A stretch of 28,166 nucleotides of DNA from a virus. Positions within the stretch are counted from its first letter, which is position 1, and every line of letters begins with the position of its first letter. Below the pieces are notes generated by a model. It saw only the letters and a list, made by a program, of their open reading frames with translations. It had not been told where the DNA came from and made no database searches. Location: the IMG/VR virus record IMGVR_UViG_3300031837_000045, positions 1-28,166 of that record. One strand, 5' to 3'. This document shows positions 1 to 28,166 of the stretch, piece after piece. The translations under genes and the position numbers were made by a program.

Positions 1-1730
1 ACCGCATTCGCCTCAACGATCTGCAGGCGCGTGGTCGAGGGGTTCGCGTAGAACAATGAGCCGTCGTACTCGACGCCGCCGGCCACCGCCGTGGTGTTCA
101 GCGTGCCGCTGGTCATCTTGATCGGCGTGATCGTCGTGCTGCCTGTGGCGAAGGTCGTCGGCGCATTGATATTTAGCACGTCCAGCGTGTTGCCTATGGT
201 CACCGTCCCCGTCGAGGTGCCTGTGTTCAGGCTGGTGTTGAAGTTGCTGCTGGAATTGAACGAGGCGACGCCTCCTGTTATCGTCTCGCCCAGGGAACCC
301 ACGACCTGTCCGGTCGCCGTGACGGTGCCGGAGTAGCTGACCTTGAATCGACTAGCGCCGTCCGCTTCCAGGTTCAACAGGTCACCGCTGGTGTGTGCGT
401 TGACGCCCAGGTAGGTGCCCGACGACCCCCATGTGGCTGAAGCCGTGGCGGCCGTGGGCTGCACAAGCAGGAGTGGGAAGTTGGTGGTTCCTGAGCCCGC
501 CGCGTAAACGGTGCCGGTCCACAGCGACGCGGGAAGAGACGCTGCACCAACTGTTGATACAGTGAAGGCGACCGAGGGGGATAGATAGTCGGTACTGGCA
601 GTCGCTGCGGTGTCCGCGCTGCCTGCGCCCGCTCCCTTGCGCAGCCCGGTAACGCTCGCTGGAAACCTGGTGTCGTTGCCCTGGGCAGCGGTATTCGACC
701 CGGTGCCGTACACCACGTCGGCGGTGATCGTACCGCTGCTGGTGACCGGCGTGCTGCCGACGCTGATCGTACCGCTGGGGCTCGACAGGCCCACACTGGT
801 GACCGATCCTCCCCCACTGCTCCCTGACGGGGTCTGCCATGTTGCATGCGCCGAATCGACAGCTTGCAGCACCTGGCCCGCAGTCGGCGCTGTAGCGGCG
901 CTGACATTGACAGCCGTAGTCGCTGAGTTCAGTGCGTTTGCTGCAGCGCTCGTGCCTGTCGTATTCGCCGCATTATTCGGGACGTCGCCCGAGACTAGCG
1001 CTGGTAATTGAGCATGCGGTAACGTTCCAGTGACCGATGTAGCGCCCAGAGCGAGAGGTGTCTGCCCCCATGCGGTCGAGGTAGTACCGATGGTGATTGC
1101 ACCGGATGTCGTCATGCGCCACGTCGAACCCGAGTAGATGGCGCCCAGTCGCACGAATTCCGTTACGAACTGGAAGGCCTGTGTCGTACCCGCATTGGGG
1201 TACCAGGGAGGGCGCGTCCAGGAACCGGACTGCATGATCCAGGGGCCGTTCTGTGAAGCCGTGGTCTGCGCAACGCACAGGACAATGGTTGTGCCTGCAG
1301 TACCCGCGACGCTATCGATGGTCTGCGCACCGCTGAGAGTCACGTTGCTCGCCGCGACGAGTCCGGCCGAGGGCTTTTCGTAGAGGCTCAGGCTCACGTC
1401 GGTCAGCGACGGGATCTCGGCCAGCTTGAGCTGAATGCCCGATGTCAGGCCGGCATAGCCGCTCGCCGCGTCCTTGTTCGCCGTCTGCTCGACGCCCGAG
1501 ACATCGGTCGCCGTCAGGCTCAGCGACAACTTCGCCGCGGAGGCGGGACAAGCGGTGGGCGACGCCGTCGAGCCCGTGCAGTTCCCGACGATGGTGTTCG
1601 CGGGCTGCGCGACGACGGCGGTGAGCGGGGTCGTTCCAGGGCGGATCGTCGCGCCGCTGATCGTGCCTGCTTGACCGAGCGCTACGAGGGGGAGGAACAG
1701 CGACAAAACGACGAGATATCGCATCTTCAT
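1..1730 (-). CDS. phage tail fibre protein, modular, C-terminus beyond the window
   Basis: The bottom-strand frame is open from ATG at 1730 to the window edge (576 codons), so the protein is longer. Residues 1-20 (MKMRYLVVLSLFLPLVALGQ) look like a Sec signal peptide. Residues about 122-218 hold a module often seen in phage tail fibres, built around NGPWIMQSGSWTRPPW and a VRLGAIYSGSTW strand. After that come Ser/Thr/Gly/Ala-rich segments of tail-fibre type: SVTSVGLSSPSGTISVGS, YGTGSNTAAQGNDTRF, TASTDYLSP. Such proteins form trimeric beta-rich fibres that bind the host surface; this last role is family knowledge. The signal peptide is odd for a virion protein assembled in the cytoplasm. No clear Shine-Dalgarno (SD) site precedes the ATG. 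Confidence 0.88.
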   Translation of the reverse strand, partial: MKMRYLVVLSLFLPLVALGQAGTISGATIRPGTTPLTAVVAQPANTIVGNCTGSTASPTACPASAAKLSLSLTATDVSGVEQTANKDAASGYAGLTSGIQLKLAEIPSLTDVSLSLYEKPSAGLVAASNVTLSGAQTIDSVAGTAGTTIVLCVAQTTASQNGPWIMQSGSWTRPPWYPNAGTTQAFQFVTEFVRLGAIYSGSTWRMTTSGAITIGTTSTAWGQTPLALGATSVTGTLPHAQLPALVSGDVPNNAANTTGTSAAANALNSATTAVNVSAATAPTAGQVLQAVDSAHATWQTPSGSSGGGSVTSVGLSSPSGTISVGSTPVTSSGTITADVVYGTGSNTAAQGNDTRFPASVTGLRKGAGAGSADTAATASTDYLSPSVAFTVSTVGAASLPASLWTGTVYAAGSGTTNFPLLLVQPTAATASATWGSSGTYLGVNAHTSGDLLNLEADGASRFKVSYSGTVTATGQVVGSLGETITGGVASFNSSSNFNTSLNTGTSTGTVTIGNTLDVLNINAPTTFATGSTTITPIKMTSGTLNTTAVAGGVEYDGSLFYANPSTTRLQIVEANA

Positions 1731-1766
1731 GGAGGTTCGGCCCAGATCGACGGCGGGTGTGGGCCG

Positions 1767-1796
1767 ATTGTACGCGCTGAAGGTGCTGCGCGTCAG
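1767..1796 (-). promoter_or_regulatory. sigma70-like promoter for the tail fibre gene
   Basis: On the bottom strand CTGACG (1796-1791), an 18-bp spacer and TACAAT (1772-1767) precede the tail-fibre start by about 30 nt. The -10 box matches consensus at 5 of 6 positions and the -35 box at 4 of 6. It overlaps the end of the upstream gene by a few bases, so the fibre gene may be expressed apart from that operon. Confidence 0.5.
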
Positions 1797-2029
1797 CCCG
1801 CGAGCGGCAGGATATCCAGCTTGCTGATGACGCATGGATAGCCGATCAGGAACTGTGTCAACGTCGTCACGTCCTGGAAGACGCGGACGCGGCGCTCGAA
1901 CCGCTCGATCACGTAGCCGGGGAGCGTGTCCTGCGACTCGTGGTTGAAGTCCTGCAGGTAGAAGCGCTGCTGCGTGGCCGTAACCTGCTCGCAGATGACG
2001 TCGGCCTGGACGTAGGTGCGCGTGCTCAT
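1793..2029 (-). CDS. small phage protein, 78 aa, unknown function
   Basis: I chose ATG at 2029 because it overlaps the stop of the upstream gene as ATGA; a longer reading adds only shadow sequence. The protein (MSTRTYVQADVICEQ...) has no motif I recognise. It contains an Arg/Glu-rich middle and a C-terminus ending in a short hydrophobic, structured-looking stretch (TQFLIGYPCVISKLDILPL). It is the last gene of the five-gene leftward operon that begins with the RHH regulator at 3036 and lies just before the tail fibre. Translation is probably coupled to the gene upstream. A virion or fibre-assembly role is possible from position only. Confidence 0.7.
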   Translation of the reverse strand: MSTRTYVQADVICEQVTATQQRFYLQDFNHESQDTLPGYVIERFERRVRVFQDVTTLTQFLIGYPCVISKLDILPLAG

Positions 2030-2304
2030 GTCTCGATCTGTCCTAGGCCCAGCCGACTGCGCAGCTCGGTGATCTCCTGGTTGAGGCATTCCACCTCTTT
2101 CTTCATCCGGGTCATCAGGACGTCGATGCCGTTAGGCACCGTCTTCGCGCGTTCACGTTGGACGCCGTAAAGCGTCAGCGTCTGGAACGCCCTGTCTATA
2201 TGGTCGGTGGTCTGCTGGGACAGCAGGAAGTTGAACACCTCCTGATCAGCTTTCGACAGTCGGCTAATGAAGTCCGGAACACGGCGTGCTGGGTCACCGT
2301 TCAC
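2026..2304 (-). CDS. small phage protein, 92 aa, with predicted C-terminal coiled coil
   Basis: The start is GTG at 2304, overlapping the upstream stop as GTGA. The longer ATG-initiated reading is a shadow of the upstream gene. Residues from about 60 on (LMTRMKKEVECLNQEITELR) look like a short coiled coil, after an acidic-basic helix-rich region containing DQEVFNFLLSQQTTDHIDRA. Function is unknown. Membership in a start/stop-coupled operon supports it being real. Confidence 0.7.
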   Translation of the reverse strand: MNGDPARRVPDFISRLSKADQEVFNFLLSQQTTDHIDRAFQTLTLYGVQRERAKTVPNGIDVLMTRMKKEVECLNQEITELRSRLGLGQIET

Positions 2305-2561
2305 TCCGGCACCTCGCCGACGCCCAGCGCCACGACGGGATGCGCGACGCCGCAAACCCACAGCTTGATCGGCGCCCCGGCGATGATCGCTTTCAGTTCC
2401 TCGGGCGACGGTTCCCACAGACTGATCATGTACTTGACGCCCGTCGACGGCTCCTCGTAATCGAGGATCGGCAGACCGACGCACGGGCCGTTCTCGGCGT
2501 CGTCCCAGTCGGTGGGTTTACCGAGGACGCGGGTGGCGTTGCGGATGTGTTTGGGGATCAT
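2301..2561 (-). CDS. small phage protein, 86 aa, unknown function
   Basis: ATG at 2561 overlaps the stop of the DUF3850-like gene as ATGA, which decides the start over an upstream alternative. The product begins MIPKHIRNATRVLGKPTDWD and includes GPCVGLPILDYEEPSTGVKY and WEPSPEELKAIIAGAPIKLW. The PSPEEL...AG.PI.L pattern recalls small phage proteins that describe or modify a surface-exposed beta fold, but I cannot name the family. It is the fourth gene from the tail fibre in the leftward operon. Confidence 0.7.
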   Translation of the reverse strand: MIPKHIRNATRVLGKPTDWDDAENGPCVGLPILDYEEPSTGVKYMISLWEPSPEELKAIIAGAPIKLWVCGVAHPVVALGVGEVPE

Positions 2562-2833
2562 CGCTCCGTCCCGAACGGCTGATAAGCTGAGGTGGTGTGG
2601 ATCGACATCACACAAACATCAGGCTGGAGCGCCCATGATTCGCCGCGCAGCACATACATAACCGTGCATAGTAGATGTCGCCCCGTATAGCGATCTCGCG
2701 TGATGTCGTACTCGCGCAGAAATAACTCATCGTCTTTCTTGAAGCCCCGATCATCCTTGCGCACCTCGAAGCGCTTGAGACCGTCGATGATCGGCTGGAA
2801 ATACTCGGGCCAGCATTTGAGTTCGTGTCTCAC
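2558..2833 (-). CDS. DUF3850 (ASCH/PUA-like) domain protein
   Basis: GTG at 2833 overlaps the upstream stop as GTGA. The 91-aa product starts HELKCWPEYFQPIIDGLKRF after two residues, then EVRKDDRGFKKDDELFLREY and a YTGR...YVLRG segment. This is the arrangement of DUF3850, a small domain related to the ASCH/PUA-like RNA-binding fold and common in phages. The conserved HELK, F.E.RK.DR and L.EYD signatures are all present, so the domain appears complete. A role in RNA or modified-nucleotide recognition is family-level inference. It is in the operon of the RHH regulator. Confidence 0.85.
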   Translation of the reverse strand: MRHELKCWPEYFQPIIDGLKRFEVRKDDRGFKKDDELFLREYDITRDRYTGRHLLCTVMYVLRGESWALQPDVCVMSIHTTSAYQPFGTER

Positions 2834-3036
2834 GGCAATACGATCTCCCTCTGTGTGTTGTGCTTCGTGTGAATGATCAGCCTGCCACCGCTGCACTTCG
2901 CCGCCTGCGCGACCTGGTATAGAGCGATCGCACGCCGCACCACGTCGCTGCGGCTCGGCGCGCCGCTGGATTCCTTCAGATCGTCGATCTGGCCAACAAG
3001 TTTTGCATCGAATCGGAAGCTGGTTGGTTCGCTCAT
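2830..3036 (-). CDS. ribbon-helix-helix (CopG/Arc-like) transcriptional regulator
   Basis: The 68-aa product MSEPTSFRFDAKLVGQ...SRSDVVRRAIALYQVAQ has the short beta strand (TSFRFDAKL), helix, turn (SGAPSRSDV) and second helix of RHH DNA-binding proteins, which act as dimers on inverted repeats. I prefer ATG at 3036 to GTG at 3054 because a promoter -10 box ends only 7 nt before it. It heads the leftward operon to the tail fibre. The perfect inverted repeat at 3041-3071, covering its own promoter, suggests autoregulation. Confidence 0.82.
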   Translation of the reverse strand: MSEPTSFRFDAKLVGQIDDLKESSGAPSRSDVVRRAIALYQVAQAAKCSGGRLIIHTKHNTQREIVLP

Positions 3037-3040
3037 GGCC

Positions 3041-3073
3041 GCAAGTGTAGTCACAAATGCGCTACACTTGCAA
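3041..3073 (-). promoter_or_regulatory. RHH promoter embedded in a perfect 10-bp inverted repeat (operator)
   Basis: GCAAGTGTAG (3041-3050) and CTACACTTGC (3062-3071) form a perfect inverted repeat with an 11-bp spacer, so centres are 21 bp (two helical turns) apart. Leftward -35 TTGCAA (3073-3068), an 18-bp spacer and -10 TACACT (3049-3044) coincide with the two arms. Binding of the RHH product would block RNA polymerase. The predicted transcript starts at or beside ATG 3036. Confidence 0.65.
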
Positions 3074-3186
3074 GCGAAACGACAGTATGCTCTAATCCCT
3101 CACAGAGATGCCCATGCGCCGCGCAGCGACACGGCGAACAGGTACGAAGTGAACAAACCCTTCCATGCTACCGATGAGGCATCTCC

Positions 3187-3474
3187 ATGACTGTTCGCGC
3201 GAAAGTTGTTTGCGGCTCCAAGACCCTCTGCGCCCACCAGAAAGCCGACGGCTCGACCGTCGAGGCCGCCACCGTCAACTTCTACGGCGTCCACAAGGGC
3301 GTCTACAACGAAGCGGGCCATCAGATCCCGGGCAACGCCTACAAGGAGAACGAGATTTTCGGCGAGTATTCGCCCAACGTCTCGTTCAGCATGTACATCA
3401 CCAATCCCGATGCGCACAAGCAGTTCGAGCAGGGCGGCTTCTACTACGTCGACTTCTCGCAGGCGCCGGAGTGA
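3187..3474 (+). CDS. conserved hypothetical phage protein, 95 aa
   Basis: ATG at 3187 has GAGG about 7 nt upstream. The product starts MTVRAKVVCGSKT and ends GGFYYVDFSQAPE. A basic first strand, an N/E/N/F.G.Y middle and a C-terminal F..G..YYVDF motif are features of a small family I have seen in many tailed phages, without known function. It is the first gene of a two-gene rightward unit placed between two leftward operons. No promoter is obvious beyond the AT-richer 3070-3150 stretch. Confidence 0.72.
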   Translation: MTVRAKVVCGSKTLCAHQKADGSTVEAATVNFYGVHKGVYNEAGHQIPGNAYKENEIFGEYSPNVSFSMYITNPDAHKQFEQGGFYYVDFSQAPE

Positions 3475-3491
3475 GCGAAGGCGTAAACGCA

Positions 3492-3674
3492 ATGGGCTGT
3501 CCGGTATGCCCGCGCTGCGGCGATAGCGGCTGGTTTGGATTTTGCGGGGCTGCGGTGAAGTGTCCCTGCAAGAAACGCGGACCGGACCTATCGTTCATGA
3601 CCAAAGAATGGCTACGAAAGCATCTTGAACGCGATGATGCCCTGGGCATATCAGAGCCTGAAAGCGTGCCGTAA
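3492..3674 (+). CDS. small zinc-ribbon-like protein, 60 aa
   Basis: The frame overlaps the previous stop through GTG 3471, but ATG 3492 has a better-placed GAAGG and is chosen. The product MGCPVCPRCGDSGWFGFCGA...KCPCKKRG has CxxC, a single Cys and a CxC, resembling a DnaJ-type or rubredoxin-like zinc site. The C-terminal half (SFMTKEWLRKHLERDD) is helical and charged. Function is unknown. A strong hairpin follows directly. Confidence 0.6.
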   Translation: MGCPVCPRCGDSGWFGFCGAAVKCPCKKRGPDLSFMTKEWLRKHLERDDALGISEPESVP

Positions 3675-3715
3675 CGAGAGCCCCGCAAAGGCGCTTCTTC
3701 CTCGCGGGGCTCTCG
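3675..3715 (+). terminator. hairpin terminator between converging units
   Basis: CGAGAGCCCCGC (3675-3686) pairs perfectly with GCGGGGCTCTCG (3704-3715), giving a 12-bp stem with a 17-nt loop one base after the rightward stop. Only a short CTTT follows, so strength as a rho-independent terminator is uncertain. It separates the rightward pair from the leftward operon ending at 3781. Confidence 0.6.
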
Positions 3716-3780
3716 GCTTTGGGGCAGCATGCCCGCTGCCCACACTGCTCTGTCAAAACGGACTGTGTTCGATCTCTTCA

Positions 3781-4308
3781 TCATAGCCCAAACACCTTGC
3801 GCGCTTCCTGATCGGCCTTCATCCAGTTCTTGATGTCCGCCTTGAACTCGGCGCACGACGCAGGATCTTCCAGCGCGGCGCTCATCCAGGAACCGAGTTT
3901 GTCGTTGGCGAGCAGAAGATCGCGGACAGCGAACTCGCGCTCCGACAAGCGTTGGTTACTTGACTTGTCCTCGGACAAGTCGAAGTTGCCGTAGTGCAAC
4001 TTCTGCCACTCAACTTCTTCCTCTGGAGTGCGGGGTAAGTAACCCTTGAAGCTGCCGTTGTTGTTGAAGCGGCTCCGGCACGAATCCAGCGTCTTGTCGT
4101 CCCTCTTCGCCCACTCCTGTTCCTCCGCGTGCAGCAGCGCAATCATCTCCGGGTCGCCCGTTCCCGCAGGGCACATGCTGTGCAGCACGCACTTCTCTTC
4201 GACCTGATCGCATGGCGGCAGCTCGAACCTCAATGGGCACACCACGAGCCTATGCTTCGGACAGGCATTCGGCGTCGGGCACTCGGTGTTGGTGCGCGTG
4301 CAGATCAT
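3781..4308 (-). CDS. hypothetical protein, 175 aa, Cys-rich N-terminus
   Basis: ATG at 4308 overlaps the upstream stop as ATGA; the longer reading from 4569 is a shadow of that gene. The first about 50 residues hold seven cysteines (CTRTNTECPTPNACPK..., VVCPL, PPCDQVEEKC, HSMCPAG) and may bind zinc. The rest is hydrophilic and helical, with Trp-rich patches (EEQEWAKRDDK, EEEVEWQKLHYGNFDL) and a C-terminal ...KNWMKADQEARKVFGL. I do not recognise the family. It is the last gene of the leftward HNH-operon. Confidence 0.72.
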   Translation of the reverse strand: MICTRTNTECPTPNACPKHRLVVCPLRFELPPCDQVEEKCVLHSMCPAGTGDPEMIALLHAEEQEWAKRDDKTLDSCRSRFNNNGSFKGYLPRTPEEEVEWQKLHYGNFDLSEDKSSNQRLSEREFAVRDLLLANDKLGSWMSAALEDPASCAEFKADIKNWMKADQEARKVFGL

Positions 4309-4604
4309 TGACCGGGATACCGATTCAGCAACACACAGATTGAATCGACCATCGTCATGGTGGCGATGCGCAGGAAGTAGATTGACTGGACATCGGTGCG
4401 AACCGAGGTAACGGCGTAGACCGCCATGTCGGTGTTCTCTGTGGCGACATTCCTGGGCGAGTACTGCGGGTCGAAATCGATGGATACTGGCTTTGGCACA
4501 CGCAGCGCAACCATCTGATACCGCTTGTCCGCGACGTATCGCTGCCCATCCAGCGGACCACCGACGCATAGCATGCGGATCTCGTGTTCGTTGGGCATCG
4601 ACAC
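4305..4604 (-). CDS. conserved hypothetical phage protein, 99 aa
   Basis: GTG at 4604 is preceded by AAGGTG at 7 nt; ATG at 4598 is an alternative two codons in. The sequence includes the GGPLDGQRY signature, which I know from many small phage proteins, then R..Y.MV.L.VP and a YAVTSVRTDVQSIYFLRIAT strand-rich C-terminus. Function is unknown. It lies one base after the 4606 gene and overlaps 3781-4308 by ATGA. Confidence 0.75.
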   Translation of the reverse strand: MSMPNEHEIRMLCVGGPLDGQRYVADKRYQMVALRVPKPVSIDFDPQYSPRNVATENTDMAVYAVTSVRTDVQSIYFLRIATMTMVDSICVLLNRYPGQ

Positions 4605-4605
4605 G

Positions 4606-4872
4606 TCAGATCACCTTCACCAGGCGCACGCTCGGCCCCTGCTCCGCATGCCACTTGACGTGCACCATCTCATCCTCCACACGAATGTGCAACTCGTCGA
4701 TGTTGCGGCCGACGTGCTGCATGAGGGTCTTGGCGTGCAGATTGAGGTCGCGCACTTTCTCGTCGCGGCGGCGCTTCAACGCGCTGATATTCTCGTCCAT
4801 CGCGTTCAGTTCAGCAGTGATCGCGGCGTACTCCTTCGCGGCTACGCGCATCTCGTCGTCTCTTTCGCTCAT
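4606..4872 (-). CDS. predicted coiled-coil protein, 88 aa
   Basis: ATG at 4872 with AAGGA about 10 nt upstream. Residues about 5-60 (MRVAAKEYAAITAELNAMDE, ISALKRRRDEKVRDLN) form a long charged helix likely to coil. The C-terminal 25 residues (VEDEMVHVKWHAEQGPSVRL) look like a short beta unit. Unknown function, second-to-third position in the leftward operon. Confidence 0.7.
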   Translation of the reverse strand: MSERDDEMRVAAKEYAAITAELNAMDENISALKRRRDEKVRDLNLHAKTLMQHVGRNIDELHIRVEDEMVHVKWHAEQGPSVRLVKVI

Positions 4873-4887
4873 CTTGATCGGTATCCT

Positions 4888-5157
4888 TCAGTTTGTTGGT
4901 TTGGACAGAGGTCCAATGAACAGCCCTTCGCAGTCCACCGTGTCGTACGTCATGTCCATGCCCGTCACGGTGATGTAGGCTCTCCCCATGCTGCCGTCGT
5001 GGAAGACGATGTGCCAGTTGTCCGGCTTGCGTCCTTCGATTGAGCCCTTGAACCAGTAGTAGCCGTCGGTGGTCGGAGCGCGCTTGGCCTTCAGCACCTC
5101 ATCGCCGACGCGGAACTGAGGTAATAGTAGGTCGCGGACTTGGTCTTCGGCGGTCAC
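4888..5157 (-). CDS. small phage protein, 89 aa, unknown function
   Basis: GTG at 5157 overlaps the upstream stop as GTGA and has GGAG 8 nt upstream, which favours it over GTG at 5163. The product has FRVGDEVLKAKRAP and YYWFKGSIEGRKPDNWHIVF, followed by YITVTGMDMTYDTVD. A VGDEV start followed by W.KG.I.....W.V.F suggests a small SH3-like or Tudor-like barrel; that is inference from strand pattern only. Confidence 0.7.
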   Translation of the reverse strand: MTAEDQVRDLLLPQFRVGDEVLKAKRAPTTDGYYWFKGSIEGRKPDNWHIVFHDGSMGRAYITVTGMDMTYDTVDCEGLFIGPLSKPTN

Positions 5158-5462
5158 TTCCACTTCTCCACCGTCGCCTTATACCCGTGAGTACCGACCG
5201 CGTCCAGGTCGGTGATCGGCTTGCGCTGAGCGATATTCGCCGGCACCAACTCGTCGAATATCCAGTTGTCGTTCTTGCCGCAGGTCTTGATCGCCGCGAC
5301 GCCGGTCGTGCAGACGTCTGCTGGCCTCCAGGTGCAGCCACAGGGGCAGGCGTGGCTTTTGTGGTCGGGGTTACTCCACCCTTTCGCCTCATCCGGCGCG
5401 TCGATGTGTTGACGGCCACAGTTCGGGCAGTAGAGGATCATGGGAATGGGGGTTTCGGACAT
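5154..5462 (-). CDS. conserved phage zinc-ribbon protein, 102 aa
   Basis: ATG at 5462 has an excellent AAAGGAG 8 nt upstream, so the upstream in-frame start is rejected. The N-terminal half reads ILYCPNCGRQHIDAPDE, HKSHACPCGCTWRPADV and TGVAAI: a CxxC...CxC zinc ribbon followed by the W-R-P-A-D-V-x-T-x-G-V-A-A-I block. This signature is widespread in small phage proteins of beta- and gammaproteobacterial hosts; its function is not known. The C-terminal 40 residues (NDNWIFDELVPANIAQRKPI) are not part of the core I recognise. Confidence 0.83.
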   Translation of the reverse strand: MSETPIPMILYCPNCGRQHIDAPDEAKGWSNPDHKSHACPCGCTWRPADVCTTGVAAIKTCGKNDNWIFDELVPANIAQRKPITDLDAVGTHGYKATVEKWK

Positions 5463-5534
5463 CAACTTTGCTCCTTTTTCCTTTTCTGAGTGCGTCCCTG
5501 ACGATCTCTTCGTGATCGCCACGTCCGCACTGGC

Positions 5535-5563
5535 AAAATAACACTAAAAATCCGGTTTTTCAA
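5535..5563 (-). promoter_or_regulatory. sigma70-like leftward promoter
   Basis: Bottom-strand TTGAAA (5563-5558), a 17-bp spacer and TATTTT (5540-5535) lie between the HNH gene and the zinc-ribbon gene. Boxes match consensus at 5 and 4 positions. Transcription would start near 5528, giving the operon 5462-3781 a promoter independent of the HNH gene. Confidence 0.55.
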
Positions 5564-5913
5564 CGACCGTTCATCATTTTGTTCTGCCGAACGACCTCTT
5601 CCGCATGCCGCCGAGCCCGATCAATCTTGTTGGGGTCGTACTTATTGCCGAAATTGCAGTTTTTTCGCGCCTCGTGGTACGACTCGATCATCTCAAAGAC
5701 CTTTGAGTCTCTGCCGTAGTACGCAATGTCGTCCGCCTTCGCATTGTTGTCGTCCAGGCAGAGTGTCTGGACGTTGACGTCGTAGCTATGACCGCCTTTC
5801 GCCTGCGGAATCACATGGTCCATCGTCAGGTTCGCACGCGATCCGCACTTCAGGCAGCGGTGACCGTCCCGTTCGAGGATTCGGCGGCGCTGGGTGGCGG
5901 TGATGGAGGACAT
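5560..5913 (-). CDS. HNH endonuclease, possibly with altered metal site
   Basis: The 117-aa protein contains RRRILERDGHRCLKCGSRAN, then LTMDHVIPQAKGGHSYDVN and QTLCLDDNNAK, the order of an HNH nuclease (DH...N...N/H) with a structural zinc pair. The first CxxC is intact, but the usual second pair (LCxxCN) reads LCLDDN, so one zinc ligand is replaced. The D-H and N residues of the active site are present. Phage HNH proteins act in homing, recombination or packaging; no intron or terminase partner is next to it. ATG at 5913 lacks an SD site, and a -10 box lies 8 nt upstream. Confidence 0.85.
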   Translation of the reverse strand: MSSITATQRRRILERDGHRCLKCGSRANLTMDHVIPQAKGGHSYDVNVQTLCLDDNNAKADDIAYYGRDSKVFEMIESYHEARKNCNFGNKYDPNKIDRARRHAEEVVRQNKMMNGR

Positions 5914-5921
5914 GGGACGAG

Positions 5922-5961
5922 ATTATCACGGCTTGCATCGGTAATCAATTGCCTGTATAAC
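5922..5961. promoter_or_regulatory. overlapping divergent promoters for HNH and HTH genes
   Basis: Rightward: TTGCAT (5933-5938), 17 bp, TATAAC (5956-5961), then 8 nt to ATG 5970. Leftward: GATAAT (5927-5922), 8 nt to ATG 5913, with only a poor -35 (TTGATT at 15 bp). The two promoters overlap, so one regulator bound between them could switch direction. Both mRNAs are predicted to be leaderless. Confidence 0.6.
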
Positions 5962-5969
5962 GTTCCCTC

Positions 5970-6164
5970 ATGAACCTTGAAACACTTGTTGCCCAGTTGA
6001 AGAGGCGCTGCGCTGGCAGCAACCAGAAGGTGGTCGCCGCGGAGATGGGCATCAGCAACAACTACCTGAGTGTGGTCCTGCGCGGCAAGCTGGAGCCGGG
6101 ACCGAAGATCCTCGACGCGTTGGGGCTCGAAAAACGTGTTTCCTACGTGGAGAAGAAGGCGTGA
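5970..6164 (+). CDS. small helix-turn-helix DNA-binding protein (Cro/XRE-like)
   Basis: The 64-aa product has a compact HTH: SNQKVVAAEMGISNNYLSVV followed by LRGKLEPGPKILDALGLEKR. The A-A-E-M-G-I-S-x-x-Y-L-S turn and the PG.KILDALG tail are typical of small phage regulators of this kind. There is no C-terminal oligomerisation or peptidase domain, so it is not a full CI-type repressor. It is the first gene of a long rightward train ending at 8490, and its promoter places the transcript start at the ATG. It is one candidate for the regulator of the shared operators described elsewhere, but no direct link is seen. Confidence 0.85.
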   Translation: MNLETLVAQLKRRCAGSNQKVVAAEMGISNNYLSVVLRGKLEPGPKILDALGLEKRVSYVEKKA

Positions 6165-6271
6165 CCAGCGACCGTCAAGCCCATTACCCCTTCCTCCTCA
6201 AGCACCCCTTCGTCGCCGGCATCCTGTGCGGCCTCGTGATCGAACTGGTCTATCGGTGGTGTACGTCATGA
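6161..6271 (+). CDS. 36-aa predicted membrane protein
   Basis: GTG at 6161 overlaps the HTH stop as GTGA and the frame ends by ATGA overlap with the next gene. The product has one hydrophobic segment (FVAGILCGLVIELVY) after a basic-aromatic N-terminus. Function unknown; size and coupling fit a small phage inner-membrane protein. Confidence 0.6.
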   Translation: MTSDRQAHYPFLLKHPFVAGILCGLVIELVYRWCTS

Positions 6272-6549
6272 CAGCCTCCGTCAAAGCCCTGTCTTCCCGC
6301 ATGAAGACCCTCCTCGCTCAGTACGCCAAGACCTACACGCCCGGCAAGCCCATGCACAACGTCACGCTCGACGCGACGCACGGCATCCTTACCGATGCGC
6401 AGGACGTCATCGGGCAGCAGTCGGACCTGATCTCGCACATGTCCTCGTGCGCCGACTGCGCCGACGATATGGGATCGTGTCAGGTAGCGCAGGGGTTCAT
6501 GACGGCGCTTTATCCGGAGGGGTTGCGAGACGCAGGATCTTCGGCGTGA
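6268..6549 (+). CDS. small phage protein, 93 aa, unknown function
   Basis: ATG at 6268 (ATGA overlap) is chosen over an upstream start that only adds shadow sequence. The product begins MTASVKALSSRMKTLLAQYA, is mostly helical, and has a Cys cluster (SSCADCADDMGSC) near residues 59-70. I cannot assign a family. Third gene of the HTH-led train. Confidence 0.65.
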   Translation: MTASVKALSSRMKTLLAQYAKTYTPGKPMHNVTLDATHGILTDAQDVIGQQSDLISHMSSCADCADDMGSCQVAQGFMTALYPEGLRDAGSSA

Positions 6550-6734
6550 CTTCCCAGACTGTCACCGTCATCGTCGATGGTAAGCCGCAGCAGCGCGAGA
6601 TCGACCACATCTCATACGAGCAGGACATGAGCCGTGATCATCGCTGGCCGGAGGAGTTTCCGGTGCTGTATAAGGGCGAGAAGCTGGTGCGGACTATAAC
6701 GGGGGAGATGATCATCGTGAGGACGGGCGAGTGA
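6546..6734 (+). CDS. small phage protein, 62 aa, ubiquitin-like strand pattern
   Basis: GTG at 6546 overlaps the previous stop as GTGA, with AGGA 8 nt upstream. The sequence TSQTVTVIVDGKPQQREIDH, ISYEQ, P.EFPVLYKGEKLVRTITGE is strand-rich. The pattern V.VDG....EID.ISYE......... VLY is familiar from a beta-grasp-like phage protein with an [IV]DG...V....[IV]SYE core; assignment is tentative. Coupled by GTGA to the next gene. Confidence 0.65.
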   Translation: MTSQTVTVIVDGKPQQREIDHISYEQDMSRDHRWPEEFPVLYKGEKLVRTITGEMIIVRTGE

Positions 6735-6976
6735 CCACCCTCACCCTCTACACCTACAACTCCGATACCCGCGTCGCCCAGTTCAACTCGCGCTTCGACC
6801 CGGAAATCTGCTTCACCCTGGCCAACGTCACGTCGGCGCAGGCGCTGTTCATCAATAACACGATCCGCGAGATGGAGAACGCCGCGTACCAGGCGTCGCT
6901 GGCGCAGGTCGAGAGGACCATCGCGGCGATGCGCGGGTATGCGCCGACGTTGCCGGTGCAGGAGTGGGTGGAGTGA
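6731..6976 (+). CDS. small phage protein, 81 aa, unknown function
   Basis: GTG at 6731 gives a GTGA overlap. The product has an N-terminal strand region (TLTLYTYNSDTRVAQFNSRF) and a helical middle (SAQALFINNTIREMENAAYQ, AQVERTIAAMRG). No motif is recognised. Codon choice is GC-rich at third positions, as in neighbours, which supports translation in this frame. Confidence 0.65.
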   Translation: MTTLTLYTYNSDTRVAQFNSRFDPEICFTLANVTSAQALFINNTIREMENAAYQASLAQVERTIAAMRGYAPTLPVQEWVE

Positions 6977-7269
6977 GACCGTACCGAGGCCCACACCCGA
7001 ACTGCACCGCCTGCCGCGGCGCTGGCGTCATAGGCACGCCTGGCGTTCGATGCCTGCACTGCGAGCTGTTCTGGATCTCACGGGACTTTGGCTTGGCCAA
7101 GGCAATGCAGCAGGGGCACCTTGACGCGGGACTCATCTATGAGGACGACCTGCCCAAAGGGATGGCCGATACCGACTACGAGATATGGTTCGCGCGGTCG
7201 GTGCTGGTCGACGGGGTGCGGATGGGGCCGAGGTGGCCGTTTATTGAACCGAACGAAGTGAGGGCATAG
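6973..7269 (+). CDS. small protein with CxxC-CxxC zinc site, 98 aa
   Basis: GTG at 6973 overlaps the previous stop as GTGA and has AGGAG 8 nt upstream. Residues about 9-30 read NCTACRGAGVIGTPGVRCLH, with a second CxxC (CLHC) closing a zinc-ribbon-like site. The remainder is acidic and aromatic (YEDDLPKGMADTDYEIWFAR). The gene ends with EPNEVRA encoded by the repeated CGAACGAAGTGAG element. Function unknown. Confidence 0.68.
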   Translation: MRPYRGPHPNCTACRGAGVIGTPGVRCLHCELFWISRDFGLAKAMQQGHLDAGLIYEDDLPKGMADTDYEIWFARSVLVDGVRMGPRWPFIEPNEVRA

Positions 7270-7272
7270 CGC

Positions 7273-7512
7273 ATGCCGATCCACTCACGCAGCCCCAACG
7301 TCAAGAAGTGGCCCGGACCCTTCGCCGATCCCGGCCCATCGACATCCCCCTTCGAGCGAGACTGGGCGCGGATGTACCTGGCGCTCAAGAGCTTCCATAG
7401 CGAGCAGTCGCTGCGCGTGATCAACGACCTGGAGTGCGGCAAGGAAAGCGCCGAGCAGACGATCAAGAAGTGCTTCGACTATGCGCGAGCCAGCAAGGGG
7501 AAGTTTCCATGA
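7273..7512 (+). CDS. small phage protein, 79 aa, unknown function
   Basis: ATG at 7273 lies 3 nt after the previous stop. The N-terminal third is Pro/Ser-rich (SRSPNVKKWPGPFADPGPST) and the rest helical (YLALKSFHSEQSLRVINDLE). No motif is recognised. It overlaps the next gene as ATGA. Confidence 0.65.
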   Translation: MPIHSRSPNVKKWPGPFADPGPSTSPFERDWARMYLALKSFHSEQSLRVINDLECGKESAEQTIKKCFDYARASKGKFP

Positions 7513-7727
7513 ACGTGTCATTGCCCACTCCTCCCTGCACCGCGAACGAGATCGTCGTGATCTACTCGACGCAGTGGGGCAAGTACTGGGAGGCTGACGG
7601 CAACGGATACACGAACGATGTGGATCGTGCTGGTCGGTACCACTTCTACGACGCTGTCCTGCGCACGCAGGGATGCGGGCCGGAGAAGGGGTTGCAGATA
7701 CACAGGGTGGTGGAGAAGCGAGCATGA
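7509..7727 (+). CDS. small phage protein, 72 aa, unknown function
   Basis: ATG at 7509 gives an ATGA overlap, deciding against an upstream start. The product has IVVIYSTQWGKYWEADGNGY then DRAGRYHFYDAVLRTQGC: a W-rich, strand-rich small domain. No family is recognised. It precedes a zinc-site protein to which it is coupled by ATGA. Confidence 0.65.
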   Translation: MNVSLPTPPCTANEIVVIYSTQWGKYWEADGNGYTNDVDRAGRYHFYDAVLRTQGCGPEKGLQIHRVVEKRA

Positions 7728-7924
7728 GATCGCAGCACGACGAAGACGAAGACCCCGAGGACATGGAGATGCCGTGTCCTTGCCCCGGGTGCGGCAGATG
7801 GGTCGAGCTGAACGCGATGCGGGAGCTGCGCCTGTGGGACCGCGCGCCCAAGATGGTGTGCGCGGGGTGCTACGAGGGGAAGATGTTCGAGCTGCGCGAG
7901 AATGAGGCGCCGAATAGGATATGA
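7724..7924 (+). CDS. acidic zinc-finger-like protein, 66 aa
   Basis: ATG at 7724 has GGAG 8 nt upstream and an ATGA overlap. After an acidic start (DEDEDPEDMEM) come CPCPGCGRW and VCAGCYEGK, two CxxC pairs about 30 residues apart, consistent with a treble-clef or ribbon zinc site. Short helix LNAMRELRLW lies between. Function unknown. Confidence 0.68.
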   Translation: MRSQHDEDEDPEDMEMPCPCPGCGRWVELNAMRELRLWDRAPKMVCAGCYEGKMFELRENEAPNRI

Positions 7925-8064
7925 GTGTCTGTCTGTGGGTCCACGCCCACTACGCCGCCGCGTTGTTGTCTGCGGTAGCGACCGGACTCGTATCGGGTGT
8001 GGGGATCGTGAAGATTATCGTCGCCACCTGCCCAATTGACGAACCGAACGAAGTGAGAAAATGA
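7921..8064 (+). CDS. 47-aa predicted membrane protein
   Basis: ATG at 7921 overlaps the previous stop as ATGA. The product MSVCLWVHAHYAAALLSAVA continues into a hydrophobic stretch (TGLVSGVGIVKIIVA), likely one membrane segment. The end EPNEVRK is encoded by the CGAACGAAGTGAG repeat. Function unknown. Confidence 0.6.
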   Translation: MSVCLWVHAHYAAALLSAVATGLVSGVGIVKIIVATCPIDEPNEVRK

Positions 8065-8105
8065 CGAACGATGAAGAAGATTTCGGTCTGTGGGTTCGCC
8101 CATGA
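8061..8105 (+). CDS. 14-aa linker ORF between two coupled genes
   Basis: ATG at 8061 overlaps the previous stop as ATGA, and its own stop overlaps the next ATG (8102) as ATGA. It would encode MTNDEEDFGLWVRP. It is too short to judge by composition. Its value may be to carry terminating ribosomes across a 40-nt gap, or it may be a truncated gene. Confidence 0.35.
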   Translation: MTNDEEDFGLWVRP

Positions 8106-8302
8106 ACGGCCCGCACACCGCACAGATCGACGCGGCCTTCCTCGCTTGGATGAAGACGCTGCCCAAGGGCAACCAGGTGATCATGTGGGACGCCATCGAC
8201 AAGGGCGTTCGATCTTACACGCGGGAGGCGTTCTATGCGGCTTACGAACTCGGCTACACCGAGGGTGTCACCGCGTACGAAGGCGGGGGTATCGACGAAT
8301 GA
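8102..8302 (+). CDS. small phage protein, 66 aa, unknown function
   Basis: ATG at 8102 follows the 14-aa ORF with an ATGA overlap. The product is helical: IDAAFLAWMKTLPKGNQVIM, WDAIDKGVRSYTREAFYAAY, ELGYTEG. The F..AYE.GY..G pattern is common in small phage proteins. Function unknown. Confidence 0.65.
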   Translation: MNGPHTAQIDAAFLAWMKTLPKGNQVIMWDAIDKGVRSYTREAFYAAYELGYTEGVTAYEGGGIDE

Positions 8303-8490
8303 TCACGCCAACCATTACCGAGCCTGAGCTATTCTCCTACGGCTTCGCCACCTACGTCTCGATCAAAGATCCGCTGAAGAAGTGGTACGAGCATCCGACG
8401 TTCGGCAGGCTGCATGCGTTGCCCACGCATCGGCAGCTGCTGGATCATGTGTTCAACTTGGCTGTGAAGAGAGCGCCCAATCTACTGTAG
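8299..8490 (+). CDS. small phage protein, 63 aa, unknown function
   Basis: ATG at 8299 has an ATGA overlap. The product MITPTITEPELFSYGFATYV... ends in a basic helix (HRQLLDHVFNLAVKRAPNLL). No motif is recognised. It is the last gene of the HTH-led train; its 3' end overlaps the convergent gene by 9 nt and a hairpin. Confidence 0.62.
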   Translation: MITPTITEPELFSYGFATYVSIKDPLKKWYEHPTFGRLHALPTHRQLLDHVFNLAVKRAPNLL

Positions 8491-8694
8491 CGAAGGCTTT
8501 CCGTCTTCCGCTACTACCTGCGCCGCCAACCACTGGCCGCTCGCCATCTGCCCAACAACTACAACGGCCTCCCTAGCGTCGACCGTCAGTTCGCCGTCCT
8601 CCGCGATCATGTCTGTAATCTCGACGTGCTCGCCAGTCGCCAGGACGACACAGTTGTGAAGGAGGTCGACGTGGTCGATGTCTATCTCGTACAT
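8482..8694 (-). CDS. small phage protein, 70 aa, strand-rich
   Basis: I choose ATG at 8694 because a TGn-TACGAT extended -10 box ends 6 nt before it; the longer reading adds unlikely sequence. The product MYEIDIDHVDLLHNCVVLAT, GEHVEITDMIAEDGELTVDA is strand-rich and acidic, ending in AAQVVAEDGKPSLQ. It fits a small beta domain. Function unknown. It converges on the 8299 gene. Confidence 0.65.
   Translation of the reverse strand: MYEIDIDHVDLLHNCVVLATGEHVEITDMIAEDGELTVDAREAVVVVGQMASGQWLAAQVVAEDGKPSLQ
8487..8514. terminator. hairpin at convergent gene ends
   Basis: GTAGCGAAG (8487-8495) pairs with CTTCCGCTAC (8505-8514) with one bulged base and a 9-nt loop. No T-tract follows on either strand, so it may act as a pause site or mRNA 3'-end stabiliser rather than a classical terminator. 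It covers both stop codons. Confidence 0.4.
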
Positions 8695-8700
8695 GCGTGC

Positions 8701-8709
8701 ATCGTAACA
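8701..8709 (-). promoter_or_regulatory. extended -10 promoter, leaderless start
   Basis: Bottom strand reads TGTTACGAT, a TGn motif joined to TACGAT (4 of 6 matches), ending 6 nt before ATG 8694. No good -35 is visible, as is common for extended -10 promoters. It predicts a leaderless mRNA. Confidence 0.4.
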
Positions 8710-8894
8710 CCGTTGGTGCGATGGGGCACCCCGTACGGTAGCGCCCAGACACGGCGCATGCGCTGAGCGCAGGGTGATGATTGCTGCCACCCTGGAGAAC
8801 GCCGTGACCTGCCTGTCTAACCACCACCTCGCCGATCATCGGCTTGTGTTACCCTTCGCTGTGTCCGGTCCCGTACGCAGCGTTCGTATCCATC

Positions 8895-9092
8895 ATGCCC
8901 AACCCCATCGATCCGCGAGTCCTCAACCGCATGCACAACGCCATGCGGGAGACTGGGTACTTGTGTGGATCTCTGGTGACGCCGCGGCAGATGATCTAGG
9001 CGATGGAGTCTGAGGGGCTCGTCGTGACGGTGAGTGGGGCGGCTACTGTGGTGCGGAAGGTTGTCGCTAAAGACGATGGGTATGGGATGTAG
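8895..9092 (+). pseudogene. small gene interrupted by an in-frame amber codon
   Basis: ATG 8895 opens a frame reading MPNPIDPRVLNRMHNAMRET, GYLCGSLVTPRQMI, then TAG at 8997-8999, then AMESEGLVVTVSGAATVVRK and a second TAG at 9090. The sequence on both sides of the first TAG is in one frame and reads like one 64-residue protein (PRQMI-x-AMESEGLVV). TAG is a true stop for several other genes here (for example 8490, 12899, 23594), so general recoding is unlikely. A point mutation (GAG or CAG to TAG), suppression or a sequencing error could explain it. ATG 9003 could restart a 29-aa fragment. Confidence 0.55.
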
Positions 9093-9348
9093 AGTGAGGG
9101 GCTGGTCTTGTTTGTCTTTGGGCCGAGCGGAGCGAGGGGATGACGTTTACCGCTCAGTATTAACTTGCACGGCGATGACTCGTATCGCCGAATTGCCCAA
9201 TGGAAACAGCGCTTTCAGGTTGATCGCGTTTTGGAAAATTCGGTTGCACTTGGCCCAATAACAACGAAGGCCCCTTGCGGGGCCGACGAGGATCTTCGGT
9301 GATCAATGGCATCTCGCTGATGGTCGCGACGGCACGCCGTCCACCACC
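9093..9348. other. gene-free stretch with two hairpins
   Basis: I find no convincing gene. It holds a CGAGCGGAGCGAG element (about 9124), a 7-bp hairpin CGGCGAT/ATCGCCG (9170-9176/9184-9190), the GGCCCC hairpin at 9269 and part of an 11-bp direct repeat (GCTGATGGTCG at 9316 and 9532). Open frames here have compositions unlike the neighbours. Confidence 0.4.
9269..9284 (-). terminator. GGCCCC-GGGGCC hairpin terminator (leftward)
   Basis: GGCCCC and GGGGCC flank a 4-nt loop. On the bottom strand the hairpin is followed by TTCGTTGTTATT, a loose U-rich tract, so it would end leftward transcripts from the 9551-9579 promoter. On the top strand no T-tract follows. Confidence 0.5.
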
Positions 9349-9444
9349 TTACTTGAAGCAGCGCAGGGCCGAAGCGAGAGCCTTTTTCCTCCAGCCGTAA
9401 GTCGTGCTTTGGGCAGGCGGGTAGCGCTGAGTGGCTCGTTCCAT
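9349..9444 (-). CDS. 31-aa small basic protein
   Basis: Bottom-strand ATG 9444 has AGGA 9 nt upstream and encodes MERATQRYPPAQSTTYGWRK and KALASALRCFK, ending TAA at 9349. The C-terminus is a basic amphipathic helix. It lies about 100 nt downstream of a leftward promoter, after a strong hairpin, and before a terminator hairpin. No family is recognised. A short GTG ORF follows directly but is too short to support. Confidence 0.45.
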   Translation of the reverse strand: MERATQRYPPAQSTTYGWRKKALASALRCFK

Positions 9445-9496
9445 CAGCGTTGGTCCTGGATCGCTACGTCTAGCTACCTGAACGCGTCTCGGTTGC

Positions 9497-9521
9497 GGAC
9501 AGTTCCTGGTAGGAACTGTCC
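9497..9521 (-). promoter_or_regulatory. perfect 10-bp hairpin in the leader of the 31-aa ORF
   Basis: GGACAGTTCC (9497-9506) and GGAACTGTCC (9512-9521) form a perfect 10-bp stem with a 5-nt loop. It falls within the predicted untranslated leader of the leftward transcript starting near 9544. No T-tract follows, so a structural or protein-binding role is more likely than termination. Confidence 0.5.
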
Positions 9522-9550
9522 CTTCCGTCTAGCTGATGGTCGGAGGTTTA

Positions 9551-9579
9551 ATGCTATCGCTAATATGGCGAAATGTCAA
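9551..9579 (-). promoter_or_regulatory. leftward sigma70-like promoter
   Basis: Bottom strand TTGACA (9579-9574), 17-bp spacer, TAGCAT (9556-9551). The -35 is perfect and the -10 matches 4 of 6. It overlaps the stop of the 48-aa gene and would drive the leader hairpin and the 31-aa ORF. Confidence 0.55.
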
Positions 9580-9722
9580 TCCCTCTTCACGCGTTCCGCT
9601 TCTTTCATCGTGATGATCGCGTTCGCCGCGTTGAGCGCCGCCTGGGAGAACTTCATGGCGTCGTTTGAGTCTTCCGCCGTAGCGGCCTTGTCGATCAGCT
9701 TTGCTACCTGTTCTTTGCTCAT
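9576..9722 (-). CDS. conserved small phage protein, 48 aa
   Basis: Bottom-strand ATG 9722 with GGAG about 10 nt upstream. The product MSKEQVAKLIDKAATAEDSN, DAMKFSQAALNAANAIITMK, EAERVKRD is helical. The pattern I..A....DSNDAMKFSQAA.NAAN is one I know from many unrelated tailed phages, without known function. It faces away from the regulatory block 9723-10076, so it is the first leftward gene from that hub. Confidence 0.75.
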   Translation of the reverse strand: MSKEQVAKLIDKAATAEDSNDAMKFSQAALNAANAIITMKEAERVKRD

Positions 9723-10076
9723 TGGGTTCTGGCTCCAATAGTGTTTAGGGTGTGTCCCGTGTAGCCGGGACCACGCTGCACTGGTCTCGAATAACTACGA
9801 CCTGATCATGGTCGTATGTCTGGCACCGGAATGCGTATGAGGAGTATCGTTTGGGATTGGGGTACTTGTCAAGGCGACATTTTTTATTTTTTGCGGCACT
9901 GATCGTGGATGGTTGTACGGCGGGGGTCGAGGGGAGCGCGGCGCCGGGTCCAAAAACGAGTCACCGGGGCCATAGGGGGTGTCGGCACGTCAGTATATCA
10001 TAAATATGTCGATATGACAAGCATAATCCGACGAACGGTCATTTCGACAACATGCCTACCGTTCGTCGGCTAGTGC
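9723..10076. promoter_or_regulatory. 354-bp regulatory block with dyads and operator-like sites
   Basis: No gene is visible. From left to right: GTCCCG/CGGGAC hairpin (9754-9771); TACGACC-N7-GGTCGTA dyad (9796-9816); operator-like TGTCAAGGCGACA (9867-9879) followed by T6AT6; TGTCGATATGACA (10007-10019); TGTCGAAATGACC on the bottom strand (10037-10049); and a perfect 12-bp inverted repeat (10028-10039/10058-10069). It separates a leftward gene from a rightward operon, like an immunity or early control region. Confidence 0.6.
10028..10069. repeat. perfect 12-bp inverted repeat with 18-bp spacer
   Basis: CCGACGAACGGT (10028-10039) and ACCGTTCGTCGG (10058-10069) are exact inverted copies. The left arm overlaps an operator-like site. 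It ends 7 bp before the -35 box of the next promoter. It could be a terminator-like hairpin, a regulator site or a recombination site; nothing in the sequence decides. Confidence 0.6.
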
Positions 10077-10105
10077 TTGACGCTGTATGTCGAATCGACA
10101 ATACT
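10077..10105 (+). promoter_or_regulatory. rightward promoter with internal operator TGTCGAATCGACA
   Basis: TTGACG (10077-10082), 17-bp spacer, AATACT (10100-10105). The 13-bp perfect dyad TGTCGA-A-TCGACA (10088-10100) fills the spacer. It should drive the operon starting at 10141. Confidence 0.65.
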
Positions 10106-10140
10106 AGGCACACAGTCACTCAACGCCAGGCAGACATACC

Positions 10141-10287
10141 ATGATCGCAATGCTCCTCATCATCCTAGTAGCAGCAGTGTTCTGCGGCATCGTTCTGGTC
10201 ATGGACGCACGCGCAGCAGACAGCCACTACGAGGCATTGAACAAGCTGCAGGCTGCACGCCAGCTGCGCCGCAACGCCAATCGCTAA
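10141..10287 (+). CDS. 48-aa single-pass membrane protein
   Basis: ATG 10141 encodes MIAMLLIILVAAVFCGIVLV, one hydrophobic helix at the very N-terminus, then a basic amphipathic tail (ADSHYEALNKLQAARQLRRN). This N-in or signal-anchor layout is usual for small phage inner-membrane proteins. It is the first gene after an operator-controlled promoter. SD is weak (AGGC). Function unknown; the shape does not by itself indicate a holin. Confidence 0.65.
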   Translation: MIAMLLIILVAAVFCGIVLVMDARAADSHYEALNKLQAARQLRRNANR

Positions 10288-10303
10288 CAGGACACACAGC
10301 GCC

Positions 10304-10510
10304 ATGACCACACCACACAATCACCCTGTAGTATTCGGCCGCAAGGTCGACGGATGCGCACGTTGCACCGAACTCAAGAACGGTGCCGCGCCGATCATGT
10401 GGGCATCAACACGTCGCAAGCAGGATGATGCGCGCACGATGGCAGCGATTCGCGCGCACGACTGCAATGTGTCACGGTGCGGACCTGTCTGCACAGTGTT
10501 TGAATGGTAG
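10304..10510 (+). CDS. conserved hypothetical phage protein with Cys pairs, 68 aa
   Basis: ATG 10304 is 16 nt after the previous stop. The product reads HNHPVVFGRKVDGCARCTEL, GAAPIMWAS, AIRAHDC and CGPVCTVFEW. The HNHPVVFGR.V.GC.RC and terminal CGPVCT blocks are those of a small zinc-binding family common in phages of proteobacteria and actinobacteria. Four Cys in two pairs probably bind one metal. Its role is unknown. It is co-transcribed with 10141 and 10549. Confidence 0.78.
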   Translation: MTTPHNHPVVFGRKVDGCARCTELKNGAAPIMWASTRRKQDDARTMAAIRAHDCNVSRCGPVCTVFEW

Positions 10511-10548
10511 TAATCGTCTAAACGCCAACAACAAACAAGGATCAACAA

Positions 10549-10947
10549 ATGACAACCAAGAAAGTGTACCAAGCCATAGCATCCGCAGTGCAAGCGCGCA
10601 CCAGCTGCGCCGCACGTAACGATCATGGCCGCTGGCATGAATGGGTAGTCAAGCACCAGGATCATGCCGACCAGATTGTCCGCGATCATCTTCCGTCCGG
10701 TAGCGGATTCGACAGCGCAACAAAGATCGACTGGGACAAGACAACGGCGGATAGGCTGGTGTTCATCGCCCCGTTTCATCATATGGACGATTCAGGCTAT
10801 GTCGGCTGGACCGATCATAACGTCACTGTTCGCGCATCGCTGGTGCATGGATTCGAGCTGCGCATTTCTGGCCGCAATCGGAACGAGATCAAGGATTACA
10901 TCGCGGATACGTTCCACGCTGCGCTGTCTGCCGATGTAGCGGAGTAG
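10549..10947 (+). CDS. conserved hypothetical phage protein, 132 aa
   Basis: ATG 10549 has AAGGA 7 nt upstream. The protein begins MTTKKVYQAIASAVQARTSC and contains HLPSGSGFDSATKIDWDKTT, FHHMDDSGYVGWTDHNVTVR and SGRNRNEIKDYIADTFHAAL. These blocks mark a family found in very many phage early regions, of unknown function. Length agrees with the family and no block is missing. It belongs to the operator-controlled 10141 operon. Confidence 0.85.
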   Translation: MTTKKVYQAIASAVQARTSCAARNDHGRWHEWVVKHQDHADQIVRDHLPSGSGFDSATKIDWDKTTADRLVFIAPFHHMDDSGYVGWTDHNVTVRASLVHGFELRISGRNRNEIKDYIADTFHAALSADVAE

Positions 10948-11015
10948 ATTCTCCGCTCGTTCGCTGTTATCCCGTCGCTCCGCTCCGCCAAAATCAAACG
11001 TCAAGGATCAACACG

Positions 11016-11381
11016 ATGAAAAACCTCACACGCGGCAACATCATCCGCCACTATGCCGGCGCTGCCTTGTGGTCTAGCACCGATGGCGAAGACTGCACGC
11101 CGCTGGACGATGGCCGCAACGAAGACGATATAGCGCCGGAAACGCTGCAGCAGATGCGCGACGACTGCGCCGATTTCTTCCGCGCCAATCGTCGCCAGCT
11201 GCGCGAGACTGGCGCGGGGCTGGATCAGCACGCGCATGATTTCTGGCTGACGCGCAATGGCCACGGCGCTGGCTTTTGGGATCGCGGCTATGGTCCGGTC
11301 GGCGATGCGCTTAGCGATGCGGCGAAAGTGTATGGTAGCGTCGACCTGTATGTTGGCGACGATGGGCTGGTGCACGCATGA
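11016..11381 (+). CDS. conserved hypothetical phage protein, 121 aa
   Basis: ATG 11016 follows CAAGGATCAACA, the same leader as 10549. The sequence has the family blocks ALWSSTD, DIAPETLQQMRDDCADF, HDFWLTRNGHGAGFWDR and VDLYVGDDG. I know this arrangement from numerous phage proteins of about 110-130 aa with no assigned function. The conserved HDFW...NGHGAGFWDR loop suggests a ligand or metal site (inference). Coupled to the next gene by ATGA. Confidence 0.83.
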   Translation: MKNLTRGNIIRHYAGAALWSSTDGEDCTPLDDGRNEDDIAPETLQQMRDDCADFFRANRRQLRETGAGLDQHAHDFWLTRNGHGAGFWDRGYGPVGDALSDAAKVYGSVDLYVGDDGLVHA

Positions 11382-11677
11382 ACCGCACCCTAGAACAGCG
11401 CATCAAATTCGACGCTGGCCTATCGATCGGCAAAAGCCTGGTCTTGCTCCAGCACCAGGACCGTACACGCCGCGCCATCGTCGACATACGGCCGCGCGGC
11501 GCGGTCTACGTCTTGCCGATGCCGCGGTACGAAGATATGTACAGCTGCTGGTCGCGCGTCAAAGGCGATGCGTGTCCGACCGATCCGAAAGCTGGCGTCA
11601 TCGTGTGGGGCGCGCAAGATCCGGAGCTGATGAAGCAATTTGACGGTGAAGTGAAAGCGACAATCGAGCTGCGCTGA
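11378..11677 (+). CDS. small phage protein, 99 aa, unknown function
   Basis: ATG 11378 overlaps the previous stop as ATGA. The product MNRTLEQRIKFDAGLSIGKS, strand-rich middle (RRAIVDIRPRGAVYVLPMPR) and C-terminus (MKQFDGEVKATIELR) have no motif I recognise. It closes the 10141 transcription unit before the next promoter. Confidence 0.68.
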   Translation: MNRTLEQRIKFDAGLSIGKSLVLLQHQDRTRRAIVDIRPRGAVYVLPMPRYEDMYSCWSRVKGDACPTDPKAGVIVWGAQDPELMKQFDGEVKATIELR

Positions 11678-11697
11678 AACATTGTCCGAATCTAACA

Positions 11698-11726
11698 TTG
11701 ACTCTCTGTGTTGTTAATTCGACAAT
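11698..11726 (+). promoter_or_regulatory. rightward promoter with operator TGTTAATTCGACA
   Basis: TTGACT (11698-11703), 17-bp spacer, GACAAT (11721-11726). The operator-like TGTTAATTCGACA (11712-11724) spans spacer and -10, differing from the 10088 site at positions 4 and 5 and in the centre. It precedes 11757. Confidence 0.55.
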
Positions 11727-11756
11727 AGGCCACGGTTTAAGAACGAGGAACACAGC

Positions 11757-11909
11757 ATGAAATACGAACCCGGCCAGACGATCCGCTACATTTCGTATGG
11801 CGAAGTGAAAACCGGAGTCGTCGCGCGCATCGGCGCCAGCGGCATCATCTTTCTGACTACTGGCCGCTTCGTCTTTGCGGCTAGTGTTGTGCCGGATAAC
11901 GCGCCATGA
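11757..11909 (+). CDS. 50-aa phage protein, possible SH3-like fold
   Basis: ATG 11757 has a strong GAGGA 7 nt upstream. The product MKYEPGQTIRYISYGEVKTG, VVARIGASGIIFLTTGRFVF is almost all short strands, with a PG..IRY..YG....G.V..IG..GI layout typical of a small barrel. No name can be given. It is the first gene under the 11698 promoter. Confidence 0.68.
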   Translation: MKYEPGQTIRYISYGEVKTGVVARIGASGIIFLTTGRFVFAASVVPDNAP

Positions 11910-12086
11910 AGATCCAGCTTGAAGTACTGGAAGGCGCCAGCCTCACCGAAGCCCGCGAATGGATCAAGGACTGTGACTGGCCGGATCTTGAGTCGGACGA
12001 AGTCGATGGAGATTACGCGCGGGGTGCATCGGCATTATGATGGGGGATTGGTAGCGTTTCTTGAGGCGATTGGGGTGCAGGGATGA
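11906..12086 (+). pseudogene. conserved phage gene with an apparent +1 frameshift
   Basis: ATG 11906 (ATGA overlap) begins MKIQLEVLEGASLTEAREWI, KDCDWPDLESDEVD. In that frame it ends TGA at 12038 after an unlikely tail. One base further on, from GAG at 12009, the sequence reads EITRGVHRHYDGGLVAFLEA and ends TGA at 12084-12086, overlapping the next ATG as ATGA. A phage family I know has exactly this order: WI.DC.W.DL then RG..RHYDGG...F. So one extra base near 12008 splits the gene. It may be a mutation, programmed shift or sequencing error. Confidence 0.7.
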
Positions 12087-12277
12087 ACACGCATCGTGCT
12101 ATTCAGTTGTCCACATTGTCAGACCGCGCCGCGTCCGAACGTGTGCGCTGCTTCATCAATGCCAGCAGCGCGGCCAGGATCGGCAACAGGAACGCCTCCC
12201 TGTACTTCTCCGCACGAGCACGCCAATGGGAGGCTATCCGTATTCGGGCGGATCGTAGGCTGATAAACGGTAGTTGA
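12083..12277 (+). CDS. small basic phage protein, 64 aa
   Basis: ATG 12083 overlaps the stop of the frameshifted gene. The product MNTHRAIQLSTLSDRAASER, VRCFINASSAARIGNRNASL, then ARARQWEAIRIRADRR is basic. No motif is recognised, although the N..ASLYF..RA..WE..R end suggests an amphipathic helix. Its stop lies inside the next promoter region. Confidence 0.6.
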   Translation: MNTHRAIQLSTLSDRAASERVRCFINASSAARIGNRNASLYFSARARQWEAIRIRADRRLINGS

Positions 12278-12302
12278 CGCACTGTCAAAACGACATTATT
12301 CT
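12274..12302 (+). promoter_or_regulatory. rightward promoter with operator TGTCAAAACGACA
   Basis: TTGACG (12274-12279), 17-bp spacer, TATTCT (12297-12302). TGTCAAAACGACA (12283-12295) fills the spacer. The leader then has ACAGAAAAGGAA (12321-12332), shared with two other genes. It drives 12342. Confidence 0.62.
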
Positions 12303-12341
12303 ATACGCACAGTCACCAACACAGAAAAGGAAACGCAAACC

Positions 12342-12638
12342 ATGTCACGCCAAAACGCCCTCGGCCGCACCAACACCGCAGTATGCACCGTTGACCAGGT
12401 GACGCACGTCACCTATCACAAGACGGCCGTTGTCAGCTTCAACGCCGACAAGATCACACTGCGCACTGGCGGCTGGCGCACTATGACTACCAAACTGCGC
12501 ATGAATCAGGCGTCGAATCAGTACGGCTTGGGCTTCGTCGTGTCGCAAAAAGATGGCGACTGGACCGTCACGCTGCGCAACACCGGCAAGGTGCTAGCAT
12601 TCAGCGATAACGAAATAAGCTTTCCGCGCTACGGCTGA
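12342..12638 (+). CDS. conserved hypothetical phage protein, 98 aa
   Basis: ATG 12342 has AAAGGA about 10 nt upstream. The protein has TYHKTAVVSFNADKITLRTG, GWRTMTTKLRMNQASNQYGL, GFVVSQKDGDWTV. The I.L.TGGW.T.TTK.RMNQ.SN.[YF]GLG..V.QK.G.W.V blocks define a family I have seen widely in phages and occasionally plasmids, of unknown function. The family domain appears complete. It is the first gene under the 12274 promoter. Confidence 0.83.
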   Translation: MSRQNALGRTNTAVCTVDQVTHVTYHKTAVVSFNADKITLRTGGWRTMTTKLRMNQASNQYGLGFVVSQKDGDWTVTLRNTGKVLAFSDNEISFPRYG

Positions 12639-12641
12639 GCC

Positions 12642-12899
12642 ATGAAAAATATCCTCCTGCTCTGCCTCGTCTTATCCTTCTCCGCGCACGCCCGCGGCGG
12701 CATGTCCAGCGGCCACGCCTACACAGGCATGCCGTCCAGCACCGTCCGCACGCAGCGAGCGCCGAACTTCGAGTTCGCGCCGATGCGGCGCAAGCGGCCG
12801 AATGATCGCGGGTCGGTGCATCTGCACGAGATTCCGCTCAGCACCGAGAAGCGGCTGCATCGGGAAGGGCTGGATAATACAACTGCGGTGTTCATCTAG
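12642..12899 (+). CDS. small predicted exported protein, 85 aa
   Basis: ATG 12642 starts a clear Sec signal peptide, MKNILLLCLVLSFSAHARGG, with likely cleavage after AHA. The mature part is basic and Ser/Arg-rich, with no domain I recognise. An exported small protein in a phage accessory cluster could act on the host envelope or in superinfection exclusion; that is inference. No SD is apparent, so translation may depend on coupling to 12342, which ends 3 nt before. Confidence 0.68.
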   Translation: MKNILLLCLVLSFSAHARGGMSSGHAYTGMPSSTVRTQRAPNFEFAPMRRKRPNDRGSVHLHEIPLSTEKRLHREGLDNTTAVFI

Positions 12900-12961
12900 C
12901 CTAGCGCTGTACGTCACTTCGTCCCATACTGATCACCGCTGCACCTAAGGGAGTTTGCCCA

Positions 12962-13156
12962 ATGAACAGCAAGCTGCGCTTCGCCTACCACGACCACGGC
13001 AGTTGCGACAAGCGTATCTGTCCACGCTGCGCGATCGCACTGTGCATCCGGATGGCTCGCCGAGCTGGCCGACACATCGAGCGCCGCGGTGCGCACCACT
13101 ATGCGATTTTTTGCGGCGGATTGAATATCCGCATCATTGAGGGCTTAGCGTCATGA
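12962..13156 (+). CDS. small Cys/Arg-rich protein, 64 aa
   Basis: ATG 12962 has AAGGGAG 8 nt upstream. The product has HDHGSCDKRICPRCAIALCI, a C-x4-CxxC motif with nearby His residues, and a basic middle (RMARRAGRHIERRGAHH), suggesting a zinc-binding nucleic-acid protein. No family is recognised. It ends by ATGA overlap with the next gene. Confidence 0.65.
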   Translation: MNSKLRFAYHDHGSCDKRICPRCAIALCIRMARRAGRHIERRGAHHYAIFCGGLNIRIIEGLAS

Positions 13157-13323
13157 ACGTACCGGCCGTTGTCCTCGTCCACATCGCCGAATCGATCCGG
13201 CGCCATGTGCCCGATGAAGCGCAGCGGCTTGCGCTCGCGGATGATGTGTCGCTGATCCTGGATCGGGACGAGGCTGCAGCGTTCTGCGACTTGGTGACTG
13301 CGCCTGCGGATGAAGTGTCATGA
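13153..13323 (+). CDS. 56-aa phage protein, unknown function
   Basis: ATG 13153 and the stop at 13323 both lie in ATGA overlaps. The product MNVPAVVLVHIAESIRRHVP, DEAQRLALADDVSLILDRDE is helical and acidic. Its P..L..HIA..IR.H....... LA....... pattern is plausible for a small DNA-mimic or adaptor protein, but nothing specific is recognised. Confidence 0.62.
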   Translation: MNVPAVVLVHIAESIRRHVPDEAQRLALADDVSLILDRDEAAAFCDLVTAPADEVS

Positions 13324-13454
13324 GCGCCGATGTTCTGTTGTGGGTTGCTGGTGGGTATGTGGCGCTGGTGTCCGCGTTGATATGGCGCATCGCTTACCTT
13401 GCGCCTGGCGCTTACCGCAACGTGCAAAAGGAGGATGGGACTTACCCCGAGTAG
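13320..13454 (+). CDS. 44-aa single-pass membrane protein
   Basis: ATG 13320 (ATGA overlap) encodes MSADVLLWVAGGYVALVSAL and IWRIAYLAPGAYRN: one N-terminal membrane helix then a short polar tail. Last gene of the rightward accessory cluster; a good terminator lies about 180 nt downstream. Confidence 0.62.
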   Translation: MSADVLLWVAGGYVALVSALIWRIAYLAPGAYRNVQKEDGTYPE

Positions 13455-13632
13455 CGCTGTAACTTCTATTTCTAACAGTGCCTTGATAGGCGAGGAGTGT
13501 GCATTGCCCAGGTGACTACCTGCGCTTTACGTCGAATCTCATGAAGTGACCGTTTCGCCGCGCTGCTTCGCTCTACGCCCAATTGATCCGGCGCGTTGAG
13601 TCCATCCAAGGCTGTAGCGCGGTTTTTTCAGG
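13455..13632. other. gene-free stretch before the terminator
   Basis: No gene is seen. It holds CAGGT-N4-ACCTG (about 13510) and, near 13585-13627, a GCGCG...GCGCGGTTTTTT arrangement that may be a second, weaker terminator. A short non-coding RNA ending at one of these terminators is possible, but no tRNA-like or known RNA fold is visible. Confidence 0.35.
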
Positions 13633-13670
13633 GGCCTGCCGATTTTGTCGGTGGGCCTTTCTCGTTTTCT
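13633..13670 (+). terminator. rho-independent terminator
   Basis: GGCCTGCCGA (13633-13642) pairs with TCGGTGGGCC (13648-13657) over 10 positions (two G-U pairs) around a 5-nt loop, then TTTCTCGTTTTCT. It should end the rightward cluster 12342-13454. Confidence 0.75.
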
Positions 13671-13715
13671 GGCGGTTTGGGATGCCGCGAGTCGCTCAGA
13701 TTTCACGCAGGGTCG

Positions 13716-13801
13716 TCAGGTGAATTAGATTCATCCGAAAACTTCAGGTGAATTAGATTCACCTGAGACGATCTGCACAGTTTTAGGCTTTAACTGTGCA
13801 G
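13716..13801. repeat. direct and inverted repeats downstream of terS
   Basis: TCAGGTGAATTAGATTCA occurs twice (13716-13733, 13744-13761). The second copy extends to a near-perfect dyad TCAGGTGAAT-TAG-ATTCACCTGA (13744-13766). It is followed by CTGCACAGTT/AACTGTGCAG (13773-13782/13792-13801), a perfect 10-bp hairpin with a 9-nt loop. They could end the leftward terminase transcript, bind a regulator, or both. Confidence 0.6.
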
Positions 13802-13806
13802 CATCC

Positions 13807-13850
13807 GCTTATCCGCCATGCCGGATACGCTTATCCGCCATGCCGGATAC
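13807..13850. repeat. 22-bp perfect tandem duplication at the terS stop codon
   Basis: The unit running from GCTTATCC to GGATAC (22 bp) occurs twice without gap (13807-13828, 13829-13850). Each contains TATCCG...CGGATA. The TAA stop of the terminase gene lies at the start of the second unit, so the C-terminal codons (RIRHGG and stop) are duplicated outside the gene. Confidence 0.75.
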
Positions 13851-14508
13851 GCTTTTTGCGCTTCAGCCCAGTCGCTGCCGCGGGATCTGCGCTCTGTGGT
13901 GACTCGATGGGCGCCGCTTGCGGCGTAATATCGATTGCCGTTTGCTGGCCAGTGGTCACATCGATGGCGCTGCCTTCGATGATGTTTCCGCTACGATCGA
14001 TGGTCCTTTCCCAGTCGCTGGACTGCATCGGCTGAGCGCTCAAAGCAAGCACGCCTCCGGTGATATTGATGCCTGCTTTTGCGTTCTCGCGATACTCTTC
14101 GGGACGTGACGCCTTCAGCAGCAGTTCATGCAGCCGAGAATCATAGATTTTCTCGTAGGCGATGATCTCGTCTTTATTGCGGCCTCCGATCAGCGGTTTG
14201 TCGGTGCCTTCGAGTGCGCGGCGCCTGGCTTCTTTGACTAGGGTTGTGTCGATGCAGAGTTGCTTTGCTTCTTCGTAGGCGGCGCCGAAGGCTTCGTCCT
14301 CCTTCGCGTGGCTCATGATCGTGGCGCCAGTCACCCCGACTTTCTCCGCGGCCTCGTACATGAGCCCGGATCGCACGAACTCCTCCAAAAACTGGACCTT
14401 AAGGTCGTTCGTGAACTTCTTTTGACCGCGCCAAACGAAGACTTTCGTCTTATCGACGGCCTGTTTGGCGCCGGGGCGCGTCGGATCTCGCAAAAGTTGA
14501 GCTGACAT
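13831..14508 (-). CDS. terS: terminase small subunit
   Basis: ATG 14508 opens a 225-aa frame. Residues about 30-100 have a DNA-binding HTH (GLMYEAAEKVGVTGATIMSH) followed by the family order AFGAAYEEAKQ, LVKEARRRALEG, YDSRLHELLLKASRPEEYRE. This is the layout of phage terminase small subunits, which recognise packaging DNA and load the large subunit. The C-terminal 80 residues are Pro/Thr/Ala-rich and end in KRKKRIRHGG, a basic tail. No large subunit gene is adjacent, which is unusual. The gene stands alone, leftward, with repeats after its stop and an AT-rich 780-bp region upstream. Confidence 0.8.
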   Translation of the reverse strand: MSAQLLRDPTRPGAKQAVDKTKVFVWRGQKKFTNDLKVQFLEEFVRSGLMYEAAEKVGVTGATIMSHAKEDEAFGAAYEEAKQLCIDTTLVKEARRRALEGTDKPLIGGRNKDEIIAYEKIYDSRLHELLLKASRPEEYRENAKAGINITGGVLALSAQPMQSSDWERTIDRSGNIIEGSAIDVTTGQQTAIDITPQAAPIESPQSADPAAATGLKRKKRIRHGG

Positions 14509-14866
14509 TGGCCCAGTCTAGCGATTCGGGCGGGCGTCCGCGATGACAAACCGATGGGTTTAGCCCCGACCTCGGCTTCCACGAGTTACCCCATCTTTCC
14601 CGCGCCACTTTCCTGTCAACCGAATCACCCTCTAATAAGTTGACAGCCCACAATCCTGTCAACCGAAAGGGTCTCGCCCAGGTATACAGCCGCCCAACTC
14701 CACCTACCGCCCATCGGAAACACTTAAAATCAGCCTCTTTTATTCCAACACGGTATAAGAAAACAAAAACCGGCACTTTTCCTATCTAAGGAACAATTTA
14801 CGACAACCCCCTAATTGAACACTGTTTAGGAGACTTTTTCCTCCGGTATTTATTAACCTTTCTTAC
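14509..14866. other. gene-free AT-rich leader region with TGTCAAC repeats
   Basis: TCCTGTCAACCGAA occurs at 14611-14624 and 14654-14667, 43 bp apart, with an inverted GTTGACAG at 14639-14646 between them. On the bottom strand these provide TTGACA boxes, possibly for terS, but no good -10 is at the right distance. A 108-codon bottom-strand frame (14450-14776) has atypical composition and overlaps terS, so I leave it out. Confidence 0.45.
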
Positions 14867-15020
14867 CTCTAAATCCTATATAAATAAGGGGTAAGTAGGA
14901 CAGTCTGGGCTAATACGCAGTCATTGTAGTCGCTTGGAAAAAAAAATTTCCAAGCAATCACTTCGTCTGCGTATTAGCCCACACGATCTCTCCGACGCCT
15001 TATTTATATAGGATTTAGAG
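14867..15020. repeat. 154-bp concentric palindrome, possible replication or packaging site
   Basis: Three inverted-repeat pairs share one centre (14943.5): an outer 23-bp pair (14867-14889/14998-15020, CTCTAAATCC...), a middle 15-bp pair (14906-14920/14967-14981, TGGGCTAATACGCAG) and an inner 9-bp pair (14932-14940/14947-14955, GCTTGGAAA) around AAAAAA. All 47 pairs are perfect. The unpaired intervals are equal on both sides (16/16 and 11/11 nt) but differ in sequence. The outer arms are strongly AT-rich. No gene is present. Confidence 0.85.
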
Positions 15021-15032
15021 CCCTAAATTGTT

Positions 15033-15064
15033 GTCACTTGCCCGAGGAAAAACCTGCAAGTGAC
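15033..15064. repeat. perfect 9-bp inverted repeat GTCACTTGC/GCAAGTGAC
   Basis: GTCACTTGC (15033-15041) and GCAAGTGAC (15056-15064) are separated by 14 nt; CTTTTC follows on the top strand. It lies between the concentric palindrome and the next promoter. It may be a weak terminator or an operator for the RHH protein encoded at 15288. Confidence 0.5.
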
Positions 15065-15079
15065 CTTTTCGACCGAGAT

Positions 15080-15108
15080 TTGACATCGCCACACATTGCG
15101 TGTATAGA
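15080..15108 (+). promoter_or_regulatory. strong rightward promoter TTGACA-17-TATAGA
   Basis: TTGACA (15080-15085, perfect), 17-bp spacer, TATAGA (15103-15108). It should drive 15288-17706 with an untranslated leader of about 170 nt. It lies directly right of the concentric palindrome. Confidence 0.68.
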
Positions 15109-15189
15109 GCGACCAAAACACAGACCTCAAGTCCAGCCAAGTGGGCCGCGATTCATTCCAGCCCACAACAGACACCACCCGGCACCACG

Positions 15190-15291
15190 ATGTTACCAGT
15201 TGGGCTCAACTCTCATAATCCCTTGCTGACTCCACACAACGCTAGTACTATCCACACAGGTCAATCCATACAGGCACTACTCAGCCAATGA
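15190..15291 (+). CDS. possible 33-aa leader ORF coupled to the RHH gene
   Basis: ATG 15190 opens MLPVGLNSHNPLLTPHNAST and ends TGA at 15291, overlapping the RHH start as ATGA. There is no SD, and composition is uninformative, so translation is uncertain. The overlap is its only support. Confidence 0.25.
   Translation: MLPVGLNSHNPLLTPHNASTIHTGQSIQALLSQ
15223..15251 (+). promoter_or_regulatory. second, weaker promoter before the RHH gene
   Basis: TTGCTG (15223-15228), 17 bp, TACTAT (15246-15251), 36 nt before ATG 15288. Each box matches consensus at about four positions. Confidence 0.3.
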
Positions 15292-15470
15292 CAATAAAAC
15301 AGCCGAACGACAAGAACCGAACGACGCAGCAATGCTCGATAACCCTCCCCAAAGATCAGTACGGGCGCATCGTTTTTCTGGCCACACGCCAGCACCGCCC
15401 TGTCTCCAACATGCTGATGGTCGCAGTGGACTACTACCTGCAGCACGCTCCCGAGGCCACACAGCCGTGA
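15288..15470 (+). CDS. ribbon-helix-helix (CopG/Arc-like) DNA-binding protein
   Basis: The 60-aa product has a basic N-terminus, then QCSITLPKDQYGRIVFLATR, QHRPVSNMLMVAVDYYLQHA. This is strand, helix A, turn (R-P-V-S-N) and helix B of an RHH dimeric repressor, similar in plan to the 3036 protein. It heads the cluster carrying the 506-aa protein and sits near the concentric palindrome, so it may control copy number or this promoter (inference). SD is absent. Confidence 0.75.
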   Translation: MTIKQPNDKNRTTQQCSITLPKDQYGRIVFLATRQHRPVSNMLMVAVDYYLQHAPEATQP

Positions 15471-15787
15471 AATACAAGAGTCTTCTTCCCCATACCACTG
15501 ACGAAGACGACAAGGTGTATACCGTCTACAACCCGGACGGCCGAACCTGCTCCCATCGTCATAATTCGACCCAGCGCGCCGAGCTGTGCCTATCCAAGTT
15601 GGAGGACCACAAGGGCTTTCTGGTGGGGCTGATCAAGAGGGGAAAGGTTTGCACCATTGATGGTGTGCCGATCAAGGGTCCACTCGGTCCTGTGTGGCAC
15701 CTGGTAGGAGCGAACGCCGGCTTGGCTGGCAGGGTCAGTTCCACGCGCGAGCCGACGCCCTGTCCGCCGCCCACATTCGATGACTGA
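15467..15787 (+). CDS. hypothetical protein, 106 aa
   Basis: GTG 15467 overlaps the RHH stop as GTGA. The product KYKSLLPHTTDEDDKVYTVY, NPDGRTCSHRHNSTQRAELC is followed by a strand-rich middle (GFLVGLIKRGKVCTIDGVPI) and a Pro/Thr-rich end. Cys and His residues (CSHRH, C) could bind metal. No family is recognised. It overlaps the 506-aa gene by 8 nt. Confidence 0.65.
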   Translation: MKYKSLLPHTTDEDDKVYTVYNPDGRTCSHRHNSTQRAELCLSKLEDHKGFLVGLIKRGKVCTIDGVPIKGPLGPVWHLVGANAGLAGRVSSTREPTPCPPPTFDD

Positions 15788-17300
15788 CCCCTCGCCTGCC
15801 TGCACCCACCTGCGTTCCGACCTCCTCCAGTGCGGCAGGCTGCATCGCGATCAAACCGATGCCCAGCAATGCCCCGCTATCCAGCGAACCCGCCTGCCCT
15901 ACCGCGCGGTCTTCCTGAGCAAGCCGGAGTCGCTCCTGCACGAAGATCCCGAACTGGCCCAGCCTATCGAGTGGGCGCCCGGCGTTCCTGCCGTATGGAT
16001 TCCACAGGATGACACCATCGTCGACGCGCGGCGCAGGAACGAGATCGCCGAGGTCAAGCGCCAGGGCAACATTCGGCGCGACGCCATCAAGACGATGCGA
16101 ACCGAGGAAAAGCAGTTCCTGGACTACGAGCGCCTCCAGAACTCCCCGCATGGCGCCCACTTCAAACAGCCCCACAACGAGCCCCACAATTTCACCGTGT
16201 TCCTGGTCGATCCCAAGACCGCGCACAGCAAGCTGTTCATCGTTAAAGCTGTGCGTCCGGCGCACCTGTGGCACCGTATGGACGCTGCCTTCTTCTTCCC
16301 GGCGCGCGACGCCTACGACCATTTTCTGGTGCAGGGCGCCGATCCTCGCAGCATGACATCCTGGATGGCGCCCGGCATGATGCCGTGCAAGTATAGCGGC
16401 GAGATGACGGACAAGCGCCGCGGGGTGCGCCACCCCTTCGTTTTACTGGGCAACCAGCACTGTTTTTCGTGGAGGGAACTGGAAGCCGGCAACAAGGAGC
16501 GCCACTTCTTCCGCGTCAGCCCCGAGTACTACCTGCGCATTGGCCATAACGACATCGTAGAGATGCACATAGTGCTTGACCGCCATACCGACCCCATCAC
16601 GCTCAGCAAGCCGATAGCCTGCTGCGGTAGCCGCTTCGAGCTGGGCGCGTGGCTTTCGGACAAGCGGCGGCGCAAGCATATGCCCCCTTACTTTCACCTG
16701 TCCGAGGAGTTTACCGACGTCCGGATCAGGGACGTGATCGACAGCTGCCAGCACGCCGATCCTGATGCTACTGGCGGCATCCACACGATGTACAGCTTTC
16801 GCCGCAAGACCGAGAATCACGCGTGGCTAGGCTTCTACAAGGCGCCGCACGCTCCGCTCTACCTACAGCAGACCGACGGCGGCCTGGGCAAGCGCCTCAA
16901 GAAGCTGCAGGACCAGCGCGAGAACATGACACCGCCGCGTCCTGATCCCGACTACGAGTTTGCCACGTCGATCAGTTTTGAGTACTTCGCCCAGAAGATG
17001 ACCCAGCACTACGCCCTATTCACGCTGGGCGGCGGCAAGAAGATGAAGGGGGACGGGCAGGACTTGTCCCGCGGCGAGTTTCAGCAGGAGTGCGACACCT
17101 TCTACGAGGATATCCAGTGGCTCAACGCGCATTCTGAGAACTGGGAGGGGAGTTTTCACCATATCCGATTCTCCAAGTTCGCGAGCCGATGCCGCCTGGT
17201 GGCGCACATGTACAAGGGCCGGTTGATGCTGTGCGACAGACCGATCGGCAACATGGTCTTCGACGACTGCAAGAACGGCTTTTACATATCAAGAGGTTGA
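15780..17300 (+). CDS. 506-aa protein of unknown function
   Basis: ATG 15780 begins the longest complete gene in the window. It opens with CTHLRSDLLQCGRLHRDQTD, which could bind metal, then a helical basic stretch (RRNEIAEVKRQGNIRRDAIK). The middle has NFTVFLVDPKTAHSKLFIVK, FFFPARDAYDHFLVQGADPR, HCFSWRELEAG and YYLRIGHNDIVEMHIVLDRH; the end has SGRSFL-free, Cys/Trp-containing segments such as CDTFYEDIQWLNAHSENWEG. I recognise no polymerase, helicase, nuclease or virion domain. It follows an RHH gene and a promoter next to the palindrome, so a replication-initiator role is conceivable but only from position. Codon use matches neighbours. Confidence 0.85.
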   Translation: MTDPSPACTHLRSDLLQCGRLHRDQTDAQQCPAIQRTRLPYRAVFLSKPESLLHEDPELAQPIEWAPGVPAVWIPQDDTIVDARRRNEIAEVKRQGNIRRDAIKTMRTEEKQFLDYERLQNSPHGAHFKQPHNEPHNFTVFLVDPKTAHSKLFIVKAVRPAHLWHRMDAAFFFPARDAYDHFLVQGADPRSMTSWMAPGMMPCKYSGEMTDKRRGVRHPFVLLGNQHCFSWRELEAGNKERHFFRVSPEYYLRIGHNDIVEMHIVLDRHTDPITLSKPIACCGSRFELGAWLSDKRRRKHMPPYFHLSEEFTDVRIRDVIDSCQHADPDATGGIHTMYSFRRKTENHAWLGFYKAPHAPLYLQQTDGGLGKRLKKLQDQRENMTPPRPDPDYEFATSISFEYFAQKMTQHYALFTLGGGKKMKGDGQDLSRGEFQQECDTFYEDIQWLNAHSENWEGSFHHIRFSKFASRCRLVAHMYKGRLMLCDRPIGNMVFDDCKNGFYISRG

Positions 17301-17304
17301 GATT

Positions 17305-17706
17305 ATGCAGACGATGAGTGCGGCTCATAAATATGACAACGAAACATGGGGCCAGGACGCGGTCCACAGTGGCTGCATTTATTGCGGTCCATCGGGTATG
17401 ACGCCGGAACTCTACGCGCGTCTCTGGTGGCGCATGCGTAAGATGCGCCTGGGCCATCCAAGAACGGTGTTCGAGGTGTGGGGCAGCTACGACTACAAGC
17501 GCGCCAAGAAGCCCGAAATACGCTACGCCGATAGGCTGTCGATCATCAAGGATTTCGGCGGCCACGAAGTGTTCGACAAGGTAGTATATCTGTGGCGTAT
17601 CTATGGCCAGCAGGAGAAAGACTGGAAGATGCCGGGGATGAGCGAAGAACACATTGCGCTCGCCAGGGAACTACCAAAATTCATTGAATTGGTGCCGCGT
17701 CCATGA
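17305..17706 (+). CDS. hypothetical protein, 133 aa
   Basis: ATG 17305 is 4 nt after the 506-aa gene, with GAGG 8 nt upstream. The product has SGCIYCGPSGMTPELYARLW, WRMRKMRLGHPRTVFEVWGS and RLSIIKDFGGHEVFDKVVYL. The single CIYC and the basic, aromatic helices suggest a DNA-associated accessory protein of its larger neighbour. No family is recognised. Confidence 0.7.
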   Translation: MQTMSAAHKYDNETWGQDAVHSGCIYCGPSGMTPELYARLWWRMRKMRLGHPRTVFEVWGSYDYKRAKKPEIRYADRLSIIKDFGGHEVFDKVVYLWRIYGQQEKDWKMPGMSEEHIALARELPKFIELVPRP

Positions 17707-17862
17707 CTGACCGTTCGTCTGCTCATCGTTCCAGCAACTGCGGTCTGGTGCCCATAACGACAAGGTCGCACCGCAGGAACGTCACGTATACGAGACCGTA
17801 CGCCAGGAAGCGCAGCGATTGGGCCTGTCGATCAGCGAGATTCGGCGTCGTCGTAACAGTTG
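17703..17862 (+). pseudogene. apparently frameshifted small gene
   Basis: ATG 17703 overlaps the previous stop as ATGA and begins MTDRSSAHRSSNCGL. That frame then gives an Arg/Ser-rich tail unlike the neighbours. Another frame, from about 17750 to TGA 17862, reads AHNDKVAPQERHVYETVRQE and AQRLGLSISEIRRRRNS, which looks like a genuine helical, HTH-like C-terminus but has no start. A frameshift between them would join the two. Decay or a sequencing error are both possible. Confidence 0.4.
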
Positions 17863-17893
17863 ACACTCCCGTTGTCACTATGACATAGTGACA
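17860..17893 (+). promoter_or_regulatory. promoter with a long perfect dyad operator
   Basis: TTGACA (17860-17865, perfect), 18-bp spacer, CATAGT (17884-17889). TGTCACTAT (17873-17881) and ATAGTGACA (17885-17893) form a perfect 9-bp dyad with GAC between, and TGTCACTATGACA fits the 13-bp operator pattern. The leader has ACAGAAAAGGAA (17900-17911). It drives the 17929 operon. Confidence 0.7.
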
Positions 17894-17928
17894 CCACACA
17901 CAGAAAAGGAACGCAGGAGCACCCCGAT

Positions 17929-18225
17929 ATGACACGACTATTCACCCGCCACGCCACCACAGTCGAGTTCCTCACCGCCTGCGCCCAGCGCAACTGGGCG
18001 ACCGACACCGCGCGCTACGATGCCGGATGGGACCATATCGCGGTCACATTCAACAAGGGCAACGCCTATGGCCGCTTCCTCTACAACGTCGTCAACGGCC
18101 GCTTTTTCGGCTCGGTCGTGATCGGCAAAGCGCACGCCGAATTCTCCAGCGACGATCAGCTGGACGGCGAGCCCTGGTTCGACGAGCTGCTGTCGGTGTG
18201 CATGCGGGACGAGGTGACGGCGTGA
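17929..18225 (+). CDS. conserved hypothetical phage protein, 98 aa
   Basis: ATG 17929 has GGAG about 9 nt upstream. The sequence has GWDHIAVTFNKGNAYGRFLY, NVVNGRFFG and EFSSDDQLDGEPWFDELLSV. The strand pattern F......LY...NGRFFG...G..FSSD...D..PWF..LL is a family I know from phages and plasmids, function unknown. First gene of a long operon under an operator-containing promoter. Confidence 0.8.
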   Translation: MTRLFTRHATTVEFLTACAQRNWATDTARYDAGWDHIAVTFNKGNAYGRFLYNVVNGRFFGSVVIGKAHAEFSSDDQLDGEPWFDELLSVCMRDEVTA

Positions 18226-18437
18226 AAATCGTCAACACCGACAACCACGGCGGCGACTACCCCGACGAGAAGTTCCTGCAAGTGGGCGACTACCCGCTCG
18301 GCTTCTCGATCTACGACAAGGACTACGCCGATCGCATCTGCGCTGCCCTCAACAGCCACCCGGCCGCGGACAACTTTCCACGGTTCTACAAGGTCGTCTC
18401 CGACGACTACAAGCTGCAGCCGGGGTTCGAACCATGA
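18222..18437 (+). CDS. conserved hypothetical phage protein, 71 aa
   Basis: GTG 18222 overlaps the previous stop as GTGA. The product starts KIVNTDNHGGDYPDEKFLQV, has YADRICAALNSH in the middle and ends FYKVVSDDYKLQPGFEP. The NTDN...DYP.EKF start and the Y.VV.D.YKLQPGFEP end mark a small family very common in phage early regions; function unknown. The family core is complete. Confidence 0.83.
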   Translation: MKIVNTDNHGGDYPDEKFLQVGDYPLGFSIYDKDYADRICAALNSHPAADNFPRFYKVVSDDYKLQPGFEP

Positions 18438-18628
18438 GCGTGACAAGATGGAAGGACAATATCCGGCGTCGTGCCGCGCCCCTCAGCATCGCCCAGAAGC
18501 TCGCACGGGCGGAAGTAGCGCGTAGGCGCCAGTGTCCTGAGTGCGGCGCGCTTCGCCCAAGCCTCCGGGGCAACGTGGGCGAGTATGGCCCATGCCGCGT
18601 ATGTACTCCCGGCGGAGGCTGTCACTGA
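18434..18628 (+). CDS. small zinc-ribbon protein, 64 aa
   Basis: ATG 18434 gives an ATGA overlap. After a basic N-terminal helix (SIAQKLARAEVARRR) comes CPECGALRPSLRGNVGEYGP and CRVC, a two-CxxC ribbon with a 17-residue loop, then GGGCH. Such proteins often bind nucleic acid. No specific family is named. The stop shares one base with the next ATG. Confidence 0.7.
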   Translation: MSVTRWKDNIRRRAAPLSIAQKLARAEVARRRQCPECGALRPSLRGNVGEYGPCRVCTPGGGCH

Positions 18629-18984
18629 TGATCTTCCACTCCCTCCACCAATCCCCAAGCGCCCTCATTACCCTCACGCTCGCCGAGGTCGAAGCCATCC
18701 GAACCTGCGCCTCGATGCACTACGACGCGAAGTGCAAGGCGTCCGCCGAATGCGGCGGCTTCCTGTGGGGCTGGCGGACTGTGTTCCAGTGGGCCGAGCA
18801 GGAGAATGAACCCTGGGCCACCGTCACCACCACCTTCCGTGAATGCGACACAGTCCTGAAGATCCTCGAATTCAGTTGTCCCAAGGTCGACTACGCCGTG
18901 CGCCGTAGGCTCAGCCGCTTCTTCTGGGGCGTGTGCGACACGCTCAACAACAGCGTCACGACAACGCAGCACGAGGAAGTATGA
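18628..18984 (+). CDS. conserved hypothetical phage protein, 118 aa
   Basis: ATG 18628 overlaps the previous stop as TGATG. The product has LTLAEVEAIRTCASMHYDAK, CKASAECGGFLWGWRTVFQW and ECDTVLKILEFSC. The HYD..CK......GGF..GW block and the later [FW]RE.DT..KILE block resemble a small phage family of unknown function; the match is moderate. Predicted mostly helical. Confidence 0.72.
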   Translation: MIFHSLHQSPSALITLTLAEVEAIRTCASMHYDAKCKASAECGGFLWGWRTVFQWAEQENEPWATVTTTFRECDTVLKILEFSCPKVDYAVRRRLSRFFWGVCDTLNNSVTTTQHEEV

Positions 18985-19403
18985 ACAAGGAACTCATCCT
19001 GGAGGCCCTGACAGTGGCCAGGGACGCGATGGACATGTCCGACCCGTGCTTGCCCGCGGGGTCTTCGACCGAGACCGTCGTGCGCGCTGCGGTCACACAG
19101 GTTGATGAGGCCATCGCCCATATTGAAACGATGTCTAAGATGGTCTCGCCGGAGGAGGCAGAACTCAAGGAACTACGTGACTACAAGCGCACTGCCGCTG
19201 CACTGATGACTCAGGGATCAGCCAAGATCAACGACCTCATCGAGCAGAAGACCCTGCTGCGTACAGCGCTTGTCGAAGCCAGATCAGCGCAGGACTACGC
19301 CGTGTCGTATGGGCACCTGCCAGAGGCTCGGGAGGATGTTGTTGCCGCATTCGAGCACGCGGACATGCTGCGCGAAGAAGCGTTGCAGAAGGTGCCGGCA
19401 TGA
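18981..19403 (+). CDS. helical protein with predicted coiled coil, 140 aa
   Basis: ATG 18981 gives an ATGA overlap. The N-terminus (MNKELILEALTVARDAMDMS) contains the start of a phage-type tetratricopeptide-like helical pair, then VDEAIAHIETMSKM and a long charged helix (EEAELKELRDYKRTAAALMT). No enzymatic motif is seen. Length and neighbourhood fit an Ea22-like or other early phage protein, but I cannot say which. Confidence 0.68.
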   Translation: MNKELILEALTVARDAMDMSDPCLPAGSSTETVVRAAVTQVDEAIAHIETMSKMVSPEEAELKELRDYKRTAAALMTQGSAKINDLIEQKTLLRTALVEARSAQDYAVSYGHLPEAREDVVAAFEHADMLREEALQKVPA

Positions 19404-19834
19404 ACACCTGGCAATCCTTCGCCACCCACTGGCCCACGATCCGCAAGACCGTCAACGGCATGGACCCGAACGCCGAGGCGACGTGCGCCGTCCTGGTCAC
19501 CAACAACCTCAACGCGCGCAACGCCGCCGGCTCGATGAGCCACGTCTGGTGGGCCGTGCCGCACCGCGTCGAGCAGTCCGGCAAGCACGCCGACAAGGGA
19601 TCGGTGATGGGCTGGGTGGAGAGCGGCGGATCGGTGTACAACCTGACGCACTTCATGGAGATCCGCGAGGTGAGCGAGCCCGATGTGACACCCAGCATCC
19701 ACGTCGTTGAGTACGGGGACACACTGTCGAGCATCGCCCAGCGTTACGGTGTGTCGGTGGCGCTGCTGCTCCAAAGGAACATGATCGCCGACCCAGAGAT
19801 GATCTACATCGGCGCCAAGCTGAGAATACGATGA
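19400..19834 (+). CDS. LysM-domain protein, 144 aa, no signal peptide
   Basis: ATG 19400 gives an ATGA overlap. Residues about 100-144 form a LysM domain: HVVEYGDTLSSIAQRYGVSV, then LLLQRNMI...IYIGAKLRI. LysM binds the glycan of peptidoglycan. The N-terminal 95 residues have no hydrolase motif and no signal peptide. A LysM protein in an early, apparently cytoplasmic gene set is unusual. It may be a peptidoglycan-binding accessory to lysis or virion proteins, or a repurposed LysM fold. Confidence 0.8.
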   Translation: MNTWQSFATHWPTIRKTVNGMDPNAEATCAVLVTNNLNARNAAGSMSHVWWAVPHRVEQSGKHADKGSVMGWVESGGSVYNLTHFMEIREVSEPDVTPSIHVVEYGDTLSSIAQRYGVSVALLLQRNMIADPEMIYIGAKLRIR

Positions 19835-20028
19835 ACCACACCGACTGCATCACCAAGATCAACACCCTGCTCGCCCCATACAACACGGAGCTGCAGCCCA
19901 TATTCTCCTTCACTGGCGATGCTCCGCAGCGCATCGCGGTCTGCACGTCGAAGATCGACGCCAAGAAGCGCGGTCAGCCGAAGATGCTGTTCGCCACGTT
20001 CTGCCCGTTCTGCGGCGTGAAGCTGTGA
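19831..20028 (+). CDS. small phage protein with CxxC, 65 aa
   Basis: ATG 19831 gives an ATGA overlap. The product ends MLFATFCPFCGVKL, a CPFCG half-ribbon as in many small phage proteins, after a charged middle (TSKIDAKKRGQPK). The other metal ligands are not evident. Function unknown. Confidence 0.68.
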   Translation: MNHTDCITKINTLLAPYNTELQPIFSFTGDAPQRIAVCTSKIDAKKRGQPKMLFATFCPFCGVKL

Positions 20029-20339
20029 GAACGTACGCACTGCGCGAACCTTCTACCGGCTACTATATGCCGGCGCGACGTGGCCGCGGGTTCACGAACG
20101 ACGAGCCAGTCAAGAGTGGCGGCTACTGGGGTCCGCGCTTCTTCAAGTCGGAGCACGCTGCGAAGTGCGCGCTGCGTGCCTGGGAGCGGGGTGTATGGAT
20201 ACGAAAGCGCACAGGTTATATGGAAGACTACGGCGAGGAGATCAAGATCAAGCCGAAGGACCACCGGATTGGGCGAGTCGCCGTAGTCTGTTTCTCCCTG
20301 CATGAACTGAAGAAGCTGCCCTATGACCCTTGCGAATGA
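20025..20339 (+). CDS. small basic phage protein, 104 aa
   Basis: GTG 20025 gives a GTGA overlap. The product has YYMPARRGRGFTNDEPVKSG, GYWGPRFFKSEHAAKCALRA and VWIRKRTGYMEDYG. The R.G...T.DEP......PR.F.SE..A...L.AW..G pattern suggests a small ssDNA- or RNA-binding domain, but I have no name. It overlaps the next gene by 17 nt. Confidence 0.65.
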   Translation: MRTYALREPSTGYYMPARRGRGFTNDEPVKSGGYWGPRFFKSEHAAKCALRAWERGVWIRKRTGYMEDYGEEIKIKPKDHRIGRVAVVCFSLHELKKLPYDPCE

Positions 20340-20523
20340 GTTCCTCTGCTGCTGGTGCTGGCTCTACCGCCCAGCATCCATGCTCGCCAAGCGCATCGGC
20401 CCGCGCAAGCGTCCGCAGTGCAGGACGTGCGCGGATCGGATACTGAATCGGATCGTAGAGGCAACGAGCAGGCCGCAGCGATTTACGCAGGAAATCGTTG
20501 TGGACCGCTCCCGAACGAAGTGA
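20323..20523 (+). CDS. small Cys-rich basic protein, 66 aa
   Basis: ATG 20323 lies inside the previous gene in another frame. The product has FLCCWCWLYRPASMLAKRIG, then CRTCADRI: a CCxC and a CxxC about 26 residues apart, likely one zinc site. The end ...DRSRTK is encoded by the repeated CCGAACGAAGTGAG element. Function unknown. Confidence 0.6.
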   Translation: MTLANEFLCCWCWLYRPASMLAKRIGPRKRPQCRTCADRILNRIVEATSRPQRFTQEIVVDRSRTK

Positions 20524-20530
20524 GGCGAAC

Positions 20531-20773
20531 ATGAACATCGAACAGGTCAAAGTCGACACGCTCCAAGAGTGGCACCTGTGCGAACCGCCCTGCAACGGTC
20601 GTCTCCAGTACAACTATGCTGCGGTCGGCAGCGCATACCACGACGACAGCAGACCAGGCTTTTACTTCTATCCGCACCAGTGCACCAAGTGCTTTGCCAG
20701 TTGGTGGCTGCGCGACACCTCGCCTAAGATCTCGTACCGCGAGCGCATCTACATCGGAGTTAGATTAAAGTGA
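20531..20773 (+). CDS. small phage protein with CxxC, 80 aa
   Basis: ATG 20531 has GAGG 5 nt upstream. The product has EWHLCEPPCNGRLQYNYAAV and FYPHQCTKCFASWWLRD, so two Cys pairs and aromatic strands, possibly a zinc site. No family is recognised. It is coupled to the next gene by GTGA. Confidence 0.65.
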   Translation: MNIEQVKVDTLQEWHLCEPPCNGRLQYNYAAVGSAYHDDSRPGFYFYPHQCTKCFASWWLRDTSPKISYRERIYIGVRLK

Positions 20774-21102
20774 CAACCCTCGACCAATCCGCCTGCTACT
20801 GCGTCTACTGCGAGACCGTCATCCCCGCGATGCCCGGCCTCCTGCTGCGCTACGTCATGATGGGCCACATCGAGTCCTGCGAAAAGCATCCGTTGGCGCT
20901 GGTGCGAAAGGAACTCGGCGCGATGCGGCAGCTGCGCAAGGAAGAGGGCGCGCGACTGCGCCGTATGGTCGTCAGCCTGGAGAACAAGATCGGCGTGCAT
21001 GATGCAGAGGAGCTGTCCGAACTCGCCGACGGTCTGGAGTGCGGCAATCCGTTGGGGGACTGCGGGTGCGAAGGTATGTGTTTTACGAGAGGTGACGAAT
21101 GA
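20770..21102 (+). CDS. zinc-site protein with coiled coil, 110 aa
   Basis: GTG 20770 gives a GTGA overlap. The N-terminus CYCVYCETVIPAM...HIESCEKHP has CxC-x-C and later H/C residues like a small C2HC-type finger. Residues about 42-75 (VRKELGAMRQLRKEEGARLR) form a charged helix. The C-terminus is Cys/Gly-rich (GDCGCEGMCF). Function unknown. Confidence 0.68.
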   Translation: MTTLDQSACYCVYCETVIPAMPGLLLRYVMMGHIESCEKHPLALVRKELGAMRQLRKEEGARLRRMVVSLENKIGVHDAEELSELADGLECGNPLGDCGCEGMCFTRGDE

Positions 21103-21596
21103 CCGCCCCCAAAGTAGACGAGGCCCTTATCGAGCGGCTGATGGAGTTGGATTCGGCGAGGACGCGAGAGGAGTGGTTTGCCTCCGCTCGCAAACTGTTT
21201 GAAGGCTTCGTTCTGCTGACCAAGAGCGGCAAAGCCTTGGGCGCGATGAACTACAAATCGGACGCCGCTTTCGTCGCCGCTGCCCCACAAATGATGCAGG
21301 CGATCCGTGCGCTGCTGGCCGAGCGGCAGGCACGGGCGGCGGAGTGCGACCGTATTGCTGATCTGGAAAGCGCCGTCACCGAATTGCGCGAAGCCTTGGA
21401 CGATGCCGAATCGCATCTTGATTACTGCGGCTGGGGCTCGTTCGCCGGTCAGGTTGATCCAGGACGAGCGCCGCTGGTGCTAAAGTTCCTAAGGGAGCAT
21501 GGCGTTAAGCCCTTGGCACTGAAGCTCAACCGGGACGGATCGCCAATCCACCCGCTCTATGTCGGCTATGACGTGATGCCGCAGGTGATGCCATGA
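21099..21596 (+). CDS. phage early protein with coiled coil (Ea22-like), 165 aa
   Basis: ATG 21099 gives an ATGA overlap and has GAGAGG upstream. It contains DAAFVAAAPQMMQAIRALLA, a block frequent in phage Ead/Ea22-type proteins, then a coiled coil (DRIADLESAVTELREALDDA). The C-terminal HPLYVGYDVMPQVMP is unassigned. Such proteins lie in early regions of many lambdoid and related phages; function is poorly known. Confidence 0.72.
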   Translation: MTAPKVDEALIERLMELDSARTREEWFASARKLFEGFVLLTKSGKALGAMNYKSDAAFVAAAPQMMQAIRALLAERQARAAECDRIADLESAVTELREALDDAESHLDYCGWGSFAGQVDPGRAPLVLKFLREHGVKPLALKLNRDGSPIHPLYVGYDVMPQVMP

Positions 21597-21634
21597 AGAT
21601 CGCCGCTTCCCAGGCTGCGGCGAAGGAGGGATGA
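21593..21634 (+). CDS. 13-aa linker ORF between coupled genes
   Basis: ATG 21593 overlaps the previous stop as ATGA and ends TGA 21634 just at the next start. It would encode MKIAASQAAAKEG. The mRNA for its end carries AAGGAGG, the SD of the next gene. Like the 14-aa ORF at 8061, it may only carry ribosomes across a gap. Confidence 0.35.
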   Translation: MKIAASQAAAKEG

Positions 21635-21834
21635 TGAGTACAAAGATGAAACATGTGATCGGTCTGCGCGGCTACGCTATCGGCAAAGTCGGCGAGGACG
21701 GGTTCATTCCGGACACGATTGCGACAACCAAACAGCTATCCGCAATGCGCTTCCGCCTCTATCACCCTCGTCAGTGGCGATGGATCCATCAGTATCAATA
21801 TGTTCGCGTCATAATCGCTGAGTCCCTCAAATGA
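21634..21834 (+). CDS. small phage protein, 66 aa, unknown function
   Basis: Two ATGs are adjacent (21631, 21634). I prefer 21634 because the SD AAGGAGG would be only one base from 21631. The product MSTKMKHVIGLRGYAIGKVG is followed by TTKQLSAMRFRLYHPRQWRW, basic and aromatic. No family is recognised. Confidence 0.65.
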   Translation: MSTKMKHVIGLRGYAIGKVGEDGFIPDTIATTKQLSAMRFRLYHPRQWRWIHQYQYVRVIIAESLK

Positions 21835-22127
21835 CCAAACCGACCGCCGTGCTTACTCCTTCGATGTCCAGAGTGCTTGCCGAGTACCTGCGTATATTTC
21901 TGCCAGGCGTGCAGAACCGGAAGATCGAACAATGCGCTGTAGCCGGCATTGTGGCGACCGACATCATCGCCGGTCTGCTGGCCCTTGCCAACGACCAGGC
22001 CCAGGTTGCGGTGAAGTGCGAGACGTGCGGCGGGAAAGGTTATTTCGGGTCGCGCAAGGTACAAGACAGCGAATGCGCTGACTGCCACAACGGCTGGCGC
22101 GTGGTTTCTGAAGGAGAAGGGAAGTGA
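21831..22127 (+). CDS. DnaJ-type zinc-finger-like protein, 98 aa
   Basis: ATG 21831 gives an ATGA overlap. The C-terminus has CETCGGKGYFGSRKVQDSEC and ADCHNGWRVV, i.e. CxxCxGxG...CxxCxxxW as in DnaJ-type Cys-rich repeats. A short hydrophobic helix (GIVATDIIAGLLALAND) precedes it. No J domain is present. In phages such isolated motifs are common and unassigned. Confidence 0.72.
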   Translation: MTKPTAVLTPSMSRVLAEYLRIFLPGVQNRKIEQCAVAGIVATDIIAGLLALANDQAQVAVKCETCGGKGYFGSRKVQDSECADCHNGWRVVSEGEGK

Positions 22128-22462
22128 GCGACTGGCGTCTGACGTATCTGCACCAAAGACCGCGCGAATTTATTTGGCACATCCGCCAAGAGTTGGACAA
22201 GGCATTGAAGCGCCTAACAGACGAGCGTGCGTCACGCCCCTTGCACGGATTGAAGGGGTACTATCCGAACGACAGGCGCGTGGTTCCTGAAATGTCTGAG
22301 AACCTTTACCCGATCAAAGCCGCAATGGACTGCTGCGCGACACAGATTGCGCATCTTGAGGGGCTGATCGCTGAGTACAAAGAACACCACGAATGCCTGG
22401 GCGCGATGGACTACCTGTTCCAGCGCGAAATCGACATTGCGATGTGCCGGAGGAAACCATGA
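22124..22462 (+). CDS. helical phage protein, 112 aa, unknown function
   Basis: GTG 22124 gives a GTGA overlap. The sequence is helical and charged: REFIWHIRQELDKALKRLTD, ENLYPIKAAMDCCATQIAHL, then ...FQREIDIAMCRRKP. No motif is recognised. It leads into the cluster of overlapping short ORFs at 22459-22620. Confidence 0.65.
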   Translation: MSDWRLTYLHQRPREFIWHIRQELDKALKRLTDERASRPLHGLKGYYPNDRRVVPEMSENLYPIKAAMDCCATQIAHLEGLIAEYKEHHECLGAMDYLFQREIDIAMCRRKP

Positions 22463-22494
22463 ACCAAGCCCCTGCGGAAGTGCTGTTGCCGTGA
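22459..22494 (+). CDS. 11-aa linker ORF
   Basis: ATG 22459 overlaps the previous stop as ATGA, and its TGA (22494) overlaps the next GTG as GTGA. It would encode MNQAPAEVLLP. It may instead be the real start of 22491 if one base was lost near the junction. Confidence 0.3.
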   Translation: MNQAPAEVLLP

Positions 22495-22607
22495 GCGCCT
22501 ATTCTGATTCTGAGCTGTGGGAGATTTTCGCCGATGCAACACTTGCTCAATGCCCTGTGGCCGATCTTGTTCTGTTTGATTTCTTTGTTTGGCCTCTGGA
22601 TAGTTAG
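22491..22607 (+). CDS. 38-aa ORF, possibly continuing 22459
   Basis: GTG 22491 (GTGA overlap) encodes SAYSDSELWEIFADATLAQC and PVADLVLFDFFVWPLDS. DSELWEIFADAT looks like a genuine acidic helix. It is overlapped for most of its length in another frame by the 28-aa membrane ORF. Both could be real, or the shared region codes for one and shadows the other. Confidence 0.4.
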   Translation: MSAYSDSELWEIFADATLAQCPVADLVLFDFFVWPLDS

Positions 22608-22620
22608 GAGAAAGCCATGA
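22534..22620 (+). CDS. 28-aa membrane ORF overlapping 22491 in another frame
   Basis: ATG 22534 encodes MQHLLNALWPILFCLISLFG then LWIVRRKP, one membrane segment with basic C-terminus. It ends in an ATGA overlap with ATG 22617, which supports it. Its N-terminal three quarters overlaps the 38-aa ORF in another frame. No SD is evident. Confidence 0.42.
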   Translation: MQHLLNALWPILFCLISLFGLWIVRRKP

Positions 22621-23321
22621 AGTGTATTTGTTGTGGATCATCGCGATTGACTGGTTCCGAATTGTCGTGGCTTAACTGCAACGATTGCGGCGCTCAATGG
22701 GACCAATCCAAGCGCACTGCCGATGCGGTGCCTGAGCGCACTGCTTGTCCGAATTGCGATTGCCCTGAACTGGATTATCGCTGCCGAGGATGCAGCGCCA
22801 CATTCACCAAGCAGGACTGCAAGACTGCCACTCCCCAAATCGCCCCGGCCGTGCGCGGGGATGAGTCTGACCCCATCGAAGAACTACAGCGCCCCGCACG
22901 CGAGGCCAAGTTCGCGGAATTCATCGCGTCAGTGCCGGAGGACGCTGCTGCGCCTGCGGCTTCTTCGGATGAGCCTGACGATCTGGGGAATCTGGAATCC
23001 TTACGTGATGCCGCGCATACCGTTCTTGCAGCCTTCGACAACGGGCACAAGAAGCATATGTCGGAAACCGCAATTCCTTATCTTCGTGATGTGCTGGAAT
23101 CTCTGTCGGAAGCCGATGCCGAAAAAATTCTCGCCCCTCCCGCCCCTGCGCCACTGGGGGAAGATGAGGAGAGGGCGCGGTTTGAGGTACACCGTAGCCT
23201 GCACTGGCCGCATCTGACGCGGGAACCGGATCACAGTATCGGTAATCAGGTCGCACGGGACTTCTGGAAAGCCCGGGCCCGACTCGGCGGAAAGCGGAAG
23301 CCGCAATCCGACGAGCGGTAA
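22617..23321 (+). CDS. double zinc-ribbon early phage protein, 234 aa
   Basis: ATG 22617 gives an ATGA overlap; GGAGAAAG lies upstream. Residues 1-60 have two ribbons: CICCGSSRLTG...NCNDCGAQW and CPNCDC...CRGCSATF. The middle is acidic and helical (RDAAHTVLAAFDNGHKKH). The end FEVHRSLHWPHLTREPDHSI, ARDFWKARARL resembles the C-terminal segment in many Ead/Ea22-like phage proteins (F......W........ W..W.ARA). It may be a fusion of a ribbon domain to that tail. Function unknown. Confidence 0.72.
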   Translation: MKCICCGSSRLTGSELSWLNCNDCGAQWDQSKRTADAVPERTACPNCDCPELDYRCRGCSATFTKQDCKTATPQIAPAVRGDESDPIEELQRPAREAKFAEFIASVPEDAAAPAASSDEPDDLGNLESLRDAAHTVLAAFDNGHKKHMSETAIPYLRDVLESLSEADAEKILAPPAPAPLGEDEERARFEVHRSLHWPHLTREPDHSIGNQVARDFWKARARLGGKRKPQSDER

Positions 23322-23329
23322 AATAACAC

Positions 23330-23358
23330 TTGTCAAATCGCCAAAGTCGGAGTATCGT
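23330..23358 (+). promoter_or_regulatory. rightward promoter TTGTCA-17-TATCGT
   Basis: TTGTCA (23330-23335), 17 bp, TATCGT (23353-23358). TGTCAAATCGCCA (23331-23343) is a degraded match to the 13-bp operator. The leader contains CAGGGATCAACA (23364-23375), like the leaders of 10549 and 11016. It drives 23397 onward. Confidence 0.55.
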
Positions 23359-23396
23359 TGCACCAGGGATCAACAACGAAGGGACACATACCGATC

Positions 23397-23594
23397 ATGC
23401 AGAACCGAATCAACCTCAACGAGCCCGAACTGGGCGCAGTGATCGCCGGCCTGGTCGTGCTGAGCGCGCAGATGCAGGCGAACCCGCAGATCGTCGTCAG
23501 CGTGCGGGACATCCTTGGGCAGAACGGGCACTGCCTGCCGCTGTCGCACGTCGAGATCCGCGACCTGGCGCAGCGGCTGGATACAGGGGTGTAG
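23397..23594 (+). CDS. small phage protein, 65 aa, unknown function
   Basis: ATG 23397 is chosen although its SD (GAAGGG) is about 13 nt away; an upstream in-frame TTG is unlikely. The product MQNRINLNEPELGAVIAGLV, VLSAQMQANPQIVVSVRDIL is helical. N-terminal half could be an amphipathic membrane-associated helix. It is the first gene under the 23330 promoter. Confidence 0.62.
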   Translation: MQNRINLNEPELGAVIAGLVVLSAQMQANPQIVVSVRDILGQNGHCLPLSHVEIRDLAQRLDTGV

Positions 23595-23598
23595 GACG

Positions 23599-23796
23599 AT
23601 GATCCATACGAAGACCCACCACAAAACCCTGAACACGATATACGCCTGCGACATACCCGTGCGCCTGGTCCGGATGAAGCAGGAGGCCGTTGATATGGGC
23701 CTGTTCAAGACAGCTGCAGCGCTCGATCTGGCGATGGAGCGCGTCGGCTGGGAGCTGGCCGCCAGGCGCGAGAGGCTGGAGGGGGTGTCGTCGTGA
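23599..23796 (+). CDS. small helical phage protein, 65 aa
   Basis: ATG 23599 has AGGA close upstream. The product has DIPVRLVRMKQEAVDMGLFK, TAAALDLAMERVGWELAARR, two helices. Position directly before, and GTGA coupling to, the GHKL ATPase suggests a partner role (inference). No family is recognised. Confidence 0.65.
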   Translation: MIHTKTHHKTLNTIYACDIPVRLVRMKQEAVDMGLFKTAAALDLAMERVGWELAARRERLEGVSS

Positions 23797-24917
23797 CCCA
23801 AGCCACCCAGACCCTCAAAGCCGTCTCCAACGTTCTCGGCTTCAGCAAGACCTACGAGCTGCCGCTGGCCAAGGGCTACGTGCGCCATTGGGGCATGGCC
23901 GAGGCCGTCCGTGAGCTGCTCCAGAACGCGCTCGACTCGGAGTCGCCGTTCGAGTATGAGTGGATTGACCGGGATGACGCGGCCGGCAGCGACCTGCTGA
24001 TCCGCAGCCGCTACACCACACTCGACCCCTCATCCCTGCTCCTGGGCGCGACGACCAAGGCCGAGCGCACCGACACGATCGGCAGCTTCGGCGAAGGCTA
24101 CAAGATCGCGCTGCTGGTTCTCGCGCGCCAGGGCTACGACGTCACCGTCTACAACGGCGAGCGTATCTGGACCCCGCATTTTCGGGAAAGCAGGCAGTTC
24201 GGCGCCGAGGTGCTGTGCATCAGCGACCATCCGTCGCCGCAGCCCAACGAGGGTCTGACATTTCGCGTCAGCGGCCTGTCGCCGGACGACTGCGCGCAGA
24301 TCATATCGACCTGCCTGCCGATGCAGCCGGAGTTGGGCGAGACCATCACGACAACGAAGGGCCGCATCCTTCTAGGCAAGCCGGGCAAGCTGTACGTCGG
24401 CGGTCTGTTCGTGTGCGACACGAAGATGCGCTACGGCTACGACGTGAAGCCGGAGCACCTTCGGCTTGAGCGCGATAGGCAGACGGTATCGACCTTCGAC
24501 CTGGCGTTCATAACCAAGGAGTTCTGGTTCGAGTCCGGCCGCCACGAGGCGGTGGGCCAGATGATCGCCGACAACGTGCCCGACCTGGAGTACGGCAACT
24601 ACAACTGCCCGGAGCTGGTCAAGGAGGTGTGCTACAGCATCTTCCGCAAGCGCCATCCAGGCAAGATCATCGCCAACAGCCCGGAGGAGGTTGAGCGCTA
24701 CGTCAAGCAGGGCATGACGGAGGTGGTCTACGTTGGCGGCGCCATGTACGGCGCCGTGAAGGAGTCGAACTCCTACAAGACGGAGGTCACCATCAAGCTG
24801 AAGTCCCCCTACGAGATCCTCGCTGACTGGCTCAAGCTGAACCGCAAGCATATGCGGCGCGACGGCATCATCGCCTTTCGCAGGCTGATCGAGGACGCGG
24901 TCAAGTGGAAAATCTGA
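23793..24917 (+). CDS. GHKL-type (Hsp90/MutL/gyrase-like) ATP-binding protein
   Basis: GTG 23793 (GTGA overlap) opens a 374-aa protein. The N-box reads AEAVRELLQNALDSE with E41, N45 and D48. GSFGEGYK at 97-104 is the GxGxG glycine loop, in a DTIGSFGEGYKIALLVLARQ context. The usual DxGxG Asp of G1 is not obvious; SSLLLGATTK takes that place. Downstream blocks KLYVGGLFVCDTKMRYGYD and LRLERDRQTVSTFDL match a phage ATPase family I know; later segments are unassigned. No kinase core or gyrase domain is present. Its role may be a DNA-clamp, chaperone-like or anti-defence ATPase. Confidence 0.83.
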   Translation: MTQATQTLKAVSNVLGFSKTYELPLAKGYVRHWGMAEAVRELLQNALDSESPFEYEWIDRDDAAGSDLLIRSRYTTLDPSSLLLGATTKAERTDTIGSFGEGYKIALLVLARQGYDVTVYNGERIWTPHFRESRQFGAEVLCISDHPSPQPNEGLTFRVSGLSPDDCAQIISTCLPMQPELGETITTTKGRILLGKPGKLYVGGLFVCDTKMRYGYDVKPEHLRLERDRQTVSTFDLAFITKEFWFESGRHEAVGQMIADNVPDLEYGNYNCPELVKEVCYSIFRKRHPGKIIANSPEEVERYVKQGMTEVVYVGGAMYGAVKESNSYKTEVTIKLKSPYEILADWLKLNRKHMRRDGIIAFRRLIEDAVKWKI

Positions 24918-24943
24918 GAGACCGGGTGGAAAGGGAGATGCGC

Positions 24944-25153
24944 ATGGAAAATATCAAGCATGATCTGTGGTTCCTCGCCGTCGTCCTGGCGATGATTGCC
25001 ATGTTCTACCTGGTCGGTGTGCACGTACCGCCAATCCAGTCCCGCGTCCACGCATCGAACAACCTGCACATCAACTGCAGCATCAGCTACGACGAACGCG
25101 GCGAGATCGCGCAGTGCGATGACGGGACCGTGTATCCGGTGAATCGGGAATGA
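24944..25153 (+). CDS. 69-aa single-pass membrane protein
   Basis: ATG 24944 has AAGGGAG 6 nt upstream, so I prefer it to GTG 24905, which overlaps the ATPase. The product MENIKHDLWFLAVVLAMIAM and FYLVGVHVPPIQS form one membrane segment. The rest is periplasm-like, with a C..C pair and acidic residues (NCSISYDERGEIAQCDDGTV). Function unknown; type II topology is possible. Confidence 0.65.
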   Translation: MENIKHDLWFLAVVLAMIAMFYLVGVHVPPIQSRVHASNNLHINCSISYDERGEIAQCDDGTVYPVNRE

Positions 25154-25365
25154 GCGTGGACAAGTGCCCAATCTGTTCTGGTGACCGCAATGCAGACACC
25201 GCTTCTGTGAGGAAGGCCGTGCATGAAGCGGGCCTGAAGCGCGAGCGTGTTGATCCAGGTGGCAGAGTGCTGACGTTCTATGACGGCGGCGAATTGCGGC
25301 TGAGCGATCAGTGCAATACCTGTGACAGCAAGGAAATACTTCATTTTCTGGCGGTGCGCGGATGA
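25150..25365 (+). CDS. small zinc-site phage protein, 71 aa
   Basis: ATG 25150 gives an ATGA overlap. The product has KCPICSGDRNADTAS and QCNTCDSKE, two CxxC pairs about 50 residues apart, so a zinc ribbon with a helix-strand insert (VRKAVHEAGLKRERVDPGGR). Function unknown. Confidence 0.68.
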   Translation: MSVDKCPICSGDRNADTASVRKAVHEAGLKRERVDPGGRVLTFYDGGELRLSDQCNTCDSKEILHFLAVRG

Positions 25366-25634
25366 ACACCAATCTCCCTAAACGCCCCTGGTCTGTCCGC
25401 TGCGACACGGAGTCCACCAGCGCCGTCCCCGGCTGGTTCCTCTACAACGCCGACGGCAAGCGCGTCTACATGAACGACCCAGTCGTCCTCACCTACATCC
25501 AAGCCTGCGTCGCAGCCTGCGAGGGCTTCGAGCCGGCCGAGCTGACGCCGCGACTGCTTCGGAGGCTGATCGACCAGCTGACGGACGAGCACAACCAGTC
25601 GATGGTGGCGCATCTGTTGAGGACGCCGGGATGA
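25362..25634 (+). CDS. small phage protein, 90 aa, unknown function
   Basis: ATG 25362 gives an ATGA overlap. Residues PWSVRCDTESTSAVPGWFLY, NADGKRVYMNDPVVLTYIQA resemble a strand-rich N-terminal half followed by helices (LTPRLLRRLIDQLTDEHNQS). No family is named. Confidence 0.66.
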   Translation: MNTNLPKRPWSVRCDTESTSAVPGWFLYNADGKRVYMNDPVVLTYIQACVAACEGFEPAELTPRLLRRLIDQLTDEHNQSMVAHLLRTPG

Positions 25635-25834
25635 ACAAGACGCAGCAGGAAGCACTCAAGGCGTTCCAGGCGATGTCGGGCGCTGCCGACCGCGCGGCGC
25701 TATCGCTGTTCGAGATGCGCACCGCGCTGATGAGCGAGCATGTGCGCCTAGCGCTCTGGCAGCTCGGACACGGGTTTGCCCGATGGGACAGACGGCCTAT
25801 CTACCATGTGCGCTGCCGGGATGACGTGGCATGA
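25631..25834 (+). CDS. small helical phage protein, 67 aa
   Basis: ATG 25631 gives an ATGA overlap. The product MNKTQQEALKAFQAMSGAAD, RAALSLFEMRTALMSEHVRL is nearly all helix with a basic aromatic end (FARWDRRPIYHVRCRD). Function unknown. Confidence 0.64.
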   Translation: MNKTQQEALKAFQAMSGAADRAALSLFEMRTALMSEHVRLALWQLGHGFARWDRRPIYHVRCRDDVA

Positions 25835-25992
25835 CCACCTACGACGTCATCTGGGCCGACGACGAGAACGCTACCGACTGCGTGCGCATCCAGGCCGTGA
25901 GCGCCGAGGACGCGCGACAGAAGATCGAGCGGCGAAGGGACTGCGCGGAGGTACTTCTGGTCGATGAGGTTTTCGAGGACGAACTGCCATGA
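25831..25992 (+). CDS. small acidic phage protein, 53 aa
   Basis: ATG 25831 gives an ATGA overlap at both ends. The product MTTYDVIWADDENATDCVRI, QAVSAEDARQKIERRRDCAE has a strand then helix, and an acidic C-terminus. The pattern ..YDV.WAD.......RI.A.S.EDAR..I resembles small domains of the SPOR/ACT-like size, not identified. Confidence 0.64.
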   Translation: MTTYDVIWADDENATDCVRIQAVSAEDARQKIERRRDCAEVLLVDEVFEDELP

Positions 25993-26072
25993 TTCATGTC
26001 TATGTGCACTTCGTCGCGGAGGGCGTCGGACTCACCCTCTTGCTGGTTCTGTGGATCAATAAACACTGGTAG
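25989..26072 (+). CDS. 27-aa single-pass membrane protein
   Basis: ATG 25989 (ATGA overlap) encodes MIHVYVHFVAEGVGLTLLLV and LWINKHW: one membrane segment. Length and composition fit small phage membrane proteins. Function unknown. Confidence 0.55.
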   Translation: MIHVYVHFVAEGVGLTLLLVLWINKHW

Positions 26073-26081
26073 GATGACACC

Positions 26082-26291
26082 ATGAACAAAGCGTACGAAT
26101 TAAAGACCAGTCCTAGCGGTTCCCACGCCTGCAACTGCATCGGCCCCCAGGCGGGTAAGCCGCTGTGCCCCTGCCGCATGAAGAACCTGCGCGTCGTCGA
26201 TGGCCGTTACGTCGAGGTGATCGACCACGGCCTAGCGGTGAAACTGAGCGACATGACGCGGCAGTTGTTCGACTGGGAGCGCATGGAATGA
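26082..26291 (+). CDS. small Cys-rich phage protein, 69 aa
   Basis: ATG 26082 has AGGA 7 nt upstream. It has SHACNCIGPQAGKPLCPCRM, i.e. CxC and CxC separated by ten residues, a likely metal site, then VVDGRYVEVIDHGLAVKLSD. Function unknown. Confidence 0.66.
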   Translation: MNKAYELKTSPSGSHACNCIGPQAGKPLCPCRMKNLRVVDGRYVEVIDHGLAVKLSDMTRQLFDWERME

Positions 26292-26626
26292 ACACGATCT
26301 TCCGTGACCACGTCACCAATACCGCGTTCTTTCTGTCGATCAGCAAGCGGCAGATCATCATGTTGCAGATCATCGACGCCGGCCACTGCACGGTATACGA
26401 CGACGGTCCCCGGTTTCCGCACTATGTTGGTGCTGGCCGTCAGTTGTGCGAGAAGGGGATGGTCGTGTGGGTGCTGCACGACGTGTCTAAACAGCGTGGG
26501 CACTGGGAGTTGACTAAGGCCGGGGAGCTGACGCTCGCTCTGCTGCGCGAGGCCGGATTCGAGTCCGAGTACCCGAAGCAGGAGGTGCCGTACTGGGCCA
26601 GGAGAAAGCCGCTTGAAACTGCGTAG
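26288..26626 (+). CDS. winged-helix-like protein, 112 aa
   Basis: ATG 26288 gives an ATGA overlap. FHYV-like segments HYVGAGRQLCEKGMVVWVLH and SKQRGHWELTKAGELTLALL have the helix-then-wing layout of MarR/PadR-type winged helices (L..KG.V......GHWELT.AG...L.LL). The first helix of a full domain is short. A regulatory role is inference. Confidence 0.66.
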   Translation: MNTIFRDHVTNTAFFLSISKRQIIMLQIIDAGHCTVYDDGPRFPHYVGAGRQLCEKGMVVWVLHDVSKQRGHWELTKAGELTLALLREAGFESEYPKQEVPYWARRKPLETA

Positions 26627-26744
26627 CCGCCTGCTCCTCCTCGCCCTCGAACCCCTCATCTGGATCGGCCTGCTCGGCATCCTGCTGTCGGTCTGGGCGT
26701 ACAGCCTGAAAGAGCAGATGATCAGCGAGCGCCACGCACCTTGA
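26613..26744 (+). CDS. 43-aa single-pass membrane protein with TTG start
   Basis: TTG 26613 has AGGAG 8 nt upstream and encodes KLRSRLLLLALEPLIWIGLL, GILLSVWAYSLKEQ: one long membrane segment between basic N-terminus and polar C-terminus. It overlaps 26288-26626 by 14 nt and ends in a TTGA overlap with the next start. TTG is rare here but the SD supports it. Confidence 0.58.
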   Translation: MKLRSRLLLLALEPLIWIGLLGILLSVWAYSLKEQMISERHAP

Positions 26745-27313
26745 AGACCAGCAAGCTGCCCCGTCTGCCGCGGATTGCGCACCGCACAAAGAACGTCCCG
26801 CTGACCCGCTGGGACGTCCGTATCCCGCGCGACCTGGCGCGAGCGGTCGACCTGAAGCTGCGCGGGCCGTACGTCGGCGAGCTGCTGAGCGGCCATCGGC
26901 CGGCGCTGATCGAGGCGCTGCTGCGAAGCTGGCTGAAAGAGACGAACGTACTCACGCTGTACCACTGCAAACAGAAAAGGAAACTCACCGATGATGAATA
27001 TGACGAAAGTGTTTTGGCACGGCTTCAAGAGTGCATTTCAGGTGCTGGGCTACATCCTGCATCTGGGGCGCCGGACGCACCCCGACAACCAGGAGCTGCT
27101 GATCCGGCCCAACTACTTCGGCGAGAACCACATGGTGCTGCGTCGCATCAAACCGATCGGCCAGCAGAAGGTGACGCTGCCGTCCGATCCCTTCCTGCGG
27201 TCAGCCTGGGCGAACCGGCCGAAACCGAAGAAGGTGCGCGTGCCGATGAGCAGGCGGCATTCTTTGGTCCCCGATCCGTGGTGGTGATGGAGCAGGTGTT
27301 CGGTGCGGACTGA
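26741..27313 (+). CDS. TTG-started ORF, N-terminal half plausible, 3' half doubtful
   Basis: TTG 26741 overlaps the previous stop as TTGA. Residues 1-83 (RTKNVPLTRWDVRIPRDLAR, AVDLKLRGPYVGELLSGHRP) look real and use GC-rich third positions. From about 26991 the frame is Pro/Ala/Arg-rich and fully overlaps the 98-aa gene in another frame, whose codon use fits better. Either a frameshift or missed stop truncates this protein, or both frames are used. Confidence 0.5.
   Translation: MKTSKLPRLPRIAHRTKNVPLTRWDVRIPRDLARAVDLKLRGPYVGELLSGHRPALIEALLRSWLKETNVLTLYHCKQKRKLTDDEYDESVLARLQECISGAGLHPASGAPDAPRQPGAADPAQLLRREPHGAASHQTDRPAEGDAAVRSLPAVSLGEPAETEEGARADEQAAFFGPRSVVVMEQVFGAD
26991..27287 (+). CDS. 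small basic phage protein, 98 aa, nested in a longer ORF
   Basis: ATG 26991 has AAAAGGAA upstream (shared ACAGAAAAGGAA at 26971-26982). The product MMNMTKVFWHGFKSAFQVLG, YILHLGRRTHPDNQELLIRP, then VLRRIKPIGQQKVTLPSDPF is basic with GC-rich third positions, so I take it as the real gene here. No family is recognised. Confidence 0.64.
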   Translation: MMNMTKVFWHGFKSAFQVLGYILHLGRRTHPDNQELLIRPNYFGENHMVLRRIKPIGQQKVTLPSDPFLRSAWANRPKPKKVRVPMSRRHSLVPDPWW

Positions 27314-27317
27314 CAAT

Positions 27318-27346
27318 TTGACACGTCAGATCATCAACCCTATACT
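27318..27346 (+). promoter_or_regulatory. strong promoter TTGACA-17-TATACT, leaderless start
   Basis: TTGACA (27318-27323, perfect), 17 bp, TATACT (27341-27346, 5 of 6), then 6 nt to ATG 27353. The best promoter in the window by consensus. It predicts transcription starting at the ATG. A weak dyad CTGAC...GTCAG (27310-27329) overlaps the -35. Confidence 0.75.
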
Positions 27347-27352
27347 CCCACC

Positions 27353-27613
27353 ATGAACAGAGAGTCGCTCAAAAAGCTGATCCAGGACGCGCACCCCGAG
27401 CTGCCGTACTACCTCGCCGTAGCGGCATTCGCCAAGCTGATGGGCGTGTCGGTGAGAACCGTGCACCGCTGGCTCGGCGACCCGCAGACCGATTCTGCGG
27501 CGACGGACATCCCGCGGCCGGCGGCCATCGCAGCCTGGGTGATGCTGTCGACGAGCGAGATCGCAGCGTCGGCGCGTCGCGCGCTGAAGCGGTACGTCCC
27601 CATCGCCGAATGA
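27353..27613 (+). CDS. helix-turn-helix DNA-binding protein, 86 aa
   Basis: ATG 27353 lies 6 nt after a strong -10 box with no SD, so the mRNA is probably leaderless. LAVAAFAKLMGVSVRTVHRW and LGDPQTDSAATDIPRPAAIA form an HTH (A-K-L-M-G-V-S-x-R-T-V-x-R-W) with a short C-terminal helix. It resembles small Cro/CI-type phage regulators without a dimerisation domain. It may control the operators seen in the window, or its own promoter. Coupled to the next gene by ATGA. Confidence 0.82.
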   Translation: MNRESLKKLIQDAHPELPYYLAVAAFAKLMGVSVRTVHRWLGDPQTDSAATDIPRPAAIAAWVMLSTSEIAASARRALKRYVPIAE

Positions 27614-28104
27614 GCGACGTCCGCACCATAGCCGACCCTCCAGCACCCGATGCTCCACCGCTCGTCGACGAGCGTCTGGTGCTGGAGGAGCGCATGGTGC
27701 ATATTGGCAGCGTGGCGATCGAGGCCAAGTTTGGCCAGGTCGTCGCCTACGTGCACATGGCCGACATGGTGAAAGGCGGGGACGACATCCGCTACATCCT
27801 GGAGTCCCCCGTCCTCTTCAGCAACCAGCTCAAACAGCAGTACCTGGGCGCGGTCAATCTGACGGGATTCTGGATCTTCCGGGTATGCCAGTCCATCGGC
27901 GTGCAGTCGTGGGAGGAACTGCCCCGGCGTTTGGGCAGAGTGCGAGTCGACCAGCACGGCAAGATCCACGCGATCGCGCACGTCGGCTCCAACAAGATGA
28001 AGAACGGCCGCTCTCAGTGGTTTGAAGTGGATACGGAGATGCGTCAATTCCGCCAACGGATGGCTCTCATGAAGGACAAGGTCTGGATTGGAGCACCCCG
28101 ATGA
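27610..28104 (+). CDS. conserved-looking phage protein, 164 aa, unknown function
   Basis: ATG 27610 gives an ATGA overlap. The acidic Pro-rich N-terminus is followed by IGSVAIEAKFGQVVAYVHMA, then LGAVNLTGFWIFRVCQSIGV, SWEELPRRLGRVRVDQHGKI, HAIAHV. The SWEELP...[VL].RV......I.AI.H pattern is familiar from a phage protein family of unknown function; the match is moderate. Confidence 0.66.
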   Translation: MSDVRTIADPPAPDAPPLVDERLVLEERMVHIGSVAIEAKFGQVVAYVHMADMVKGGDDIRYILESPVLFSNQLKQQYLGAVNLTGFWIFRVCQSIGVQSWEELPRRLGRVRVDQHGKIHAIAHVGSNKMKNGRSQWFEVDTEMRQFRQRMALMKDKVWIGAPR

Positions 28105-28166
28105 GCACCGCGAACCATCACCTAATACGCCACGATATCCTCAAGGCCGACGAACCCACGCCCTGC
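28101..28166 (+). CDS. partial gene, runs off the window
   Basis: ATG 28101 gives an ATGA overlap with the previous stop. Twenty-two codons are seen (MSTANHHLIRHDILKADEPT...). Too short to assign. Confidence 0.55.
   Translation, partial: MSTANHHLIRHDILKADEPTPC

Follow-up and report, generated by a model that had tools for sequence, protein, structure and literature searches.

A 13-bp inverted repeat, TGTC-N5-GACA, recurs across the 28,166-base viral DNA analyzed here (the window), raising the question of whether its copies serve as operators for a single regulator, which genes such a regulator would control, and which protein it might be. A sequence-only reading had named eight sites, placed four of them (10088, 11712, 12283 and 17873) inside promoters and attributed the set to one repressor of several accessory operons. 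All eight sites are present, and those four do have a TTGAC-type −35 on one side and a −10 element on the other, which they touch in places.

The window is contained at 100% identity in IMGVR_UViG_3300029951_000020 and spans the ends of that contig. With its 127-base direct end repeat, the 77,431-base contig most likely corresponds to the entire genome of a phage, 77,304 bp in size; coordinates above 28,166 are rotated coordinates, in which the window numbering is carried on around the 77,304-bp circle. Most genes between 5.9 and 29 kb point rightward, while those at 1.8–5.9 kb and 29–77 kb point leftward, the leftward part including modules for replication (34–47 kb), tail (about 51–64 kb) and head plus terminase (about 65–76 kb). 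Sequence comparison assigns the phage to the Mesyanzhinovviridae as a relative of Pseudomonas phage YuA, because its TerL (61% identical to YuA-like phages), portal (50% identical to that of YuA), PolA (49%) and primase (51%) are related to their YuA counterparts. The last three proteins show 47–51% identity both to YuA and to a 64,096-base contig (G004), and the tail genes are unlike those of YuA. Genes and promoters were predicted with simple scripts. An Rfam search of the window returned no RNA family, and other contigs of the same virus differ at 0–2 bases, too few to gauge conservation of the sites.

Exact copies of TGTC-N5-GACA occur in the window at 9867, 10007, 10088, 12283 and 17873, all intergenic; the 77 kb hold six in total, the sixth (33966) lying inside a gene. 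Copies with one mismatch are found at 10037 (GGTCATTTCGACA), 11712 (TGTTAATTCGACA) and 23331 (TGTCAAATCGCCA). The copy at 10037 had been assigned to the bottom strand; as the motif is a palindrome, this label means only that the left arm is damaged. When all 4-base arms with gaps of 0–13 were ranked in the intergenic DNA of the complete genome, TGTC-N5-GACA came first among gapped palindromes, with 5 copies against about 0.2 expected (Poisson P 3.8e-6 uncorrected, and by estimate about 0.01 once corrected for the arms and gaps tried), and 200 simulated intergenic sets never held more than two exact copies. The window-wide count at one mismatch or fewer is only mildly raised (20 versus 12.7, matched by 3 of 100 shuffles), so the signal lies in the location of the sites more than in their number.

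Location was assessed with a symmetric matrix built from six sites (9867, 10007, 10088, 11712, 12283 and 17873) and scanned over the complete 77.3-kb genome. All 12 sites scoring at least 14 are intergenic, as are 15 of the 17 scoring at least 12, in a genome that is 19% intergenic. Among 300 column-permuted matrices the mean number of sites at or above 12 was 1.9 and the maximum 10, and the result of the real matrix was never reached; the best 17 sites of each permuted matrix included a mean of 5 and a maximum of 13 intergenic ones. The 17 sites comprise the six builders, one (17881) that overlaps a builder, and ten others, of which eight are intergenic (5531, 10037, 23331, 27311, 34453, 41196, 45190 and 50883) and each of these eight lies close to a gene start or promoter, several with weak scores of 12.5–14.3. 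The scan thus bears out the proposal of one regulator acting through dispersed promoter operators, in that the motif is not equally frequent in coding DNA. The restriction to accessory operons finds no support: the sites accompany most detectable early units, replication genes included.

A strict hexamer scan located 12 sigma-70-like promoters before genes, and ten of them overlap a site. Five of these lie outside the matrix set, at 5563(−), 23330(+), 27318(+), 34466(−) and 45222(−), with P values of 0.003–0.022 from shuffles in which the hexamers were fixed and the remaining bases permuted, a procedure that corrects only partly for the likeness between the −35 hexamer TTGACA and a site arm. 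Combined by Fisher's method over all seven non-matrix promoters, including the two failures, 14662(−) before TerS and 15080(+) before the ribbon-helix-helix (RHH) gene 15288, P is 1.8e-6. Sites are also missing from promoters 5933(+), before the XRE gene 5970, and 3073(−), before the RHH gene 2830.

Among the site-bearing promoters, TTGAAA-N17-TATTTT (5563, minus strand) precedes the early genes 1793–5462, and its −10 is covered by the weak operator TGTTATTTTGCCA (5531–5543, minus strand; score 12.5, P 0.0065; outside the matrix set). The site at 9867–9879 (TGTCAAGGCGACA), previously listed as a further copy, covers the −35 of the leftward promoter TTGACA-N18-GATACT (9872, minus strand) before 9576–9722(−). 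A predicted rightward promoter, TTGACG-N17-AATACT (10077–10105), precedes the 10141–11677 unit and holds operator TGTCGAATCGACA (10088–10100) in its spacer, touching the −10. Between these divergent promoters lie an exact operator, TGTCGATATGACA (10007–10019; score 19.3), and the copy with one damaged arm, GGTCATTTCGACA (10037–10049; score 14.3), so that 9867–10100 contains four sites and may be a cooperative control center. Further rightward promoters are TTGACT-N17-GACAAT (11698–11726), with operator TGTTAATTCGACA at 11712–11724, before 11757–11909; TTGACG-N17-TATTCT (12274–12302), with spacer operator TGTCAAAACGACA at 12283–12295, before 12342–12899; and TTGACA-N18-CATAGT (17860–17889), with operator TGTCACTATGACA at 17873–17885, before the genes from 17929 on. 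The last of these operators belongs to a perfect 21-bp palindrome, TGTCACTATGACATAGTGACA (17873–17893), containing two overlapping 13-bp sites. The one-mismatch copy TGTCAAATCGCCA (23331–23343), earlier noted as a weak version of the motif, is no stray: it covers the −35 of the rightward promoter TTGTCA-N17-TATCGT (23330–23358; P 0.006; outside the matrix set), which serves 23397–24917 and probably further genes. In the element at 27311–27346, also outside the matrix set (P 0.003), the right arm of operator TGACAATTTGACA (27311–27323) forms the −35 of the rightward promoter TTGACA-N17-TATACT (27318–27346). Finally, the promoter of a ParB-like gene, TTTACT-N17-TATTGT (41226, minus strand), which was examined because of its site, carries that site over the −10 (P 0.0007). 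The units under putative site control span the majority of early genes; among them are those of the ParB-like gene, which has the family-A DNA polymerase (PolA) downstream, of the conserved replication-region gene 44578 and of the helix-turn-helix (HTH) gene 27353, perhaps joined by the small membrane-protein gene 50671, whose site (50883) has no clear promoter.

Could these likenesses stem from duplicated promoter-leader cassettes in which the palindrome has no function? Promoters 12274, 17860 and 45222 do have the leader CACAGAAAAGGAA in common, and 10077 and 12274 the sequence CACAGTCAC. However, the arms are retained across sites whereas the 5-bp center and the flanking sequence differ, the site position within promoters varies, sites occur in promoters of both directions, and the shared leader is largely Shine-Dalgarno context that is present in G004 too. 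Copying is thus a highly improbable source of the pattern.

The position of the site within the promoters bears on mechanism. Its start ranges from −7 to +20 relative to the first −35 base: it covers the −35 in promoters 9872, 23330, 27318 and 34466, lies in the spacer and sometimes touches the −10 in 10077, 11698, 12274 and 17860, and covers the −10 in 5563, 41226 and 45222. Whereas activators usually depend on fixed geometry, a blocker can do without it. One alternative is that the palindrome activates or modulates, as part of a phage-specific promoter class working with a phage cofactor. Such a class has been proposed for YuA, where five repeats are annotated as 'putative sigma70 promoter requiring phage-encoded cofactor', and promoter 41226 contains the YuA-like sequence CTTTACTTCT. 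Against this stand the variable offset, on either side of the spacer, and hexamers so close to consensus, mostly with 17–18 bp spacers, that no help seems needed; we regard activation as quite improbable and, for the same two reasons, favor steric repression. We propose that TGTCRWWWYGACA probably serves as the operator for a single dimeric DNA-binding protein encoded by the phage. Bound to the spacer, the −10 or the −35, this protein would keep host RNA polymerase out and so repress almost every early promoter of the sigma-70 type in the 77-kb genome of this YuA-like phage. While the sites, their enrichment and their promoter positions are computed directly from the genome, we infer that a single protein binds them all, that it represses, and that it is of phage origin. 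The site over the −35 of HTH gene 27353 lends support to a repressor, as does the lack of a site at the promoters before TerS, XRE gene 5970 and the two RHH genes. Such sites could serve to shut off early genes later in infection or to maintain a dormant or immune state.

Phage origin has a competitor in the host. Some phages use host regulators, LexA being an established example, and sites bound by a host protein could let the phage sense the state of the cell through an SOS-like or nutritional signal. The motif is unlike the sequence CTGT-N8-ACAG that LexA recognizes in gamma- and betaproteobacteria, however, these being the likely hosts by kinship; related phages of similar hosts are without the site set, and the phage has several HTH and RHH genes of its own. 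A host regulator is accordingly a very unlikely occupant.

The first candidate among phage proteins is the 86-aa product of 27353–27613(+), which has sub-threshold matches to HTH_23, HTH_29 and MerR and a helical structure model with an HTH arrangement (pLDDT 67). Its ATG lies six bases past the −10, making the transcript leaderless or nearly so. It may be the binder, negatively autoregulated through the operator over its own −35, although we hold this assignment only tentatively. Apart from one 24-residue match, searches of viral, phage and bacterial genome collections turned up no relatives outside this virus, which agrees with the motif not having been seen elsewhere, and Foldseek with the model gave no meaningful match. 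The second candidate, for which the case is more doubtful, is the 64-aa XRE-type HTH protein of 5970–6164(+), which has a sub-threshold HTH_3 match, matches to PHROGs regulators and an XRE-like structure model. Its mRNA is leaderless or nearly so, and its promoter TTGCAT-N17-TATAAC (from 5933) has no operator, so it could be a constitutive repressor. A 60-aa RHH protein (15288–15470, plus strand; RHH_5 just under the cut-off), whose promoter 15080(+) is likewise without an operator, is a weaker and improbable candidate. The product of 36963–37295 is 41% identical to YuA gp25, a putative repressor, and is ranked low because YuA and G004 share the homologue yet have no motif set; that the binder is this protein, another phage protein or a host protein is unlikely. 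The RHH protein of 2830–3036(−) was rejected, as its own promoter has a different inverted repeat, GCAAGTGTAG-N11-CTACACTTGC.

The remaining candidate is the orphan ParB-family protein of 40318–41160, which has a ParB HTH domain, matches a ParB-like partition family and resembles Spo0J and Noc across the CTPase and HTH parts. In a KorB-like arrangement it would be a global repressor and the 13-bp palindromes its loading sites, much as KorB uses OB palindromes (TTTAGCGGCTAAA) dispersed on plasmid RK2 for silencing (PMC11790492). Both systems have palindromic 13-bp sites at many promoters and an encoded ParB-family protein, and here a site covers the −10 of the ParB-like gene's own promoter. Unlike in RK2, the protein here competes with several other candidates; neither ParA (AAA_31) nor KorA was found in the genome. 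Moreover, the sites lie in promoters, a position for which a sliding clamp has no need, and no exact site is present in Bordetella PBb001 and PY223, the two phages whose ParB proteins are most closely related (42–46% identical). The ParB-like protein is a genuine rival, but both the KorB-like arrangement and this protein as the binder are improbable.

The site set appears confined to this virus among the relatives searched. A search of relatives that took in 166 loci, plus 14 more records in full, found only scattered single copies of TGTC-N5-GACA and no set; one 67-kb record has up to four copies, counted irrespective of promoter context. These scattered copies neither support nor refute the repressor model. 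No site was found upstream of homologues of genes 12342 and 10549, and the set is absent from YuA and G004. Related phages have repeats of their own: CTTTACTTCTTCGG in YuA, GTTTACGGCGTTT four times in one relative (G005) and TTATTGTACCA three times in another (G006). YuA belongs to the same phage group as the present phage, likewise has repeats ahead of early and middle genes at scattered places, and shares the gp25 homologue; unlike the operator described here, its repeat is a promoter element and no palindrome. A literature search found no paper tying the YuA-like family to an operator.

Phage-wide switches are already known from P1 C1, the L5 stoperators and RK2 KorB; what is new here is the operator sequence. 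P1 C1 acts at 22 dispersed operators that are 17 bp long and asymmetric (ATTGCTCTAATAAATTT) (PMC8546580). As in P1, a single repressor would act at many operators distributed genome-wide, which are placed at the promoters of distinct early units; autoregulation is likely in both. In contrast to P1, the site is a 13-bp palindrome, no C1 homologue was identified, and lysogeny is known for the P1 side only. The stoperators of Cluster A mycobacteriophages are asymmetric, measure 13 bp (PMC6550527) and mostly share one orientation relative to transcription, with many lying inside or between genes at a distance from promoters (PMC6550527; PMC9283540). The stoperators of L5 and Bxb1 share with the present sites a genome-wide distribution, a 13-bp length, one repressor and a specificity that differs among relatives. 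Unlike Cluster A stoperators, however, the present sites are palindromic and located on promoters, the intergenic ones adjoining gene starts or promoters. By analogy, the present system would act like P1 C1, while by sequence it belongs to none of the three.

What a switch of this kind would mean depends on lifestyle. A search of the 77-kb genome for a tyrosine integrase, a serine recombinase and ParA found none of the three, although the ParB-like gene is present; YuA gp26 is annotated as a 'putative integrase', but PHROGs identify its counterpart in the present phage as a primase. No stable lysogens of the relative Ab18 were obtained, as reported for YuA; one strain retained Ab18 DNA over a number of generations before losing it (PMC4482731). 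It is conceivable, though doubtful, that a P1-C1-like repressor acting at almost every early promoter keeps the whole genome of this integrase-less YuA relative silent while the phage persists, unintegrated, in a dormant or carrier state. If true, this would account for the unstable 'pseudolysogeny' reported for Ab18 (PMC4482731), and it would imply that the operator sequence turns over quickly among family members, like an immunity type. That most detectable early promoters share one operator suggests a master switch, with defined sites and a short list of candidate proteins; if that switch is real, the choice between lytic early-gene shut-off and non-integrated dormancy in these phages becomes directly testable.

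The small terminase subunit gene TerS (13831-14493, minus strand) is isolated among the early genes that run rightward; measured around the circular genome, it is separated by about 16 kb from the large subunit gene TerL (74189-75697, minus strand). It has its own promoter, 14662(-), which lacks the TGTC-N5-GACA operator and is flanked by a direct repeat, CCACTTTCCTGTCAACCGAA / CCACAATCCTGTCAACCGAA, spanning 14605-14667 with copies 43 bp apart; this repeat is possibly a separate binding site. Between TerS and the ribbon-helix-helix (RHH) gene at 15288 lies a large imperfect palindrome (14835-15052) with arms of 106 nt, 72% complementarity and a 6-nt centre, for which an Rfam search of the window returned no match; it may be a replication origin, a site for packaging or what is left of a mobile element.

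The second RHH gene (2830-3036, minus strand) is nearly leaderless, and an inverted repeat on the same strand, GCAAGTGTAG-N11-CTACACTTGC (3037-3073), covers both its −35 and −10 elements. This repeat looks like an operator for the RHH protein itself. A dispersed intergenic repeat, GTTTACGGCGTTT, is present in four copies in the related phage contig IMGVR_UViG_3300031673_000040 (5946, 16388, 30955, 44136 minus).

Two further genes are given in rotated coordinates, which continue the window numbering around the 77,304-bp circle. The start of a SNF2-type helicase ORF (46136-47245, minus strand), as called, resembles the C-terminal end of an intein (...YLVHN|CWRA), and an intein may interrupt this gene.

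The second is the homologue (34469-36955, minus strand) of gp26 from the related Pseudomonas phage YuA. YuA gp26 is annotated as a “putative integrase”, an annotation that has been invoked as evidence that the related phage Ab18 can form lysogens (PMC4482731). The homologue matches DNA primase families; the integrase label of YuA gp26 looks wrong.

Follow-up and report, generated by a model that had tools for sequence, protein, structure and literature searches.

What is the role of a large set of nested inverted repeats that lies between the gene for the terminase small subunit (terS) and a ribbon-helix-helix (RHH) gene in a bog phage? The window, which is the whole stretch of DNA analysed (28,166 bp), is a 28-kb piece of a complete phage genome. 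The ends of the 77,431-bp contig overlap by 127 bp, which gives a circular map of 77,304 bp; the window spans the contig-end junction of this circle, and genome coordinates (genome G001, IMGVR_UViG_3300029951_000020) equal window coordinates minus 321. The phage sequence is identical across several metagenome samples, and so are all known copies of the dyad. The assembly of the Yuavirus Lydia likewise has 127-bp end repeats (PMC11946847). From sequence comparison, the phage appears to be distantly related to the Mesyanzhinovviridae, with its capsid, terminase, polymerase, primase and helicase proteins 44-71% identical to those of Pseudomonas phage YuA (major capsid protein about 70%, TerL 61%, primase 51%, PolA 50%) and the gene order of its replication module as in YuA; unlike in YuA, terS is located about 16 kb from terL. 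The replication operon encodes ParB-like and HU-like DNA-binding proteins (genome 39997-40839 and 37362-37652), and no YuA counterpart of the ParB-like gene was found by tblastn. A Hint domain was seen in one protein of the replication group, and a SNF2-type helicase gene (L015:17316-19715; genome 45815-48214) gives a 799-aa translation with an intein-like insert ending ..YLVHNC. The phage also has a tRNA-Ile (GAT) gene (L012:9700-9776).

The features around the dyad are listed below in window coordinates.

13831-14508, minus strand: terS, encoding the small terminase subunit (PHROG 4044, E 2e-31); its start codon and the dyad centre are about 436 bp apart
14613-14663, no strand: GTTGACAG/CTGTCAAC occurs three times between the dyad and terS, in both orientations (sequence)
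14738-14887, no strand: candidate DNA unwinding element; at 67% AT, no other 150-bp stretch of the 77-kb genome is as AT-rich (next best 56%)
14835-14843, plus strand: fourth block, left arm, 9 bp, TTTTTCCTC, pairs with 15044-15052
14867-14889, plus strand: outer block, left arm, 23 bp, CTCTAAATCCTATATAAATAAGG, perfect complement of 14998-15020
14906-14920, plus strand: middle block, left arm, 15 bp, TGGGCTAATACGCAG, perfect complement of 14967-14981
14932-14940, plus strand: inner block, left arm, 9 bp, GCTTGGAAA, perfect complement of 14947-14955
14941-14946, no strand: central AAAAAA spacer, or loop (sequence)
14947-14955, minus strand: inner block, right arm, complement of 14932-14940
14967-14981, minus strand: middle block, right arm, complement of 14906-14920
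14998-15020, minus strand: outer block, right arm, complement of 14867-14889
15033-15064, plus strand: possible terminator, a perfect 9-bp stem GTCACTTGC/GCAAGTGAC with CTTTT after it (sequence, RNA fold)
15044-15052, minus strand: fourth block, right arm, GAGGAAAAA, pairs with 14835-14843
15288-15470, plus strand: 60-aa protein of the ribbon-helix-helix type (Pfam RHH_5, E 8e-6, slightly short of the curated cut-off)
15780-17300, plus strand: 506-aa orphan protein, no relative found

Three perfect inverted pairs of 23, 15 and 9 bp share one centre, at 14943.5, in a 154-base element (14867-15020), and the unpaired intervals between them measure 16/16 and 11/11 nt, exactly as the initial annotation described. 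Its placing of the element between terS and the RHH gene with the 506-aa gene also holds, and no other convincing gene was found between terS and the RHH gene. A fourth perfect pair, of 9 bp, was found outside the other three; it shares their centre and is absent from that annotation. Its right arm lies in the loop of the stem at 15033-15064, for which the terminator scan gave no call. The blocks are distinct words and not repeats of one another, and thus no iterons are visible in this phage. The GTTGACAG/CTGTCAAC words upstream of terS may form a second regulator site. For the 506-aa protein, no relative was found in phages, plasmids, species genomes or viral contigs other than this phage, and its fold predicted without an alignment was unusable (pLDDT 31.5).

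Of the 78 positions of the dyad, 58 are paired, compared with a window-wide mean of 20.0 (sd 4.1) and a next best of 41, and the maxima in 20 simulated genomes of equal size (first-order Markov) were 38-42 pairs. No other palindrome in the 77-kb genome comes close to it by this ungapped score. We conclude that the dyad is a real and probably functional element rather than a product of chance. The initial annotation had argued that neutral decay would not keep three blocks perfect and in register. The clustering of matches into long perfect runs was equalled in only 19 of 20,000 permutations; equal gap lengths, in contrast, are no independent evidence, since any palindrome decaying by substitution alone shows them, and by themselves they mean only that insertions and deletions are absent. 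A functionless inverted duplication, made by a template switch and having since lost parts, would account for the 11 of 27 gap positions that still match, slightly more than expected by chance and compatible with an older, fuller palindrome, and the same phage holds another imperfect inverted duplication. We nevertheless consider such decay quite improbable, given the clustering of the perfect blocks beyond chance and the dyads that relatives carry at the same place. The other duplication (genome 42701-42868, about 168 bp, 86.9 bits) lies before a Dda-like helicase gene and is made up of the 3' end of a gene resembling YuA gp05 and, after it, an inverted and diverged copy of that same end. It is unrelated to the dyad, of which no second homologous copy was found in the genome. 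In addition, a 42-bp inverted repeat, 95% identical (genome 76482-76523), follows the minus-strand gene 76692-77360 and is probably a strong terminator.

The initial annotation had raised a hairpin-telomere parallel while pointing out that the centre, AAAAAA, is not a perfectly palindromic core. The centre is as it was described, and the parallel is disfavoured. Nested inverted repeats and a ParB-like gene are what an N15-like linear plasmid prophage with a telomere resolution site could show, but no ResT/TelK-type protelomerase or tyrosine recombinase was matched at E 10 anywhere in the 77-kb genome (PF16684, PF00589; controls detected), the A6 centre is not palindromic, contigs read through it, and relatives have two copies of the site. 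A telomere is therefore the least credible of the explanations considered here.

Comparison with relatives places the dyad in a wider setting. Around related large terminases, same-centre multi-block dyads were present in only 4 of 33 loci, all of them 570-1,095 bp upstream of terL, that is, beside terS; two of the four share their block pattern and probably represent one phage. When the strongest inverted repeat spanning 90-700 bp was compared across 17 loci with terS known or placed, the rank-one repeat lay 335-436 bp upstream of terS in nine (eight of 16 without this phage), namely in this phage, YuA, Bordetella phage FP1, PAKlein3, phiH2, ZQG1, and the genomes G003, G004 and G005. With this phage left out and homologous sequences collapsed, the count is 5 of 12 loci (p ~2e-7, for an interval picked after the data had been seen). 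Despite the shared place, the sequence of these dyads differs from that of this phage; distant blastn of the dyad site against phages gave no match, and in a search of viral contigs the 15-bp arm occurred paired only in this phage. The other eight loci had no rank-one dyad in the 335-436 bp interval. The locus L022 has a strong dyad nearer to terS, the site of vanta (Yuavirus) aligns with that of YuA at a lower score, and no comparable dyad was found in 83-24, AMA2, S0112 or DoCa10. A palindrome in L045 was rejected as a relative's dyad; it lies at a contig end and looks like an assembly artefact. A parallel with CtrA sites was also set aside, the paper on it concerning alphaproteobacterial phages.

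The shared place coincides with a shared composition. In this phage, the AT-richest stretch overlaps the left outer arm, on the terS side of the dyad. The AT-richest 150-bp stretch coincides with the site in YuA and G004, and also in FP1, PAKlein3, phiH2, ZQG1 and Donnerlittchen, for which five the maximum covers part-genomes only; in G003, it falls at the sister copy. A second, sequence-related site was found 22-39 kb away in all seven relatives tested (YuA, FP1, G003, G004, G005, PAKlein3 and ZQG1). In YuA (NC_010116), the two sites are at about 600 and 33,120: the non-coding region upstream of terS (32839-33499) has dyad symmetry and the AT maximum, and the sister copy (412-840) stands at the head of the helicase operon. 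The second site also precedes the helicase operon in FP1 and PAKlein3, where the PAKlein3 copy is inverted (86% over 295 bp), and in ZQG1 it lies between the capsid gene and a divergent gene. On the basis of place, symmetry and AT content, we infer that the dyad of this phage belongs to the same functional class, and positional counterparts of differing sequence would then share one function.

The anatomy of the relatives' sites points to protein binding. In YuA, FP1 and G003, three 9-bp iterons per side are arranged in inverted orientation around a variable centre, with an AT-rich tail toward terS; the YuA iterons are TACTTAGGT, TACTTGGGT and TTCTTACCT on the left and GGTAAGTAAGTTAAGTAAGTTAAGTA on the right. 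In G004 and G005, each side carries the 9-bp iteron ACTCTACCT three times. With all known copies of the dyad itself identical, the check for independently varying arms that the initial annotation proposed bears on relatives. In Yuavirus-type sites, the TTACTT core is constant, whereas positions outside it change in one arm independently of the other (Bordetella phage CN2 compared with YuA), so that strand-to-strand pairing is not what is conserved; this favours protein sites over a base-paired cruciform. The proposal in the initial annotation of conserved inverted protein-binding half-sites thus gains from the dyad-symmetric arrays of relatives, which occupy the same place, coincide with the AT maximum and come in two copies, and as judged from these sequences such half-sites may well be present here. 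A structured RNA, in which the transcribed strand would fold into a long rod, could be read from the fold z-score of -13. This is very unlikely: the arms change independently in relatives, the dyad has no Rfam match, and the pairs in the perfect blocks are all Watson-Crick without any G-U, which favours DNA sites over an RNA helix.

The initial annotation had favoured a replication origin or a packaging junction, and the two halves of this idea fared differently. In a pac site, rings of TerS would bind both flanks and TerL would cut between them, as in SPP1 pacL-pacC-pacR or P1 pac. The constant distance between dyad and terS fits this, as does its persistence beside terS in this phage, where about 16 kb separate that gene from terL. 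In SPP1, the flanks bound by TerS lie on either side of the cut, and the authors of the Lydia study infer that packaging in the family is of the headful type with circular permutation (PMC11946847). However, relatives have two copies per genome, one of them far from terS, and the motif outlasts divergence of the TerS DNA-binding domain. Between YuA and G003, the relatives in which this could be seen, the right-array iterons are identical and primase and PolA are 82-84% identical, whereas TerS is only 46% identical and its helix-turn-helix differs. The second copy and the identical iterons argue against a site recognised by TerS, and we regard a pac site as unlikely.

A role as promoter or operator at the heads of major operons deserves more weight. 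Here, a phage repressor or activator, for instance the RHH protein or the HTH protein whose gene neighbours that of primase, would bind the inverted arrays, loop the DNA and control terS and the RHH operon. Such a role is possible because the two annotated sigma-70 promoters of YuA (489-568 and 33014-33160, with clear -35/-10 boxes) overlap its two sites. In YuA, FP1 and PAKlein3, one site precedes terS and the other the helicase operon; in ZQG1, a site adjoins the capsid operon, and in this phage terS (minus strand) and the RHH gene (plus strand) diverge from the dyad. An operator, however, needs less than the spacing, size (150-280 bp) and coincidence with the AT maximum that are seen, and no sigma-70 promoter beyond chance was found in the dyad region of this phage. 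We therefore consider this reading a doubtful one, yet more plausible than packaging. The origin and promoter/operator roles do not exclude each other.

Considering the above results, the dyad is most likely a replication origin, composed of a protein-binding dyad and an unwinding element, a reading to which we give about an even chance. In its favour are the position near terS, the AT maximum, the inverted iterons and two copies in relatives, and the iterons shared by YuA and G003 in spite of their different TerS. Against it count the single copy and lack of visible iterons in this phage, the AT-richness that promoters also have, the relatives without a dyad, and GC skew, which the initial annotation had proposed as a check and which shows no clear inflection at the dyad and is not informative. 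In a plausible model, a phage initiator would assemble symmetrically on the nested inverted half-sites, after which the adjoining AT-rich DNA toward terS would melt and the helicase would load; the initiator is perhaps the 828-aa primase-helicase or the product of the neighbouring HTH gene. More broadly, we tentatively propose that Mesyanzhinovviridae-type siphoviruses may have paired dyad-symmetric origins whose place is fixed (the head of the terS operon and of another operon) and whose sequence has turned over completely between lineages; in this phage, a single, fully concentric site with four unlike half-site pairs would be what is left of the pair.

In the database records consulted, annotation of the terS-upstream region in YuA and its relatives gives only a promoter, a terminator or small ORFs and no origin, and the open literature searched yielded no description of an origin or of intergenic repeats in YuA-type phages or Mesyanzhinovviridae. 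The family-wide landmark is thus apparently undescribed, as is the unusual, fully concentric form that it takes in this phage. If the reading is correct, a candidate origin, or a master control site, can be named for a family with cultured members (YuA, M6, FP1), and the site would be a clear example of a recognition sequence that changes while its place and symmetry persist.

Several known systems resemble parts of this arrangement. The protelomerase sites of the N15 telRL type have nested inverted repeats in common with the dyad, which differs in its non-palindromic A6 centre and in a genome with no protelomerase gene. The pac site of P1 consists of two hexamer clusters. In both SPP1 pac and P1 pac, protein sites bracket a centre near terS, as here; in contrast, relatives carry the present site a second time at a large distance from terS, and changes in the DNA-binding domain of TerS are not mirrored in the motif of the site. 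SPP1 oriL and oriR consist of direct repeats and an AT-rich unwinding element (PMC6316719), an arrangement of binding sites beside an AT-rich stretch like that of the dyad, and SPP1 has two related sites per genome, one of them intergenic and in the late part, as YuA-type relatives have two. Origins in general do not need a second site. The SPP1 repeats are direct, whereas the sites here are inverted about one centre, and this phage differs further in that its half-sites are four different words, one copy was found and no gp38-like initiator was identified. The terS-upstream region of YuA and other Mesyanzhinovviridae has 9-bp iterons, two copies and an unrelated sequence, compared with the distinct blocks of this phage, but shares with it the same place relative to terS, the dyad symmetry and the AT maximum.
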